The translations under genes and the position numbers were made by a program. 64,000 bases of DNA from Mucilaginibacter inviolabilis (lineage in GTDB: Bacteria > Bacteroidota > Bacteroidia > Sphingobacteriales > Sphingobacteriaceae), in contig NZ_JAANAT010000001.1 of the NCBI RefSeq assembly GCF_011089895.1, positions 1,612,001-1,676,000 on the forward strand, given 5' to 3'. Under the pieces are notes generated by a model. The model was given only the letters and a program-made list of their open reading frames with translations, did not search any database and was not told where the DNA came from. Each line of letters starts with the position of its first letter. Position 1 is the first letter of the stretch. Positions 1 to 64,000 of the stretch are shown one piece after another.

Positions 1-715
1 TCCGAAGTTTTTGACTGAGGCCCGGTCTTTCAACTGAAGGAAGTAAGCTACCGAACTGGCTTTGGTAACCCGGCCTGTATAAATGTACGACGAGTTCACG
101 TGCTACCTGGATCGCCACATCTTTTCCAAAGTCTTCCTCTACCATAGCCAGGGCGAGATCTATACCTGAGGATACACCGCCTGACGTATATATATGGCCG
201 TCTTTGATGTATAGAGGATTCGTGTCTACGGTCAGCTGCGGATAGCTTTGCTGAAGTATTTCGTTCAATGTCCAGTGTGTGGTCACTTTACGGTTATTGA
301 TCAATCCCGCTTTTGCCAGCGCAAAAGTGCCTGCGCAGACAGAGGCGATTCTCCTCGTATTTTTATCAGTACGTTTTGAAAGCCATTGGTAAAAAGGCTT
401 GAACTGAATAGTTTCTGAATCTTCCGATTCATAGTTAGAAATAATTAAAGTATCTATCCGTGATCTGATATCAATAGCGCGAATATGGCATAAAATGTCA
501 GCCCCTGCATTGGTGGCTATACATTTATCAGCTGTAGGTGCAGCTATTTGCACTTGATAGCCTACCGGTAAACCCCTGCGTCCCAGGTAAATATTTGTTG
601 TTGTAAATACATCAGCAGGCCCCACAAAGTCCATCATCATACGACCGGACATGGCTACGATAACGACTTTTTTTTTCTGATCCGCCTGAGCATTATCCAT
701 GATCTCACTTTTCAT
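1..715 (-). CDS. GlxA-family transcriptional regulator, C-terminally truncated by the window edge
   Basis: Reading the minus strand from the ATG at 715 gives an open frame of 238 codons running off the left edge. The N-terminal part is a DJ-1/PfpI-like (class I glutamine amidotransferase-like) domain: a strand (VVIVAMSG), the MDFVGPADVF segment, and the nucleophile-elbow region SVCAGTFALAKAG with the cysteine usual for this fold. It then runs through TTHW, TSGGVSSGIDLAL and LVVHLYRPGYQSQF, which are typical of the linker into the AraC helix-turn-helix of GlxA proteins. The HTH itself would lie outside the window. Known GlxA members are transcriptional regulators whose ligand is mostly unknown. 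The gene is divergent from the TetR gene at 994, with about 280 bp between them. Family assignment is confident; the regulated genes cannot be told from here. Confidence 0.85.
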   Translation of the reverse strand, partial: MKSEIMDNAQADQKKKVVIVAMSGRMMMDFVGPADVFTTTNIYLGRRGLPVGYQVQIAAPTADKCIATNAGADILCHIRAIDIRSRIDTLIISNYESEDSETIQFKPFYQWLSKRTDKNTRRIASVCAGTFALAKAGLINNRKVTTHWTLNEILQQSYPQLTVDTNPLYIKDGHIYTSGGVSSGIDLALAMVEEDFGKDVAIQVARELVVHLYRPGYQSQFGSLLPSVERPGLSQKLR

Positions 716-963
716 ACTTACAAAAATACACGTTGTGGGACTTGTCTCAAAGGACATAAATAGCGCATTTTAGGCCATTTTTAAAATAACGAACTAAAAT
801 GGTACTTAGAAAAATAAATCCTTGGAATTTACTTATAATCAATAGTTTAATTAGCGGTTTCGTCTATTAACAGACGACCAAACTTGACATTTTTAACTAG
901 CTTCAGCAATGGCAGCTTTACAACAGGCAACGCATTCAATGATAAAAAACACCAAAACATAGA

Positions 964-971
964 TAACTTTG
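964..971 (+). promoter_or_regulatory. Bacteroidota -7 element of the TetR gene
   Basis: TAACTTTG matches the Bacteroidota sigma consensus TAnnTTTG. It lies 22 bp before the ATG at 994, so transcription would start around 978 and leave a leader of about 16 nt. No convincing -33 TTG was found at the usual spacing. Confidence 0.45.
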
Positions 972-993
972 CACCGTACTAATCGGTTTGATA

Positions 994-1581
994 ATGTCAA
1001 AAGCGGACGCAACAAGAATGGATATATTAAAGAAGGCATTTGACCTGATTTACAAAAATGGTTACCAGGCAACAAGTATTGATCAAATCCTGGAAACCAC
1101 CTCTGTAACTAAGGGTGCATTCTATCATCATTTCAAAAGCAAAGAAGAAATGGGGATAGCTTTGATCGACGATGTCATACACAGGGAGATCTGGCCGACG
1201 ATCCTGAAGTCGCTCAGAGTCTCGAAGGACTTCAGAAAAAACTTATATCAAATGCTGAAAGATCTGCTGATCGCCCATCCACTATTGAACGCCGACTATG
1301 GTTGCCCCGCCGTTAACCTGGTGCAGGAAATGGCACCGATAAATGAAAACTTCAGAAAAGCGCTGAAAAAAAACCAAACTGAATGGCGCAAACTCATCGA
1401 AGATGAGATCGCAAAAGCCAAGGCTGCAGGACAGCTAAGTGCCGAACATAACTCCGAAACTACTGCGTTGTACATTATCACGCTTTACCATGGAGTACGT
1501 GCGATGGGAAAAGTACTTGGAAAGAGTTATTACAACACCTTTTTGAAGGAATATCAAAAGTATCTGGAATCACTTAAATAA
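994..1581 (+). CDS. TetR/AcrR-family repressor of the adjacent efflux operon
   Basis: A 195-residue protein with an N-terminal TetR helix-turn-helix in about the first 50 residues: ILKKAFDLIYKNGYQATSI followed by VTKGAFYHHFKSKEEM, the family signature. The rest is a helical ligand-binding and dimerisation domain. The in-frame TTG at 988 is less likely than the ATG at 994, which sits a normal distance behind a -7 element. The gene precedes an RND efflux operon in the same direction, and two palindromes of the kind TetR dimers bind lie between its stop codon and that operon. The natural inference is that it represses the pump and is released by a pump substrate. No ligand can be predicted from the sequence. 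Confidence 0.9.
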   Translation: MSKADATRMDILKKAFDLIYKNGYQATSIDQILETTSVTKGAFYHHFKSKEEMGIALIDDVIHREIWPTILKSLRVSKDFRKNLYQMLKDLLIAHPLLNADYGCPAVNLVQEMAPINENFRKALKKNQTEWRKLIEDEIAKAKAAGQLSAEHNSETTALYIITLYHGVRAMGKVLGKSYYNTFLKEYQKYLESLK

Positions 1582-1598
1582 AATTTTTTTTTATAAAA

Positions 1599-1614
1599 CA
1601 TACTGTGTGGTATG
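1599..1614. promoter_or_regulatory. Putative TetR operator 1
   Basis: CATAC-6-GTATG inverted repeat 17 bp after the tetR-type stop codon. It shares its arms and flanks (AAAACATACT...GTATGCTT) with the perfect palindrome 58 bp downstream. Two sites with the same half-sites ahead of an efflux operon suggest binding by the regulator encoded at 994. Confidence 0.65.
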
Positions 1615-1656
1615 CTTAGTTAAGATCTATGACCATTCAAATATCCAACCCAAAAA

Positions 1657-1672
1657 CATACTACGTAGTATG
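1657..1672. promoter_or_regulatory. Putative TetR operator 2 (perfect palindrome)
   Basis: CATACTACGTAGTATG is a perfect 16-bp palindrome with the same CATAC/GTATG arms as the site at 1599. The first bases of the two sites are exactly 58 bp apart. It is 117 bp upstream of the first gene of the efflux operon. It is most likely the main operator for the TetR protein. Confidence 0.7.
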
Positions 1673-1789
1673 CTTTCTATTATTCAGTGAGCATTTAACG
1701 ATGCTAACCTTCGATGATTACTTTAACTGGTTATCGCTTCACCCAAACACTTTGATGAGGCCTACGATCACAACGATCTATTTAAACTA

Positions 1790-2317
1790 ATGAAACAGAA
1801 AAATTTTACTCCTTTGATCTGGATACTGACGATGGCTATCAATGGTTTGATCGCGACCGCCTATTTTATTCCAAAGAACGATCTGCTTAATGGCTATGAC
1901 CTCACTAAATTGCCCTTGTTAAATGCAGTGTTGAACGGATCAACTTTCATTGCCTTAATTGCAGCATTGGTCAGTATTAAGCGAAAACGCGTTATAGCAC
2001 ACCGAAGCTTTGTATTTCTCGCGTTCTCATTTACCGCGCTTTTCTTATTCTCTTATCTACTCTACCATTTTTCTATTCCGTCAACAAGGTTCGGAGGCAC
2101 CGGAATGATCAAAGCTATTTACTTCTTGATACTCGTTACGCATATTTTTCTCGCAGCACTGATCGTCCCGCTGGCTTTGGTCACGATGAGCTATGCCCTG
2201 AACGGCAATTTAAACAGACACCGGAAAATAGCAGCCTGGACGATGCCGATCTGGCTGTATGTCAGCCTCACAGGTGTTATCGTTTATTTCCTCATCTCAC
2301 CATATTATCCGCATTAA
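1790..2317 (+). CDS. DUF420 family membrane protein
   Basis: A 175-residue integral membrane protein with about five hydrophobic segments. It fits the DUF420 family: PLLNAVLNGSTF near the first third, H-R-S-F after a basic loop, SYLLYHFSI, the FGGTG segment followed by IYFLILVTHIFLA, and RHRKIAAWTMPIWLYVSLTG at the end. The conserved histidines in the membrane segments (YHF, THIF, RHRK) recall heme- or copper-associated membrane proteins. DUF420 members often sit near cytochrome oxidase assembly genes, but their biochemical role is not settled. Here the gene is the first of the efflux operon, 55 bp before the adaptor and directly behind the two operators, so it is probably co-regulated with the pump. 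A ccmC/ccmD-like pair closes the same gene row. Confidence 0.85.
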   Translation: MKQKNFTPLIWILTMAINGLIATAYFIPKNDLLNGYDLTKLPLLNAVLNGSTFIALIAALVSIKRKRVIAHRSFVFLAFSFTALFLFSYLLYHFSIPSTRFGGTGMIKAIYFLILVTHIFLAALIVPLALVTMSYALNGNLNRHRKIAAWTMPIWLYVSLTGVIVYFLISPYYPH

Positions 2318-2372
2318 TCCCAAGAACAACTATACAGCTCCAATTTCTTTTACACTTAATATTTAAAACTTT

Positions 2373-3509
2373 ATGAAAAAAAATCTGATATACGGTTTGA
2401 TGGCTCATGCCATCATCTTTTCTGGCTGTTCATCCGGCAGTTTGCCATCAGTACCGGCAGCCACGCCTTCCGTACCTGTTGCAACTGTAAATGCCAGTGA
2501 TGAGATCATTTATTCGGAATACCCGGCAAAGATCGAGGGTTTGACGGATGTTGAGATCAGGACCCAGGTTTCCGGCATTCTTGAAAAGATCTTTGTCGAT
2601 GAAGGTGCCTACGTCCAAAAAGGAACCCCGCTATTCCAGATCGATACCAGGCCATATCGTGAGGCCTATAATGATGCCGAGGGTGACTTACTTGCCACAA
2701 AGGCAACGGTAGCCAGCGCAAAACTGGAAGTCGAAAAGTTGACGCCACTTGTGCAGAACAAGGTAGTTTCATTATACCAGTTAAAAACAGCGCAGGCAGG
2801 CTATGAAGCAGCTTTGGCCAAAGAGACACAGGCCAAAGCCAAGGCCGGAAATGCAAAGATCACCTTAGGTTTCGCAACGATCACAGCGCCTGTTAGTGGC
2901 TTCATTGGTCGTTTTTCGAAGAAGACCGGCAGCTTACTTTCGCCCGCTGATACTCAGCCTTTGACCTATTTGTCGGATAATCGCGAAGTGCACGCTTATT
3001 TCTCTATTGGTGAGGCAGACTTTGTTACCTTCAAGGATGGTTTAAAAGGTGCATCGATCAATGAGAAGTTAAAAAATTCACCGCCGGTAACCATTTTGCT
3101 GGCGGGCAGGAACCCATATTCCCAATCCGGGACGTTGGACATGGTTGATGCTGCATTTGATAAAACTACCGGCGCGATAACACTTCGTGCAACTTTTCCT
3201 AATCGGGAAGGCTTGCTTCGTTCCGGAAATTCCGGCAGGATCAAACTTGGTTTGAAACAATCCGGCGTGATCGATATACCGCAATCAGCCACCTTCGAAA
3301 TGCAGGACAAGACATTTGCCTTCATTGTTGATCAAAACAACAAAGCGCATCAGGTCGCCCTGACCATATCCGGCTCTACGGATAACACCTATTACATTTC
3401 CGCCGGCCTGAAGAGTGGTGACCGTGTAGTGTTAAAAGGTCTGGAAACGGTTAAAGATGGAATTCTAGTAAAACCGGAACAACCAAAAGAAAAATTGGCC
3501 AGCAACTAA
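2373..3509 (+). CDS. RND efflux periplasmic adaptor (membrane fusion protein), lipoprotein
   Basis: A 378-residue HlyD/AcrA-type adaptor. The first 19 residues form a lipoprotein signal ending in the lipobox IFSGC, so the protein is tethered to a membrane by Cys19. After a short linker come the first lipoyl half (IRTQVSGILEKIFVDEGAYV), a helical hairpin (about residues 95-150, rich in Ala and Lys), the second lipoyl half (ITAPVSGFIGRF), and beta-barrel and membrane-proximal domains to the C-terminus. Adaptors of this family bridge the inner-membrane RND pump to the outer-membrane channel. The transporter starts only 15 bp downstream and the channel follows it, so the three form one tripartite pump. 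Confidence 0.95.
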   Translation: MKKNLIYGLMAHAIIFSGCSSGSLPSVPAATPSVPVATVNASDEIIYSEYPAKIEGLTDVEIRTQVSGILEKIFVDEGAYVQKGTPLFQIDTRPYREAYNDAEGDLLATKATVASAKLEVEKLTPLVQNKVVSLYQLKTAQAGYEAALAKETQAKAKAGNAKITLGFATITAPVSGFIGRFSKKTGSLLSPADTQPLTYLSDNREVHAYFSIGEADFVTFKDGLKGASINEKLKNSPPVTILLAGRNPYSQSGTLDMVDAAFDKTTGAITLRATFPNREGLLRSGNSGRIKLGLKQSGVIDIPQSATFEMQDKTFAFIVDQNNKAHQVALTISGSTDNTYYISAGLKSGDRVVLKGLETVKDGILVKPEQPKEKLASN

Positions 3510-3524
3510 CTAAAATAACAAATC

Positions 3525-6500
3525 ATGCTTAAAGTATTTATCGATAAACCGGTAATCGCCACCGTGGTTTCTATCATGTTGGTCATTCTCGGTGCAGTGG
3601 GTCTGATGGGCCTGCCTATTCAACAATTCCCTGATATCGCGCCGCCGGTGGTGCAGGTATCCGCCAATTATCCCGGGGCCAACGCTGAAACCATGGTCCG
3701 GGCAGTAGCGCCGCCGTTGGAAGAAGCGATTAATGGCGTTGAAAATATGAGTTATATGAGTTCCACTTCCAGCAACGATGGAACGCTGACCATATCTGTT
3801 TACTTCAAGTTAGGTACCGATCCGGACCAGGCAGCGGTGAATGTGCAGAACCGGGTATCATCCGCGACCGGGCTGCTACCGCCTGAAGTCGTTCAGGCAG
3901 GTATTACTACCCAAAAGGTGCAGAACTCGCTGATCATGGCCATCAACCTGATGAGTGAGAATCCGAAGCTATATGATGCCACTTACTTGACCAATTATTC
4001 ACAGATCAACATCATCCCTGAGCTGAAACGTATCCAGGGTGTCGGTCAAGTGATCTTCTTTGGTGCCAACAGGGATTATTCCATGCGTATCTGGCTGAAC
4101 CCAGCACAAATGGCTGCCTACAATATTACACCGACAGAGGTAATGACAGCTGTACGGAGCAAAAACCAAGAAGCGGCTCCGGGCAGATTCGGGGAATCCA
4201 GCAACCGTTCATTTGAATACGTGCTTAAATATTCCGGAAAATATACTAAACCTGAAGATTATGGCAACATGATCATCAGGGCGAACTCAGATGGCAGTAT
4301 GCTGAAGCTGAAAGATGTTGCCAAAGTCGAGTTGGGTAGCTATACCTATAATTCATTGAACACGGTGAACGACAAGCAAAGTGTGTTGTTCCAGGTGATC
4401 CAGTTGCCCGGTACCAATTCAAGGGACATTCAGACGAAGGTTGGTGAATTCATGAAGAAAGCTGAAAAAGATTTCCCGAAGGGAATCAAACAGCAGATCC
4501 TTTACAATACGAAAGACATGCTGGATCAATCCATTGAACAGGTAGAACATACCTTACTGGAAGCCTTCATCCTTGTGTTTATCGTGGTTTACATCTTCTT
4601 ACAGGATTTCAGGTCGACTCTTATCCCTGCTATCGCTGTTCCGGTAGCAATTATCGGAACGTTCTTTTTCATGTCTGCCTTCGGGTTCTCCATCAACTTA
4701 CTCACCTTGTTTGCGCTTGTACTGGCGATTGGTATCGTAGTGGATGACGCCATTGTCGTGGTGGAGGCTGTACACTCCAAATTAGAACACCGTGACATCA
4801 CCCCGAAAAAAGCAACCATGACTGCTATGCATGAGATCACCGGAGCGATCATTTCCATCACACTTGTAATGGCTGCGGTATTCCTGCCTGTTGGCTTTAT
4901 GAAAGGTTCCGCAGGTGTGTTTTACAGGCAGTTCGCCTTTACGTTGGCAATAGCTATTGTGATATCCGCATTAAACGCGCTAACACTCAGTCCGGCCTTG
5001 TGCGCTTTGTTGTTGAAGGATGTGAATCATGATCATCGCGGGCAACCGAAAAATTTCAAACAGCGATTCTTTCATGCTTTCAATAAGGGATTTGAAAATA
5101 TTACGGGCAGATATGTTGGAGCCGTAAAAGGAATGATCAAATTCAAGTGGATCAGTCTGGGCGGCTTAGCGTTGGTTGTGGTTGTCACTGCCTGGCTAAT
5201 CAGAAGAACACCGACAGGTTTTATCCCATCTGAAGATCTTGGTTTCATTGCCATATCGGTCAATCTTCCTCCCGGTTCTTCTATGAACAGGACTCAGGCC
5301 ATTCTGGATGAAGCAGCGAATAAGGTACGGGATATGAAAGCTAAGTTTGCATTCAATGAAGTTGCAGGCTTTAACGTATTGACCAGTTCCACCAGCCCCT
5401 CTTCAGGCGTAGCATTTTTCAGGATGAAAAAGGACGGCGAACGCGGAGAAATGAATAGTGTCACGGATAATATAGCCGAACTGCAGAAAAGGTTGAATAC
5501 GATTAAAGGCGCTCAGTGTTTTGTCTTCTCATTTCCAACCGTTCCGGGCTTTAGCAACGTTGACGCCCTTGACCTCGTTCTGGAAGATAAGGCAGGTGGC
5601 AAGCTGGATAAGTTTGGTGGCCTGGCGAACCGTTTTATTGCCGAATTAATGAAACGTAAAGAAATTGCAGTCGCCTTTACCACCTTTCGCGCAGATTATC
5701 CGCAGTACGAAATGGTGCTTGACCATGAGAAAATCGAGCAATTGGGCGTAGATGAAAAGGATGTATTAAGTACAATGCAGTCTTACTTCGGCAGCGCACA
5801 GGTGTCAGATTTCAACCGATTCGGAAAGTATTACAGGGTGATGGTTCAGGCTGAAAAAGAAGAACGGGCCGATCCCGCATCGCTCGATGAGGTATATGTC
5901 AAGAGCAAAGCCGGTAGCATGGTTCCGGTAAAGACGATCCTCAGCTTGAAAAGAGTATTCGGACCGGAAGTGATCACACGTTATAACCTGTTCAACTCTA
6001 TTGGCGTCAATGCCGTACCCAAGCCGGGTTACAGTACCGGTAATGCGATACAGGCGGTACGTGAGGTCGCAGCCGAGGTTTTGCCAACAGGTTATTCTTA
6101 TGAGTTTTCCGGCATGACCAGGGAAGAAATTTCTTCCGGCGGCCAATCGGTGATCATCTTTGTGCTATCACTATTATTCGTTTATTTCCTGTTATGTGCG
6201 CAATATAACAGCTACATCCTTCCATTGGCCGTTGTGTTGTCTGTGCCAACCGGAATCATAGGTGTATTTATGGCTATTGGAATGGCCGGAATCGATAACA
6301 ATATTTACATTCAGGTTGCACTGATCATGCTCATCGGCTTGCTGGCTAAAAACGCGATCCTGATCGTTGAATTCGCTGTACAGCGCAGGCATGCCGGGCA
6401 CACCTTGGTGGAATCAGCGCTGGAAGCAGCCAAATTGCGTATCCGTCCGATCATCATGACCTCTGTTGCTTTTGTTGCCGGTATCACACCAATGATGCGC

Positions 6501-6701
6501 GCTACAGGTCCTTCAGCCATGGGTAACCATTCGATCAGTATCGGAGCGGCCGGCGGCATGCTTGGCGGCGTGATCCTTGGATTATTTATTATTCCGGTAT
6601 TGTTCGTTGTCTTTCAGGCACTTCATGAGAGGATCTCCGGAAAAAAAGAAATTATTGAAGAGCAAAAGGCATTGGAGTACAAACCCGAGCCTGTGCTTTA
6701 A
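3525..6701 (+). CDS. RND multidrug efflux transporter, HAE1/AcrB type
   Basis: At 1058 residues it has the usual length of hydrophobe/amphiphile RND pumps. The N-terminus starts inside the first membrane helix (FIDKPVIATVVSIML). Two porter loops and twelve membrane helices can be followed. The proton-relay aspartates of helix 4 are present as GIVVDDAIVVVE at residues 407-408, the same numbering as AcrB, and helix 10 carries the matching lysine in AKNAILIVEF. The large periplasmic loops (about 35-335 and 560-870) carry the drug-binding porter and funnel domains. The protein exchanges protons for drugs taken from the periplasm or outer leaflet. The substrate range cannot be read from sequence. 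The gene is intact and lies 15 bp after the adaptor and 17 bp before the channel gene. Confidence 0.96.
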   Translation: MLKVFIDKPVIATVVSIMLVILGAVGLMGLPIQQFPDIAPPVVQVSANYPGANAETMVRAVAPPLEEAINGVENMSYMSSTSSNDGTLTISVYFKLGTDPDQAAVNVQNRVSSATGLLPPEVVQAGITTQKVQNSLIMAINLMSENPKLYDATYLTNYSQINIIPELKRIQGVGQVIFFGANRDYSMRIWLNPAQMAAYNITPTEVMTAVRSKNQEAAPGRFGESSNRSFEYVLKYSGKYTKPEDYGNMIIRANSDGSMLKLKDVAKVELGSYTYNSLNTVNDKQSVLFQVIQLPGTNSRDIQTKVGEFMKKAEKDFPKGIKQQILYNTKDMLDQSIEQVEHTLLEAFILVFIVVYIFLQDFRSTLIPAIAVPVAIIGTFFFMSAFGFSINLLTLFALVLAIGIVVDDAIVVVEAVHSKLEHRDITPKKATMTAMHEITGAIISITLVMAAVFLPVGFMKGSAGVFYRQFAFTLAIAIVISALNALTLSPALCALLLKDVNHDHRGQPKNFKQRFFHAFNKGFENITGRYVGAVKGMIKFKWISLGGLALVVVVTAWLIRRTPTGFIPSEDLGFIAISVNLPPGSSMNRTQAILDEAANKVRDMKAKFAFNEVAGFNVLTSSTSPSSGVAFFRMKKDGERGEMNSVTDNIAELQKRLNTIKGAQCFVFSFPTVPGFSNVDALDLVLEDKAGGKLDKFGGLANRFIAELMKRKEIAVAFTTFRADYPQYEMVLDHEKIEQLGVDEKDVLSTMQSYFGSAQVSDFNRFGKYYRVMVQAEKEERADPASLDEVYVKSKAGSMVPVKTILSLKRVFGPEVITRYNLFNSIGVNAVPKPGYSTGNAIQAVREVAAEVLPTGYSYEFSGMTREEISSGGQSVIIFVLSLLFVYFLLCAQYNSYILPLAVVLSVPTGIIGVFMAIGMAGIDNNIYIQVALIMLIGLLAKNAILIVEFAVQRRHAGHTLVESALEAAKLRIRPIIMTSVAFVAGITPMMRATGPSAMGNHSISIGAAGGMLGGVILGLFIIPVLFVVFQALHERISGKKEIIEEQKALEYKPEPVL

Positions 6702-6718
6702 TTATTAATCACTGAGCA

Positions 6719-8131
6719 ATGAACAATAGTAAAATAATATATCTGATACCTTTTTTAATTGCCTTTGCTGGCGCGTGCAAGGTATCAAAGGACGTTAAAA
6801 CCCCGCAACCCGAGCTTCCGGCGGCATTTAGAAATGCACCCGCATCAGATAGCGCTAGTATAGCAAGAATGCCCTGGAAATCGTTTTTTCAAGATCAATT
6901 CTTGCAGCAACTGATAGACAGTACGCTATCACGAAACTATGATATGCAGATCGCGATGAAGAATCTGGAACAGTCACGATTGGTTCTGAAGCAATCTAAA
7001 TGGAATAATGTTCCGCAAATTGGGCTGAATGTAACAGCAAATACGACCAATCCCTCAAATAACAGTTTGAACGGATTGACACTCGGACAGTTCCTTGGTA
7101 CTAACCACCTGGAAGATTATTCGGCAAACTTAAGTTTGAGTTGGGAGGCGGACATCTGGGGTAAGATCAGAAATACTAACAGGATCGCGCTTGTCAGTTA
7201 TCTGCAAACACAGGAAGCGCAGAAGACATTGCAAACGGCTTTGATCGCATCCGTATCTCAGGGATATTTCAACCTGCTGATGCTAGACGCACAGCTGAGT
7301 ATTGCCAGGAGAAATTTAAGTTTGAACGACAGTACGCTTAACATCGTAAAGCTCCAATATGACGCCGGGCAAGTCAGTTTACTTGGCGTTCAGCAGGCGG
7401 AAGCACAACGCCAGGTTTCAGCGGAATTGGTGCCTCAACTGGAGCAGGCCATAGCTATTCAGGAGAACGCCTTGAATATGCTTGCAGGGCATTTGCCGGC
7501 TAGGATCCAGAGAAATTCGCTACTTGACGAGGTGAGCCTCCCGGCTATGCTTTCTGCAGGTATTCCCTCAGAAATGGTCAGCCGCAGACCTGATGTAAAA
7601 AGCAGGGAGCTTGATCTGACCATTGCAAATTCGCGTGTAGGTATCTCCAAAGCGCAAATGTATCCTGCATTACGCATAACTGCTTCGGGCGGCGTCAATG
7701 CGATCAGGGCCAGTGACTGGTTCAATATACCAGGATCATTATTTGGCATTGTCGGCGGCAGTGTATTACAGCCACTTCTTCAGCGTAAAGAGTTGAGTAC
7801 GCAATATCAGATCGCCAAGGTCGAGCGTGAGAAAACAGTATTATTTTTCAGGCAGACCGTGTTAAAAGCGGTTGGCGAGGTTTCTGACGCTCTGATTAGT
7901 ATTGAGAAGCTAAAGAACAGGGAAGCAGTGGCAGTTGCTCGGGTTAAAACGCTCCAGCAAGCCACCGCTAATGCCAATGCATTATTTAAGAACGGCATGG
8001 CGAATTACCTCGAAGTGATCACCGCGCAAAGTAATGCCTTACAAAGTGAACTGGAATTAGCGACTGTCAAACGACAGGAATTGAATGCCATTTCGGACCT
8101 ATATCGCAGCTTAGGAGGCGGGGCCAATTAA
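6719..8131 (+). CDS. Outer-membrane efflux channel, NodT/OprM type lipoprotein
   Basis: A 470-residue TolC-like outer membrane factor. It begins with a lipoprotein signal (lipobox AGAC, Cys20), followed by two copies of the outer membrane efflux protein repeat: about residues 60-260 (LSLSWEADIWGKIRNTNR is typical of NodT proteins) and 280-465 (SRRPDVKSRELDL, QPLLQRKEL, LEVITAQSNALQSELEL). Trimers of this family form the outer-membrane barrel and periplasmic tunnel of tripartite pumps. It is the last gene of the pump proper. Its stop codon overlaps the start of the next gene by one base (TAATG), so the ccmC-like gene downstream is translated from the same message. Confidence 0.95.
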   Translation: MNNSKIIYLIPFLIAFAGACKVSKDVKTPQPELPAAFRNAPASDSASIARMPWKSFFQDQFLQQLIDSTLSRNYDMQIAMKNLEQSRLVLKQSKWNNVPQIGLNVTANTTNPSNNSLNGLTLGQFLGTNHLEDYSANLSLSWEADIWGKIRNTNRIALVSYLQTQEAQKTLQTALIASVSQGYFNLLMLDAQLSIARRNLSLNDSTLNIVKLQYDAGQVSLLGVQQAEAQRQVSAELVPQLEQAIAIQENALNMLAGHLPARIQRNSLLDEVSLPAMLSAGIPSEMVSRRPDVKSRELDLTIANSRVGISKAQMYPALRITASGGVNAIRASDWFNIPGSLFGIVGGSVLQPLLQRKELSTQYQIAKVEREKTVLFFRQTVLKAVGEVSDALISIEKLKNREAVAVARVKTLQQATANANALFKNGMANYLEVITAQSNALQSELELATVKRQELNAISDLYRSLGGGAN

Positions 8132-8829
8132 TGAGCATTACGATGGACAAATTATTATTATACATTGATCAGGCTTGGTGGAAAATCACCGGGGTAATTT
8201 TGGTTTTTTCCACTTTATTTACAGGTTTGTTGTTACCTGTGCCCGCACTGCCCATCCTGCATGAGACCATCAGGAATCTATATTTTCATGTCCCCATGTG
8301 GATGGCAATGCTGGTCGTTTTTAAGATTTCAATATATGGGAGCTTAATGTATTTGCGTACAGGTGACCAGCGATATGATCTCTTGTCACTTGAATGCGTT
8401 AAGGTGGGACTTTTCTTTTATATACTGGGCCTGTTGTCCGGCATGCTTTGGGCTAAATATACCTGGGGGGCATATTGGAGTAATGACCCAAAACAAAACA
8501 GCGCTGCTATTGGAGCACTGCTGTATTCAGCTTACCTGGTACTTCGCAATTCTATTGAGGAAGAACAAAAGCGCGGCAGAATAGCGGCCATTTACAACAT
8601 CTTTGCTTTTCCTATTATGATTGTACTCTTGTTTGTGTTGCCGCGCATGACAGATTCCCTTCATCCAGGTAATGGAGGTAATCCGGCCTTTGGAAAATAC
8701 GATCTGGACAATGGCATGAAGCTGGCCTTTTATCCCGCTATGCTTGGCTGGTCGCTTATTGGGGTTTGGATCGCTACAATCCGTTTTCGTATCCAAATGA
8801 TTGATTACTATCAGAACACAATTAATTAA
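8131..8829 (+). CDS. ccmC: CcmC-like heme exporter subunit (cytochrome c biogenesis)
   Basis: A 232-residue membrane protein with six hydrophobic segments and the tryptophan-rich heme-handling motif of the CcmC/CcsA family (WGAYWSNDP, residues 112-120). It is flanked by the two expected external histidines, in YFHVPMW (His53) and DSLHPGN (His178). Family members present heme on the periplasmic side for attachment to the CcmE chaperone during cytochrome c maturation. The start overlaps the stop of the efflux channel gene (TAATG); an alternative ATG lies at 8143. A ccmD-like gene follows. The other ccm genes (ccmA, B, E, F) are not next to it, which is unusual. Either they are elsewhere or this is a second, specialised pair tied to the pump. 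Confidence 0.9.
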   Translation: MSITMDKLLLYIDQAWWKITGVILVFSTLFTGLLLPVPALPILHETIRNLYFHVPMWMAMLVVFKISIYGSLMYLRTGDQRYDLLSLECVKVGLFFYILGLLSGMLWAKYTWGAYWSNDPKQNSAAIGALLYSAYLVLRNSIEEEQKRGRIAAIYNIFAFPIMIVLLFVLPRMTDSLHPGNGGNPAFGKYDLDNGMKLAFYPAMLGWSLIGVWIATIRFRIQMIDYYQNTIN

Positions 8830-8839
8830 ATTTAATAAC

Positions 8840-8868
8840 AGCCAGCTGCAATCGAAAAGCAGCTGGCT
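8840..8868 (+). repeat. Strong hairpin between the ccmC- and ccmD-like genes
   Basis: AGCCAGCTGC and GCAGCTGGCT form a perfect 10-bp stem around a 9-nt loop. It starts 10 bp after the ccmC-like stop and ends 12 bp before the next ATG. No U-run follows, so it may attenuate, process or stabilise the transcript rather than fully terminate it. Confidence 0.6.
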
Positions 8869-8880
8869 TATCCGTTCAAC

Positions 8881-9093
8881 ATGAAAAAATTATTAATAGC
8901 TGCAATACTTTTTTTGCAAACTGCTAATCTCTTTGCTCAATCAGGTTCAGGAATTGAAATGGCCGACTCACTTAGAAGCTCCGGAAAAATCTACGTGGTG
9001 GTTGCGACCATTGCGATCACATTCGTGGGCCTGGCAATTTATCTGTTTTCCATTGACCGGAAATTAAAGCGATTAGAAAAGGACCATCATTAA
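8881..9093 (+). CDS. CcmD-family small membrane protein
   Basis: A 70-residue protein with a cleavable signal peptide (hydrophobic stretch, then NLFAQ at residue 20), a short polar segment, one membrane helix (VVVATIAITFVGLAIYLFSI) and a basic tail with RKLKRLEKD. This is the Bacteroidota form of CcmD, the small subunit that helps release heme-loaded CcmE from the CcmC complex. Its place 51 bp behind the ccmC-like gene supports the call. Identity rests on size, topology and neighbourhood rather than on a catalytic motif. Confidence 0.8.
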   Translation: MKKLLIAAILFLQTANLFAQSGSGIEMADSLRSSGKIYVVVATIAITFVGLAIYLFSIDRKLKRLEKDHH

Positions 9094-9118
9094 TTAACCG
9101 ACGCACCAGATTGTTCCC

Positions 9119-9126
9119 TACTTTTG
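9119..9126 (+). promoter_or_regulatory. Bacteroidota -7 element before the MFS gene
   Basis: TACTTTTG fits TAnnTTTG and lies 22 bp before the TTG start at 9149. This supports a separate promoter for the MFS gene and a short leader of about 16 nt. No clear -33 element was seen. Confidence 0.4.
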
Positions 9127-9148
9127 CGGCTTCAATAATTTCTTCGCT

Positions 9149-10516
9149 TTGAAAAAGAATCAGACGGGCTTTTGGTTTGTGGTCATCACGACCAGTCTTG
9201 CATTTGTAGTATCTCAACTGGATGTTTCTATTGTAAATGTGGCTGTTCCGCAAATCGGGAAATCATTTTCTGCGAATATCAGTACTTTGCAATGGATCGT
9301 TGATGCCTACACCATTGCTTTTGCCGTATTAATGTTATCAGCAGGGGGCATGAGTGATCTGCTGGGGTCCAGGCGCCTTTTTCAGATCGGCATACTAATC
9401 TTTGGGATAGCGTCGGTAGGTTGCGGACTTGCATGTAACGCGCGCTCATTGATCGGGTTCCGGGCTTTGCAAGGAATCGGTTCCGCAACCATGATTCCAA
9501 GTTCGTTATCTATTCTCAGCAACAATTTCTCAAACGAACCAAAGCTAAAAGCGCGCGCTATCGCTTACTGGACTGCCGGAGGGGCGATATCTATAGCAGC
9601 CGGACCTGTTGTTGGCGGATTACTCGTCAATATGAGTAGCTGGCGGATAATCTTTCTGGTAAATATACCGATATGTTTGGCCGGCTTCTTTTTAAGCATT
9701 TATCTCACTGATAGTGTAAAAAGTAAAAGCAAGGGCTTTGATATACCCGGGCAATTGATCTGGATGCTCGCGCTCACCGTTTTTATTGCTGCAATGATCG
9801 AATGGCATACGCTGGGTCCAACATCACCGATCATATATGGCGGCATCTCTTTCAGTATCCTGATGTTGATAATGTTTATTTGGCGTGAACGGGTAGCGAA
9901 GGCACCAATTCTTCCGCTTGACCTGTTCAATTCCAGGAATTTCAATGTATTTATTGGCTTGGGAATGTCCCTCAACTGGATATATTATGGTCTGGTCTTT
10001 GTTCTTAGCCTCTACCTGCAGCAGGTCTTGCATTATACTGCGTTTCAGACCGGCCTTGCTTTTTTACCATTAACCGGTGGGTTTCTAATCTCAAACCTGA
10101 TGAGCGGCTACCTGATGGATCGCTATGGAATACGTGTGCCGATCCTTATCGGATCTGTAGTTTTCGCTGCGGGTTGCATCTGCCTGTTAGCAGCAAAAAC
10201 AGAAACACCATACTGGCATCTGTTATTCCCTTTCTTTGGCCTGCCATTCGGAATGGGCGTGGCTGTTCCGGCAATGACCACAGGTACACTCGCGACGGTA
10301 ACCGCAGGTAGATCCGGTATTGCATCGGCAGTTCTTAATACTACCCGACAAGCAGCAGGCGCTGTAGACGTGGCTGTGTTTGGTACTATGGCCAGTGGCG
10401 GAACCAATCAAATCGTTTCAGCCATCACGGTAATCGCAATCATAGCGGCGGTCTATATGCTTTTTTATGCTTTGTTGATCTATAAGACACTTCAAGAACT
10501 TAATCACTATAAATAA
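9149..10516 (+). CDS. MFS drug:proton antiporter, DHA2 (EmrB/QacA) type
   Basis: A 455-residue polytopic membrane protein. Family marks are the helix-1 motif LDVSIVNVAVPQIG, the loop-2/3 motif GGMSDLLGSRRLF (variant of the MFS G-x-x-x-D-R-x-G-R-R motif), and FRALQGIGSATMIPSSLSI in helix 5 with the antiporter pattern. It should expel hydrophobic compounds by proton exchange. No ATG precedes the first membrane helix in this frame, which is open only from 9098. The TTG at 9149 is therefore the only plausible start and leaves a normal N-terminus (MKKNQTG). The gene follows the RND operon in the same direction but has its own -7 element. It lacks the EmrA-type adaptor that some relatives use. Confidence 0.9.
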   Translation: MKKNQTGFWFVVITTSLAFVVSQLDVSIVNVAVPQIGKSFSANISTLQWIVDAYTIAFAVLMLSAGGMSDLLGSRRLFQIGILIFGIASVGCGLACNARSLIGFRALQGIGSATMIPSSLSILSNNFSNEPKLKARAIAYWTAGGAISIAAGPVVGGLLVNMSSWRIIFLVNIPICLAGFFLSIYLTDSVKSKSKGFDIPGQLIWMLALTVFIAAMIEWHTLGPTSPIIYGGISFSILMLIMFIWRERVAKAPILPLDLFNSRNFNVFIGLGMSLNWIYYGLVFVLSLYLQQVLHYTAFQTGLAFLPLTGGFLISNLMSGYLMDRYGIRVPILIGSVVFAAGCICLLAAKTETPYWHLLFPFFGLPFGMGVAVPAMTTGTLATVTAGRSGIASAVLNTTRQAAGAVDVAVFGTMASGGTNQIVSAITVIAIIAAVYMLFYALLIYKTLQELNHYK

Positions 10517-10606
10517 TAAGTGCTGCACGACGCAAAATCAATGACAGCATTTCTTAACAAATGGTAATGGCAGTTCAATTTCCAAACTTGACTTTTGCTC
10601 AAAACA

Positions 10607-11638
10607 ATGGTTATGAAAAAAGAGAAAGTTTTGCTTACCGGTGTTACCGGATTTTTAGGAGCTCATACGGCCATTACACTGCTAAATGCAGGGTATGAAG
10701 TTATCGGTACCCTACGCTCCGAGGGTCGTAAAGCTGCGATATTGCAAGTCATCAAAGAACATACGGCAAATATTGACAGGCTAAGTTTTGCAGTGGCAGA
10801 CCTAAGCGATAAAGATATCTGGTATGAACTTACCCAGGGTGTTGATTTCATTCAGCATGTGGCATCACCTTTTCCGTCAACTTTACCTAAAAACGAGAAC
10901 GAACTGATCAGGCCTGCTAAAGACGGAACGCTAAATATTTTAAGAGCTGCGGCACGGAACAACGTTAAGCGGGTGATCCTGACCTCCGGACTGTGTTCAA
11001 TCGCCTATGGTATTGATGAATGGAATGATAATAAAGTCTTCAACGAAAACGACTGGACGAATATTAACACCGACAAAGATATAACACCGTATTATAAGAG
11101 TAAGACCATCGCTGAAAAAGCGGCCTGGGATTATATGAAAAGTAATTTAACAGACCTTGAACTGGTGACCGTGTGCCCAGGCGCTATTTTAGGACCTGTT
11201 CTGGAAGAAGATTACGGAAATTCTGCCAATATGATCATCGCCTTGCTTAACGGCAGCTACCCGGCCATACCCAAAATAGGGTTTGATCTGGTTGACGTAC
11301 GCTCAGTGGCTGATTTGCTGGCTAAAGCAATGGAAAGTCCACAGGCAGCCGGAAATCGTTACATCGCCGCTTCGGAATACTTAAAGTTCAAAGAGATCGC
11401 TGTTATATTGAAAGAATGCTATCCTGATAGAAAGATTCCGAGCGCCGAATTTCCTAACTTTATAACGAAGCTGATAGCAAATTTTCGCCCCGAGCTAAAA
11501 CCAGTATTATTAGAGATGAAAAGAAGAAAAACGGACCTGACAAAAGCAAGAAAGGAACTTGGTTGGCAGCCGATCCCAGCTAAAGATGCTGTGATCGCAT
11601 GTGCAGAAAGCGTCCTACAACTAAAAATCGTTAAATAA
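10607..11638 (+). CDS. NAD(P)-dependent epimerase/reductase of the extended SDR (dihydroflavonol reductase-like) family
   Basis: About 343 residues. The Rossmann nucleotide-binding motif is at the start (TGVTGFLGAHTA, fitting TGxxGxxG). Further on are DFIQHVASPFP, the active-site YYKSK (Tyr-x-x-x-Lys) and CPGAILGPVL, the pattern of dihydroflavonol-4-reductase-like extended SDRs. It should oxidise or reduce a carbonyl or hydroxyl on a small molecule; the substrate is unknown. Possible ATG starts are 10607 and 10613, both keeping the Rossmann motif near the N-terminus; the in-frame TTG at 10595 is less likely. The stop codon overlaps the ATG of the Crp-type gene (TAATG), so the two are translationally coupled. 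Confidence 0.88.
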   Translation: MVMKKEKVLLTGVTGFLGAHTAITLLNAGYEVIGTLRSEGRKAAILQVIKEHTANIDRLSFAVADLSDKDIWYELTQGVDFIQHVASPFPSTLPKNENELIRPAKDGTLNILRAAARNNVKRVILTSGLCSIAYGIDEWNDNKVFNENDWTNINTDKDITPYYKSKTIAEKAAWDYMKSNLTDLELVTVCPGAILGPVLEEDYGNSANMIIALLNGSYPAIPKIGFDLVDVRSVADLLAKAMESPQAAGNRYIAASEYLKFKEIAVILKECYPDRKIPSAEFPNFITKLIANFRPELKPVLLEMKRRKTDLTKARKELGWQPIPAKDAVIACAESVLQLKIVK

Positions 11639-12228
11639 TGGAAATGTTAAAATCTGCTTTGGCTTTCGGAGGGATTCTCGCTGATGAGGACATTCAGGTT
11701 CTCACCGCTGATTTTAAGCACCGTAAGGTCAAAGCAGGTGAATACCTACAGGAATTACACGAAGTCGCAACTGAGATAATTTTTGTGAATTCCGGTGTCT
11801 TAAGACTTTTAGGTATTGATGGCAATGGTGACGACGTAACCAAGCACTTTATCCGTCCTAATCAATTTTTTGCCAATCTTGAAAGTTATTATACTAAACA
11901 GCCGGCTTCAGAAGCGATCCAGGCTGTAGTAGATGGGGACGTTTTTACAATTGCATTTTCCGCATTTGAAAAACATTTAAAGTTGATCCCCAACTTGTAC
12001 ATCCAATTTAAAACCATCAGCGAATCAACATTACTGCAAAAAATCAAGGATAATGACTTTTTGAACTTCGGCGATGCAAAGACAAAGTATTTTGAGTTGC
12101 TGCGACGTTATCCTATAATTGTCCAGCAAGTTCCGCAACACTATATTGCTTCATATCTCAAAATCACACCCCAGTCATTAAGCCGGATCAGAAAAAGTTT
12201 AAATTCTGGTACTACACTCGATAGCTAA
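11638..12228 (+). CDS. Crp/Fnr-family transcriptional regulator
   Basis: A 196-residue protein with an N-terminal cyclic-nucleotide-binding-like beta barrel (about residues 10-120) and a C-terminal helix-turn-helix whose recognition part reads YIASYLKITPQSLSRIRK, the usual Crp-family ending in Bacteroidota. The barrel lacks an obvious complete cAMP-binding cassette, which is common in this clade, so the ligand is open. The one-base overlap with the epimerase gene implies co-expression. Many Bacteroidota short-chain-dehydrogenase or reductase genes are paired with such a regulator, but the target genes are not visible here. Confidence 0.88.
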   Translation: MEMLKSALAFGGILADEDIQVLTADFKHRKVKAGEYLQELHEVATEIIFVNSGVLRLLGIDGNGDDVTKHFIRPNQFFANLESYYTKQPASEAIQAVVDGDVFTIAFSAFEKHLKLIPNLYIQFKTISESTLLQKIKDNDFLNFGDAKTKYFELLRRYPIIVQQVPQHYIASYLKITPQSLSRIRKSLNSGTTLDS

Positions 12229-12326
12229 CAGCATATAAGATAGCCAATTGATATGTCCAGATTCAACTCAAATTCGTTATCATACTGCGAAACGAGTTAT
12301 AGCTAAAGTTGTATGCCGTATGCTTT

Positions 12327-13364
12327 TCAATGAACACCAGCTTCAAGGATTATAAATTTATTTTCCAGGCAATTGATCTCAGCCATTACACCGTAAGGAA
12401 TTATAAATACAGGATCAGTATGTCCAAAACTCATATTAGATAAGATTGGGAGGTCATTACAGTTAAATTCATCACTGACGATCTCTAACAACGCTTTTTC
12501 ATACTGCCTACACTCCTGCTCAGATCGTTGTCCACCTGGCCTCCCGAAAATGATGCCATTTACCAATTCAAATATACCCTGGTATCCAAGATTTCTTAAG
12601 ATATACTTAAAGGTGCTTTGCGATAATTCGCTTTCGGATATTTCGATGAATAAAATAGCTCCTTTCCAACTTTCCGGGTTCGGCCAAAGGTCGGTCCCCA
12701 ATAACATGGTAAAGACCTGAATACAGCCTCCGAGCAGATGTCCATTAACGGTTTTGGTTCCTTGTATTACCTGTTTTCCAGCATTGGGCAGTAAATTTCT
12801 TTTGATCATTTGATTCTCAGGATTGAACCAATCTAAATATTCTGCTGTCCAAAATTCAGGATCAATAATTTCTCCAGGCGGCACGGCTGAGAAGAGCGTT
12901 TGACGGAATTGCGTGGCAAAGTAAGGTATGAGACCTTGGTTTTCAGCAAAGTTCGCAAGAATACTCGGGCCGTAGAAAGATGTCAACCCTGCTTTAAAAC
13001 AAAGTAAGTGCGAAACCGTACTATCTGAATACCCAATATAAGCTTTCGGATTATTGCTGATTATATCAATATCAACATATTTAGCCATTCGAATCGAATC
13101 GTCCCCACCAATAGCCGATATGATTCCGTCTATAGTTGGATCAGCGAAAGCATCCATTAAGTCTTCAGCCCGGGCCTGTGGATTACGCTTTGTCCACTCC
13201 GGATCTTTTAGGGTATGCTTCATCTCAACCAGCTCAATATCGAACTCATCCTGTAATTGCTTTTTCCCGATATTGTAGCGATACGGCAACAATCCGGCAA
13301 GTCCTGCTGAAGAACTTAAGGCCGCAATCCGATCACCCTTTTTAAGGCGTTTTGGTTTTAACAT
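12327..13364 (-). CDS. S66 family serine peptidase (LD-carboxypeptidase / MccF-like)
   Basis: A 345-residue protein with the S66 fold pattern. The N-terminal KKGDRIAALSSSAG opens the family, AIGGDDSIRM precedes the nucleophile, and GYSDST (Ser113 in G-Y-S-D) is the catalytic serine context. The expected glutamate lies in FIEISES and the histidine in FGHTDP near the C-terminus. S66 enzymes are either LD-carboxypeptidases that trim recycled murein tetrapeptides or MccF-type enzymes that inactivate microcin C-like peptide-nucleotides. Substrate cannot be decided from motifs. The gene is convergent with the Crp-family gene, with about 98 bp between. No clear terminator hairpin was found there. 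Confidence 0.9.
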   Translation of the reverse strand: MLKPKRLKKGDRIAALSSSAGLAGLLPYRYNIGKKQLQDEFDIELVEMKHTLKDPEWTKRNPQARAEDLMDAFADPTIDGIISAIGGDDSIRMAKYVDIDIISNNPKAYIGYSDSTVSHLLCFKAGLTSFYGPSILANFAENQGLIPYFATQFRQTLFSAVPPGEIIDPEFWTAEYLDWFNPENQMIKRNLLPNAGKQVIQGTKTVNGHLLGGCIQVFTMLLGTDLWPNPESWKGAILFIEISESELSQSTFKYILRNLGYQGIFELVNGIIFGRPGGQRSEQECRQYEKALLEIVSDEFNCNDLPILSNMSFGHTDPVFIIPYGVMAEINCLENKFIILEAGVH

Positions 13365-13625
13365 ATTCGCCCAAATTTAGCGAATCAATTTTTGATTAAT
13401 GTCTTGCTAAGAATGATCAATTAATACATAATGATGCCAAAGTTCAAGGTTTATAAGTTTTACCAATATATAGACTTGATCATTCGCTCGGTACCCAAAA
13501 GCAGGTATACAGTTTTTGATCAAGGTCCGTGATATTCGTGTAAAGAGTAATAAAAGCTCCCACAGTGACAGAACATCTATATTATAATAAAAGAATTTAA
13601 AACCGATAAAATTCTTTACAACCGA

Positions 13626-13740
13626 CTTAACAATTAGAGTAAACTTGCTGTCTACGTCATTCGTAGAGTAAGGTTTTTTTATAAATGTAATTTATTGATA
13701 ATAAGTTTATGTGAATGATAGTTCTGAACTCTCCCTCTCC
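13626..13740 (+). repeat. Left copy of a diverged direct repeat (serine recombinase 3' end)
   Basis: The first 48 bp (13626-13673) match 45248-45295 at 45 of 48 positions, and weaker similarity continues to about 13740. On the minus strand both copies read as the tail of the same reading frame, ending LLYE-stop, with a common 3' flank. At the other copy this frame is the end of a serine recombinase fragment, so this copy is the last 20-25 codons of a lost recombinase plus its downstream flank. The two copies have the same orientation and lie 31.6 kb apart. Confidence 0.75.
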
Positions 13741-13744
13741 TCTC

Positions 13745-13852
13745 CTAACCTAGGTGTATTTCAAAAATAATGGTTCGAGCCCAGCGTCGGGAGACCGGCT
13801 CGGCTTTAGCCGAAGCAGGGTTGATGATAAAGTGGATGTGTTTCAGTTTCAT
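13745..13852 (-). pseudogene. Possible N-terminal fragment of a diacylglycerol/lipid kinase
   Basis: A 35-codon minus-strand frame starts MKLKHIHFIINPASAKAEPV. This closely resembles the opening of diacylglycerol-kinase-like (LCB5/YegS) proteins, which begin with a strand followed by NPxSG. The similarity stops after about 20 residues, and the frame then runs into unrelated sequence next to the direct repeat. It may be a gene cut off when DNA was inserted here. The similarity is short and could be chance. Confidence 0.25.
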
Positions 13853-14038
13853 AACCCAACAACACCCCGCTGCCGCTTAAGTTTAGCTTTTTTATTTGGG
13901 CAATCCATATCCACCCGAACTTTGGTATCGCAGGCGCACTGGCTGGCGGTGGCAGCACCCTACATGGAGATAAAATTCGAAATTTCAATTTGCCAGATAA
14001 TAATTCTAATTTCAGCGGATCAAACCTTTGTCCAAAGA

Positions 14039-16570
14039 ATGAAAGAAGATAAATTAAATGGCATTAAACCTTTAACTGTCGTTCTTTTATGCCTATCTAT
14101 TTTCGGCATTTGGTTTCTCTGGACCAAATGGGTACGGAACAAAAAAGCCAGACAAAAACTGCAAACATTATTACCTGAGATCAGAGACGCGGCTAAAGAC
14201 TTTGAGCAGCTTATCAACTATGATTATTATTTCTCGAACTTCCGGGAACAGCAATTTACGCAAGCCCGATCTTCATTGCTCAAATCCATCCCCGGCTATT
14301 ATGGCGAAGTCGGCTTAGATACGGCGGATATAGAACTCCTCAGCAAATTGCTGAACAGCTATCAGCATATCAAAAGCGAGAGGGCTGTTTATAATGACCG
14401 CTTTGTAGAACTTGAAGCAGCGAAATATGCAAATCTGTTTAATTCGCTCGAATCCTATCCTTTGTCCAGGGATCAGGTCGAAGCGATCATACGCGATGAA
14501 GATAATAACCTGGTCATTGCCGGGGCAGGTACAGGTAAAACCACGACGATCAGTGCCAAGGTAGCCTATCTTTTGGAAAAGGGGCTCGCCAAACCACAAG
14601 ATCTGCTCATCATTTCTTTTACCACTAATGCGGTTGATGAAATGCGTGAGCGTTGCCTGAAGTTTTGCCGAAACATGCCTGATGCCGATAAGCTGGATGT
14701 CAGGACCTTTAACAGCTTTGGGTATTTTGTGACCCGTTTCTGTTCGGCTAAGGAAGTACTGCTGGCCTTTGATGGTAAAGATGATAAAGCAAAAATTTTC
14801 CTTCAGGAGAGGTTTAGTTACCTTTTTAAGAATGATGCGGACTTTCAAAAAAAAGCGATCAACTTCATCGCCTTTTTTAGCCGTCCGGAGCGTGATGAAT
14901 TTGAGTACGAAACACGCAACGAATACCTCAAACATGAACAGAGCTATAAAAATGTATCCTTAGATGGAACCCAGGTCAACAGCAAGGAAGAATTACAGAT
15001 CGCGAACTTTCTTTGTCTGTTTAAGATAGACTATGAATATGAGCGCCACTACCCTTTACAGCCTGAAGACCGTAACGCCAGCTTCGCGGCTTATACACCC
15101 GACTTTTACTTCCCAAAATATAAGATTTGGCATGAACATTATGGGATAGACCGGGAGGGCAACGTCCCCTCTTTTTTCAAAGCAAAACACCCTTTTCGCA
15201 CAGCGAAGGAAACTTATCACGCCGGTATGCTTTGGAAAGAAGATATCCATAAAAAGTATGGAACAACATTAATTAAAACTTATTCCTACGAAAATAAGGA
15301 AAATTCACTGCTGCAAAACTTAAAGACGCGGCTCGAAACTTTGGGTGTAGAATTCAATAAACGTACACCCGAGGAACTTTATGACCTGATCCAGTTATCC
15401 CCGGAATATGAAGACTTTATTGCTTTGGTACATAGCTTTCTGGGTTTGTTAAAGTCAAACGGCAAGCAACCGGCGGATATAATCATCCCTAAAGCTGATA
15501 AGCGGTTAAAAACATTTATGGATGTTTTTGCGCCACTGTTTCGTGAATATGAACGCAAGCTTCACGATGGTCATTCGATAGATTATAATGATATGATCAA
15601 CCTGGCGAGCAGCTATATCAGTGCAGGTGACTATACAAGGTCTTATAAATATATCCTCGTCGATGAGTTTCAGGATATGTCGCTCGGGCGTTATGAATTG
15701 CTGAAAAGCCTGCGCAAGCAGAATCCGGCGGCGAAGCTATACGCTGTTGGCGATGATTGGCAGTCGATTTTTCGGTTTTCCGGCAGCGATATTTCAATCA
15801 TCACGCAATTTGAGGAACATTTTGGCTACACCAGTCAATCTGCTATCCTGACCACTTACCGTTTTAACAACGAAATTTTAAAGACGACCAGCGACTTTAT
15901 TCAAAAGAATCCGGGCCAGATAAAAAAGCAATTGACTGCGCTCAGTGTCGCCCAACAACCCTCCTTTTTATTTCATGGACTGGAACTAAGCGGCCACACG
16001 CTACAACAGAAGCAAGCTATTAAACTTAAGTGTATAGAACATTTGTTGGAAAACATCAGCGCAACTAAAAGCGATGCCGTAGTATTTCTGATTGGACGCT
16101 ATAAACATAACAAACCACCGGGCTTCCAGGATTTACAAGCTGAATTTACGGAGCTCAGCTTATCTTATTTCACAGCGCATAGCGTCAAGGGCTTGACTGC
16201 TGACTTTGCAATATTGCTTGATCTTGATTCAGGTGTTTTTGGTTTTCCTTCCGAAATAGCGGATGACCCTATCCTTAATTCGGTGTTGCACGAAGGAGAT
16301 AAATTTGATAATGCGGAAGAGCGGCGCTTATTCTATGTAGCGACGACCCGGGCACGCCACCAGAATTTCATGTTATACGATTTGCATAATCCAAGCAAGT
16401 TTGTGCTGGAATTACAGGGCATAGGTTCAGCTCAATCCGTGGTGGAAAAAAAGAGTTGCCCTGAATGCGGTGGTATCCTGGTGCAGCGAACAGGTTCTTA
16501 TGGGGCTTTTTATGGTTGCGTTCATTACCCGCGGTGTGACGGTAAAGTGAAAGTGGATGCTATGGCTTAA
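14039..16570 (+). CDS. UvrD-family superfamily 1 helicase, helicase IV-like, with C-terminal topoisomerase-type zinc finger
   Basis: From the ATG at 14039 the protein has 843 residues. It starts with one membrane-type helix (TVVLLCLSIFGIWFLW). Helicase motifs follow in order: Walker A GAGTGKTTT (about 161-169), motif II DEFQD (about 541), AVGDDWQSIFRFSGSD, TTYRF, SVKGLTADF and ERRLFYVATTRAR. Between motifs Ia and II lies an insertion with E-x-x-IANFL, YTPDFYFP and WHEHYGID, like the nuclease-fold insertion of E. coli helicase IV. The C-terminus is a four-cysteine zinc finger (CPECGG ... CVHYPRC). The role is 3'-5' DNA unwinding in repair or defence. The frame is open to 13754, but those extra residues are not protein-like and would precede the membrane helix. 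The gene converges on the Lhr-type helicase. Confidence 0.88.
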   Translation: MKEDKLNGIKPLTVVLLCLSIFGIWFLWTKWVRNKKARQKLQTLLPEIRDAAKDFEQLINYDYYFSNFREQQFTQARSSLLKSIPGYYGEVGLDTADIELLSKLLNSYQHIKSERAVYNDRFVELEAAKYANLFNSLESYPLSRDQVEAIIRDEDNNLVIAGAGTGKTTTISAKVAYLLEKGLAKPQDLLIISFTTNAVDEMRERCLKFCRNMPDADKLDVRTFNSFGYFVTRFCSAKEVLLAFDGKDDKAKIFLQERFSYLFKNDADFQKKAINFIAFFSRPERDEFEYETRNEYLKHEQSYKNVSLDGTQVNSKEELQIANFLCLFKIDYEYERHYPLQPEDRNASFAAYTPDFYFPKYKIWHEHYGIDREGNVPSFFKAKHPFRTAKETYHAGMLWKEDIHKKYGTTLIKTYSYENKENSLLQNLKTRLETLGVEFNKRTPEELYDLIQLSPEYEDFIALVHSFLGLLKSNGKQPADIIIPKADKRLKTFMDVFAPLFREYERKLHDGHSIDYNDMINLASSYISAGDYTRSYKYILVDEFQDMSLGRYELLKSLRKQNPAAKLYAVGDDWQSIFRFSGSDISIITQFEEHFGYTSQSAILTTYRFNNEILKTTSDFIQKNPGQIKKQLTALSVAQQPSFLFHGLELSGHTLQQKQAIKLKCIEHLLENISATKSDAVVFLIGRYKHNKPPGFQDLQAEFTELSLSYFTAHSVKGLTADFAILLDLDSGVFGFPSEIADDPILNSVLHEGDKFDNAEERRLFYVATTRARHQNFMLYDLHNPSKFVLELQGIGSAQSVVEKKSCPECGGILVQRTGSYGAFYGCVHYPRCDGKVKVDAMA

Positions 16571-16661
16571 GCCTGGAGAAATGCGTTTCCTTTACAAATG
16601 CTAATATGGAAGGCATAAGCCGGGGACCTTTTGACAGATATAAAAGGAATCGGTTCCTGGA

Positions 16662-18797
16662 TTAATGATCCGTATGCCTAACCAGCCTGACATTGGCTAA
16701 AAACGCTCCCGCACCATCGAAATCGTAACGCGTTGCCTTCAGCAGTTCCTTCTGCAGTACAGGCGGCAGATAGACTCCCCATTTAGCGTTCACCATCCCC
16801 CCGGGATTGGCGGCAATAGCCTCCGTAAGATAGGCATCGACCTGTGCTAAATTGGCGAGCGCAGCTGTTAGAGTACTTTCAACGGTTTTAAAATCACAGC
16901 TGAAGTGGAACGTACTATCCTCTTCCACCAGGGTAGTAACAAAACCCGGCTTCATCTGCTGCAAAACGAAGGCTATAGCGCGGTTAACACCAGATCCCTG
17001 GAAAGTATAAACTATACAGCTACCGCCTTTCTCCGTAACCGGCCGGTCATACTTTAGGTCCTCTATGGCATATTTGCCGAACATTTTCCGGTATTCGGCT
17101 AATACATCTGCTGCGCTCTTATCCAGCTCACTCCAGGCAGATCCGGTCATCAGTAATTCCAGCATGCGCTCCCTGACCCGGACGTTGACATCCATACCAC
17201 CACCGGAAAATTTGGGTTTCTTACCATCCTTAGCCGGTATTACCGTGATCTTTTTGGATTTCTCATCGATATCGACGACCTTCCAGATCCGGGCCGCCAG
17301 GAATATATTCTCATCAACAACGATGATCGATGTTAAAGGAATTTCGCCGATGGGTCTATCGGCGTGAACGACTTTATAATTGGGGTCGGTTTTAAACACC
17401 GCGTAGAAATCACGTGCATTGACCATTCGCTCGCCTTCCACCCCGATGATCAGTTCCCCGCCGATAAGTTCCAAAAGATCCAATTGCAACAGGTGTTTCA
17501 CGATTGCGGTGACAGCCGCTGGTTTGATTTCGGCAAAGGCGTAATTGACGGACATTCGTTCCTGCAATGCCTCGAACGAGCAGCCGCTCAGTTGTTTTAC
17601 GGTCGATAAGATCTGGTGGAGTAAAATATCGTAAGCATATTGATTGTTACCTATTGGCTCAACGAATTTTTCGCGGTAAAGGGAAAAGCAGGCCAGTGAC
17701 TGGATCAGGCTCCAGGGTTCCGTTGCGTAAAACAATAACATGCTGGTCGTCCCATCCTTCCTGCCGCTCCTGCCGACCCGCTGGATTAATGAAGCAATGG
17801 AGTTGGTAGCATCGACCTGGACAACTTTATCCACCGAGCCTATATCAATACCCAGCTCTAAGGTAGAAGTGCAGGAGATCGCAAATGGATAGCGCTGGTT
17901 ACTCTTTGCAAACTCCTCCACGTATTCTCTTACTTCCCTATCAACAGAAGAATGATGTGAAAAGTAGTTATGATGACCGCCGACACGGTCTGAAATTTTG
18001 TTTAGTTTGACTGCGATCTCTTCCGCTCTGCCCCTGCTGTTGGGAAAAATCAGCACCTTATTGTCCTTGGTATTGCTATAAAGATCTTTGAGCAGGTCAA
18101 GTGGCAGTTCGGCACCTTCATCCGGAAAATACTTAAACTCGGCATCTATCTCTTTGCCGGTCGGATCACGTAACACCGCAGTATTGGCGGCATTGCCGGT
18201 CATCTGTTTGACTGCGGCATGGTCGCCTATTGTTGCGGATAGCCCGACTACTTTATATTGGCATTTAGCGGTAAGGGGCAGCCTGCTGAGCAATGATTGT
18301 AACTGTACACCCCTATCTGTTCCGAGAAACGAGTGGATCTCATCAATCACCACATAATCCAATGTGCCGAACAGGTGAGGAATATGTTGCGGCGCATTAC
18401 AAAACATGGCTTCCAAAGATTCGGGTGTGATCAGCAACACACCTTCCGGATCGCGGATCAATTTCTCTTTCAATGACCGCTTTGCCTCGCCGTGCCATTT
18501 AGTTACCGGCACATCAAGGTATTCGCAAAGTTCTTCTATGCGGGTGAATTGGTCGTTGATGAGCGCGATCAGCGGTGAAATGTAAAGCACTTTCACCCCC
18601 GGCGTTTTAAAACTGACCCGGGACAGAATGGGCAAAAATGCCGCTTCGGTTTTACCGGAAGCCGTGCGGGATTCCAGGATATAATTACGGTCGTCCGCTA
18701 AAATGTGTTGGATTGCTGCCGCCTGGATGGAACGCAGGGATTCCCAGCCTTTGTTGTGGATATAGCGCCTGATCGGTTCTGCCAGCAATTCGACCAT
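16662..18797 (-). CDS. Lhr-like superfamily 2 DEAD/DEAH helicase
   Basis: A 711-residue SF2 helicase. Motifs in order: Q-like SIQAAAIQHIL, Walker A SRTASGKTEAA (residues 43-53), DEIHSF, GLSATIGD, FPNSRGRAEEIA, and the second RecA domain with CTSTLELGIDIG and QRVGRSGR. The last 200 residues hold a winged-helix-like region and a DUF1998-like C-terminal part without clear motifs. Lhr-type helicases unwind DNA or RNA-DNA hybrids 3'-5'; the BREX helicase BrxHI is of this type. It is the third gene of a tight operon, starting one base after the stop of the DUF2791 ATPase gene. I infer that it is the motor of a TerB_C/ATPase/helicase complex. Confidence 0.88.
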   Translation of the reverse strand: MVELLAEPIRRYIHNKGWESLRSIQAAAIQHILADDRNYILESRTASGKTEAAFLPILSRVSFKTPGVKVLYISPLIALINDQFTRIEELCEYLDVPVTKWHGEAKRSLKEKLIRDPEGVLLITPESLEAMFCNAPQHIPHLFGTLDYVVIDEIHSFLGTDRGVQLQSLLSRLPLTAKCQYKVVGLSATIGDHAAVKQMTGNAANTAVLRDPTGKEIDAEFKYFPDEGAELPLDLLKDLYSNTKDNKVLIFPNSRGRAEEIAVKLNKISDRVGGHHNYFSHHSSVDREVREYVEEFAKSNQRYPFAISCTSTLELGIDIGSVDKVVQVDATNSIASLIQRVGRSGRKDGTTSMLLFYATEPWSLIQSLACFSLYREKFVEPIGNNQYAYDILLHQILSTVKQLSGCSFEALQERMSVNYAFAEIKPAAVTAIVKHLLQLDLLELIGGELIIGVEGERMVNARDFYAVFKTDPNYKVVHADRPIGEIPLTSIIVVDENIFLAARIWKVVDIDEKSKKITVIPAKDGKKPKFSGGGMDVNVRVRERMLELLMTGSAWSELDKSAADVLAEYRKMFGKYAIEDLKYDRPVTEKGGSCIVYTFQGSGVNRAIAFVLQQMKPGFVTTLVEEDSTFHFSCDFKTVESTLTAALANLAQVDAYLTEAIAANPGGMVNAKWGVYLPPVLQKELLKATRYDFDGAGAFLANVRLVRHTDH

Positions 18798-18798
18798 A

Positions 18799-20112
18799 CT
18801 ATAATTCTTCTATATCCTCCAATAATAGATCTTTTGGCCGTTCATCTTTCACCTGAAGGCTGGCAAACATTTTTTTCTTGTCGGCCTCCGGGTGCTGGCG
18901 GAGTAAACTCAGAATACCTAAAAAATCACGAATTACTTCGCGGGGTAATAAAAACTCAGCGGCGCCTGGTTTATTATAGAGCTCTTCCATGAACAAGCGG
19001 ATCTCTTCATCCGACAAGGCCACCTGGACAGAATAATTGACATTGAATATTTCCCGCAACATTTGGAGCAAAACAAAGACCTGGTTAAAATCCAGCGGCC
19101 GCAGCTTGATCACCGGCTGGGCGAAATCACGGTAGGCTGAGCTTTCAAAGCGGTTGGTTTCCAGCCGGGAGCGCAGCGCGCGATAACTAAAAAACCCGCG
19201 GCGCTCGTTTTCCAGCACCTCATTCGTCCCGGCAAAATTGATGAATAAATTGCCGACCTTCCCCTGGAAACAATCGTTGTAGATCATCAATATCTTTTCG
19301 TAGTTTTTTTCACGCATCGCGGCCGTACCGATCTTGTATAAATTGATCGCCTCATCCAGGTTGATCATAAAGCCGCTATAACCCATGCTTACAAAAAACT
19401 TGCAAAAGTTCTTCAGCATATCATAATAATTCAGGTCGTCGATGATCTCGCGAACACCCAGGTCTTGCCGCGCCTCGGTTTTGGTAGTATATTCCCCTTT
19501 GAGCCAGCGCAAAGCATTAAGCCGCAGCCGGTCATCCTGGCGGACATAGCCTTCATAATATTTCAGCACCACGAGTCCGAAGTCAAATCCGCCGACCTCG
19601 CTGATTTCCCGGACCGCTTTGGTGATATTCGCCTGCACCAACGGCAAATGTTCCTCCTCCCGGATCAGATGTAAGGGAACATTATTTTCGGTGGCCGTTT
19701 TTGTCAATACTTGTTCTATCCATTTTTCCAGCAAAGTGGGCAAAGCGCCGCCTTCTGGTTTGGTTTGAATAGATATATTATCCATGATCGCCTTGTATAG
19801 CGACCTTCCCTTACCATCATTGGCATACAGCCGGTTATCCGGCGTAAAGTCAGCGCCGGCGACCACGAACTTAGCTTTTAAGGCTACTGTGTTCAGGACA
19901 TGCATCATAAATGATTTACCCGACCCAAAATCACCGATCCAGAATTTAACCATGCTATGGCCGTTCTTGACATCTTCCAGCGCTTGTACGAAAGCGTCAA
20001 CTTCGGCTTTACGGCCAACTACAATATGTTGCACTCCTACCTTGGGCACTACACCACTAGATAGCGAGTTGATGATCGCGGTAGCTTCTTTTGGTTTTAG
20101 GTTGTTAATCAT
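18799..20112 (-). CDS. DUF2791 P-loop ATPase (BREX BrxC/BrxD-like ATP-binding protein)
   Basis: A 437-residue P-loop protein. VGRKAEVDAFVQAL leads into the Walker A box IGDFGSGKSFM (residues 59-69), the order seen in ORC/Cdc6-like DUF2791 ATPases. A Walker B-type region reads FMINLDEAIN, and a sensor region reads FINFAGTNEVLENE. Relatives are the BrxC/BrxD ATPases of BREX phage-defence loci and ATPases found with TerB_N/TerB_C proteins. Such proteins probably load or regulate a partner on DNA. Its start overlaps the stop of the upstream TerB_C gene by four bases (ATGA) and the helicase gene follows after one base, so the three are translated together. Confidence 0.85.
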   Translation of the reverse strand: MINNLKPKEATAIINSLSSGVVPKVGVQHIVVGRKAEVDAFVQALEDVKNGHSMVKFWIGDFGSGKSFMMHVLNTVALKAKFVVAGADFTPDNRLYANDGKGRSLYKAIMDNISIQTKPEGGALPTLLEKWIEQVLTKTATENNVPLHLIREEEHLPLVQANITKAVREISEVGGFDFGLVVLKYYEGYVRQDDRLRLNALRWLKGEYTTKTEARQDLGVREIIDDLNYYDMLKNFCKFFVSMGYSGFMINLDEAINLYKIGTAAMREKNYEKILMIYNDCFQGKVGNLFINFAGTNEVLENERRGFFSYRALRSRLETNRFESSAYRDFAQPVIKLRPLDFNQVFVLLQMLREIFNVNYSVQVALSDEEIRLFMEELYNKPGAAEFLLPREVIRDFLGILSLLRQHPEADKKKMFASLQVKDERPKDLLLEDIEEL

Positions 20113-23069
20113 TCAGCGTATATTTTTTTAAAGTAATCAGGGTCAATCGTGTATTCGTCTTCGCTTTCTTCAATAAGTACGTCATCCAACAAATCAATGC
20201 AAGCTTCGTTAATGCTTTCAATCAATTGATTTTTGAATGCACCATGCTGCTGGGCAAACTGGCTAACGGATCCAACCGAGAGCGTAAAATCATTTGATCG
20301 AAATAAATCCAATAAAGTTTGTTGCAAAACATTCAGCTCTGTTGTCACCAGCGTGTCGGCTGGCGCTGCGATTGCTACCACGGTCATACTTTCTTCTTCC
20401 AGGGCCGCTTCAGGTTCGTCTTCTTCATTCAAATATTTATTCAAAACGCTAATTGTGCCTGACAGCTCTTGACCCGCCATTTTAATGGCGCTGTTATCCA
20501 GTGTGATTGTTTTGCGTTTAGGTTCATAAAAGCCAGCAACCTTTTTAAGTGATTGTTTAATGTCCTTGAAAACAATCAACTCGTCTACAATCGCCTGAAA
20601 TTCCGCTTGTTGTTCCGGTGTTTTGAATAACTGCTTTTGGTTGGTTTTATTCAATGGTTTGTTATCGATGCGCGCTGACTTTTGATCAAACTTGACGTAA
20701 TACAAATACATGCCCAGCGCTTCAATTTTATCGATTGGTGCCATCAATTTAGCAGCTTCGAAATAAATGTTTTCTACCGACGGATTTTTCTTATTCAGCT
20801 TGGCCAGGGAGTGAATTTCTTTAACAATGGTTTTTGCATCCCGGTTAGTATCGCTCATCGTACGCTCAAACTGGTGTTTCCACCGGGTCGAATTTTTTTG
20901 ATTAAGTTCTATTTCCGTGATTTCATCTGGTGCTGGCATGCTTGGAAGGAGTTCAACAATGACTTCGTCAAGCACGGGCTCGATATAGCGTTTGAACAAT
21001 TCTAAAGCTTCCGGGCTCCGGGCATTGAATGCAGGAGAAATGCTCCGGCCGCTTGCCCAGGCTTCACGCAATGCACTTTCTGCTTTTTTGTAAACGGTGT
21101 AGTAAAGGTCCGCTTCAGTAGCTTCTTTTACCTGGCTATGGTCATAATAACCCCATTGGTTAGGTTGGTGCAGGGAAAATTTATAGGCCGCATTTTTAAT
21201 ATCTTCCAGCCTTTGTTGCAGTCCAATAGGTTCATTGGCAAAACGCCGAACCATTTTTTTAATGATGGTCAGATAAAGCTTGATTACGGCGATAGAACAT
21301 CCTTCAATGCCATTGAAGGCATTGGTATAATGGATAAATTTATTCAGCCATATAACTTCCTGCGGACTTAAATTTAATTTTGATTTGTATTTACTGCCGA
21401 GTTTATAGTCATCCGGGTTATAACCTTGATAAACGTGGTTTGTGGTACTCGTGAAGTTGGTCGGCGTTGTAAAACCAACTGAAATATCCAAATTAAGCTT
21501 TATATCTCCGGGTACAATGTCGATCACGTTAGTTGTCTGATCTTCTTTCAGTGGTTCAAAAGGTGCGGCATCGATCACGACAGGTTTTTCAGGAAGGTCG
21601 GCAGGACTTTGGACAGACAGCGCAATTTTTGCGGCCGCTACTGACGCGACAATTTCACTGATCTCAATAGGCGCAGAAGTAGGTGTTACTTCAACAATAG
21701 TCTCGTTCCCTTTCGATGGTTCAAATCGTGTCGTATCCGGACTTGGCGGCGGGGTAATAATGATCGGGTCAACCTTTGCTTCCACAGGAGCTTTTTTAGC
21801 GGGTTTGTTTTGAGCAGGCTGAACTGGCAGGCGGACATCCGTTTGCTGTTGAAGACGGCCAATCTGTAGCAACAGGTTGGCGAAATTATCGGCCGCGCCT
21901 TTTTTTGAAGTAGAGATTACTACGTTTAAGCCCGTATTTGACGAAAAACAATAGTCGGAATAAGCGCAGATCGACAATTGCTTGTTATTAGCAAATCTAC
22001 GGTCAGGGCCACCTTTTTTATTCATATGTTGCCAGGTGCGATCTACTGCCTGCGCATCTCTGGGAACTATTTCATTTTCAATAAATCGGCCGGTCTGGGC
22101 GGTAATTTTTAAATTTTTATAAAAAACTGCGGTGTAGCTTTTATCGCGCTTGATCAGAAGACGTTCGGGCAAAAAGAATAATTCAGAGTTTTGCAGCTGA
22201 ATAGCAGGAATTTGAACGTTCGTTTTGAAAAACTCTAGTGGGGTTTTGTGACCGTTGATGAAATGAATGTTATAGCGATGAATCAGATTGGCGGCACCGC
22301 CACTGCTCTTTAAATTTAAATTAGCTTGTGTGCCGGTATGCTGCCATATTTTCGCAGCACCCGCAAACTCACTGAAAAACTTTTTAAAATTCTCATAGAG
22401 GGGTCTCAAGTTTTCATCTATTTCGTAAAAAATGGCGATTTCCATTTGTCGACGGTCTATTTTACGGAGCCAGGCGATTAGAAAAATAAAAAACAAGATG
22501 CCGCCTGCACAATGGTATGGAAGCTGCGCATTGGACAAATAGGTGCTGTTCTCTATTACCGCGTCCGTATGATGGTGTCTGATGGTGGAGAAAGCTCCGT
22601 TGACATAGCCCACGGAATCGTGTAAAGCAATTTTCAACCATTTACCATTAGTGCTGTCTAATAAAGGAAAAGTTTCCCCATACCTGGCTGACCTGAGGAT
22701 TGACGATTTAGCGTTAGGTAAATGCCGGATGTTCAATCCATCGTAATTTGTAATCTCGACTTTTGTGCTATCTGTCCCCGGTTGTTCGACGATTTGGCGG
22801 GTGTTAAACGAATTGTAAAACAGCAGGATCGTAAAAATTATCAGCGGATAAACTCCAAACCAGGTAACGTGGGATAATTGCTTTGATTTTAGGTTAAGGT
22901 CCTGTATAAACTTTTCGCTATCTGATTTTTTTAGCTGGTGATCTTTCGCAGACCGCTCTGAATAATAGGTTCCTTGCGCGGCAAGCGTTACAAATATACC
23001 CGGTTTGTCGACTGTTTCTCCTATGGAGTTATCTCTGAAACCTGATAAATTATGATTACTCCGATCCAT
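20109..23069 (-). CDS. Membrane-anchored SH3b protein with TerB_N-like and TerB_C domains
   Basis: A 986-residue multidomain protein. Helices at about 70-88 and 183-201 flank a bacterial SH3 domain (108-163: IRHLPNA, WLKIALHDSVGYVNG) that would lie in the periplasm. A cytosolic domain (about 208-410) contains FFLPERLLI and a Cys-rich ICAYSDYCFSS. A Pro-rich linker (430-545) and a helical TerB_N-like region (560-760, starting YNPDDYKLG) follow. The last 75 residues fit TerB_C: QFAQQHGAFKNQLIESINE then an acidic end. No TerB core was seen. TerB-associated proteins are linked to stress and phage responses and are often paired with DUF2791 ATPases and SF2 helicases. I infer a membrane-tethered sensor or scaffold for the two downstream enzymes. 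Confidence 0.72.
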   Translation of the reverse strand: MDRSNHNLSGFRDNSIGETVDKPGIFVTLAAQGTYYSERSAKDHQLKKSDSEKFIQDLNLKSKQLSHVTWFGVYPLIIFTILLFYNSFNTRQIVEQPGTDSTKVEITNYDGLNIRHLPNAKSSILRSARYGETFPLLDSTNGKWLKIALHDSVGYVNGAFSTIRHHHTDAVIENSTYLSNAQLPYHCAGGILFFIFLIAWLRKIDRRQMEIAIFYEIDENLRPLYENFKKFFSEFAGAAKIWQHTGTQANLNLKSSGGAANLIHRYNIHFINGHKTPLEFFKTNVQIPAIQLQNSELFFLPERLLIKRDKSYTAVFYKNLKITAQTGRFIENEIVPRDAQAVDRTWQHMNKKGGPDRRFANNKQLSICAYSDYCFSSNTGLNVVISTSKKGAADNFANLLLQIGRLQQQTDVRLPVQPAQNKPAKKAPVEAKVDPIIITPPPSPDTTRFEPSKGNETIVEVTPTSAPIEISEIVASVAAAKIALSVQSPADLPEKPVVIDAAPFEPLKEDQTTNVIDIVPGDIKLNLDISVGFTTPTNFTSTTNHVYQGYNPDDYKLGSKYKSKLNLSPQEVIWLNKFIHYTNAFNGIEGCSIAVIKLYLTIIKKMVRRFANEPIGLQQRLEDIKNAAYKFSLHQPNQWGYYDHSQVKEATEADLYYTVYKKAESALREAWASGRSISPAFNARSPEALELFKRYIEPVLDEVIVELLPSMPAPDEITEIELNQKNSTRWKHQFERTMSDTNRDAKTIVKEIHSLAKLNKKNPSVENIYFEAAKLMAPIDKIEALGMYLYYVKFDQKSARIDNKPLNKTNQKQLFKTPEQQAEFQAIVDELIVFKDIKQSLKKVAGFYEPKRKTITLDNSAIKMAGQELSGTISVLNKYLNEEDEPEAALEEESMTVVAIAAPADTLVTTELNVLQQTLLDLFRSNDFTLSVGSVSQFAQQHGAFKNQLIESINEACIDLLDDVLIEESEDEYTIDPDYFKKIYAE

Positions 23070-23089
23070 GCAAAATTTTAAAGTTGAGG

Positions 23090-23106
23090 TTTTCTAAGTT
23101 AGAAAA
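23090..23106. promoter_or_regulatory. Perfect palindrome in the leader of the TerB_C operon
   Basis: TTTTCTAA-G-TTAGAAAA is a perfect 17-bp palindrome with a single central base. It lies 21 bp upstream of the start codon at 23069 and just downstream of a -7 element (23117-23124), so it would sit at about +5 to +21 of the message. This is a good position for a repressor operator. No nearby regulator can be assigned. Confidence 0.5.
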
Positions 23107-23116
23107 TATCATGAAG

Positions 23117-23124
23117 CAAACATA
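23117..23124 (-). promoter_or_regulatory. Bacteroidota -7 element of the TerB_C operon
   Basis: On the minus strand this reads TATGTTTG, matching TAnnTTTG. It is 47 bp upstream of the start codon at 23069. No clear -33 TTG lies at the usual distance. Confidence 0.4.
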
Positions 23125-23261
23125 ACTGTCTTTGAAAATATTTAACCGCGTACTTATTTGCGGCAGGCGCGTGAATGCTTACCTAATTCACCAGATAAAT
23201 TTGGAGTATTTGGTAAATGAACAAGATACGATTATATTAGTACCAACCTTATTACAAAATA

Positions 23262-24218
23262 ATGAACTTTGTAACCATCGACTTTGAAACTGCTACCTCG
23301 GACCGTAGCACGCCTTGTGAAATCGGTCTGACCTTTGTGGAAAACAACCAAATAGTAAAAACCCTTTCTTGGCTAATTAAACCGCACTGCTATCCAAATT
23401 TTGATTTTTTCAATGTACTCATACACGGAATTACGCCGGCTATGGTGGCGGATCAGCTTGAATTTAATGAATTATGGCTAGAGATACTACCGTTGATTGA
23501 AGGTAAATTTTTATTTGCGCACAATGCCGGTTTCGATTTTAGCGTTTTGCGAAAAACACTCGATGCATACGATCTTCCCTATCCGAACGTGGTTTATGCC
23601 TGCAGTTATATTATGGCAAAAAATATCTGGCCAGGTTTGTCATCATACAATTTGAAATCACTATGTAATGAACGCCAGATAACTTTTGATCATCACCGGG
23701 CTGGTGCCGATGCCAAAGCAACAGCTGAATTGATTTTGATAGCTTTGGCAGAAAGGGAAATCACCCACATTGACGACTTTAAAATCAAAAGCCGGATGGC
23801 TATAGGGAATTTATCATCCACAGGTTATCATCCTTGTCAAACGATCAGGACTTATACAAAGCCGGATTTTCGAGCTGTCGCTGCTGATACTTCTCATCAT
23901 GACCGCGACTGTTTGTTTTACGAACGTAATGTTGTCTTTACAGGTAAGCTTTCCTCGATGGAAAGATCCGCTGCTCAAAAGATCGTCATTTCAATTGGCG
24001 GCCGGATAACGGATGGTGTTACGCGGGATACCGATTACCTGGTAGTTGGGTTTCAGGATTATCGTTATGTCGGAGAGGATGGAATGAGTTCGAAGCAGAA
24101 GAAAGCCATTGCCATGGTTAATTCGGGCGCTAATTTGGAAATATTATCCGAAGACGACTTTTTAAGAAACATCGACGGTAAATGGAACTCAATTAAAGTT
24201 ACGGTGGAAACGATTTAA
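23262..24218 (+). CDS. DnaQ-like 3'-5' exonuclease fused to a BRCT domain
   Basis: A 318-residue protein. Residues 1-175 are a DEDDh exonuclease: Asp7 and Glu9 in TIDFETA, the second aspartate in FAHNAGFDFSVL, and the His/Asp pair in HHRAGADAKAT. Residues about 215-310 form a BRCT domain of the NAD-ligase type (VVFTGKLSSMERSAAQKI, then IGGRITDGVTRDTDYLVVG). The exonuclease removes nucleotides from 3' ends; the BRCT part probably docks it to damaged DNA or a partner. The fusion is common in Gram-positive bacteria and Bacteroidota. The gene is divergent from the TerB_C operon (about 190 bp between starts) and converges on the HEPN gene with 33 bp between. Confidence 0.9.
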   Translation: MNFVTIDFETATSDRSTPCEIGLTFVENNQIVKTLSWLIKPHCYPNFDFFNVLIHGITPAMVADQLEFNELWLEILPLIEGKFLFAHNAGFDFSVLRKTLDAYDLPYPNVVYACSYIMAKNIWPGLSSYNLKSLCNERQITFDHHRAGADAKATAELILIALAEREITHIDDFKIKSRMAIGNLSSTGYHPCQTIRTYTKPDFRAVAADTSHHDRDCLFYERNVVFTGKLSSMERSAAQKIVISIGGRITDGVTRDTDYLVVGFQDYRYVGEDGMSSKQKKAIAMVNSGANLEILSEDDFLRNIDGKWNSIKVTVETI

Positions 24219-24251
24219 CTTAGTAAGCTCAGTATCTACCGGGCTTATCGC

Positions 24252-24977
24252 TTAAGGTGTTTGAGATAAAGAAGCCGAAATCCTGTCAAAATCATCCTTT
24301 AAATGCATCAACAAAATCAGCACAGCCTGCTTTAATATCCCTTGATTTTTTTCAAAAATCCAGTTATAGGAAACCAATCCCTTCAACTGTGTCTCATAAA
24401 CCTCTTTATCGTAAGGGCTAAGTTGATAAGTGCTTAACATCGCCAAAGTGGAATCTTCCAGATCACCACGATGCGCTATCCTATCGCGAAGCGGTTTAAT
24501 CTTTTGAAATGCATCATCAAAATAGTCCAAGTATAAATAGAGTTTTTGCGCCTGAACATCGGAATTTTTTCTAACGCGTTTTTCCAAACCTGGTGACTGT
24601 GTGTGCCCCATTCGATAAACAACATTTACTAAATTAAGTGTGATATCTTTAAGCTTCGGCAACCTGAAGAAATAGTTCTCCCACATAAATTTGATATAAT
24701 CCCCACGGTCCACCCGCGTCATCTTAAAGGATTTCACTTTTGGATGCGCAAATTCGATCAGTTTGATCGTCATATCGATATCCCAAAAACTTTGCGATAG
24801 ATCATACAACACGTCGTTCACCGACTTCATATATAGGGCGTATTCGCTGGTCTTTTCATGCTTATTCAGTAACATCGCGGTTGTGACCTTTTGTACCTCC
24901 TGGCCCAGCGGTGTCGAAAATAAGGATTGCGAGTTCCACTCTATAGAGTCATCTATATCATCCTTCATTCGTGTCAT
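24252..24977 (-). CDS. HEPN-like helical protein (Cthe_2314-type), fourth gene of the sbc operon
   Basis: A 241-residue, mostly helical protein with no signal peptide or membrane segment. Late in the sequence it carries LRDRIAHRGD, in which Arg164 and His169 form the R-x4-H motif of HEPN ribonucleases. The surrounding pattern (a long helix with YFDDAF, then a helix with RDRIAH) fits HEPN families of the Cthe_2314 kind. Many HEPN proteins are RNA-cleaving toxins or effectors of defence systems; some are inactive scaffolds. The ATG overlaps the sbcC stop codon (ATGA), so it is produced with the SbcC subunit. The next Met is residue 4. I infer an effector or regulator of the SbcDC complex. RNase activity is a prediction from the motif. 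Confidence 0.62.
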   Translation of the reverse strand: MTRMKDDIDDSIEWNSQSLFSTPLGQEVQKVTTAMLLNKHEKTSEYALYMKSVNDVLYDLSQSFWDIDMTIKLIEFAHPKVKSFKMTRVDRGDYIKFMWENYFFRLPKLKDITLNLVNVVYRMGHTQSPGLEKRVRKNSDVQAQKLYLYLDYFDDAFQKIKPLRDRIAHRGDLEDSTLAMLSTYQLSPYDKEVYETQLKGLVSYNWIFEKNQGILKQAVLILLMHLKDDFDRISASLSQTP

Positions 24978-27900
24978 ACAAGCACGGGTTGCTGACCATA
25001 ACCAATAATGCTTATCCTGCTCACCCCGCCTGGCTGGGGACTTACCCGAATCTGTGTACCGATACGCTCTTTTAACGCCTCAACATGCGAAATAACACCG
25101 ATCGATTTACCTTTTGCCTGAAGACTCTCTAAAGCGCCGATAGCAATATCAAGTGTTTCGGGGTCCAAGGTACCAAACCCCTCGTCGATAAATAGGGAGT
25201 TAATTTGAACCTTATGGCTGGCTAAATCAGAAAGCCCCAACGCAAGCGCCAGGCTGACTAAAAAACTCTCTCCACCGGATAAACTATTCATTGGTCGCTC
25301 AACATCAGCCTGATAACCGTCTACAATCAGTAATTCAAGGTCAGCCAGCTCACTTTTACGGATGGTATAACGCGACGTCAGTTTTTGCAGGTGCAGATTG
25401 GCCAAATCTGTTAGCCGGGTCAAAGTTAACCCTTGGGCGAAACGGCTAAATTTTCTACCATCTGCCGAACCAATTAAATTGTTCAAACTGCTCCATCGCG
25501 CAAATTCCTTAGTCTGCTTTTCTATCTGTATCGTGATTGCAGCATATTTCTGACGCGTCACGATGTCATCCGCTAAAATCTGCTTTAATTTACCTATTTC
25601 CTGATTCAATTGGGCAAGTAACGAATCGGAAACCCCTATCGCCTCATTCAAAACCTCAATTGATTCTGTCGTCAGCTGTTTTGCATTTTCAGTTTTAATT
25701 TCGTTTTCTCCTCTGTCAATAGACTCTTGAAGCGACGTTATAGTAGATTCCAATTCCTTCTTCAAATTTCTGATCTCAGCGGCGAACTCTTCAATCATGA
25801 ATAACGATCGCAAAGTTTCCACGTCGGCGATTTCTTTTTTGATCAAGGCCTGCGAAAGCTTGCGCCTCAGTGCAACGAACTGCGTCGAAACAGACAACTG
25901 CCGTTGTGTTTCCTGGGTAATCCTGTCAGCAGTCTGTTCAAATTGCTGTTTTTTTGTTTGATAATTTTCCTGCATCAAATCTTTTTGCTTTCGTTGCCGA
26001 TCAATTAAATCTTGCAAACTGTTACGCTCCATTACTGGATTGCGCTCACCGAACAAATCTTGGCGTTCTTTGCGCTGATTGCTCCAGTGGGATTTCTCCG
26101 CCTGCAACTTAATCATCGCACTATCCAATTCTTTCTTACGGATAATCAATGTTTTATCTATATTCTGTATTTCTGCTAATAATCCTGACAAAGTAACCTC
26201 GCAACTTTGTTTTTCACGAAGGGAGCTAACATAGGCAGCAGCGCGGTTTATTAATAGCTGATCATACTGTGCATCTTCCAAAGATATACCCAGTGGCTCC
26301 AGCAGTGCCTTGATCGCTTTAATTGTCTCATCCCGTGTGATCTGTTGACTATCTATTGCCATCTCCAAGTCGTTCACTTTTTCAATGGCAGCTTTAACGC
26401 GTTCGGCAATAACAGACGTATTATTCTGTGCGGCTTTTAAATCCTGACCTTCGGATGCCCATTCATCGCGGGCAATCTGAAGGTCTTTTGAAAGTTTTTG
26501 TACATGATCCATTTGCTTTATCAATGCGCGCAAGACTTGATTTTTTGAAGTCATCGCCTCGTTGATTGAGCTAGAAGATATGATCGTAAAATCTCCCTTA
26601 TTCCCGGAAACTTGACCAAATTCATTTTTCAAATCGCTCAGAGTCACATCAAGAATTTCGTACTGATTTCTTTTCTCGTTCAAAGTGGTATTAAGGCCAT
26701 TGATCAACAAGCTTTGTTCATGGGATTTTGCTGAAAGTCTTTTAACAAGCTGATCCTGTTCGTTAAATTTTTGTTCAGTTGCATTCAACTCTCGCCCCGG
26801 CTGTTCTGCCGCGTAAGGATGATCCAAAGATCCACACAGAGGACAAGGATCCCCCGCAATCAATTCACCTCTATCCTTTTCGTAGTTTACTATTCGCTGT
26901 TGCAAAATGACCAATGCGTTCAAATCATTCAGGTGTTCAACTGCCGATTTTTGCTGCTCAGTGATATCATTAAAAGCTGTGTTTTGCGTTCCAATCTCTT
27001 TTTCCAATTTCGCTACAACTGAAGCCAGGGAAGCTTTTTCATTCAAAGCCTTATCGTATCTTAGAGAGATGGCATAAAGCTGTTCATAGGTTTTAACTTC
27101 AGCTGGTAAATTTACCAGTTCCTTTGTAATTTGATCAATAGTTTTTCCGCCCAACGCATCTTCGACCGACCGCGTAATTTTTACGATTAAATCTGCCTTT
27201 TCATTAAGCCGATCGTTTAGTACCCCTATACGTAAACTGTTTTCATAAACTTCATTTTCAGTAGACAGAAGCGTTTTTTGTACCTCATTTTTTTGCGTAA
27301 GCGTTAAGTTAGTTTGTTGTTCCAGGTTTCTTAACTGCAAACGGTGTTGCTTTATCAATGCAATGGTCGGTTCCAGATTTTTGTCCTGGTCATGTTCTGC
27401 CAGCCAGTTAATTAAACGTTCTGATTTAGCTTGCGCTTGTTCGGCGCCGGCCCGCGCTGCTTCCTTATCGTCCACGAGTTTACTGACCTTCAGTGCGGCA
27501 TCGTCAAACATAACCTGTAACTGGTCCACTTGCGATTTCGAATGTTGAATCGCAGTATCTAAATGCATGACCTTTTCAAATAGTGGAAATTGGACTTGAT
27601 AGGTCGACTCTGATACTTGCAGTATTTCCGCAGCGTTATTTAGTTGAGATAAGGCCTCTTTTGAAGCTGACTCAAATGCAGGCAGCGCTAGTATCAACTC
27701 CGTTAATCTGGCGTCAATATCTTCCAGTTGTTGGCCGACCGTGTCCATTTCTACCAGTTGTGGTCGAAAAGTGACGGCCAAGTCGTGCTGATTTAACCGC
27801 TCAAACTCATTGGTATTTTCGCTGTAACGATCTTGCGCTGCGCTCAATTGACGACGTCGGTCCTCGACTGCCAGGCGTAACTTTTCCAGTGACACCAACC

Positions 27901-28633
27901 AGTCCAATTGTGCGCGAATCGCCGACTGAGCTTTTTTCTCGGCTTTTTCGGATTTGTCAAGTTCGTTTAAATGAACCTTGTGACTTTGTAATTCATCATC
28001 GGTCAGTATTGTAGTATCGTCAAGTTTATCAATTAAACTATCGAGCAACTCCCTTTCTGTTTTCTGCCTATTATATACATATCGGGACAAATCAGCATAG
28101 ATAATTGTATCCGTTATCTTTTCCAGCAATTCACTACGTTCACTTTCACTGGATTTTAAAAACTTCGTAAAATCCCCCTGGCACAAAATTACTGAACGTA
28201 AAAACTGATTATAATCAAGGCCGCATAGCTCAACTATCTTATTCTTAGTAGAAGTCGGGGTATGACCTCCAATAAACAGACCCGTTTCTACTTCGGATAG
28301 TTCCATCTTTTCCGGCTGCAGGTTCCCGTTTGCATTCAATCTGCTCCGTTTCCGGGACCATTTGGAACGATAAGCTTTATTATTCACTTCAAATTCTACC
28401 TCCGCAAAACTCTCCCCGGTATGTCGTGACATCGTTTCCTCCTCTTTATCATGGCGGTGGACTTTGGCATATAAGGCTAAGGTAATCGCATCCAGGATGG
28501 TAGTTTTTCCCGACCCGGTCGGCCCGGTAATAGCAAAGAGACCACTTTCATTGATTGGAGCCACATCGAACCGGATCTCATGCGAACCGGTCAACGAATT
28601 AAGATTCAAAAATTTCACCCCAAGAATTTTCAT
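24974..28633 (-). CDS. sbcC: SbcC (Rad50-like) subunit of the SbcDC nuclease
   Basis: A 1219-residue SMC-like ATPase. Walker A is GPTGSGKTTILDAI (residues 37-50) and a Q-loop region reads RSVILCQGDFTKFL (about 146-159). Two long coiled coils surround a zinc hook CPLC at 597-600. Near the C-terminus are the ABC signature LSGGESF (1118-1124), Walker B with FIDEGFGTLD (about 1148-1157) and the H-loop SHVEAL. SbcC opens and closes around DNA ends, while SbcD cuts hairpins, covalently blocked ends and palindromes. Length and all motifs are normal, so the protein should be active. It overlaps sbcD by four bases and the HEPN gene by four bases. That link to a HEPN gene is not part of the usual sbcDC arrangement. 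Confidence 0.95.
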   Translation of the reverse strand: MKILGVKFLNLNSLTGSHEIRFDVAPINESGLFAITGPTGSGKTTILDAITLALYAKVHRHDKEEETMSRHTGESFAEVEFEVNNKAYRSKWSRKRSRLNANGNLQPEKMELSEVETGLFIGGHTPTSTKNKIVELCGLDYNQFLRSVILCQGDFTKFLKSSESERSELLEKITDTIIYADLSRYVYNRQKTERELLDSLIDKLDDTTILTDDELQSHKVHLNELDKSEKAEKKAQSAIRAQLDWLVSLEKLRLAVEDRRRQLSAAQDRYSENTNEFERLNQHDLAVTFRPQLVEMDTVGQQLEDIDARLTELILALPAFESASKEALSQLNNAAEILQVSESTYQVQFPLFEKVMHLDTAIQHSKSQVDQLQVMFDDAALKVSKLVDDKEAARAGAEQAQAKSERLINWLAEHDQDKNLEPTIALIKQHRLQLRNLEQQTNLTLTQKNEVQKTLLSTENEVYENSLRIGVLNDRLNEKADLIVKITRSVEDALGGKTIDQITKELVNLPAEVKTYEQLYAISLRYDKALNEKASLASVVAKLEKEIGTQNTAFNDITEQQKSAVEHLNDLNALVILQQRIVNYEKDRGELIAGDPCPLCGSLDHPYAAEQPGRELNATEQKFNEQDQLVKRLSAKSHEQSLLINGLNTTLNEKRNQYEILDVTLSDLKNEFGQVSGNKGDFTIISSSSINEAMTSKNQVLRALIKQMDHVQKLSKDLQIARDEWASEGQDLKAAQNNTSVIAERVKAAIEKVNDLEMAIDSQQITRDETIKAIKALLEPLGISLEDAQYDQLLINRAAAYVSSLREKQSCEVTLSGLLAEIQNIDKTLIIRKKELDSAMIKLQAEKSHWSNQRKERQDLFGERNPVMERNSLQDLIDRQRKQKDLMQENYQTKKQQFEQTADRITQETQRQLSVSTQFVALRRKLSQALIKKEIADVETLRSLFMIEEFAAEIRNLKKELESTITSLQESIDRGENEIKTENAKQLTTESIEVLNEAIGVSDSLLAQLNQEIGKLKQILADDIVTRQKYAAITIQIEKQTKEFARWSSLNNLIGSADGRKFSRFAQGLTLTRLTDLANLHLQKLTSRYTIRKSELADLELLIVDGYQADVERPMNSLSGGESFLVSLALALGLSDLASHKVQINSLFIDEGFGTLDPETLDIAIGALESLQAKGKSIGVISHVEALKERIGTQIRVSPQPGGVSRISIIGYGQQPVLV

Positions 28634-29847
28634 GATCCTCCCTCCTGCTGATGTAATGCCTCCAATGCCTCTTTGAAAGTCGAGAGCATTTCCTCGGGTA
28701 CAGGGCTGCCATACACCGACTCATATTTTTTTCCAAACACGGCTTCCGGAGTTAAGTCATTGAGCGCTAATGCTTCCACTTTTGAGTCCGTATTGTTCCT
28801 TCTGATCAATTGTTGCCGCGAAAAAAAATGCCCGATAAAAGGTTTGCTCAATTTAAGCTTAGCCAGTTGTTCTGATAGATCAGGAAGAAAGGCATCGGTT
28901 TCTATTTTGAGCTCTACCCATGCCGGGTATTTCAACCCGGCATCTTCCAATAAACTGATCTGGCTTTTGACGCTACTCATACTTCCTGATATCCTGATCA
29001 GGCTGCGACTGGGCGGGATTGGAACTTCTTTAACTTCCACCACACCTTTACGAAACTCGACTGCAATAACTTGCTTTTTGTGATTATATTCGGAGAAGTC
29101 CAGAGCAATCGGGGAACCTGAATATCGAATATGCTCAGCCCCGTTTACCTTTTGAGGTTTGTGCAGGTGGCCCAGGGCGATATAGTTGAATTCCATGGGG
29201 AACTGGTCGCCGGCCACCTGCCCCAAATTCCCTACATGAATATCCTTTTCCGAACCTGAAGCAGCTCCACCGGCCGCAAATAAATGACCGGTTGCGATTA
29301 CCGGAATATCTTTTTCTTTGTGTAATGCAATATGTTCAACCAAATTATGGTAATGATCCATGATCCCCATTTTAATACGCATTTCCCGTTCTTCAGCGGT
29401 TTCGCCTGATATGGATAACCTAATATCTTTGTCTCGTAAAAATGGTACCGCACAAACGATCAGACCAATCTCACCATCTGAATTTTTGATAGGGATAACT
29501 TGTTCAGCAGGATGCTCCGGTACGCCGCCTACAATATGTACATTAAAATATTTCAGTAAGGTTTTCGGTGCATTTAATGTACTGATCGAATCGTGGTTGC
29601 CACCAATGATGACCACATCCCGGCAGCAAGTATCTTTGACTTGACGTAAAAAACGATAATATTGTTCCAGTGCCGAATTGGAAGGAGAACCGGAGTCAAA
29701 GATATCACCCGCAACGATGAGCACCTCAATTTTTTCAGCATTCAGTATGCCTATCAGCCAATCCAGAAAATCCTGATGTTCTTCTGTTCTTTCGAACTGT
29801 TCCAGGCGCTTCCCCAAGTGCCAGTCCGCAGTATGTAATACCCTCAT
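28630..29847 (-). CDS. sbcD: SbcD (Mre11-like) nuclease subunit
   Basis: A 405-residue calcineurin-like phosphoesterase. All metal-binding motifs are present: ADWHLG (Asp8, His10), GDIFDSG (Asp48), GGNHDS (Asn84, His85), ATGHLF and ALGHLHKPQ. After the catalytic domain comes a C-terminal SbcD domain that binds the SbcC coiled-coil base. The SbcDC complex is an ATP-dependent double-strand exonuclease and a hairpin endonuclease. The start codon overlaps the stop of the upstream PrrC/RloC-like gene (ATGA) and the stop overlaps the sbcC start, so expression is coupled in both directions. Confidence 0.95.
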   Translation of the reverse strand: MRVLHTADWHLGKRLEQFERTEEHQDFLDWLIGILNAEKIEVLIVAGDIFDSGSPSNSALEQYYRFLRQVKDTCCRDVVIIGGNHDSISTLNAPKTLLKYFNVHIVGGVPEHPAEQVIPIKNSDGEIGLIVCAVPFLRDKDIRLSISGETAEEREMRIKMGIMDHYHNLVEHIALHKEKDIPVIATGHLFAAGGAASGSEKDIHVGNLGQVAGDQFPMEFNYIALGHLHKPQKVNGAEHIRYSGSPIALDFSEYNHKKQVIAVEFRKGVVEVKEVPIPPSRSLIRISGSMSSVKSQISLLEDAGLKYPAWVELKIETDAFLPDLSEQLAKLKLSKPFIGHFFSRQQLIRRNNTDSKVEALALNDLTPEAVFGKKYESVYGSPVPEEMLSTFKEALEALHQQEGGS

Positions 29848-32045
29848 GCGGTCATCATCATATTATAGTGCTCCAAATGCTCAGTATGTTCAAATACCTT
29901 TTTGAAAACCTCCAAATAGCGGTCTGTCATATCACCCGCATGCTCGACAAATAAATCATCCGGAATGCTGTGCGAGCCATCATTAATCCAGCTTAGCAGT
30001 GACCGGCAGATCGCTTTATCTTCATTAATTTCAAATTTATCAAGCAACTTATCGTTCATCCCGCTGCCCAGCAGGCTGAAGTAATTTTCTATAATCCGCC
30101 GCATCGTATTTTGCAGGGTCACCGCAGAATTTTGTTCTTTATTTTTTAATTCGTGCCAAAGCAATTCATAAGAATTTTTTATCGGGTTATGTTCCCCATA
30201 ACATTGCACATTCGTCACTTGGTTATTTTTACGAAGCATCCAGAAAACAATTTCTTTTGATGCGCTACCCCGGTCAACAAAAGACACCTCTTTGTGAAAG
30301 TAAACATTGTGGGTTAACAAAATCAACTGCTTTATACTTCCCCTGTCCGCCTTGATCTGTTTAATGATCTCTTTAAGTAAAGAACTTACGATAAACAAAA
30401 CGTTACTATCCAGACTACTGATCGGGTCATCGATCACTAAAATCCGGTCTTCTGTAATATTGGATTCTGTGCTGCCCCCCCTCGTCAATTGAAGGAAGTA
30501 CAAAAAAGTTATAAAAGTGATCTCCCCTTCACTCAAGGTAGCATCTGCAATATCACCATTCTCTCTTTGGATTTGGTATTTGTTGGCCTCAGCCTGGTAA
30601 GGAACAATTAAAAAATTATGAAAGCCAAAGTTTTGCAAAGTCCGGTTGATCTCATCAATAGACGGCTGTACACTGGTCACATTTTTACTACGCTCCTTGA
30701 TATCTTTATCGAGTTCTTTGTATTTTCTTTCCGCTTCGGTTATCCCATCAGTAATACCTTTGATAGCTTTTTGAATGATTTCCCGACTATTAACAAAATT
30801 GTCGATCAGTGTCTTGTGCTTATCGGTAAGGAACCGCCACACGTTTTTAATCAGCGTCTGTCGTTCTTTACTAAAGTTGGCCACGATCTCGTTATGGGCG
30901 TTGATTTCTGTATTGGCCGTGGTGATCAGCGCGCAAAGCTCTTCAAGCTGTTTTTTAACACTTTCCAGTTTAATGCTACGACTGGGTTCTTTTCCTTTGT
31001 TTTCAAGCAAGATGCCATTAGCGGTCAGCTGGCTTGAAAAAGTTTTCAAATACGCCGAAAATTTTTCTTTGTCGAGTTTTGAACTTTTATTAGTCTTTTC
31101 CCCGTTTTCGATTTGCTGAAGGAAATTCAAACAATTCTTCGTAAGCAAAATATATTCTTCTGCAAGCCTTTTAATATTCGCCGTATCCTCGATAAAGGAC
31201 GCATCAAAATAGTCCTCCAATTGTTCGATAAACGTTTTCGTAATCGTACTTTGCTGACAGAAAGGGCACGTTTGATTATCCGGTTCGATAAACTTTCTAC
31301 CCTCGTTCACCCAATCATTCAAATTCAACCTTTGTATCAATTTGGCAATATCTACATCCGCTTTGCCCAATATTTTTTTTGCCCATAAATCATCTTTTTC
31401 GATTTCTAATATGCGCGAAAAGCTTGGTATTGAAAGTCTGGCCAACGTTTCCGGCGCTGATCCAAAAATGGTTTTTGCTTTCGCCGCAAGCGTTTCGTAA
31501 TCCAAAAGTGCAGACTTATTACCGGTGAATTCCTCGATCAGTTTGTTTTTGAAATTCTCTTTTATTTTAAAACCGACAAATGCGTCACTAAAGACATTTT
31601 CATAAGCTTTGTAAACCTCAACCCAAGCTATGTCACGAAATGAATTGTCCTTTTCCTGCAAATCCTCAGTTTTCTTTTGCAAGGTATCTTTACGTTTGGC
31701 AACATCTTCTTTAAGCGATTTGCGTTGTTCGATCTTCTCCTCGATTAACCTCTGCTCTTCTTTCGTGGCCTGCCCAATAGTAAATACACCATCTATTTTC
31801 CCTTTTCCAAAATTTTTATCCCTAAAATCCTTATTGTATACCAGGGCGCTCAATTTTACATTGTTCTTCCAGGTAACTGTACACTTGTTAAATATCGGAT
31901 CTTCAGAGTTTGCGACCAGCTTGGTCAGGGTTGTTTTCCCACTGCCGTTAACACCATAGATAAAATTGATTTTTTTAAGGTTGTCGAACAGCACACCTGC
32001 TTGGTTATAAGTGGCAACGTTCATTAATTGGATTCGGTTTATCAT
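29844..32045 (-). CDS. PrrC/RloC-like AAA_13 ATPase, predicted anticodon nuclease
   Basis: A 733-residue ABC-type ATPase. Walker A is GVNGSGKTT (31-39). A coiled coil carries a zinc-hook-like CPFC at 260-263. The ABC signature is LSEGE (504-508), Walker B is RILVIDDPISSLD (534-546) and the H-loop is LLTHN. This is the AAA_13 layout shared by the anticodon nucleases PrrC and RloC. In the C-terminal domain Arg649, Glu653 and His692 match the order of the Arg-Glu-His triad described for PrrC (R-x3-E, then a distant H), though the E-to-H spacing differs. PrrC and RloC cut tRNA anticodon loops on phage infection or DNA damage. The gene is first in a four-gene operon and overlaps sbcD by 4 bp. A non-nuclease AAA_13 protein cannot be excluded. 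Confidence 0.72.
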   Translation of the reverse strand: MINRIQLMNVATYNQAGVLFDNLKKINFIYGVNGSGKTTLTKLVANSEDPIFNKCTVTWKNNVKLSALVYNKDFRDKNFGKGKIDGVFTIGQATKEEQRLIEEKIEQRKSLKEDVAKRKDTLQKKTEDLQEKDNSFRDIAWVEVYKAYENVFSDAFVGFKIKENFKNKLIEEFTGNKSALLDYETLAAKAKTIFGSAPETLARLSIPSFSRILEIEKDDLWAKKILGKADVDIAKLIQRLNLNDWVNEGRKFIEPDNQTCPFCQQSTITKTFIEQLEDYFDASFIEDTANIKRLAEEYILLTKNCLNFLQQIENGEKTNKSSKLDKEKFSAYLKTFSSQLTANGILLENKGKEPSRSIKLESVKKQLEELCALITTANTEINAHNEIVANFSKERQTLIKNVWRFLTDKHKTLIDNFVNSREIIQKAIKGITDGITEAERKYKELDKDIKERSKNVTSVQPSIDEINRTLQNFGFHNFLIVPYQAEANKYQIQRENGDIADATLSEGEITFITFLYFLQLTRGGSTESNITEDRILVIDDPISSLDSNVLFIVSSLLKEIIKQIKADRGSIKQLILLTHNVYFHKEVSFVDRGSASKEIVFWMLRKNNQVTNVQCYGEHNPIKNSYELLWHELKNKEQNSAVTLQNTMRRIIENYFSLLGSGMNDKLLDKFEINEDKAICRSLLSWINDGSHSIPDDLFVEHAGDMTDRYLEVFKKVFEHTEHLEHYNMMMTA

Positions 32046-32073
32046 TGAATAAAGGTAAGGTTTATAAGTACCT

Positions 32074-32081
32074 CAAATATA
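32074..32081 (-). promoter_or_regulatory. Bacteroidota -7 element of the four-gene sbc operon
   Basis: On the minus strand this reads TATATTTG, matching TAnnTTTG. It is 28 bp upstream of the start codon at 32045, giving a leader of about 20 nt. It is the only good promoter match seen for the operon 32045-24252. A -33 element is not obvious. Confidence 0.45.
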
Positions 32082-32124
32082 GGTGTTAAAATACTTATAC
32101 CGATAAATAATATATAATAATAAA

Positions 32125-32256
32125 CTACCGGTGGTAGGGTTCATCCTCTGAACACTTCTCTCCTGCGCCATCCCCATAGTGAAACGTCGTGCCATCCAGC
32201 GCGACTATCCGGCAAAATTTTCCTCTGTCCCTCAAAGCGATTCAAACTGTACACAT
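32125..32256 (-). pseudogene. Small broken reading frame, unknown product
   Basis: A 44-codon frame begins with ATG and has an in-frame TGA at codon 5. It then continues for 38 protein-like codons (CRIVALDG, FHYGDGAGEKC, SEDEPYHR) to a TAG. The composition and codon use look coding, but no family was recognised and the early stop would prevent translation. It may be the tail of a decayed gene next to the integrase remnant. Confidence 0.2.
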
Positions 32257-32452
32257 GCTCTGCTTTTTCACGAATCTGTGATGAAATTAGCCGCTTTCCG
32301 TCAGTTCTGATAAAGTAATCAAGAAAACTGGCTTATGGGGAGCCTTGCTAAACTTCTTAGGGGGCCCTCTTCAGGTCCAATAGGTTCGATAAATATCCAG
32401 CGGGTCAGCCATAGATAACATATCGTAAAGCCAGGCATCCGGTACCATTGCG
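32257..32452. other. Rest of the 408-bp gap between the sbc operon and the integrase remnant
   Basis: Apart from the promoter element at 32074 and the broken frame at 32125, this gap holds only short open frames and nothing recognisable. One of them (about 25 codons, minus strand, ending at about 32371 just downstream of the integrase stop) is too short to call. The stretch probably contains mobile-element debris. Confidence 0.4.
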
Positions 32453-33726
32453 TCAATATTCTTTTTCCAGGCCCAGCTCCTGACCCTCGTAACGTGCTTT
32501 CAAGGGGTCCATATCTATTTTCACCTTTTTATCAGTGACCCGTGCATATAATTGCGTTGATTTGATACTCTTGTGCCCCAGCATTTGCCCTACCGTCTCA
32601 ATAGGAACGCCATTTGTCAGCGTAACCGTCGTAGCGAAGGTATGTCTGGCGATATGATAGGTCAATTTCTTATTGATATGCACCGCCTTCGCGATCTCTT
32701 TTAAATAGGCATTCGCTTTTTGATTGCTGATCGGCGGGAATAACTTACCCACAGGCGTCCTCGGATCATCCTGGTAAAATTTGATCAGTTTCAAAGCCGG
32801 GGGCAAAAGCGGAATACGCACCCGGTTGTTGTTTTTTGAACGATGGCTTTGTAGCCACTGCTCGCCATCTTCCCCGGTAAAAACATCGTCCAGCTGCAAC
32901 TTGACCGTATCGATATAAGCCAAACCCGTATAACAACTAAAAACAAACAAGTCCCGGACTGTAGCCAGGCGTTTCAGCTTAAAGGTTTTCGAACACATGC
33001 GGCTGAGTTCTTCGCTTGTCAAATAATCCCGGTAAACTTCGTCCACTTTCATTTTCAACGCAATAAAAGGATCATGGCTTAACCAGCCCAGATTCATTGC
33101 CAGTCTGACCACTGACCTTACCCGGCGAACGGTTGATGCGACAGTATTGTTCTGCATCGTATAGTTGGTTCGCAGGAAAGCCTCGTATTCCCGAATAAAC
33201 TTGAAATCCAGCTCGTCAAGCCTCAAGTCCTCCACGTCATAGTTTCGCTTCATATAGCGTTTCAAGATTTCGTAAGTCCGCTTATACTTCCGCAAAGTGC
33301 TTATGGTATAATTTATTCCAACCAGAGAATCGATAAAATTAATCTGGTAAGTAAAAATGTCGGAGAGCTTTCGGACGGGGAATAGCTCTTCACCCTGCAT
33401 CAATTTACGGATATGGGTTGCGGTAAAGCCTTACCGGTCGCATAAAGCTCCTGCCTGCTTTCGTGGCATCGGCCAGCCATGGTATCCAGCCAACTGTTGA
33501 CCGATCTGGCCCGCTCCCGGGTGCCTTTCATACGTTGAACACTCCCATCCCACTCCTCTTTCAAACAGCTGCATTGCGTCGAAAAATCCTCCCGGTGCCC
33601 ATTGACGGTCACCCGGATATAAATATGGGCCTCTGGCTTGCCTGGCGATTTAGAGGGCTTCAGGAAGAAGTTGACGCTGAAAGTTTGTTTTTGCGCGCGG
33701 CCGGGCGCTTCAATGGTCTTTTTTTT
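32453..33726 (-). pseudogene. Tyrosine site-specific integrase, frameshifted
   Basis: A Bacteroidota phage-type integrase split over two frames. The N-terminal part (33726-33403 frame) reads TFSVNFFLKPSK, HIYIRVTVNGHREDFSTQ: the arm DNA-binding domain. A one-base loss at about 33422-33427 (GGTAAGGCTTTACCGCA) moves the reading into the 32453-33403 frame. That frame contains the SAM-like core-binding domain and the catalytic domain: TGLAYIDTVKLQLDD, HIARHTFATT, LGHKSIKSTQLYAR with the catalytic Tyr. The arginine of box I is replaced by Ala in TGLAY, as in several Bacteroidota integrases. No ATG, GTG or TTG opens the N-terminal frame before the arm domain; it begins behind a run of nine A inside the upstream HTH gene. 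It is most likely inactive. Confidence 0.75.
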
Positions 33727-33983
33727 TCAGGGCCTTCCAGCATTTTGTCTATATCCTCCTGTTTATAAAAGTAAATCCCGCCGATCTTTGAAAACGGTAA
33801 AGCGCCATTCACACGCAAGTTTTGAATGGTCGCGCCGGATATCTTTAACAACTTTTTTAAATCTTCATTCTTAAGCCACTTATCATTGCCCGCCTTTCCT
33901 CCAGCTAAAGGTCCGAGCAATTCGAATAATTCCTTCTTGAAATTTTCCAGGTCTTTTTTGGTAATGAGTTCGTCCGGTGTCAT
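33660..33983 (-). CDS. Excisionase-type helix-turn-helix protein
   Basis: A 107-residue protein with a helical N-terminus (TKKDLENFKKELFELLG) and a MerR/excisionase-like HTH: NEDLKKLLKISGATIQNLRVNG followed by the wing (LPFSKIGGIYFYKQEDIDKML). The C-terminus is a basic tail (KRPLKRPAARKNK). Such genes usually sit next to Bacteroidota integrases and act as excisionase or regulator. Here the gene overlaps the open 5' part of the integrase frame. The overlap starts at a run of nine A (33719-33727), where a -1 slip would fuse this protein to the integrase arm domain. Confidence 0.75.
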   Translation of the reverse strand: MTPDELITKKDLENFKKELFELLGPLAGGKAGNDKWLKNEDLKKLLKISGATIQNLRVNGALPFSKIGGIYFYKQEDIDKMLEGPEKKRPLKRPAARKNKLSASTSS

Positions 33984-34043
33984 GGTACACTAAAATAATC
34001 CCGGATAAACTTTGAAGTGGTAGGTTGTGAATTTAATTTTTAT

Positions 34044-35057
34044 TTACTGCTCATCTTCAGCTTCTTCACCCATATAATCATCATCAGGTTCATACTGCGG
34101 CAAATATTTCCGTGCATAAGCCACCCAGTCATTTTCTTTAAGCCATTGTTTGTTTTCATCTTTTTCCCACCAGCGTTTTTGCGGAGTGACCATGATTTTT
34201 CTTTCCGGAAGGTTTAGCCGCTTATTATTAGGATTTTCCCAGGCCCCGCTTATCTTAGCAACGGCATCGGCAAGGAACACTTCATCGCCGGTCTTCGGCT
34301 CTTTCAATGTCTTGTACTTCAAGTAAAAATTTCCAACATGTTGTTCCTCAGCATTTTCATCAAAAAAAGTCTTCGGCTCAATATACCGCATAGCAGGTCC
34401 GTAATGGACAGGCGTAAGTAGGCCATTTTTATCAGGTTCGTAATAAAACACATACCCCAGGTACATACTATGCAGATAAAGTTCATAACGTCTTGGTCTG
34501 AAAACGGCTTTTTCCAGGGGTCTTGTTAACGGTACCACCCAAAGAACATGGATGTTTTTTTTGGCGTAAAACGTGGTTTTCTTCCTGATATAACTTGGCG
34601 AATAAGGACTCAACTGGACTTCGACCGCTACCGCCGGGAAAGCTTTGTTCCTTTCCCCAAAATAGCCGGCAATATCCGGTATGAATGTACCCAGCGACTC
34701 ATCCACAATTTTAACTTCAGTCTTCCAGTTGCCTAAGGGGAAGCGTTCTTTTAAAATGCCAAATAGCTCATCGCGGACCCCATGGTGAAAAGCCGTGTCC
34801 TTATTTTGCCCGGTCGGCGTGACCAGCGCCTTATGTGCGAAATGGTCTTCTTTATCACTGCACTTTCTAACGATCGCTTCGGACAAACACGCTCTGCAAT
34901 AAAACGGCCCGTCTGATTTTCTGACATACCCGGCATTGACCAAGGTTTTCAAGTCGGCTAAAAGCGCCACACCGCCAACAAGGCCAAAACACCGGGATTC
35001 ATATGCGTCGGTCTTCTTCGGTCGGGAGGATTTTTCTTCTTCGTTATCTGTAGTCAT
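34044..35057 (-). CDS. CoiA-like protein (predicted PD-(D/E)XK nuclease)
   Basis: From the ATG at 35057 the protein has 337 residues; the frame is open to 35174 but the added 39 residues look unstructured. It has a zinc-like CxxC region (YCRACLSEAIV), DHFAHK, then H-x-x-V and a nuclease-like core: SLGTFIPDIAGYFG, VAVEVQLS and IRKKTTFYAKKNIHVLWVVP. This order (PD, then E-x-Q, then R/K-x-x-Y) fits the nuclease domain of CoiA-family proteins, which act in competence or sit in mobile and defence regions. The C-terminal third carries no known motif and ends in an acidic tail. It lies downstream of two small genes in the same direction. Function is inferred from motif order only. Confidence 0.65.
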   Translation of the reverse strand: MTTDNEEEKSSRPKKTDAYESRCFGLVGGVALLADLKTLVNAGYVRKSDGPFYCRACLSEAIVRKCSDKEDHFAHKALVTPTGQNKDTAFHHGVRDELFGILKERFPLGNWKTEVKIVDESLGTFIPDIAGYFGERNKAFPAVAVEVQLSPYSPSYIRKKTTFYAKKNIHVLWVVPLTRPLEKAVFRPRRYELYLHSMYLGYVFYYEPDKNGLLTPVHYGPAMRYIEPKTFFDENAEEQHVGNFYLKYKTLKEPKTGDEVFLADAVAKISGAWENPNNKRLNLPERKIMVTPQKRWWEKDENKQWLKENDWVAYARKYLPQYEPDDDYMGEEAEDEQ

Positions 35058-35148
35058 TGTGATAAAATTTGGCACATCAAGATAAGCAATAAAGCCCCTT
35101 CTGTTCAAAGGGGCAGTCAATAATTTTTCAAGAAAATAAAACCACTGA

Positions 35149-35355
35149 TCAACCAGTGTTGCAGGCGGACGCACAAAACGCGCAGCCGTTTGACTGGCGG
35201 TAATGCTTTTTAGCTTCCGTCACTGCCGTGGCGCAGCCATTGTGGTAACCCAGGTAGGTGGTGCTTTTGGCTAAAGAAAGCCAGTAGCATCCGTCTTTGT
35301 GAACCTCGTGGTCGCCATTGCTTTGCGCATGGTCATTGACATAATACTTGTCCAT
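35149..35355 (-). CDS. Small Cys/His-rich protein of unknown function
   Basis: A 68-residue protein with paired cysteines and histidines (VHKDGCYWL, HNGCATA, GCAFCASAC), suggesting a small zinc-binding fold. The first part (KYYVNDHAQSNGDHEVH) resembles a small conserved hypothetical family that I recall from Bacteroidota and Proteobacteria; no function is known to me. Its ATG overlaps the stop codon of the small gene upstream by one base (TAATG), so the two are translated together. The CoiA-like gene follows after 91 bp. Confidence 0.7.
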   Translation of the reverse strand: MDKYYVNDHAQSNGDHEVHKDGCYWLSLAKSTTYLGYHNGCATAVTEAKKHYRQSNGCAFCASACNTG

Positions 35356-35528
35356 TACTTCTCCTTTCTGACACCTTTAAATGGCGTCCCATCTTGTTTA
35401 ACATCCATAAAACGCCCGCTGTTAGCATCGCGCTTTACCCATTGTTCAGTCGAGGGATTAAAAACCTGACTGCGTTCTCTGACGGCACCGTTGCGGTGAC
35501 CGTCTCCTTTTGGTGGATTAGTGGCCAT
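35355..35528 (-). CDS. Small basic conserved protein
   Basis: A 57-residue frame from ATG 35528 to TAA 35357-35355: MATNPPKGDGHRNGAV, then RSQVFNPSTEQWVKRD and a tail GTPFKGVRKEK. It is basic, has no signal peptide, and resembles a small family often seen next to mobile or phage-related genes, with the same GDGHRxGAV opening. Its stop shares one base with the start of the Cys/His-rich gene. Coupling with that gene, clean codon use and the family-like opening make it a real gene despite its size. Function unknown. Confidence 0.7.
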   Translation of the reverse strand: MATNPPKGDGHRNGAVRERSQVFNPSTEQWVKRDANSGRFMDVKQDGTPFKGVRKEK

Positions 35529-35638
35529 AGAATTAACTTTTTATACAAAGGTGCGACCCCACTCCGCAGCCTATTTGCGCTTCAAATATCTTTTTACTAT
35601 TTTTTTTGATATTTTTACTCAATCCTAACCTGTTATAA

Positions 35639-36649
35639 ATGCCACAATCCAAAGATCAGCCTGCCCGCATACGCGTAATTAATGAATGCCTCTCTCAGAA
35701 TGGCACATATTGGACTAAACAAGAACTGCTTGATAAAATGCTGGACATTGATATCGATATTGAAGATCGTACGTTGGAAGCAGATATCACAGACATGCGC
35801 CGATCGACGAAACTTGGCTACCGTGCACCTATAAAATGGTGCAGAGTACATAAAGGCTATCACTACACAGAACGCGATTATTCAATCGACAAACTGCCGC
35901 TTAACAAGGATGATGTCAGGCGCCTGGAATGGGCGGCCACGACCCTATCTCAATATCAGGGCATACCCCTAATGAGAGAATTCACAACCACCATCGATAA
36001 GATCATTCGTGTGGTCAACCGGGTAAAGCGGGGGAATTATGAAACCATACTGGACTTTATAGAGTTCGAAAAAACACCACCAGCCGACGGACTAAAACAT
36101 ATGGATGGGATCATAGAAGCCATCCAGAGCGCCAGGGCCATACAGCTGACCTACCATAGTTTCGATCAGGAAGCGCCTAAAATGGTCACCCTGCACCCGT
36201 ACTTTATCAAAGAATACCGGAACCGCTGGTATGTGATTGGGTACCATCAGGAAGAAAAGATGATCAAAACCTATGCTTACGACCGTATCCTGGAAATTGA
36301 CCAGTCGGCTAGTCTATATATAAAAAACACCACGTTCGACAAAAGCAAATACCTTAGCGATTGCATCGGCATCGGTCTGGGCTCCCGGGAGAAAGAACAT
36401 ATCGTACTTCAGTTTGTACCGCGCAGCGGTAAATATGTTACTACCCAGCCTTTACACCATTCACAAAACGTGATGAAAAACGATAATGAGGCTGTTATCA
36501 TATCGCTGGATGTCATTGTCAATTATGAATTAATCAGCACCATTTTAAGCTACGGTAATTTTGTGCGCGTGATCGAGCCGGCTTCCTTGATTTCCACGAT
36601 TAAAGAAACGGCCCAACTGATCATTGAGCAATATCAACCCGCAACTTGA
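35639..36649 (+). CDS. WYL-domain transcriptional regulator
   Basis: A 336-residue protein. The N-terminal winged-helix part (about residues 8-80: RIRVINECLSQ, DRTLEADITDMR) is of the HTH_11/YafY type. A linker precedes a WYL domain at about 155-235 (AIQSARAIQLTYHSF, HPYFIKEYRNRWYVIGY, AYDRILEI), and a WCX-like C-terminal domain follows. WYL domains sense nucleic acids or nucleotides, and such regulators (BrxR, CapW) often repress defence operons. It is the only regulator gene inside the helicase/nuclease block. Its 3' end overlaps the 3' end of recB by 16 bp in convergent orientation, so antisense interference is possible. Confidence 0.9.
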   Translation: MPQSKDQPARIRVINECLSQNGTYWTKQELLDKMLDIDIDIEDRTLEADITDMRRSTKLGYRAPIKWCRVHKGYHYTERDYSIDKLPLNKDDVRRLEWAATTLSQYQGIPLMREFTTTIDKIIRVVNRVKRGNYETILDFIEFEKTPPADGLKHMDGIIEAIQSARAIQLTYHSFDQEAPKMVTLHPYFIKEYRNRWYVIGYHQEEKMIKTYAYDRILEIDQSASLYIKNTTFDKSKYLSDCIGIGLGSREKEHIVLQFVPRSGKYVTTQPLHHSQNVMKNDNEAVIISLDVIVNYELISTILSYGNFVRVIEPASLISTIKETAQLIIEQYQPAT

Positions 36650-39600
36650 TCGCCGATAAAGATATCTTCGATAGCGCTTATCTCTGCCAAAGACGGCCGG
36701 TAAGTAAACACACCTGTTTCGGTTCCCTTTCTGACGCCCCTTAAAAATAGATAGATAACCCCGCCAAAATGCTTGTCATAGCTGAAATCGGCTAGCCGGA
36801 CACTCAAATATTTCTTCAGGGCCAACGCGTAAAGTAAGTATTGTAAGTGGTAGTGGTATTCATCCATTGCCTGTTTTAGTTCGTCACCGGCATAAGCTTC
36901 GGTCGAGGATCCCAAAAAGTTCGATTTCCAGTCCAGTAAGTAGTATTTGCCGTTCAATTCAAAAAACAAGTCGATCTTGCCGTTCATGATACCTGAATAA
37001 TCACGGTCTTCACCACTGCCCAGGATGCCGAGCTGCCGGTTATTGAAGACACTTACCGGAAAATCGAACTCAAACTCACTGATCCGGGCATTCCGGTTTA
37101 TGCCGGACAAAGCAATGGTTTGCTCATTGACCATTATTGTTGAGCCAATCACATGGTCGAGCAATTGTAAAAGCATTTGGGGGGTAACGACCGTTGACCC
37201 CGGAAAGAACCGGTTCAAACCTGCGTCGATCACCTGCTGCCATCCCTGCCGGTCGCCGAAGTCAATGTTTTCAAATAAATAATGCAGGAAATTGCCTGTT
37301 ATCGCGCCTTTAGGCAGTTGCTTAAAAATAAAGACATCATAGGCAGCCTCCGGCGTGATCATATCCTCCCGCGGAATGTATTCGTGTTTAGCAGTCAAAA
37401 AGGTATAGCTCAGTTTATGCCAGTTGGGTTCTGCCAGCACGAATTGTTTTGCCGTCCGGGGCGGAACAGGCTGCCAGGGCGCTGAAAAGTTTCTGTTGAG
37501 GTCAGGCGCCGGTCCTGTGCCATCTGCAAAAACTATTAAGTCGGACGGGGGCGGCGCATCTTTCAAGGCTTTGAAAAAATCGTTTAAGCTGGAATTGTTA
37601 TATCGCCAGTCAGTATTTTTCACCAGGTAACATTGGTATACGGCGCGGGTGATGGCCACATAGAGCAGGCGTTTGTTTTCCTGCTCTTGCTGCGCGCGGT
37701 AAGCAGCCAGCTGGTCACTGGAAAGCTGGGATTGGTGCATGAATAGATACTCCGCGCTATCATGGTCCCGAAAACTGCAGAAAACAAAATCGTCTTTAAA
37801 CTTGAAGTCCAGGTAAGGCGCAAAAACAATGGGATATTCCAGGCCCTTGCTTTTGTGGATCGTGACGATTTTTACCGATTCTTCATCACTTTCTATACGC
37901 TGCTGGTATTCATCGCCACCAACATCCATTCCATCGACCGCCTTTTGCAGCCAGTTGATCAGCTCGATATTGGCCAATTGTTTTCCGGTTTGGACTTTGT
38001 GGAGCAGTTCAGTCAACTGCACCAGGTTGGTTAGGACCCGCTCGCCGCCTTCATGTTTCTGACTCAATAAACGTTTCCTGACCTGGTGTTCGGCAAAAAA
38101 GCCGGTCAAGGCGACGTAGATGCCTGCATTCGCCCATAACTCACCGTATTGTTTAAACTGTTCTAGTGTTTGTTCCTCATTCAGTTTTAATAAAGCGTCG
38201 CGGCCGAGGCCGGCTATGGGCGTTAGTAAAGCTTTATTGATCGTACTGCGGCCTGGCGTTTCAAATGCGGTAAGCAGGGCCAGTATAGAAACGGCTTCCG
38301 GCGTATTTAATATCCTGGCATCATCGATCGTCACTGCCGGTATTCCTAACCTGCCGAGGGCGGCCTTGACATCTGCGCCCTCATACCGGCTTCTAACCAG
38401 TACGCCTATGGCGGCTGGTGTGACCGGTTGCTTTTTGTCTTTTTTGACCAGCACGGCGGTGGGGTCGTTCAGCAATTGATGGATCGCCTGGGCGGTCATA
38501 TTCGCGGCCGTCGGTTTGTTCGGTGCCTGGTAGACCGACATCGGAACTTGTAGCTCGTCATTCCGGTAAAGGCCCATATTTTGCAGGCCGTCCGGCGCTT
38601 CTACAGGGACATACTTAATGCCATTCTCCCCAGTTCCGAAGCTAAACGTGTCAAAATCCTGTACAGGTTCGAAGAAATTGTTCATTGCGGCGATCAGTGT
38701 CGGGCTTGAACGGAAATTGGTATTCATTTCATATTTAGCGCTCACGTTTTCTGCAGCCTGCAGGTAGGTAAATATATCCGCTTTTCTGAATGAATAGATC
38801 GATTGCTTGGGGTCGCCGATATAAAACAGTATGGTTTCGTCACCGAAAAAGTATTCAAATAACTCGTACTGCAATTTATCGGTGTCCTGGAATTCATCGA
38901 TAAAAACCGCCTTGAACTTATTTTGCATCAAGGCTTTAAGCGCCCCGTTCTTATCTGCCATGCCGGCCCGGTGCAGTTTGTTGATCAAATCATCGAATAG
39001 CAGGATGCTATGCTGGGACTTATAGGTATCGATCTGCTCAACCGCCACCTCGATAGCCATACAGATCAAACGGTCGATCAAATTCCAGATGAGCTGACCG
39101 GGACGTTTTCTCAACAAAGCCAATGCATCGATGCGCCCGAGTAAATCGGCATAATTATCGGTGATATAGCCTGAACCACGTTTTTTTACCAACGCTTCGA
39201 TGAATGCCGGTGGATCGACCAGTAAGTGTTGCAGGTGTTTTCTCGCATTTGTATTGGCTTGTGTCCGGGCATGCATAGCTGTATCGGTCGTTACCGATTC
39301 GAACAGCGCGGTTTCCGCTTCCGCGGCCGCGGCATGGGCTTCCGCCAGCGAAATTTCCAGCGCCGCTTTGTCATCGCCACTTAAACTATAATGCGTACCC
39401 TGCACATAATTCACATAACGCTGCCCTGCCATATACCCTTTGATGGCATCCGCGAGCCACTTCCGGCTAAATCCTTGTAACAGCAGCTCTTTAAGCAAAA
39501 CGGCCGTCAGCGTCGTTATTTTTTCACGCCAGAACTTATTGACTTCTTCCTCCACTAACAAAGATGGGGCTTCCAAAAGTTCGCAATCGAACAGCTGGCC

Positions 39601-40008
39601 GGTTTCAAAAGCGAACTCGTTCAGCGATTGCTGGCAAAAACTATGGATCGTCATCACCGCGGTCTCGTCCAGCAAAAGAGTGGCCCTGCGCAGCAGCTCA
39701 CGAATAGCTGCTTCATCAGCCTGACCGATCGCTTCCTGTACAATCGAAGCGATCAGCGGGTCTGCGATCTGTTCCCCTTTCGCAGCCTGGTAAGCCAGGC
39801 GAACGAACAAACGGATCCGTTCCTCCAGCTCGGCCACAGCAGCCTTGGTATAGGTTACCATCAATATCTGTTTGACTTCCAGTCCCTTTTGCAGGAGTAA
39901 ACGAAGCATTAATAAAGCAATGGAATAGGTCTTACCCGTTCCGGCGCTGGCTTCGATCAGGTTACTGCCTGTTAAGGGCACATTTTTTACATCAAATTTC
40001 TCTGCCAT
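36634..40008 (-). CDS. recB: RecB: exodeoxyribonuclease V beta subunit
   Basis: 1124 residues from the ATG at 40008 (MAEKFDVKN), two bases after the recC stop; a longer frame to 40080 would run into recC. UvrD-type helicase motifs: Walker A EASAGTGKTYSIALL near the N-terminus, TYTKAAVAELEERI, IDEFQDTDKLQ, IGDPKQSIYSFR, MNTNFRSS, VTIHKSKGLEYPIVF and RLLYVAITRA. The C-terminus is a RecB-family PD-(D/E)XK nuclease with GKIDLFFELNGKYYLLDWKS and a following QLLYALALKKYL. RecB gives the 3'-5' helicase and the nuclease of RecBCD, which degrades foreign linear DNA and starts double-strand-break repair. The gene is last in the recD-recC-recB operon. Confidence 0.95.
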   Translation of the reverse strand: MAEKFDVKNVPLTGSNLIEASAGTGKTYSIALLMLRLLLQKGLEVKQILMVTYTKAAVAELEERIRLFVRLAYQAAKGEQIADPLIASIVQEAIGQADEAAIRELLRRATLLLDETAVMTIHSFCQQSLNEFAFETGQLFDCELLEAPSLLVEEEVNKFWREKITTLTAVLLKELLLQGFSRKWLADAIKGYMAGQRYVNYVQGTHYSLSGDDKAALEISLAEAHAAAAEAETALFESVTTDTAMHARTQANTNARKHLQHLLVDPPAFIEALVKKRGSGYITDNYADLLGRIDALALLRKRPGQLIWNLIDRLICMAIEVAVEQIDTYKSQHSILLFDDLINKLHRAGMADKNGALKALMQNKFKAVFIDEFQDTDKLQYELFEYFFGDETILFYIGDPKQSIYSFRKADIFTYLQAAENVSAKYEMNTNFRSSPTLIAAMNNFFEPVQDFDTFSFGTGENGIKYVPVEAPDGLQNMGLYRNDELQVPMSVYQAPNKPTAANMTAQAIHQLLNDPTAVLVKKDKKQPVTPAAIGVLVRSRYEGADVKAALGRLGIPAVTIDDARILNTPEAVSILALLTAFETPGRSTINKALLTPIAGLGRDALLKLNEEQTLEQFKQYGELWANAGIYVALTGFFAEHQVRKRLLSQKHEGGERVLTNLVQLTELLHKVQTGKQLANIELINWLQKAVDGMDVGGDEYQQRIESDEESVKIVTIHKSKGLEYPIVFAPYLDFKFKDDFVFCSFRDHDSAEYLFMHQSQLSSDQLAAYRAQQEQENKRLLYVAITRAVYQCYLVKNTDWRYNNSSLNDFFKALKDAPPPSDLIVFADGTGPAPDLNRNFSAPWQPVPPRTAKQFVLAEPNWHKLSYTFLTAKHEYIPREDMITPEAAYDVFIFKQLPKGAITGNFLHYLFENIDFGDRQGWQQVIDAGLNRFFPGSTVVTPQMLLQLLDHVIGSTIMVNEQTIALSGINRNARISEFEFDFPVSVFNNRQLGILGSGEDRDYSGIMNGKIDLFFELNGKYYLLDWKSNFLGSSTEAYAGDELKQAMDEYHYHLQYLLYALALKKYLSVRLADFSYDKHFGGVIYLFLRGVRKGTETGVFTYRPSLAEISAIEDIFIGDQVAG

Positions 40009-40010
40009 TT

Positions 40011-43000
40011 TTATATGCTTTGAAAAGAATCGGGTACAGGACCGTAAATGAGGTTGATATTTGCCGTTAGTTGCTGACAAGTGCCGGGCGAATCAAAAAA
40101 ACCGCCGTCATATTCCATTATCAAGTATTCATCATGGATAAATGCCGACTGACCGCCATAAATGGCCCGGTCTAAAAAAGCATCAAATCCGGCATCATCC
40201 AAACCGGCGATCGTGTCCCTTTTATTCAAAAATTCGGTTGCAAAAAGGTACGGTTGCTGATGGCCTGAGATGAATGGCACCAGCAACTCTTCCAAACGGC
40301 CCTTCGCCTCATCCACAGTTAAAAGGTTTGCCCGAAGCACACTTACCTCGGCAGTAACGCCGGAGATAAAATACGTTTCCAGGCCGAGGCCTGCCGCTGT
40401 TGCCAGTAAGTGCCGGAGGTAGCAGTCTAAGCGGTGTTTCTCTTCTTTCTTGGAAAAGCAGGTCACCAATTGTTTATTGCCATAGACCTGGGTCAATGAC
40501 CCGCTAATGGTCGTTTCAGCTAAGTCGATCCGGACCGGAGCGTTTCTGGCAGGTCCTTCCAGCATGCACTCGGCTAAAAGGGCCAGCACCGGCGCAACCT
40601 GTTCGGCGGAAGCCTCGATGGCCAGTTCTGCCATGGTGTTCAAAGGCAGCTGGCCGGTCTTGACTTCTTTCTGCCGAAAGGCCGGCCATTCCTCCTGCGG
40701 GATCAGTACCAACGCCTGTTTTAACGCCCACTGCTGCAAATGGTCAAGCTCGAAAAGTTCTGTCTCCGGCAATAAGACACTGTCGTCGCCATAATAAACA
40801 CCTAATATCTTATTGTAATAATATTTGACCGGGTATTTATAAAAAGACAATAACTGCTGAACTGCTACCGAGGCAAAATCGATGTCGGGAGCTGCGGCCT
40901 GCTCATTATAGCTAAAGCCTTTGGGATTATCGATCGCTTCGCCAAAATAGCTGACCAGGCCGCTGTCGGGGTCGGCATATAAATGACTGAAACTATGCAG
41001 CGGGTGCAGGCGGGTCAGGCGGTTTGCGCCCGTCGGCGACGGTTCGGCTAAGCCGCTGCCCACATAATCGACCAGCTCATCCACCAGCGCGGAAGGTGGT
41101 ATAAGCGAATTGTCTTTTTGACTGCGCCCGATATAACTGATGTACAGCCGGTCCCTGGCTGATAAGACCGTCTCCAGGAACAAGTGCCGGTCATTTTCCT
41201 TAATGTTGCGGTCGCCGCGGCGGCGCTGCTTTTCGATAAGGTTAAAGCTGAGCGGTAGTTCTTTACGCGGAAATTTATCGAAGTTAAGCCCGAGTAGCGC
41301 AACAACCTTGAAAGGGATACTGCGCATGGGGATGAGCGAACAAAAAGTAATCCCCCCGGACATAAAGGCGCCGGCGCGTGATTCGCCGGACAACAGCTGA
41401 ACAAAGTTCTTTCGGAATACGGTGAAGCTCACGGGTTCCTGCATGATGCCCGCGACAAGGTTAAGCCGCTCGAGCTGATCGTTGAAAAGGTCAAATTCGG
41501 GATTTTCCTCGCCGTCCGGCTCATACATCAGGCCGGTCACTACCTCCCGCAGGTACTGGCACCAGTCGCTCAGCGGACGCGGGCGGCTTTGTTCGGTCAC
41601 CATAGAAATGAGCACCCGCACGAAATGACTAAAGCGTATCAATTCAAACGCCTGCGCCCCTTCTACGATATCAAGCGGGTAAAACCCTGTCTCGTTGAGC
41701 ATGTATTCATCTTCGCTGCGCATGCAAATACCATAAATGATCCGGTTCAAGCCATTGAGCCAGCTCAGGGTATAAGAATCATCGCTCGTTTCGCCCCGGA
41801 TACCAAAGCGGATATTGGCGGCCCGGACCACATTACGGACCAGTTCCGTATCATGTATACGGAAACGTTCCTTGACATAAGCCAGTTCGAGTATTTGCAG
41901 GACGTTCTCCGCTTTAAAATTATCTTCCCGGAGTTCCATGATCAATTGTAGGGTACTGAAAAAGCCGTCGACGGCCTGGTAGCTTTCGTCAGCAATGGTG
42001 TAGGGAAAGCGGTAAGGCGCCGATCCGAAAATGGCTTTGATGTAGGGCGCATAGGCGTCGATATCGGTTACCATGACGACAATATCCCGGGGCGAATAAA
42101 GTTCGGCAGCCTGATCGACCAAGCCGACCAGGTAATTATACAGTACTTCCACTTCCCTCGCCGGTGTATAACAAGCGTTGATACTGACGGTCTGGTCTTT
42201 CAGGTCATCCGGACTAAAAACCTGGCGGTCTTGTTCCATTGCATTATTAAAAATATCAAATTGGATTTTGCCCAGCAAGGTGCTGGGTTCGGGTGGTGCC
42301 ACGCCGATAGCCTCGAACTGGTTCAGGAACTCCTCGTGCTTAAAAAACAACCCGAAAGTATCCTGGAGTACACGCCCCCAACTGGTTAATAACTGGTTAC
42401 CCAGGATGGGCGGCGCGTAATTGTTCCTTGCCCCGCCTTGCCTGCTCAACCACCGGGCAATTTGCGCCTCGCTGCGGTCTTCATACCAGTAAGCGTCCGG
42501 TGAAGGGTTCAATAAATAAAAACTGACATCGATATGCTCACTCAGCTGGTAAAAAAAGTCAATATGGTAAGCCGTTAAAATAGACAAGCCAAAAAGATGA
42601 ACGCCCAATACCCGTTCAGTCAGTTGCCTGGTACGGTCCGGCTGTTGAAGGCTGCGTCGTATTTCCTGTAAAATAATGGTTTTATCTGGCATCGCCGTAC
42701 CCAGCTTTTCCCGGCTCGCGTTCCACAACCAGCATTGCCAGTCGGCATCCTTCGCTGCTGTATCCGCATTGTTCCAGCTTTCAATCATCTCCGGCCGGTA
42801 GATCTGGTACTGGTCGAACAAGTCCGCAACTTTGGTCGCCAGGCCCAGGCGTTTCAGTTCGTCGCCTCCTGGATAGTAGCTGGCAATAAAAAGGAACTTC
42901 CCCGTAAAGTCAGCACGGTTCAATAAGTCGAAGATCACCCATTGCAGGTGGTCGGCCGATAATACCTGGTTTTTTTGTCCCCCAAGCTTAAAATAAACCT

Positions 43001-43211
43001 GGTAGATCATATCATTCGGCTTCAAAAACCGAAGGTTAGCGCTGATGCCGTTCAGTTCGGCTGTCTTCATTTTCAGCCAGTTGTTCATACCGGTGGTTTG
43101 GGTGACCAGGTATTGCGGCAGGAAAACGCTGCCTTGCTCGGCTTTGAGGTTTTTAGCCAGCTCAGCAGCCAAAGCCGAAAGAGAATTGGATACTTTAAAT
43201 TGTAAGGCCAT
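40011..43211 (-). CDS. recC: RecC: exodeoxyribonuclease V gamma subunit
   Basis: 1066 residues from the ATG at 43211 (MALQFKVSNSLSALA), overlapping the end of recD by 17 bp; an upstream in-frame start would only lengthen that overlap. The opening, with VFLPQYLVTQTTGMNNWLKM, is the RecC signature. The inactive helicase-like domains follow (HLQWVIFDLL, IVVMVTDIDAYAPYI, RMRSIPFKVVALLGLN-like region at about 640) and then the C-terminal pin region (YPVKYYYNKILGVYYG). RecC holds the complex together, splits the duplex and recognises Chi. Length is close to the enteric protein, which argues for an intact complex. Confidence 0.94.
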   Translation of the reverse strand: MALQFKVSNSLSALAAELAKNLKAEQGSVFLPQYLVTQTTGMNNWLKMKTAELNGISANLRFLKPNDMIYQVYFKLGGQKNQVLSADHLQWVIFDLLNRADFTGKFLFIASYYPGGDELKRLGLATKVADLFDQYQIYRPEMIESWNNADTAAKDADWQCWLWNASREKLGTAMPDKTIILQEIRRSLQQPDRTRQLTERVLGVHLFGLSILTAYHIDFFYQLSEHIDVSFYLLNPSPDAYWYEDRSEAQIARWLSRQGGARNNYAPPILGNQLLTSWGRVLQDTFGLFFKHEEFLNQFEAIGVAPPEPSTLLGKIQFDIFNNAMEQDRQVFSPDDLKDQTVSINACYTPAREVEVLYNYLVGLVDQAAELYSPRDIVVMVTDIDAYAPYIKAIFGSAPYRFPYTIADESYQAVDGFFSTLQLIMELREDNFKAENVLQILELAYVKERFRIHDTELVRNVVRAANIRFGIRGETSDDSYTLSWLNGLNRIIYGICMRSEDEYMLNETGFYPLDIVEGAQAFELIRFSHFVRVLISMVTEQSRPRPLSDWCQYLREVVTGLMYEPDGEENPEFDLFNDQLERLNLVAGIMQEPVSFTVFRKNFVQLLSGESRAGAFMSGGITFCSLIPMRSIPFKVVALLGLNFDKFPRKELPLSFNLIEKQRRRGDRNIKENDRHLFLETVLSARDRLYISYIGRSQKDNSLIPPSALVDELVDYVGSGLAEPSPTGANRLTRLHPLHSFSHLYADPDSGLVSYFGEAIDNPKGFSYNEQAAAPDIDFASVAVQQLLSFYKYPVKYYYNKILGVYYGDDSVLLPETELFELDHLQQWALKQALVLIPQEEWPAFRQKEVKTGQLPLNTMAELAIEASAEQVAPVLALLAECMLEGPARNAPVRIDLAETTISGSLTQVYGNKQLVTCFSKKEEKHRLDCYLRHLLATAAGLGLETYFISGVTAEVSVLRANLLTVDEAKGRLEELLVPFISGHQQPYLFATEFLNKRDTIAGLDDAGFDAFLDRAIYGGQSAFIHDEYLIMEYDGGFFDSPGTCQQLTANINLIYGPVPDSFQSI

Positions 43212-44913
43212 AAACGGAACTGCGGGATAAGGTTTCTTCAAAACGGGCTGCCAGTCCGGAAATACGTGCTACCGAAGTGGAGGCAATTTGCTGGATTTGA
43301 GGTTTGGAGCCCTGGATGGTAACGGTTTGTTTTGCCCGGGTGACCGCTGTATACAGCAGCTCACGCGTCATGAGGCTTTCATTGGCGCTTTTCGGCAGCA
43401 TAACGAACACCTCCTCGTATTCAGAGCCCTGGCTTTTGTGAACGGTCATGGCGAACACCGTTTCCGTTTCGGGCAAATAAGCGGGCCATAAGCCCCGGAG
43501 TTCACCATCCGTTGTTTCAAACCAGGCTTTGAGCGCGCCGGTTTCATCTGGCCGAATCAAGCCCGTATCGCCGTTGAATAAATCCAGTTCATAATAATTA
43601 GCGGTGATCATGACCGGGCGGTTAATATAATAAGCCGCCGAAGGATTGATCAGCTGTTTTTTTCGCAAATATTCCTCCACTCTCCTGTTCACGCGGTTGA
43701 CACCTTGCTCACCTCCTTTGACCGGGCAAAGAATGCGCAGCGCATTGAATTTGCGAAGCGCGGTAAGCGTGTCCGGCTCTTGAATATAAGCCTGATAAGC
43801 ACTGACAAATTTCTCGAAAGTGGCTTCATCATACTGGTCGTCTACGATGACGTGCGGATCAGTACCTGCGCTCATCATTTGGTCCATCACAGCCGTGTTA
43901 TTCGTAATCAGCGCTTTGCTGAATTTGCCGATGCCCTTATCGGCGCTGAAACGCCGGCTTATTTGCAGCTCGACAACATGACCAGATAAGGCGGATTGTT
44001 GTTCCGAAACGGATACAGCTGCCGGGCCCCAATGCGCGAAAAAGCCGGCGCTGTCCCGATCAAAATGGTTGACCGTATGCGGCATTTTGCAAAGGTCACC
44101 CAAAAGACTGCCTGCCTCTACTGAGGCCAGCTGGTCTTTATCACCAAGCAGGATCAGCCGGGTATCCTTTCCCACGGCATCCAGCAGTTTCGCAAACAGC
44201 GCTGCGTCGATCATGGAAGCTTCGTCGACAATAACGACATCATAAGGTAAAGGGGAAGCGGCATTATGCTTGAAATGGGGAGCACCGGGTACATATTGGA
44301 GTAAACGATGCAGGGTCTTCGGCACGATTGGTTCAGGGGTTATCAAGCCCGCTTTACGCAGCGATTCGCCCATGCGCATGGCAGCTTTTCCGGTTGGGGC
44401 GGCGAGTGCAACCTTCGTTTCAGGTGCCAGTTTATATAGTATAGCCAGAAGTTTGGCGACGGTCGTGGTTTTGCCGGTGCCGGGGCCGCCGGTGATGATG
44501 GTAAAATTGTTCAGCAACGCGCTCAATGCTGCAACCAGTTGCCAGTCGGTGTGGTTGCCGTCGTCGCCAGGGAACTGTTGTAAAATAAATTCCGTTTCAT
44601 CAAGCAATTGCGCAGCACGATCGGCGAACAAATCGCTTTCCGCTGTTTTAAAAGCCAGGATGCGGTCGCGGATCAAGGTTTCATAAGTAAAATAGCGCTG
44701 GAGATAAAGCTTGTCCTTGTGTAAGATAAAAGGCTGCATTTCATCAGCGGTTCCGACTAAAGATAGCGTCGCCAAAGGTTTGCTGTCACTAAGTTCTATA
44801 CAGATATGACCCTCACTTAATTTTTTTGAAACTTCATAAGCATAAGGATATAATTGAGCGTCGTTAAAAAAACCGGCGAATTGTTGATGAACATCGTTGG
44901 TGGTTTGCAGCAT
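43195..44913 (-). CDS. recD: RecD: exodeoxyribonuclease V alpha subunit
   Basis: A 572-residue SF1B helicase of normal RecD length. Walker A is ITGGPGTGKTTTVAKLL, motif Ia is ALAAPTGKAAMRM, motif II is VIVDEASMID, motif III is LILLGDKDQLASVEAGSLLGD, and near the end are TVHKSQGSEYEEV and ELLYTAVTRAK. RecD is the 5'-3' helicase of RecBCD. It is the first gene of the operon and overlaps the following recC by 17 bp. Many Bacteroidota carry AddAB instead of RecBCD. About 330 bp without genes lie upstream before the recombinase repeat and presumably contain its promoter. Confidence 0.94.
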   Translation of the reverse strand: MLQTTNDVHQQFAGFFNDAQLYPYAYEVSKKLSEGHICIELSDSKPLATLSLVGTADEMQPFILHKDKLYLQRYFTYETLIRDRILAFKTAESDLFADRAAQLLDETEFILQQFPGDDGNHTDWQLVAALSALLNNFTIITGGPGTGKTTTVAKLLAILYKLAPETKVALAAPTGKAAMRMGESLRKAGLITPEPIVPKTLHRLLQYVPGAPHFKHNAASPLPYDVVIVDEASMIDAALFAKLLDAVGKDTRLILLGDKDQLASVEAGSLLGDLCKMPHTVNHFDRDSAGFFAHWGPAAVSVSEQQSALSGHVVELQISRRFSADKGIGKFSKALITNNTAVMDQMMSAGTDPHVIVDDQYDEATFEKFVSAYQAYIQEPDTLTALRKFNALRILCPVKGGEQGVNRVNRRVEEYLRKKQLINPSAAYYINRPVMITANYYELDLFNGDTGLIRPDETGALKAWFETTDGELRGLWPAYLPETETVFAMTVHKSQGSEYEEVFVMLPKSANESLMTRELLYTAVTRAKQTVTIQGSKPQIQQIASTSVARISGLAARFEETLSRSSVYGLTI

Positions 44914-45247
44914 TTGGAAAGGCTTAAAGGTTTGCGAGTTTAAATATCAACATATCTGCCGCCAAACGCAAACAAAAACTTGATTTTATACAATTTGATT
45001 TAAATCAATTACCTCCTACGCTTTATGATTTTTAACTAGGTTATGGCCAACAAGCAACTTTGTATTCATATATATCGTGTAGGCATTTTCTGAAAGTTAA
45101 AAGTGCGTAAAAATCTTGATAAATATCTGCAAATCAGTTTCTTATTAAAGTGCAGGATCCCGAACCTTTTAACAAAATTGTTCAACAAAGTAAAGCGCTG
45201 AAAAAATTGAAAAATTTTTGAAAAACATATAAATTAGCTATATTTGG
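44914..45247. other. AT-rich gap upstream of recD
   Basis: About 330 bp, markedly AT-rich, between recD and the right direct repeat. It should hold the recDCB promoter, but no clean TAnnTTTG element at a sensible distance was found on the minus strand. No gene, RNA or hairpin was recognised. Confidence 0.5.
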
Positions 45248-45362
45248 CTTAACAATTAGAGTAAACTTGCTATTTGCGTCATTCGTAGAGTAAGGAACTT
45301 TTTAAAATGTAAATTACTGATAATAAGCACATAAGAGCTATGGTTCTGAACCCTAGCTCTCC
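45248..45362 (+). repeat. Right copy of the diverged direct repeat (serine recombinase 3' end)
   Basis: The counterpart of 13626-13740, with 45 of the first 48 bases identical and weaker similarity beyond. On the minus strand it codes the last residues of the recombinase fragment (ending LLYE) and then a shared untranslated flank. Same orientation as the left copy. Confidence 0.75.
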
Positions 45363-45617
45363 GCAAGAGGAGATTTCTTCAAAACCATCATAGGGCTGTT
45401 CATCAATGAGCAGCCCTAATTGTTTTAATCTCAGCCTGTTATGCACAAACTCCGGGTGCAGTAAAGGTGTTCTAAACGTCCCTTCTTTAAACGTGAGACC
45501 TTGTTTGAACACCTCCTTTAAGATAGCGTGCTGCTGGTTGAGGGTAGCTTCCTCAAAAATGTGCGGTAAATTGAGCAAATAAGGTAAAACAAGCAGTTCC
45601 TGTATCGGGAAATCCAT
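45279..45617 (-). pseudogene. C-terminal fragment of a large serine recombinase
   Basis: About 112 codons without a catalytic domain. FPIQELLVLPYLLNLP, NQQHAILKEVFKQGLTF and FRTPLLHPEFVHN are the characteristic end of Bacteroidota serine recombinases (the part after the zinc-ribbon and coiled-coil region). The N-terminal resolvase domain with the active serine is missing. About 30 bp upstream the sequence switches to an RHS core fragment, so the recombinase gene is joined to RHS DNA by a recombination event. It is a remnant of a mobile element. Confidence 0.65.
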
Positions 45618-45646
45618 TTGGATTAGAATAATCGACCGCGCCCAAC

Positions 45647-45722
45647 GAAATCATTCTGCCATTTGCTGCCACCATTGTACAGGTTCTTGTTATCATTGGT
45701 TGGCGTGATGACTGTACTATCC
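45647..45722 (-). pseudogene. RHS core fragment fused to the recombinase remnant
   Basis: The minus strand reads STVITPTNDNKNLYNGGSKW-QNDF, nearly the same as the RHS core of the intact protein at 52020-52095 (there GSTVATPTNDNKNLYNGG). Similarity ends abruptly at about 45647, where recombinase-linked sequence begins. It is the outermost trace of the RHS tip array and marks its truncation. Confidence 0.7.
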
Positions 45723-45759
45723 GCCGCACATGCGCGAGCAAAAGGAGCGCATTATATAA

Positions 45760-46206
45760 TTAGTGTATTAACAAGTCAGAATAGGCATGATAAGAATTTA
45801 TTTTGATGCTCCCACCATTTTGTCGTCTAAATCCAATGATCTCATCAATCGTCCCCTTTTGATATGTCACCTTTAACTTATAGTTATAAGAGATTTCGTT
45901 GGTGTTACCCGCGATATTCCGTATATAAAGGTCTGAAATCTTATAATTTTTACAGCTACCTACTTTGGTGTTAATAAATTTTAATAACTTACTTATCCCA
46001 TGGCTTCCAGCCAACTGCTTTAAACTATCACCGACCAGGGTGTCTACCTCATCAAAATCTTTAGTACTGATTTTTTTATAAACTTCATTTAAAAAGACTT
46101 TGCCATCCTGGTTGTCCGCTTCCTGATTTATAGCTACATTGTTAAACGTGCATGCCCCCGTTAAAGAAACAATCATCAATAGTAAAGAGTATATTATTTT
46201 TCTCAT
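45760..46206 (-). CDS. Small lipoprotein in the RHS array, possible immunity protein
   Basis: 148 residues from the Met at 46206 (MRKIIYSLLLM); the frame also allows a start at 46239, but the lipoprotein signal begins at the inner Met. The signal ends in the lipobox LTGAC. The mature part (FLNEVYKKISTKDFDEVDTLV ... GTIDEIIGFRRQNGGSIKI) is an alpha+beta domain resembling DUF4019/DUF3887-type small exported proteins. It sits downstream of a displaced RHS tip, where immunity genes are expected, and the DNA is AT-rich compared with the flanks. It could also be an unrelated cargo gene. Confidence 0.5.
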   Translation of the reverse strand: MRKIIYSLLLMIVSLTGACTFNNVAINQEADNQDGKVFLNEVYKKISTKDFDEVDTLVGDSLKQLAGSHGISKLLKFINTKVGSCKNYKISDLYIRNIAGNTNEISYNYKLKVTYQKGTIDEIIGFRRQNGGSIKINSYHAYSDLLIH

Positions 46207-46337
46207 TAAATGTGAATTCAAAAAGTAAGATATCTCCATACTTATGTAGCCCTGATAAAAAGTCGGGCCATAAAGAAGTAGATTCCCAAAATCGATCTAC
46301 CATTAGCTGCAGTCATTGCAAACCAGAATTTTCAAAA

Positions 46338-46736
46338 TCAAGAATCAATTTTTAAAATACGAGACCTCATTAAGGTTCCATAATGATAAATTAACCAAAA
46401 AGATGTGACACAATAAATGATAACGAAAACTGTCCCAACTATTTTCCTTTCTCTACTTTGATCTTTAAACAATTTATTACTAATCAAGTACTTTTGTTTA
46501 TACAATGAACCATAATAAACAAATACCAGAGGAAAAAACAGGAGTATGTAAAATGTAAAACCAGTAAATATTATTTTACCTAATAATAGATTTACTACAC
46601 ACATTGCACCCAATATATTTAGCCCTAAAAGTATAGAGACCATAAAATACGCATTCGCAGCAGAAACAATATTACCAGTTTCCATTAACTTGGATAATGA
46701 ATAGAATTTATAAAATAAATATTGATATAATTTCAT
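46338..46736 (-). CDS. Small membrane protein in the RHS array
   Basis: A 132-residue protein with three or four hydrophobic helices (AYFMVSILLGLNILGAM, FTGFTFYILLFFPLVFVYY, IVGTVFVIIYCVTSFWL) and a basic loop KQKYLISNKLFKD. No family was recognised. It lies between two exported-protein genes in a very AT-rich stretch, typical of recently acquired immunity-type genes in polymorphic toxin loci. A role as immunity protein to a lost tip is an inference from position. Confidence 0.45.
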   Translation of the reverse strand: MKLYQYLFYKFYSLSKLMETGNIVSAANAYFMVSILLGLNILGAMCVVNLLLGKIIFTGFTFYILLFFPLVFVYYGSLYKQKYLISNKLFKDQSRERKIVGTVFVIIYCVTSFWLIYHYGTLMRSRILKIDS

Positions 46737-46825
46737 TTCAAAATAGTTAATTAACGATTAGTGTAACCATTCGGCGTAGCGATCGGGCCTCCTTCCTGAA
46801 TTAGCAAAAGTTGCTAATCTCTCGG

Positions 46826-46900
46826 TTTATTACTTTATATCTCGCATTACAAATGCTTAATACCATTTTACACACTCGTTACAAACGAGCGCAAAATTGG
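46826..46900. repeat. 75-bp repeat with CTCGTT-ACA-AACGAG hairpin, copy 1
   Basis: Nearly identical to 48623-48696 (a handful of differences in about 75 bp), same orientation. It contains a hairpin with a 6-bp stem and ACA loop at 46875-46889. Both copies lie just downstream of immunity-type genes, at the borders of RHS tip modules. Confidence 0.75.
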
Positions 46901-46902
46901 TA

Positions 46903-47463
46903 TTATTTTATACGCCGAGCTTTTTTTAAGTCATTATACCACTTGCCATTTAAAGTTTCTTTTACAGTAACTTTAAATCCCTTTGATAAAGTTTTACATT
47001 CAAGCATTTTATTTAGCAATCGTCTAAGAGATTCGTTTTTATATTGTTTTGCTACTGTATAGTCGGTATCAAACTCATTAAAAATACATCTGTTTAATAG
47101 TTGCTCATCTATTTTATTATGGTTATACAAACTAAAATAAGAATCTAAAATTTTAATATTTTCATTCAACGGTAATTTTGTCATCGTGCATATGGCAATA
47201 ATCTTATTTTGAAAGTCAACAGATTTCTGCAAATATTGAATAACAGAACTTTCAAATCTAAGTGGAGTGAAATAGACTTCATTAAACTCTTTTACATGAT
47301 GCAAGGCAAAAATATTGGTCAAGTCGACAACTTTTGAATGGATTATTTTAATCCTTTCTTCAAAGTTCAAGCTATCGAGATTTCGATATTTAAGTAATTT
47401 TGACGCGTTAACGGCAAATATTGACATAGCAAAAATAAGTAATGTTAAAATTATTGTTTTCAT
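46903..47463 (-). CDS. Exported protein, probable immunity partner of the amidase-like RHS tip
   Basis: A 186-residue protein with a clean signal peptide (hydrophobic LTLLIFAMSIFAV followed by NAS at about residue 21) and a helical mature domain without recognised motifs (FALHHVKEFNEVYFTPLRF, KLPLNENIKILDSYF). It starts 12 bp after the stop of the displaced RHS tip that carries a Cys/His amidase-like domain. A periplasmic immunity protein would be expected for a toxin that attacks peptidoglycan. Pairing is inferred from order, spacing and export signal. Confidence 0.55.
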   Translation of the reverse strand: MKTIILTLLIFAMSIFAVNASKLLKYRNLDSLNFEERIKIIHSKVVDLTNIFALHHVKEFNEVYFTPLRFESSVIQYLQKSVDFQNKIIAICTMTKLPLNENIKILDSYFSLYNHNKIDEQLLNRCIFNEFDTDYTVAKQYKNESLRRLLNKMLECKTLSKGFKVTVKETLNGKWYNDLKKARRIK

Positions 47464-47475
47464 ATTTAAATTATT

Positions 47476-47991
47476 TTAAGGTCCTACATAACGCCTGAAA
47501 ACTGGCCAACCGCCATTATCCGATCGAAATCCCCAATCATTCTCGGTTACCTGTTGTGTATAACTGGAAAAGCTACTTGTTAAATTAGGGCCTATTACGA
47601 TTCCAACGTGGCCAGTTGCATCAGAATAATTTTCTTGTACCGCAACGATATCACCCAGCATGGGAGCTTGCTTACTGGTGAGAACTATCCATCCAGGAAT
47701 TTTAACAAATGGATTTGCCCAATCAGCAGCTGTCGATGGGAACTTACCATTAACATGTGGAAGGCCTGGATTTGCCCCTGCTTTTTTCAATACATCATAG
47801 ACGTATAGGTTACATTTATTACAACGAGCTGGGAAATTACCTTTAGCTACGTAGTAGCCCCATGCCGTTGATCCCTCATAATTTTCTGCAATTCTTACAA
47901 TGTTATTCCTTATATCTTGTACGCTTGGCCCTCCCTGGTTGGCGATATTCGAATTTACAAATTGTTGTCCATTTCCCCACCAGGAAGGCAA
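47476..47991 (-). CDS. Displaced RHS toxin tip with NlpC/CHAP-like amidase domain (orphan tip 2)
   Basis: The frame is open from a frameshift at about 48026; the only start-like codon in it is TTG at 47991, so independent translation is doubtful. After a linker shared with orphan tip 1 (LPSWWGNGQQFVNSN) comes a papain-like domain: CNKCNLYVYDVLKKAG (nucleophile candidate Cys60, counting from 47991), a PSTAADW segment, MLGDIVAVQ and GHVGIVIG (His128). This Cys...GD(I)V...GHVGIV order is that of NlpC/P60 and CHAP amidases, which cut peptidoglycan peptides. It is therefore a predicted cell-wall toxin. The exported protein downstream is its likely immunity factor. Confidence 0.65.
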   Translation of the reverse strand: MPSWWGNGQQFVNSNIANQGGPSVQDIRNNIVRIAENYEGSTAWGYYVAKGNFPARCNKCNLYVYDVLKKAGANPGLPHVNGKFPSTAADWANPFVKIPGWIVLTSKQAPMLGDIVAVQENYSDATGHVGIVIGPNLTSSFSSYTQQVTENDWGFRSDNGGWPVFRRYVGP

Positions 47992-48017
47992 ATTTCCTGA
48001 AGAAAAGGCGTTGATGT

Positions 48018-48554
48018 TTACTTCTGGAGCATCGTAGACCCCGGATTTCCACCTGCCGCCAAGGCCATGCTGGCAGCATAGGTCGAAGCAACGTTTTGAA
48101 CAGATCCAACTCTTTGTCCTGTGATGTAATTGATCGCTGCTACTGCATTCCCTAAAGTCCCGATACCTTGATTGATGTCGTATATCACCGTTCCCATGGG
48201 CCCATTATTGATTGGTATCCCTCCAAATCCTGTTGAGCCCCATCCACTTCCACCTCCTCCTCCATCACCACCACCTCCATATATCCATGCGTCAGAAGAC
48301 GCCTGGTTTTGGGCCGAGAAAGCATTAGGACCGGATATACGGGAGTCATCATCCTGTCTCAATAAATTTCCCATAGGGTCATTGTTCATCATCGGGCTAT
48401 TACCCGCATACTGATAACCGGTCATACTTTCAGCTGATTCCGCAATCGGATCAACACCTGTCCATCTGTCCAAAGCCGCATCATAGCTCCGGTAAAAAGT
48501 CTGGTAATAATCAGGAGGGTTTCCAAAATCGTTCTGCCACTCGATGCCGCCCAC
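48018..48554 (-). pseudogene. RHS core and linker of orphan tip 2, cut off by a frameshift
   Basis: 178 codons starting from GTG: GGIEWQNDFGNPPDYYQ, then the RHS-associated core DAALDRWTGVDPIAES and YAGNSPMMNNDPMGN, the Gly-rich hinge GGGGDGGGGG and a linker identical in large part to orphan tip 1. Compared with that copy one G is missing at about 48026 (CAGAAGTAA versus CAGGAAGTA). This creates a stop and separates the core from its amidase-like tip. No start codon belonging to a full RHS protein lies upstream. Confidence 0.7.
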
Positions 48555-48622
48555 AGATTTTCCTTTACCAAGTTATGGGGTATCTTATCGTTCACAAGCT
48601 GCGCACCTGCGTCAGCTTAGGG

Positions 48623-48696
48623 CTATTACTTTATATCTCGCATTACAAATGCTTAATACCATCTTACGCACTCGTTACAAACGAGCGCCAGATTGG
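48623..48696. repeat. 75-bp repeat with CTCGTT-ACA-AACGAG hairpin, copy 2
   Basis: The match to 46826-46900, with the same hairpin at 48671-48685. It lies between the immunity-type gene ending at 48703 and the RHS core fragment of orphan tip 2. Confidence 0.75.
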
Positions 48697-48702
48697 AAAG
48701 TA

Positions 48703-49143
48703 TTATTTAGCTGTATCTATTTTAAAACGGCTATTATCATTACCAAGTGGTACATCACCAATCCATATTTTGTATTTCTCTGAATACATCGCCATTCCCT
48801 TCCTCAGTTCTGCATCTAAACTCTTTGCAGCAAGTTTGCTATACATAATCAAAAATACGGTATAGTACGTTTTGTAAAAATCATTATTGATTGGCAATGA
48901 TCCTCCTATGGTATTATAAGCCCTTACCATATCAATGTATTCTTCAGGTTTAAACGTAGTCCAGTCACTCATCAATTTGACATAGTTGGATATTTTTCTG
49001 TCAAACTCACTCTTTGTAATTGGTATGCCGATGTTTGTTTGATTAAACTTAATCACACGTGTTGAATCTTGTGCTTTAGTAATTGCGCTCGTTAATAAGA
49101 TCGCAATTAAGAGTAAAAAATATTTATATATTTTCATATCCAT
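48703..49143 (-). CDS. Exported protein, probable immunity partner of orphan RHS tip 1
   Basis: A 146-residue protein (start 49143, or 49137 at the next Met) with a signal peptide (YKYFLLLIAILLTSAITKAQ). The mature domain is helical (KSEFDRKISNYVKLMSDW, MVRAYNTIGG, MYSKLAAKSLDAELRKGM). No family was recognised. It starts three bases after the stop of orphan tip 1, the usual spacing of toxin/immunity pairs, and is exported like the other candidates in this array. Confidence 0.55.
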   Translation of the reverse strand: MDMKIYKYFLLLIAILLTSAITKAQDSTRVIKFNQTNIGIPITKSEFDRKISNYVKLMSDWTTFKPEEYIDMVRAYNTIGGSLPINNDFYKTYYTVFLIMYSKLAAKSLDAELRKGMAMYSEKYKIWIGDVPLGNDNSRFKIDTAK

Positions 49144-49146
49144 AAT

Positions 49147-50166
49147 TTATTTAGTGAATTTGTATCCAGGGTAATCTTGCTGAATTATTTGTATCGCTGC
49201 TGGAGAAACAGTTGGACTATAAATGATTTGGCCGCCATTAATTTGTGCCATATTATTATATCCCCACGTAAAACCTCCTAGTAATCGATCGACACCTGTG
49301 CCATTGTAATTTTGGGCGACTACTATAACATTAAATGTACTTATGTCATTGTAATAGGCGCCATTTTGCTCATCCTGGAATAGAATCGTTCCACTCGTTC
49401 CATTCCAGGTTACACCAGAAGCAACCTCACCAGGTGTTAGATAGTATGGCGCATTAGGTTGTGCCGGTCCATTTTGTTTACCATAAGGTGAATTTATACC
49501 ACCATCAACAAATCCAAGCTTCCTGCTCATTCCAGCATTGCCTGAATAAACTTGAATAATTTGCAAACCAGATGCTTTTATACCGCTTACACTAAAATTT
49601 GCAGCAATTCGATTCATTTCCCAAACTGAACTTGAGATTGAAACGCTTCCTCTCTGGTTGGCACTATTCGAATTTACAAATTGTTGGCCATTTCCACACC
49701 AAGAGGGCAAATTTCCTGAGGAAAAGGCGTTGATATTTACTTCCTGTAGCATCGTAGACCCCGGCTTTCCACCTGCCGCCAAGGCCATGCTGGCAGCATC
49801 GGTCGAAGCAACGTTTTGAACAGATCCAACTCTTTGTCCTGTGATATAATTGATAGCTGCTACTGCATTCCCTAAAGTCCCAATACCTTGATTGATGTCG
49901 TATATCACCGTTCCCATAGGCCCATTATTGATTGGTATCCCTCCAAATCCTGTTGAGCCCCATCCACTTCCACCTCCTCCTCCGTCACCACCACCTCCAT
50001 ATATCCATGCGTCAGAAGACGCCTGGTTTTGGGCCGAGAAAGCATTAGGACCGGATATACGGGAGTCATCATCCTGTCTCAATAAATTTCCCATAGGGTC
50101 ATTGTTCATCATCGGGCTATTACCCGCATACTGATAACCGGTCATACTTTCAGCTGATTCCGCCAC
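49147..50166 (-). CDS. Displaced RHS C-terminal tip with unknown toxin domain (orphan tip 1)
   Basis: A 339-codon frame opening with GTG inside RHS core sequence (AESAESMTGYQYAGN, MMNNDPMGN), then the Gly-rich hinge and the linker shared with orphan tip 2. From about residue 180 it has a unique tip (SGLQIIQVYSGNAGMSRKLG, VIVVAQNYNGTGVDRLLGG) ending FTWGY plus 36 residues. Upstream DNA to about 50270 still matches RHS core but is out of frame because bases are missing, so no full-length protein is made from here. Such orphan tips usually act as a reservoir for recombination with the intact rhs gene. The tip family was not recognised. Confidence 0.6.
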   Translation of the reverse strand: MAESAESMTGYQYAGNSPMMNNDPMGNLLRQDDDSRISGPNAFSAQNQASSDAWIYGGGGDGGGGGSGWGSTGFGGIPINNGPMGTVIYDINQGIGTLGNAVAAINYITGQRVGSVQNVASTDAASMALAAGGKPGSTMLQEVNINAFSSGNLPSWCGNGQQFVNSNSANQRGSVSISSSVWEMNRIAANFSVSGIKASGLQIIQVYSGNAGMSRKLGFVDGGINSPYGKQNGPAQPNAPYYLTPGEVASGVTWNGTSGTILFQDEQNGAYYNDISTFNVIVVAQNYNGTGVDRLLGGFTWGYNNMAQINGGQIIYSPTVSPAAIQIIQQDYPGYKFTK

Positions 50167-50316
50167 TGGATCAATACCTGTCCATCGTCCCAGGGCCGCA
50201 TCGTAACTCTGGTAAAAGTCTGGTAATAATCAGACAGGGGGCCAAAATCATTCTGCTATTGTACAGACTCTTATGTCAAAAGATAAACAACCCATTATTT
50301 TAAAGAGCATCAGCCT

Positions 50317-50335
50317 CAATAGTTACAAACTATTG
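50317..50335. repeat. Hairpin CAATAGTT-ACA-AACTATTG
   Basis: Perfect 8-bp stem with the same ACA loop and GTTACAAAC core as the hairpins at 46875 and 48671. It lies between orphan tip 1 and the lipoprotein gene at 50433, again at an RHS module border. Confidence 0.6.
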
Positions 50336-50432
50336 TCAAATAAATTGCAGATTCACAAACATGCCATTAGTTACTATTCACGCGCGGCATACGTGCTCCA
50401 ACAAAGACTAATACATTTCGATTAACCAGTTA

Positions 50433-50939
50433 TCACAAATAAGAGATTTCCTTAATTATATTTTGATCACATTTTTCCTCTTTCAGATAGTTTAATAATT
50501 CTTTAAAAAACTGGCTTTTGAGTGAATAATATATCGAAAATTTGCGAGGGCCATTAACAATAATGTTATAGCTTTCTGTTGCCGGATCATTATTTAAATG
50601 TTCAGAGTTTGTATAGAATTCTTTATGCGTGAAAACGAACTCCTGAATTGCCGTAAGTGTTTTATTATCTGTTGTTATTCTATTATATCTTATCTTAATA
50701 TACTCCTCTTTTTTTTGTTCTGTTAACGTTGCTGAATCCCCCAACATCCCCTTTAGTTCTGTTAACTGCTGATCATTAAGCTTTATAGTCATTTTTTGGG
50801 TACCTATCCAAAAAATTCTATTTATTTTTGTTTGTATTCCAGTATGTACAAACTCAATAAATTTATTTGAATCATTAGTTTTTTGTGTACAATTAACCAA
50901 TGACAATATTATTAAAAGTAACAGGTTTAGTTTACTCAT
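50433..50939 (-). CDS. Small lipoprotein, probable immunity partner of the intact RHS toxin
   Basis: A 168-residue protein with a lipoprotein signal (LLLLIILSLVNC, Cys17). The mature domain is alpha+beta (KMTIKLNDQQLTELKGML, KIRYNRITTDNKTLTAIQEF, YSLKSQFFKELLNYLKEE). It starts ten bases after the stop of the intact RHS gene, directly downstream of its variable tip. No family was recognised. Membrane anchoring on the periplasmic side suggests that the cognate tip acts in the envelope. Confidence 0.6.
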   Translation of the reverse strand: MSKLNLLLLIILSLVNCTQKTNDSNKFIEFVHTGIQTKINRIFWIGTQKMTIKLNDQQLTELKGMLGDSATLTEQKKEEYIKIRYNRITTDNKTLTAIQEFVFTHKEFYTNSEHLNNDPATESYNIIVNGPRKFSIYYSLKSQFFKELLNYLKEEKCDQNIIKEISYL

Positions 50940-50948
50940 GGCTATTCG

Positions 50949-53900
50949 TTATTTAATTGGTGGGTTATTATAGTTGAAAATTATATTTTTTTGAGTTTGG
51001 GACGGAGTCATGGAAAAATGATAATCAAAAGGATTAAAAAACACGCTACTACCTTGTTGACGATATCCCCAAGTAAATGTGCCAATATCGAAAATAAATC
51101 CGTTGCTGGTTACGCCAACTAAAGTAGTTTCGGCACTGAAAATTCGACTTCGAACTGAAGAGGCAGGGTTATCCTCAAAAAATGACGTTGCATTATTAAA
51201 TTTTGCTTCTCCCTCTAATTGTGATTGTGTATAGTAGAATGGGTAGTTAGAAAATCCGTCATATTTGTTAATATCGTAATACTTACCGTTTAAATTATCG
51301 GAAATTGTTTGAATCCATTGATAAGAAAAAAATTCTTTTCCAGGGGCGCTATTAAACTTTATATTAAAGCTAACCCCCCAAAGTACATCATTACCATCTA
51401 AATAAGTCGTTTTATGAAAATCAACCCAAAATGTACCAAACCGAGTAGTTATCCCGCCACCATAGGACGTTCCATTTAAGCTGGTGCTTACATTTCCTGA
51501 GTTAGCAAATCCAGTCGACGCATACATGGACTGCTGATCAATCCTCACTGATCCATCACCATCAAGAACTAATTGCGCTCCCATGCTGAGTCCTACCTGA
51601 TTTTCTATTGCGGCAGCTGTTCTAAAATCATTACCCGAAAAGCCTAAATGAGTAATACTGCTGCCTGTATTCATTCCATCTATAACATCCTGACTAAAAC
51701 TTAATGCAGACTGCCAAAAAGCACCATAAATATTGCCAGCGCCACCACCTCCTCCGTCACCACCACCTCCATATATCCATGCATCAGAAGACGCCTGGTT
51801 CTGGGCCGCGAAAGCATTAGGGCCCGATACTCGGGAGTCATCATCCTGTCTCAATAAATTTCCCATAGGGTCATTGTTCATCATCGGGCTATTACCCGCA
51901 TACTGATACCCGGTCATACTTTCAGCTGATTCCGCCATCGGATCAACACCTGTCCATCTGCCCAATGCCGCATCATAACTCCGGTAAAAAGTCTGATAAT
52001 AATCGGGCAGGTTCCCAAAGTCGCTCTGCCATTCGCTGCCCCCATTATACAGATTCTTGTTATCATTGGTGGGTGTCGCTACCGTACTACCCGGCATGAT
52101 CAGACCGAAGGCATAATAACTGTTCTCCTGTCTCACCTTGGCTATGCCACCTGTGCCCGTATTATCAAAAGTAACCCGCACATTGCCCTGCTGGTCGGCA
52201 ATGGTATATTCCCTGCTCAGGGTACCGCCATTATTTAATACACGTCCTTCGGGCATCGCGAAATATTGTAAGGTTCCATTCAAATATACAAAACCATCGA
52301 TATAATCCGTCGTGGCCTGCAAAGTGGCTACGCCCCCCACATTATCATATTGCCTTTTCCGGAGCAGGGTACCATCCATGTTATAACTGTAATCAATATA
52401 CCGGTTGGCCGAGGAGCTGAAATAAATCCTTTCGGTACGGTTAAGCACATTATGGGAGATACCTGCAAAACCTTTATAAGGGTCGGACGTAAGGTTGCCA
52501 TTACCATCATAGGTATAGTTACCCGTACCGCCCGTCAGGTTGCGGAAACCAGCCCCGGTATAGCTGGCTCCTGTACCATCGGTCACTGATAATAACTGGT
52601 TAGGATTGGTACTGCTATAGGTATAGGCCAGGTTATCGATGCCGGTATGCGTGCCCGCGCCCTGCATGGCGCTGTTGCGGTAAAGGCTCAGAATATTCCC
52701 ATTCTGATCATAGCTGATCCTATCTTCGTCCCAGCCATGGGTGGTGGTAAAGGCCCCGGTGCTGGCCGTGGTACGCTCGGCGTATATGGCTGCCGTATCC
52801 CGGTTCAGCGCATCATAGTAATAACGAAAAGCCCGCTCATAACTGTTGGTACCACCGCCATCCTTGCTCATCCATTTAACCGCCGAAACTTTGCCATTGT
52901 AATAAGCTGTATTACCCAGGTTAGCATCGGTCTGATCATACAGCAACTGTAAACCAAATACATCGTTAGCATCGCTGTTGGTTACCCCGGCATCATTGCT
53001 CAGTTTGCTGTTATTGATACTCAGCAACTGTCCCCGGATATTATACCGCATATCCACATTTTGCAGATAAGTGCTACCGCTAACCTGACCCAAACCTTTT
53101 TTAATCACTTGCCCCAATTCGTTATACGTGTAAGCGGCTACTACCGAAGAACTACCGCCATTATACGCCTGGCTGACCGAAGTAATCCGGTTCCGGTGAT
53201 CATAGGTAAAACTGGTCTGTACCGTTATGGTAGTGCTTGCCCCGGTCTGCTTGGAGACTTTTGTCACCTGCGGTACACCTGTAAAATCGGGCACGGTGGT
53301 GCTTTTGTCTGTCAGGGTTAGTATGTTGGTAAAGTTCAGATGGTTATTACTCTGTGTTTGTATCGGGTTTCCTCTTTTATCATAAAAAGTGGCCCTGGTC
53401 ATCCAGGTGCCGGCCACGATACCTGGTCCGATATCGAACATCAGCGTCATTGTGGGCATATCTTTTACCGCTGCTGTGGTCGCAGTGCCTTCACCGGGCA
53501 GACCCTGGGCCGAATAGCTGAAATTAGGTGTACCATCCATATCGATGTCATAATCATCGTAGTAGGCATAAGCCAGGGCAAATGTATTGCTTGTTGGAAA
53601 AGCCACATTGGTGTAATAACCCGTTGAAAGAACGGTGGAACGGCTCTCGTACCAATTGGTACCATAGTTGGCACTGACCCAGGCCTGCATAGCTACCCTG
53701 CCGATATGTGTGGCATCGGCATAAATACCCTGGCTCACCATCCGCCCTTTGACATCGTATTTGATGTAATTCCACTGGTTGTTTATCCGCATGTTCGAAT
53801 CCTGCAGCAATACGGGACGGTTATAGGGATCATAAATGGTCAATACCTTGCTCTGGGCCGGCACTGTTTTTTCTACCAGGCGGCCCATGTTGTCATATAC

Positions 53901-54752
53901 ATAATGGAACACCAAATTGATGAGGGGCGCCGTAGTCAGGTTATAACTGTTAGCTGCCAGTTTGTTTACCGCAAGCGGGGGAATGGTATAGCTCAGCATT
54001 CCCGCGTAGTTATACACGTAATAAGTATCGAGATTACCACTAGAGAGAACCTGACGTTTTAAAATAACACGACCGGCTATATCGGTAAAGCTCACTGTTT
54101 CGGTATTATCTTCGTCTTTGCCATCGGTCACGGCCAGTGTATTATTGGCATAATAGGTGCCTGCGGTAAAACTACCATCAGGGTTCCAGACCAGAATATT
54201 ACCATCACTGGCACTGTTAAAACGGTAGCTGACCGTTTTGTAATGATTCCCGCTTACAGTCGGCTGAAAGCCGTTCCCGGCCATACCGGACTGCAGTACA
54301 CGTTGCAAAGGGCTGTTTTCAAACACCTGCTGGGCATAAGGAGAAGCATCGGTAGCAATCAAATATTGCGAGGTCTGGTTATAAAAATTTGGCTGCGCAG
54401 TACTGATCGCCGTGGAGCGGTAACTGCCGGCGGTATCTGTACTATTACCCGCATAAGGCAGGTAGCCGATCGTTTGTCTTCCCAGGTTATCATAGGCGAC
54501 CGGCTGGATAATATCATTCTGATTGGGGCTAGCCTGTACAGCTACCGACTGAAGCGGACGGCCCATGCCATCATAATATACCCTGGTGGTTTGCTTTTGG
54601 CTAAGGGTTAGCGCCGATAGTTGGGCATCAGTCGTTACACCGGCGACTTTTACGACTTCCTGCTGGATAAACCCTATACCCTGGGCCACGGCCTGTAGGC
54701 AACCGGCAGTCAAAATTAACGTGAACAGGGTCAGGTATATTTTTTTATTCAT
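50949..54752 (-). CDS. RHS repeat protein with DUF6443-type N-terminus and variable C-terminal toxin tip
   Basis: A 1267-residue secreted protein. It has a signal peptide (LTLFTLILTAGCLQAVAQ), then a DUF6443-like opening (TRVYYDGMGRPLQSVAVQ, YDNLGRQTIGYLPYAG) and many YD-type repeats (YDNMGRLVEKTVPA, YDHRNRITSVSQAYN, YDQNGNILSLYR). The RHS-associated core runs through YRSYDAALGRWTGVDPMAES and YAGNSPMMNNDPMG. After a Gly-rich hinge GGGGDGGGGG the last 280 residues are a unique tip that contains IGTFTWGY. RHS shells enclose and deliver their tips to neighbouring cells; the toxin type here is unknown. The partner PKD protein is 48 bp upstream and a lipoprotein immunity candidate 9 bp downstream. 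Confidence 0.9.
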   Translation of the reverse strand: MNKKIYLTLFTLILTAGCLQAVAQGIGFIQQEVVKVAGVTTDAQLSALTLSQKQTTRVYYDGMGRPLQSVAVQASPNQNDIIQPVAYDNLGRQTIGYLPYAGNSTDTAGSYRSTAISTAQPNFYNQTSQYLIATDASPYAQQVFENSPLQRVLQSGMAGNGFQPTVSGNHYKTVSYRFNSASDGNILVWNPDGSFTAGTYYANNTLAVTDGKDEDNTETVSFTDIAGRVILKRQVLSSGNLDTYYVYNYAGMLSYTIPPLAVNKLAANSYNLTTAPLINLVFHYVYDNMGRLVEKTVPAQSKVLTIYDPYNRPVLLQDSNMRINNQWNYIKYDVKGRMVSQGIYADATHIGRVAMQAWVSANYGTNWYESRSTVLSTGYYTNVAFPTSNTFALAYAYYDDYDIDMDGTPNFSYSAQGLPGEGTATTAAVKDMPTMTLMFDIGPGIVAGTWMTRATFYDKRGNPIQTQSNNHLNFTNILTLTDKSTTVPDFTGVPQVTKVSKQTGASTTITVQTSFTYDHRNRITSVSQAYNGGSSSVVAAYTYNELGQVIKKGLGQVSGSTYLQNVDMRYNIRGQLLSINNSKLSNDAGVTNSDANDVFGLQLLYDQTDANLGNTAYYNGKVSAVKWMSKDGGGTNSYERAFRYYYDALNRDTAAIYAERTTASTGAFTTTHGWDEDRISYDQNGNILSLYRNSAMQGAGTHTGIDNLAYTYSSTNPNQLLSVTDGTGASYTGAGFRNLTGGTGNYTYDGNGNLTSDPYKGFAGISHNVLNRTERIYFSSSANRYIDYSYNMDGTLLRKRQYDNVGGVATLQATTDYIDGFVYLNGTLQYFAMPEGRVLNNGGTLSREYTIADQQGNVRVTFDNTGTGGIAKVRQENSYYAFGLIMPGSTVATPTNDNKNLYNGGSEWQSDFGNLPDYYQTFYRSYDAALGRWTGVDPMAESAESMTGYQYAGNSPMMNNDPMGNLLRQDDDSRVSGPNAFAAQNQASSDAWIYGGGGDGGGGGAGNIYGAFWQSALSFSQDVIDGMNTGSSITHLGFSGNDFRTAAAIENQVGLSMGAQLVLDGDGSVRIDQQSMYASTGFANSGNVSTSLNGTSYGGGITTRFGTFWVDFHKTTYLDGNDVLWGVSFNIKFNSAPGKEFFSYQWIQTISDNLNGKYYDINKYDGFSNYPFYYTQSQLEGEAKFNNATSFFEDNPASSVRSRIFSAETTLVGVTSNGFIFDIGTFTWGYRQQGSSVFFNPFDYHFSMTPSQTQKNIIFNYNNPPIK

Positions 54753-54800
54753 GTGATGATGAATATTAGGTTTTACTGTTTTGATGATCGTTAATACTAC

Positions 54801-57800
54801 TTATTGTCCGTAGGTACAACTGGTATTATCCGTTTTGAAATTGATGGTGTGACCGGCAATAAAATTGAAAGAAAAACTATAACCCGTTGAATTCCCTGCA
54901 CTGCTGTAAGTAAAGCAACCGCCATTGCTCGTATTGTTTTGGTCTATATAGCCCACATATTTCCACCCTTTTCCCGTGTCCGGGTTGTATAATCCACCCA
55001 CTGTGTATATCGTTACATTGTAAGTACCCGCGGCAATGCTAGCCCCGTTCAACTGGCCTGTATTAAAAGTGTAAGTATTAGAGCTGTTGCTTAGCGTAAC
55101 ACTACTGATACCCCCACCGGTTGTATTGGTGGAATAGGTTAAGTTAACAGGAGGTGGCGGCAACACGGTAACGGTTTGGGTTGTTGTTTTTTGACCATAA
55201 TAAGGTGAACTAACAGTTAGGGTAACGGTATAGTTCGTGGCAGTGCTTACCAGCGCAGAATAAGTATGGGTCACCGTACCCGCCTGGGTCGTATTGAACG
55301 GTGCTGTCCCATCCCCAAAGTTCCATTGGTAATTCACGCCGCTACCATAGCAGCCATCAACAGCGCTATTGGTAAAAACAACCGGCGTGGTATTATAAAT
55401 ATTACCGGTGGTGCTTACCGTAAATGCAGAACTGAAATTTTGTATGTCAGTCGATAAAATGTACAAATTCTTTTGCAAGATATTCCTGTCCTGATCAAAA
55501 CTATATAATGTCCTGCCCCATTGGTCATTGGAGTAATACACAGATACGCCATTGGTGTTGGTTGCTGCAATCTTATAGTGCGTGGTGACATCATAATTCA
55601 TGGTATTCACCGTCGCATTTTCGGGGTAAAAAAGCACATCATCCACGGAAACATTTACCGAACAGCTAACCTTTGTAGTAAAGCTCGGTGTCATATTATT
55701 AACCGGTATTTTCCACTCATAATAGGTCCAGGTATTATTTCCGGCCACCGGCTCAGTATAAGTGTAGGTTTGGCTGCCGGTGGTAGTCAGCGCGATCACC
55801 ACATTACCAGCGGCCGCTGTATTTAACCATACTGAAAAAACATAATTATTGGCCTGGACATTTTTAGAAGTCTGGGCATTGAGCCATTGGGATGTACCCA
55901 AGCCAATGGATTTTGCACTATGGCTGCCATTAGGAGAGAAACCACCGTCAGGGTTACCCGCAACGGTAAATGCATGACTATTATCAAAAGCGTTATCAAA
56001 ATCGTTAAAGCTGACCTCGGCAGCAGCCGCATTTTTAATAGTCACCAAAGGCTGATGAGTACCATATGTTGCAATAACTCCATTAACATGCTGATGGGCA
56101 TCATCTGCGGTTTGCAATACACCAGCGCCATCGTATGCAGTATAATTGGCTGCTGCAAAGTACCGGTTATCCCAGCTGAAAATACCTGACGCGATAGTAG
56201 ATGGCTGAAAATTAGTAATACCGTCGGGCGCAATCAATTTGAGAGATTGGGCCGGCAGGTAAAATGTATTGGCACCTGAGGTGAACGTACCGAATTTGGT
56301 GAGCGCTCCACTGATGGTATTGGTAATCCCACCACGCTGCACCTGCTGGTAGGTCTCAACCGGCGTATTGATGTTTAATTGCTGTAAGTGATAGATAGCG
56401 GCAGTCGGGGCATCACCGCCTGAAGTAGCCGTTGCGTAGTCTTTGGTATATTTGATCTGTGTGGTCAGGATGCTGTTGTCGCTGTTGGTCACCTGCGTCT
56501 GGGTGGGCAGCTTATGGCCGGTTCCGGCATAAGTATAGCTCACCGAACTCTGCCTTGCCTGGCTAAGTGTGGGCGAATCAAACACTTTTTGGGTTTGGGT
56601 ACTGATCAGTTCGCTTGTTGCCGCGTAGATATTGTATTTCGCATAAGCTTTCACCCCGTTATTGTCATCGAATTTAAAAGCTGTAACCGTTAAAGGTGCC
56701 CCTGTACGCTGGTAGGCGTAATTTGTTTCACTTACCTCTGTTCCGGTCTCGTTATAATTGATCACTTTTTGTATCAGCCCCCTTTCCATATCATAGTTGG
56801 CAGCAGGCGGAAAGGGATAAGTATAAATATCGTTTTTTATGGGCCCATAGGACGCACAGGTGGGTCTGGCCATATTGGTTATAGTCGGGCTCCATTCTGC
56901 CGTAGTACAGGAGCCACATCCCGGGATTGCACTGTTATCCCATTCTGTGGCCGGAACATAATATTGATAAAGGGTGGAACCGGCACCTGTCCTGCTTTCT
57001 TTGACGTAACCATACATGACGGTGTGGTCATCATTGGACAGATCAGTTATTGAAATGGCCGTTGCATTATTCCATAAAGTATTGCCTGTCGCTGTACCGG
57101 TATAGGGAATTGTGAAGGCAAAAACGGGTAAAGTAACGGCTTTCCCGCTGGATTTACCTGTGACCGGGTTTAAATAACCGTAATTGCGTACCATATCATG
57201 CGCTGTACTTATACCATCATTATCGGTGATTTTTTTTACCCGGATGCCATTCCCATAGGAAATTGTATTGGAGGGTATGTCCAGATAATCATTGGGTTCA
57301 TATGTCAAAGTGGTGGTTCCTCCCTGTGCATTGATAATGGTAGCCAAAGAACCCGTCGTTATTGTAGTCGGGTCCACATATTTTCCGGTGACGCCGACAA
57401 AGTTGGTATAATCAGGTCCTGCTGCGTTGGGGTAAGTATAGTTGGTATATCTCGGGTAAGCCGTATTGGCGGGATTAACATACACAAACGGGATCGGTGA
57501 CGTCGAGTTATTCGTATTATAATAACCCCAATAGTCGTAACGGTTTGTCGATGAATCAGGCAGTGTGGTCTGATAATTGAAAATATTTCCCGTGGAATTG
57601 GTCTCTCCATAATAGCTGAACTTATAATTGACCGGTGAATTGCAGCCGATATCTTTAAAATCGCGCAGGAAATTTCGGTAATAACCGGTGTTATCCTGTT
57701 TTATAAAAACGACCGGACTGTAGTCGAACTTGAAATTCCGGCCTGCACCAGTGATATTGGTCACATAGGGAATATTCGTTCCACCATTTCCAATTACATA

Positions 57801-58775
57801 GGTGTCCCAACTTAAAGCAAGGTTATCACCACCCCCGCTTATGGAATAGACCGTTTGAAGATTTATAGTTTGTTGCGTTAAATACTGAACGGAACCAGTG
57901 GTAGATCCTGCAATATAGAGGGTAACCGGATCAGTGCTTCCCCTGGGAGTTCCCCCGCCATATCCTAAAGTTATGGCATTACCATTGGCATCCTTTATAC
58001 TGGTCAGGTGCCAATTATCATAAAAATCAATACCATGCTGGTATTGATAATAGGTGGTCTTTAAATAGACAGGAGGGGTAGTAGAGCCTGTTGGCAGAAC
58101 GGTCGTTTGTGTGATCTTGTCCGGGCTGGCAAAAGTATAGGTTATACCTTTATCATTAATGATTGTGAACGAAGTTATAGCGCCCCCCAGGTTACCGGTT
58201 CCGCTATTCTGCGTATAGGTAATTTTCAGGTCCTGATAGGAAAGCAAACGGATTTGATGGTTGCCGTCAAATATAAACTGACAAGATAACCCAGGCGCAT
58301 TGACATTAAAAACATCCGGTTCGGTATCCGTAGTATAATTAAAATTGGCATTGATATAGTTGATATCAGTGATCTCATCGGAGCAGGTGGCGGTATTATT
58401 ATCATTAGCTATGGAAAAAGCATTGATCTTAGCCGGGGCCGTATTGCTGCTGCTCAACCATCCTAGGGAGCTAATACCGCTATTATCCTGGGTTACGTCA
58501 TCGGGGAGCCCTCTCAATTGCCGGCTGATCTGCCCTCCGGCCTGTAAGGTCCAATTCATGCCAGCCGAGCTTTCTACGTCCTTGGGTTTTACACCGGTTG
58601 CATTATATACCAGGCTGATCGGTAAGGAGACCTGTCCGCTGCTGATCGTGTAGACAGGGATAACTACATTACCCGTTCCGGTTAGCGGATTAACGCTTAC
58701 CTGGCTTTGTGCGGAGACGATGAATTGGCTAAATAAGAAAACGGAAGTAAAAAAGTAAAATAAACTTTTTTTCAT
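54801..58775 (-). CDS. Large secreted protein with PKD domain, partner of the RHS protein
   Basis: A 1324-residue exported protein. After the signal peptide (YFFTSVFLFSQFIVSAQ) the mature start SVNPLTGTGNVVIPVYTI and SLPISLVYNATGVKPKDVESSAGMNWTL resembles the SpvB/RHS-shell opening found in first genes of Bacteroidota RHS pairs. The middle is beta-rich with YD-like elements (LTSIKDANGNAITLGYGGG). A carbohydrate-binding-like segment lies near residues 985-1075. A PKD domain follows (NYQWNFGDGTAPF, THTYSA, NYTVTLTVSS, then TTQTVTVLPPPP), and the C-terminus is beta-rich. It lies first in the operon, 48 bp before the RHS gene, and probably forms part of the secreted or surface shell. Secretion route not visible. 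Confidence 0.75.
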   Translation of the reverse strand: MKKSLFYFFTSVFLFSQFIVSAQSQVSVNPLTGTGNVVIPVYTISSGQVSLPISLVYNATGVKPKDVESSAGMNWTLQAGGQISRQLRGLPDDVTQDNSGISSLGWLSSSNTAPAKINAFSIANDNNTATCSDEITDINYINANFNYTTDTEPDVFNVNAPGLSCQFIFDGNHQIRLLSYQDLKITYTQNSGTGNLGGAITSFTIINDKGITYTFASPDKITQTTVLPTGSTTPPVYLKTTYYQYQHGIDFYDNWHLTSIKDANGNAITLGYGGGTPRGSTDPVTLYIAGSTTGSVQYLTQQTINLQTVYSISGGGDNLALSWDTYVIGNGGTNIPYVTNITGAGRNFKFDYSPVVFIKQDNTGYYRNFLRDFKDIGCNSPVNYKFSYYGETNSTGNIFNYQTTLPDSSTNRYDYWGYYNTNNSTSPIPFVYVNPANTAYPRYTNYTYPNAAGPDYTNFVGVTGKYVDPTTITTGSLATIINAQGGTTTLTYEPNDYLDIPSNTISYGNGIRVKKITDNDGISTAHDMVRNYGYLNPVTGKSSGKAVTLPVFAFTIPYTGTATGNTLWNNATAISITDLSNDDHTVMYGYVKESRTGAGSTLYQYYVPATEWDNSAIPGCGSCTTAEWSPTITNMARPTCASYGPIKNDIYTYPFPPAANYDMERGLIQKVINYNETGTEVSETNYAYQRTGAPLTVTAFKFDDNNGVKAYAKYNIYAATSELISTQTQKVFDSPTLSQARQSSVSYTYAGTGHKLPTQTQVTNSDNSILTTQIKYTKDYATATSGGDAPTAAIYHLQQLNINTPVETYQQVQRGGITNTISGALTKFGTFTSGANTFYLPAQSLKLIAPDGITNFQPSTIASGIFSWDNRYFAAANYTAYDGAGVLQTADDAHQHVNGVIATYGTHQPLVTIKNAAAAEVSFNDFDNAFDNSHAFTVAGNPDGGFSPNGSHSAKSIGLGTSQWLNAQTSKNVQANNYVFSVWLNTAAAGNVVIALTTTGSQTYTYTEPVAGNNTWTYYEWKIPVNNMTPSFTTKVSCSVNVSVDDVLFYPENATVNTMNYDVTTHYKIAATNTNGVSVYYSNDQWGRTLYSFDQDRNILQKNLYILSTDIQNFSSAFTVSTTGNIYNTTPVVFTNSAVDGCYGSGVNYQWNFGDGTAPFNTTQAGTVTHTYSALVSTATNYTVTLTVSSPYYGQKTTTQTVTVLPPPPVNLTYSTNTTGGGISSVTLSNSSNTYTFNTGQLNGASIAAGTYNVTIYTVGGLYNPDTGKGWKYVGYIDQNNTSNGGCFTYSSAGNSTGYSFSFNFIAGHTINFKTDNTSCTYGQ

Positions 58776-58846
58776 ATGTTAAATGGCGATAAGTTTAGGA
58801 ATAACCCGATGGTAACCTGGTATTTAAAGGCTATTTTTAAAAAAAA

Positions 58847-58854
58847 CAAACCTA
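58847..58854 (-). promoter_or_regulatory. Bacteroidota -7 element of the PKD/RHS operon
   Basis: Minus strand TAGGTTTG fits TAnnTTTG. It lies 71 bp upstream of the start at 58775, giving a leader of about 65 nt. No clear -33 element. Confidence 0.35.
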
Positions 58855-59226
58855 TCAATTATAGTAATATTATCTGATTTTATATAAGATGAAACAGTTT
58901 ATTTTTAATTAAGCGATATTTTCCAAAAACTGGGCTCGAACCGCAGTTGTCGATTAAAATAAATGATAATTAATGTGCAAACGTTTGCGTGGTTCATATC
59001 TTCATAAAAGATCCAGGATTGGAAAGATCAAAAGATCGTAAAAGAATTCTATATACCATTTAAATCACCGATTGTTATCAACTGCAAATCGCTGATGGAG
59101 TGACTTATCCGGTTGTGCGCAAATGTTATCCATATTGTATCCTATACCGGGAGCAAAAGCGGTCTTCAATAAGATCGACAGTCCGCATTCCCCAAAACAG
59201 CATATTGATGGATATCCTCTAATTTT

Positions 59227-59260
59227 GTAAAGTCATTGGCCCAAGGGCCAATGACTTTAC
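59227..59260. terminator. Very strong 16-bp inverted repeat downstream of susD
   Basis: GTAAAGTCATTGGCCC and GGGCCAATGACTTTAC pair perfectly over 16 bp around AA. TTTTAC follows on the plus strand and AAAATT on the minus strand. It lies about 100 bp past the susD-like stop, so it probably ends or protects the susCD message, although the T-run faces the plus direction. Confidence 0.6.
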
Positions 59261-59358
59261 TTTTACTAGCCGACAAGTCAAGGAGCTCAGCCCTTTCGAA
59301 AGTCCAAAGTATCCATAAAGCCTCCCGAACACGGCCTATCCGATCATCGATCAGGCAA

Positions 59359-60723
59359 TTATTTACCCCAATTCACCTCTGCAAGTGGTCTCGGCATCGC
59401 ATCGAAAATGGTTTGCCTTTTCTGGTCAAGCGGCAATTGGTTCAGACGGCCATAACGGCGCATATCTATCCAGCGGTGTCCTTCATAAAAAAGACTATAC
59501 CTGCGCTGTTTTAATAATTCGTCAATCAAAGCCTCTTTAGTAAGCACTCCGGTATAAACCGGCCGGCTCCCCGCCTGAGTGCGGACGATATTTAGGGCAT
59601 TTACCGCGTTTTGATATTGCCCCAGCTGTATCATACATTCTGCATAGATAAGGATTAATTCCTCATTTCGAATGATCGATATAGGTGTCAAATTAGTTGG
59701 ATAAAGGGCGACATCATATGAACCCGAAATACCAACCAGATTTGCGGCTGAGCTACGTAATGCTACTTTATTCAACCGGGCATCGCCGGGTTCGGCATCC
59801 GCAACAAAAGCATTGTTCGCCACTACGGTAACCGCATTGTTAAGAGGCTGATACAAAGGATTGAGCGCATCCGGTGCCACACCCCAGTTAAATACAGGCC
59901 CTGTTGTTAAGGGGCCGTCGATTTTGAAAAAGGAAGCATTCAAATCATCCAGTGCAATTTGCCAGTTCTGCTGGTAGATATCCACGCGGGCTGCAACTGC
60001 CCGGTTGAACTGAAGAAAAGTAAGGGGCGTATCAAATCCAGCAAAACCAGAAGGCGCATTGAACATAAAAGCATTTCCTGCTTGTTTGAGTTGATTGGCT
60101 GCTGTATCAAGTAAAGCCTTAATCGATGTAAGGCCTGCCGCATAGGACACAAATGGTCCTGGATTTAAATAATCAGAGAGGTCCGTACGGATGCCATTTT
60201 TGCCCTGCATATTGAGAATATGGAGCATTTCAAAGGCAATAACGGTATTGGAGAATCCTTCCACACCCAGTTTTTCCTGCGCATTTATCGAATTGGTGTT
60301 AAGCGCTGACTGTTTCAGAATAGCTGCCGTCTGGCGGGCACTGCTGAACGAAAAATAATAACCATTATAAAATGCCCCGGGGTCAAGCGCACCGTTAAGA
60401 CCGGCCAACTCATTTACCCACCTGGTTTCCGATTCATTGATCACATAGACTTCACGTCCAAGTGTCCCGGCAACCTTGCAGTAAGATTCGTAACTGCTCG
60501 TTCCGTTACCTGGATTTGTATTGTACCCGGTTCTCATGGCAGAAAAAGTGCCGATAGCTAATTGTGTAATTTGACCACGAGTCGCGTTTTTCAGCACGGT
60601 TGAAAGTTCGGCACCGTTTGGATTAGGAATCTCCGGGTTATTGAAAACTTTATTACAGGCGAATATCGTCAGTAGCCACATGATACAGGTAGCAGCGACA
60701 AGTTTGTTTTTAATTGGTGTCAT
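59359..60723 (-). CDS. SusD/RagB-family outer-membrane substrate-binding lipoprotein
   Basis: A 454-residue lipoprotein (signal with lipobox TIFAC, Cys23). The SusD pattern is complete: an N-terminal helical part with TPR-like repeats, AARVDIYQQNWQIALDDL in the middle, LIRNEELILIYAECMIQLGQ-type helix (here SIIRNEELILIYAEC), ALNIVRTQAGSRP, and the C-terminal RRYSLFYEGHRWIDMRRYGRL. SusD proteins sit as a lid on the SusC barrel and capture glycans or other polymers. At 454 residues it is on the short side for the family, as in the SusD-like subgroup often annotated RagB/SusD. It starts 38 bp after the susC-like stop. The substrate is unknown, as no degradation enzymes are visible. Confidence 0.93.
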   Translation of the reverse strand: MTPIKNKLVAATCIMWLLTIFACNKVFNNPEIPNPNGAELSTVLKNATRGQITQLAIGTFSAMRTGYNTNPGNGTSSYESYCKVAGTLGREVYVINESETRWVNELAGLNGALDPGAFYNGYYFSFSSARQTAAILKQSALNTNSINAQEKLGVEGFSNTVIAFEMLHILNMQGKNGIRTDLSDYLNPGPFVSYAAGLTSIKALLDTAANQLKQAGNAFMFNAPSGFAGFDTPLTFLQFNRAVAARVDIYQQNWQIALDDLNASFFKIDGPLTTGPVFNWGVAPDALNPLYQPLNNAVTVVANNAFVADAEPGDARLNKVALRSSAANLVGISGSYDVALYPTNLTPISIIRNEELILIYAECMIQLGQYQNAVNALNIVRTQAGSRPVYTGVLTKEALIDELLKQRRYSLFYEGHRWIDMRRYGRLNQLPLDQKRQTIFDAMPRPLAEVNWGK

Positions 60724-60761
60724 TGTTAATTTTTTTAAAGTAAAATCAATTGATTGGGAAA

Positions 60762-63700
60762 TCAGAAATCTACACCGAGGTGGAACAATACCCGTTTGGT
60801 ATAGGGAGCGCTGACAATATCATAATTACTCCCTACCGAGGTTTGACCAAAGGCAGATACTTCAGGGTCCAGACCCGTATATTTGGTAATGGTGAGCAGG
60901 TTATTTCCGGAAACGCCGAGGCGCATTCCTTTGATAAAGTTGCCAAACATTCTTTGCAGCTGATATTTGTCAACCGTATAGTTCAATGCGATCTCCCTCA
61001 ACTTCAGATAACTGGCGGGTTCGATAAAATATCCGGCTGTCAGCCCTATTTGTCTGGCAAGGCCGGTAGGTATTGCAGGTCCGGGAATCCTGTTTCCAGA
61101 GGCATCGAAATGTGTCGGAACCATCCAGTCCGCGCTTTGCCCACCTTCGTCCTGTTGGAACCTGGTGAAATTACTTACATAGCTTTTATAACTCCAGTGC
61201 AGCAGAAATGACAATTCGAAGTTTTTTAAAAAATCTATTTTATTATAACTCGTCAATTGAAATTTGGGTTGTGCATCACCATATTTGGTCAGGGTACCAT
61301 CCGGTTTTACAGGGGTTCCCACGAATTCGGTCGGAGATTGTCCAACACGCAATTCATTAAATCCATAAAGCGCACCCAGATTTGGTCCCGCAGCAGAAGG
61401 TGGAATGATTAGCCGGGTGATCAGGCTGCGGTTATACCAGTAATTCAATATGGTGGTCCATTTAAAGTTCGGATGATTGACTGGTGTTGCACTTAAGGAC
61501 AATTCAAGGCCTTTATTTTGCAGATCTCCAATAGGGTAACCCGTAATGCTGGAATAGCCCACAGAAGGCGCCAGGGTAAAAGGCTGTAATAAATTCTTCA
61601 CCTTTTTATTATATAGGGTCAGTTCAAGTGTGATCAGGTTATGGAAAAAACCGAGATCTGCGCCATATTCTATTTCGCTGGCAATCTCATATTTAACCTT
61701 ATCATTACCCAAGGTAATTGGTGCGGTAACCCCCAGTTGGTTTTGGTAAACCGTTGGATTTAATTGACTGAAATTACTACCAAATGCAGCCGGTCCGCCG
61801 GTTTGCCCGTAGGCCACCCGAATTTTGAACTGGTTGATCGCATTAACGTTCCAGAAATCAAATTTCGAAATATTTGCAGCCAAGGCACCTTTTGGAAAGG
61901 GATAAAAAGTATTGTATGCAGTGTTAGTTGTATTTTTATCCACCCGCAACGCGGCGGTTGCAATGATGCGGTCTTTCCAGTTTACCTCATGCTGCAAGAA
62001 AGCGCCTGTATTGATCAATTGCTGAAAATAGCTATAGTTGGAACGAACCGCAGCATTTACCGGGTTGATTTGTCCGGTTTCCAGCCCCTCGCCTTGTACT
62101 GCGTTAATAGCCAGATTCTGGTTAAAACGAACCAGGCCGGCAGAGGTGGTATTGGTAAAGTCAGTACCATAAAGAGAATTCACCAATGCCAGTTGAAAGT
62201 TGGTATTGATATTTCTGTCGTTGGTAAAACGGGATGCACCCGGATAGCCGCTGATCGCATTAACCTGAGATTGTGCATCATCAGGCGCATATAATTCTGC
62301 CTCTGTCAACAGGTAATCGATCCCGCCCTGAAAACTTGCTTTGAGATGATGGTGATCCTTCTTAATGAGGGTATAATTAGTGGCAAAAGACTCGATGAAA
62401 CGGTTGGTCGTTTCCTTGTTGATAAAGTCGTCAATAACGTGAAACGGATTTTCCGCGTAATATGGATTTACCGGGTAAGTTCCATCTGCATTGCGATGTA
62501 TCTGTGCATAGGCGGGCAACGATGTCAGGTTGGTGCCGATGTCAACACCATTATTATCATTGTTTTCCCAGCCCCTGTTGGTGACATTATTGATGTAGTT
62601 GGAGTTAAACTGCAGATCCCAGCGATCGTTGATAGTATGGTTGATGTTGGCTCGTAGTGTAGCCCTTTTGAAACCTGTATTTTTGGTAATCCCGTCTTCG
62701 TTGTTGTAGCCTCCTGAAATATAAAATCGCGTATTGGCAGAGCCTCCGCTTAAACCCAACTGGCTATAAGTACCCAGGGCGGTGCGCCCGTAGATTTCTT
62801 TGGGGTAATTATAGATCTGACCTGCAGCTTTTGCCTTTAGATAGGCAGCAATTTCAGAGTTCTGTTGTGCCGTATCGCTGTAAAATGCCTTTATTTTGGC
62901 CACATCCCAGCTACCGTAATTTAATAGTTTTGTAGCAGAAATAGCTGCCACATCCTGGCTAAAACTGATCTTTGTTGGGCCATTGAATCCTTTTTTTGTG
63001 GTAATAATCACCACACCGGCATTTGCCAGTGTGCCGTAAATAGCAGCCGCACTTGACCCTTTCAAAACTTCCACAGACTCAATATCTTCTGCATTAATAT
63101 CTGCCAAACGGTTTGCCAGATTATCCTGACCCTTGGAAATGCTGTTTGCCCCGGTAAAAGCGTTCGTTCCCCGACCTGCATCAAAACTTGAATTATTAAG
63201 AATGACCCCGTCCATGATAAACAACGGCTGAGAACTGCCGGTAATGGATGAAATTCCCCTTAACTGCATCGAAACACCGCCGCCGGGCGCACCGCTCATT
63301 TGCGTAATCGTGGCCCCAACAATCTTACCGCTGAATGCTCCATCCAGCGTCGAGGGCGTGACGGTTCCGGTAAGGCGCGCGGCGGAAAGTGACGTGACCG
63401 CATTCGCCGCATTACTCCTTTTAACATTGGTAGCCAGGCCCGAGGTGATAACTACTTCTGCCAATGCCTGGCCTACAGGATCAAGAATAACGTCCAAAGT
63501 TTTAGAAGAGCCTACTTTGATCTGCTGACTTTTGTAGCCGATATAGGTAAAAATCAGCAAATTGTCATTGCCAGTTACTTTGACGTGGTACATTCCGGAG
63601 GTGTCAGAAGTTGTGCCGTTTGTGGTACCCTTGACCCGCACGTTTACGCCCGGCAGTAACTCTCCTTTGGTAGAAGTTATCCGGCCACTGATCATCGCCT

Positions 63701-63845
63701 GGCCAAAAGCATTGTTTATTAAAAAGAAAGCCAAAAGTAATGTTATTGCGCTGGCCATGTTGACCTTTTTACAAGCGCTGTTTTTGGGGAAGGAAAATAT
63801 CCGGAATAGAAATTTTATAATATTTTGAATTAGACGTATTTTCAT
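60762..63845 (-). CDS. SusC/RagA-family TonB-dependent outer-membrane transporter
   Basis: 1027 residues from the ATG at 63845; a GTG two codons upstream is less likely. The N-terminal signal is long and contains a basic stretch before the hydrophobic core (ITLLLAFFLINNAFGQ). A carboxypeptidase-D-like beta domain follows (ISGRITSTKGELLPGVNVRV), then the TonB plug (GVSMQLRGISSITGSSQPLFIMDGV), a TonB box region around LAEVVITSG, and a 22-strand-type barrel ending in VLFHLGVDF with the terminal Phe. SusC proteins import oligomers bound by SusD using TonB energy. No FecR, sigma factor or hybrid two-component gene is visible to regulate it; that could lie beyond the right edge. Confidence 0.95.
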   Translation of the reverse strand: MKIRLIQNIIKFLFRIFSFPKNSACKKVNMASAITLLLAFFLINNAFGQAMISGRITSTKGELLPGVNVRVKGTTNGTTSDTSGMYHVKVTGNDNLLIFTYIGYKSQQIKVGSSKTLDVILDPVGQALAEVVITSGLATNVKRSNAANAVTSLSAARLTGTVTPSTLDGAFSGKIVGATITQMSGAPGGGVSMQLRGISSITGSSQPLFIMDGVILNNSSFDAGRGTNAFTGANSISKGQDNLANRLADINAEDIESVEVLKGSSAAAIYGTLANAGVVIITTKKGFNGPTKISFSQDVAAISATKLLNYGSWDVAKIKAFYSDTAQQNSEIAAYLKAKAAGQIYNYPKEIYGRTALGTYSQLGLSGGSANTRFYISGGYNNEDGITKNTGFKRATLRANINHTINDRWDLQFNSNYINNVTNRGWENNDNNGVDIGTNLTSLPAYAQIHRNADGTYPVNPYYAENPFHVIDDFINKETTNRFIESFATNYTLIKKDHHHLKASFQGGIDYLLTEAELYAPDDAQSQVNAISGYPGASRFTNDRNINTNFQLALVNSLYGTDFTNTTSAGLVRFNQNLAINAVQGEGLETGQINPVNAAVRSNYSYFQQLINTGAFLQHEVNWKDRIIATAALRVDKNTTNTAYNTFYPFPKGALAANISKFDFWNVNAINQFKIRVAYGQTGGPAAFGSNFSQLNPTVYQNQLGVTAPITLGNDKVKYEIASEIEYGADLGFFHNLITLELTLYNKKVKNLLQPFTLAPSVGYSSITGYPIGDLQNKGLELSLSATPVNHPNFKWTTILNYWYNRSLITRLIIPPSAAGPNLGALYGFNELRVGQSPTEFVGTPVKPDGTLTKYGDAQPKFQLTSYNKIDFLKNFELSFLLHWSYKSYVSNFTRFQQDEGGQSADWMVPTHFDASGNRIPGPAIPTGLARQIGLTAGYFIEPASYLKLREIALNYTVDKYQLQRMFGNFIKGMRLGVSGNNLLTITKYTGLDPEVSAFGQTSVGSNYDIVSAPYTKRVLFHLGVDF

Positions 63846-63904
63846 AATCACTGATTAATTTTTCTGATGAAATGGTATTCTAAATGATTGATTTCAATTT
63901 TTTT

Positions 63905-64000
63905 TTACATGCCGTTGGGACTTGGAGGTTCGGCCCCCGTCGTTCCGTAAGCAGGATGGTAAAAAATTGCGCTGAACAGTGATCTTTTAATACACGGTCT
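63905..64000 (-). CDS. C-terminal end of an unidentified protein at the right edge
   Basis: A minus-strand frame is open from the right edge to a TAA at 63907-63905 and ends FYHPAYGTTGAEPPSPNGM. Only about 31 codons are inside the window, with protein-like composition. It would be the gene just upstream of the susC-like gene in the same direction. No family was recognised, and chance openness of so short a stretch cannot be excluded. Confidence 0.3.
   Translation of the reverse strand, partial: RPCIKRSLFSAIFYHPAYGTTGAEPPSPNGM

Follow-up and report, generated by a model that had tools for sequence, protein, structure and literature searches.

The locus examined here raises the question of what three tightly coupled genes on the minus strand of a Mucilaginibacter inviolabilis contig encode, and what the membrane protein at the head of their operon contributes. 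The window, i.e. the whole 64,000-nt stretch of DNA that was analyzed, corresponds to positions 1612001-1676000 of contig C1 in a 7.15-Mb assembly. The open reading frames of the trio were confirmed at the following coordinates:

16662-18797, minus strand: sngC, SF2 helicase of 711 aa (PADLOC SngC; Pfam DEAD and Helicase_C)
18799-20112, minus strand: sngB, BrxC/D-family ATPase of 437 aa (PADLOC SngB; PF10923)
20109-23069, minus strand: sngA, chimeric SngA of 986 aa (PADLOC SngA; Pfam SH3_3 and TerB_C)

A coupled operon had already been proposed in a sequence-only reading of this DNA, and the coordinates bear this out, with a 4-bp overlap between sngA and sngB and a one-base gap between sngB and sngC. 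Comparison with the PADLOC models gave SngB as the best match of the ATPase (E 3.5e-159), followed by BrxD (9e-43), and SngC as the best match of the helicase (2.4e-210), followed by BrxHI (2e-129), with BrxC as a weak match of SngB only (E 0.0052). The best model for the membrane protein was SngA (E 1.5e-26), which aligned from profile position 258 to 523 and only with residues 682-983, the C-terminal third of the protein; no PADLOC family besides SngA matched it at E ≤ 0.01. The Pfam family BrxC_BrxD (PF10923) extended across residues 6-417 of SngB (E 1.8e-139), and the DEAD and Helicase_C families were found in SngC. Stretches which we take to be the ATPase and helicase motifs were intact in both proteins (GDFGSGKS at residue 60 and MINLDE at 249 of SngB; ASGKT at 46, DEIH at 152, SAT at 187, and QRVGRSGR at 339 of SngC). 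In its published description, Shango combines an ATPase with a TerB-type protein and a DEAD/DEAH helicase in one operon (PMC10250203). The window encodes such a set, and the sequence identifies the trio as Shango (SngABC), an anti-phage system of a kind already known. The same source reports that in P. aeruginosa PAO1 Shango confers modest protection, a 10-100-fold change in plating, against many but not all phages, and that the system also occurs in E. coli (PMC10250203). Elsewhere, a TerB domain (PF05099) is given for the Shango SngA (PMC10952713), SngC is grouped with BrxHI, DruE, and DpdJ in a published tree (PMC12278908), and a 2026 review lists the mechanism of Shango as unknown (PMC12926258).

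The sequence-only reading had likened the ATPase and helicase to BrxD and BrxHI of BREX, and this likeness holds: the proteins are homologous, BrxD and BrxHI are the second-best PADLOC models of SngB and SngC, and Pfam assigns SngB to BrxC_BrxD. The core of BREX consists of the PglZ phosphatase, the BrxX methylase, and BrxL/BrxC. These similarities are what a reduced BREX that had kept only BrxD and BrxHI would display, yet such an origin is extremely improbable, since the Shango models score far higher (528.6 vs 145 bits for the ATPase and 699 vs 431 bits for the helicase), SngA is present, and no BREX core gene was found among the PADLOC matches listed for 19 window proteins, in agreement with the earlier remark that the methylase, PglZ, and BrxL were absent. 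BREX was rejected on these grounds. The idea of a membrane-linked DNA-processing set, put forward in the same reading, fits the evidence, although the trio had not been recognized there as a named and tested Shango system.

Housekeeping genes conserved regardless of a defence context had been named as another explanation of the trio. At E ≤ 0.001, SngB was matched in 8 of the 395 genomes of the class, own genome included; seven of these matches were strong (≥ 73% identity) and one, in genome G304, was weak (27%). Within the genus, SngB was present in 7 of 149 genomes, again including its own. A SngB-like gene was also found in 691 plasmid records, mostly of Klebsiella and Salmonella, some of which may be BrxD; 688 of them fell below 60% identity and 541 were predicted to be conjugative. 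The phage records contained no SngB match. This distribution is that of a mobile system and not of a housekeeping one, and a housekeeping operon was ruled out by the patchiness (7/149 genus genomes and, counting strong matches, 7/395 class genomes). Since Ter proteins have been connected with chemical stress too, the trio might instead serve stress responses or DNA maintenance, allied to tellurite-type (Ter) functions and with no role in defence. We consider this very unlikely in view of the same genus and plasmid counts, the different flanks of near-identical copies, and the anti-phage activity of family members.

The part of the operon that departs from known Shango is SngA, the protein being divided as follows:

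22854-23069, minus strand: residues 1-72, tail at the N-terminus that by eye may be left over from a DUF4236 domain
22800-22877, minus strand: residues 65-90, first transmembrane segment, TM1 (hydropathy 65-83, AlphaFold helix 73-90)
22575-22766, minus strand: residues 102-165, SH3b, predicted periplasmic (Pfam SH3_3, AlphaFold strands, Foldseek)
22458-22529, minus strand: residues 181-204, second transmembrane segment, TM2 (hydropathy 181-199, AlphaFold helix 188-204)
21840-22451, minus strand: residues 207-410, predicted PH-like region, found elsewhere at the C-terminus of DUF4236 proteins
21435-21833, minus strand: residues 413-545, low-confidence linker (pLDDT < 50), in which the DNA similarity ends
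20121-21434, minus strand: residues 546-983, conserved helical Ter module with TerB_C at 842-983

Pfam placed SH3_3 at residues 110-160 (30.8 bits vs a cut-off of 27) and TerB_C at residues 842-983 (69 bits vs 26.3), and detected neither TerB_N nor TerB (PF05099) at E ≤ 0.1. Of the Ter-type domains proposed earlier, TerB_C was therefore recovered and the other two were not. The placement of an SH3b domain between two helices was correct: in Kyte-Doolittle windows, which together with AlphaFold were the basis of the transmembrane calls, hydrophobic segments at 65-83 and 181-199 bracket the domain, and the AlphaFold model (75 rows, mean pLDDT 64) agrees: residues 73-90 and 188-204 are helical, and the strands at 102-165 make up an SH3-like barrel. 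The pLDDT of these helix and SH3b blocks was mostly 83-92; confidence is low across most of residues 205-550 and high again for the helical module that follows from about residue 552. The best Foldseek match of SngA was 2kt8, a fragment of C. perfringens CPE1231 (E 5.9e-4), followed by 2krs, the SH3 domain of CPF_0587 (E 1.8e-3). The lysine and arginine counts around the helices (10 before TM1, 9 in the 93-residue loop, and 5 just after TM2) do not settle the topology; the predicted arrangement is an inner-membrane SngA whose SH3b would face the periplasm and whose PH-like and Ter parts would be cytosolic. By eye, the SH3b of several other SngA proteins is preceded by a signal-peptide-like stretch. 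The sequence-only reading had overlooked a further domain at residues 207-410. A separate model of residues 179-436 (21 rows) reached a mean pLDDT of 85, and its nearest solved folds were PH domains, with weak similarity (best Z 6.8, for 3dcx, over 99 residues with an rmsd of 3.6); Foldseek returned no match at E ≤ 0.001, and no viral structure was matched at that threshold. The modeled structure is only suggestive of a PH fold.

That reading had also missed that the N-terminal half of SngA corresponds to a protein of a separate family. Residues from about 40 to 412 are collinear, without large gaps in the one case aligned, with a stand-alone DUF4236-TM-SH3b-TM-PH-like protein whose relatives in nine Mucilaginibacter genomes are 46-50% identical. 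The SH3b-TM-PH-like region was matched at E < 1e-70 in 12 of 351 family genomes besides its own, and a separate ORF of 456-479 aa encoded it in all 10 loci fetched; the one of these ORFs that was put through Pfam contained DUF4236 and SH3_3. Other proteins are matched by residues 207-410 in their C-terminal part, and five out of six of these that were scanned carry DUF4236, a family that Pfam labels 'unknown function'. Directly 5' of the DUF4236-SH3b gene, 7 of the 10 loci have a PLD-like gene and a gene of about 330 aa with no Pfam match (PLD was called by Pfam in locus L196, to which the other PLD-like genes are 60-70% identical). The PADLOC models gave nothing convincing for seven DUF4236 proteins. 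The proteins of this family thus share collinearity with SngA but differ from it in standing alone, in having an intact DUF4236 (in the one scanned), in lacking the Ter module, and in often lying beside a PLD-like gene; since DUF4236 (PF14020) was not called by Pfam in the window SngA, it is related to them and was not filed among them. Because separate ORFs in related genomes are collinear with its N-terminal half, the window SngA looks like such a membrane protein in which DUF4236 was lost or decayed and which was joined to a Ter module; on this sequence evidence, its membrane module was apparently taken from a different protein family. The PH-like domain was present in none of the SngA proteins at the 80 surveyed loci. 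A SngA from a conjugative plasmid of Arthrobacter crystallopoietes carries it ahead of TerB_N, TerB, and TerB_C; SngB and a helicase annotated as DEAD/DEAH are encoded after it.

Numerous prophage proteins have the PH-like domain as well; relatives of it occur in 51 viral-contig loci and in 2 of 50,697 phage records, both of Microcystis phages, which is what one might expect if the domain served in SngA as a bait, a decoy bound by phage factors or prophage-encoded proteins through which the phage would be detected. We regard this as unlikely: most of the viral-contig matches are just 22-38% identical, and the closest relatives, at 46-50%, are chromosomal and in 7 of the 10 fetched loci stand beside the PLD-like gene.

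A second copy of the operon indicates how the two halves of SngA have behaved. The nearest relative of the window locus is in Mucilaginibacter phenanthrenivorans (NZ_JAHVAP010000010.1; L017, identical with L121), where SngB and SngC are 97% and 93% identical, and SngA is 74% identical from residue 467 on. Its N-terminus of about 190 residues is unrelated, lacks SH3b, and contains a single hydrophobic segment. At the DNA level, blastn matched window positions 16660-21538, from just past the sngC stop to about codon 510 of sngA, and the rest of the 19-kb M. phenanthrenivorans locus had no match to the window DNA. The match thus delimits a cassette of sngC, sngB, and the 3' half of sngA that occupies unrelated positions in the two genomes; the N-terminal half of SngA has been exchanged.

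Variation of the N-terminus was then followed across 79 complete, unique SngA proteins, comprising that of the window, those of 74 of the 80 surveyed loci, and L116-L119, after removal of six truncated rows and of L120, a duplicate. Thirteen of them have SH3b with a transmembrane segment (12 of 78 without the window), 41 have a transmembrane segment starting before residue 60 and no SH3b, and 25 have neither SH3b nor a predicted N-terminal transmembrane segment; anchoring is therefore not a requirement shared by every Shango system. Two provisos attach to these classes. Each ORF was taken to begin with the earliest start codon following a stop, which may have made some N-termini too long, and three members of the set are atypical: L089 has 415 aa, L091 lies 4 kb away from its sngB, and L069 has two Ter-type ORFs. 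Pfam, applied to 71 SngA proteins, found TerB_C in 71, SH3_3 in 13, TM2 in 7, and TerB_N and TerB in one each; apart from the Arthrobacter protein, none of the 70 scanned had TerB_N or TerB (PF05099). A hydrophobic N-terminus was likewise present in 7 of 8 hand-picked SngA proteins from other phyla, and in a profile-profile comparison of 75 SngA proteins with three from other phyla only the TerB_C end aligned (probability 93.7). On a tree of SngB plus SngC (84 rows; built quickly under LG+G4, some of the branches being long), the SH3b class turns up at five positions, and at least 15 changes are needed to account for the three N-terminal classes.

These data bear on whether the N-terminal half senses anything. 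It may serve as an anchor or scaffold that keeps the motor near incoming DNA, SH3b and the PH-like domain sensing nothing specific and recognition residing in the Ter module, SngB, or SngC; the 41 of 79 proteins with a hydrophobic N-terminal segment and no SH3b, as well as the conservation of the motor and the Ter module, are in keeping with this. However, the exchanged part holds whole folded domains, SH3b and PH-like, which exist as a separate protein, and the SH3b class recurs on the tree as described, and we see a purely anchoring role as possible but rather doubtful. With moderate confidence, we favor a Shango system with a chimeric SngA, whose exchangeable membrane-anchored N-terminal half would be the input that drives a SngB-SngC DNA motor. 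SngA would then be the input subunit, held in the inner membrane, and SngB-SngC the DNA-acting output: an envelope change caused by the phage, or a phage product, would be read by the exchangeable N-terminal half, and the signal would pass through the Ter module and license the SngB ATPase and the SngC helicase to work on phage DNA close to the membrane. A BRCT protein, as an optional partner in some relatives, might add contact with DNA or with a nuclease. Exchange of the N-terminal half would provide a new sensed signal to the same motor.

SH3b domains can bind cell walls. The SH3b of SngA, which is not the domain that ZorB carries, may by analogy read the cell wall in the way the periplasmic part of Zorya does. 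In Zorya, an inner-membrane part with a periplasmic, wall-reading portion is tied to DNA-acting components, and peptidoglycan binding by the periplasmic part is important for function (PMC11890865). The likeness is one of mechanism only; ZorA/ZorB were neither matched by SngA nor found among the PADLOC matches listed for the 18 other window proteins. More broadly, and tentatively, Shango might be a membrane-tethered receptor-motor in which SngA takes whole receptor modules from other membrane proteins, the output (Ter module, SngB, and SngC) stays fixed, and DUF4236-SH3b-PH-like proteins are shared receptors. If so, (i) the donors of the modules might themselves be defence-related, (ii) the output could recruit BRCT or exonuclease partners, and (iii) the DUF4236-SH3b-PH-like proteins would feed either Shango or a PLD-type system. 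Shango itself is already known and widespread; what is new is the chimeric SngA with its fused membrane module. The swapped module suggests how Shango-like systems could change what they sense, and both the PH-like domain and the DUF4236-SH3b family may have a role in several systems. With near-identical SngB and SngC and different SngA N-terminal halves, the window and M. phenanthrenivorans loci form a natural pair for asking what Shango senses. The passages retrieved from the open-licence literature contained no description of the architecture of the window SngA. Compared with published Shango, the window system shares the TerB-type protein, the BrxC/D-like ATPase, and the DEAD/DEAH helicase in one operon, and differs in the DUF4236-family TM-SH3b-TM-PH-like half of SngA and in the undetected TerB_N and TerB.

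Upstream of sngA, on the opposite strand, lies a candidate partner of the trio:

23070-23261, no strand: spacer separating sngA from the divergent exonuclease gene; from 23205 on, similar to the Shango-free genome G733
23262-24218, plus strand: DEDDh exonuclease with BRCT (Pfam RNase_T and BRCT), candidate partner

The proteins encoded closest to the trio were collected for 75 of the 80 loci; among these 133, Pfam found BRCT in 12 and an RNase_T exonuclease in 5. With a BRCT profile, built from and iterated on the same loci in which it was counted, hits were obtained at 16 of 84 loci (the 80 plus L116-L119, some with flanks cut by contig ends), all within 1,000 bp of the trio, as compared with none at the 20 control loci and none at 13 further loci (Fisher p 0.037 vs the 20 controls and 0.005 vs all 33). 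Fifteen of these are separate genes, and bases within 2 kb make up 31% of the flanks (binomial 2.7e-8). At locus L067, in M. pedocola, the end of a 1,027-aa helicase ORF is 53% identical to a separate BRCT neighbor of about 300 aa, i.e. it is a SngC fusion; by eye, the ~300-aa neighbor has TerB-like repeats and a BRCT end. The presence of BRCT changes at least 15 times on the SngB plus SngC tree. Because BRCT was found close to the trio at 16 of 84 loci and once fused to SngC, a BRCT protein is likely a partner of Shango in some relatives. The exonuclease-BRCT of the window is a different matter. In G733, which has no SngB match, the exonuclease (90% identical), SbcC-like, SbcD-like, and AAA ATPase genes follow the same order as in the window, and a 77% identical relative is found in G773, again with no SngB match. 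Its occurrence without Shango in these two genomes weakens the proposal that it is a dedicated fourth Shango gene, and the gene content suggests that it travels with an SbcCD cassette rather than with Shango; a partnership with the window Shango is possible.

The window as a whole looks like a mosaic of cassettes, in the order UvrD-like gene, Shango, exonuclease-HEPN-SbcC-SbcD-AAA_13, integrase, CoiA-like, WYL, and RecB/C/D-like genes. The UvrD-like gene (13754-16570) has relatives at E < 1e-150 in 7 other genomes of the 149, and the AAA_13 gene of the SbcCD cassette matches PADLOC PDC-S06 (1e-265). As to a defence context, the window resembles a cassette island, but the nearest neighbors of 75 other Shango loci showed no general enrichment of defence genes: at E ≤ 1e-10, 133 of these proteins matched 83 PADLOC families and 133 control proteins matched 82; among the matches listed, DEDDh/PDC-S48 alone stands out near Shango (5/133 vs at most 1/133 in controls). 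The RecBCD-like block at 36695-45018 is 92-94% identical in G754, where it has other flanks, and RecC is present in 6 of 149 genus genomes. Three of these six are among the seven Shango genomes of the 149 (hypergeometric p 0.0012, own genome included and kinship uncorrected). In G777, the following genes lie on one strand, small ORFs being left aside: kinase-like, response regulator, PLD-like, unknown, DUF4236-SH3b, RecD, RecC, RecB, SngA, SngB, and SngC.

In locus L196, a conserved three-gene set (positions 4599-9002) encodes a PLD-like protein of about 663 aa, a protein of about 330 aa and the DUF4236-TM-SH3b-TM-PH-like protein. This gene order is kept in loci L197-L201 and L203, and genes for kinase-like proteins and response regulators often adjoin the trio. 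For its PLD protein, the PADLOC matches were no better than weak, to DrmC and DpdK. The trio may constitute a defence or envelope-stress system not yet described. The PH-like domain is also encoded in 51 viral-contig loci (L132-L182), in most of which, as judged by eye, a DUF4236-like start lies ahead of the domain.

The window also carries these multigene blocks:

23262-32045, genes for exonuclease-BRCT, HEPN, SbcC, SbcD and AAA_13 (PDC-S06) proteins
36634-44913, RecB/RecC/RecD-like block

The order of the first is found, minus the HEPN gene, in a Shango-free genome of the same genus (G733, locus L243), whose AAA protein is only 24% identical to the AAA_13 protein of the window. RecC is present in 6 of the 149 genus genomes, and one genome (G754) holds a RecB/RecC/RecD-like block 92-94% identical to that of the window, with different flanks.

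SngC of Mucilaginibacter pedocola (L067:10316-13399) is a 1,027-aa fusion with a TerB-like-BRCT region, and in Hymenobacter siberiensis (L069:5979-9016) a tandem pair of Ter-module-type ORFs lies upstream of sngB. Shango also occurs on alphaproteobacterial plasmids (L233:8644-13196 and L245:7488-9257), where the next genes are one annotated as DUF4297 anti-phage-associated and one for an ATPase; in L233 a DNA repair exonuclease gene comes after these, along with one for an AAA ATPase, and in L245 an IS3 element interrupts sngA.

Among the nearest flanking proteins of Shango loci, a TerD domain was found in three (3/133). On a Paenibacillus plasmid (NZ_CP054609.1, 35146-35712), a DEDDh exonuclease match overlaps a protein annotated as TerD family.
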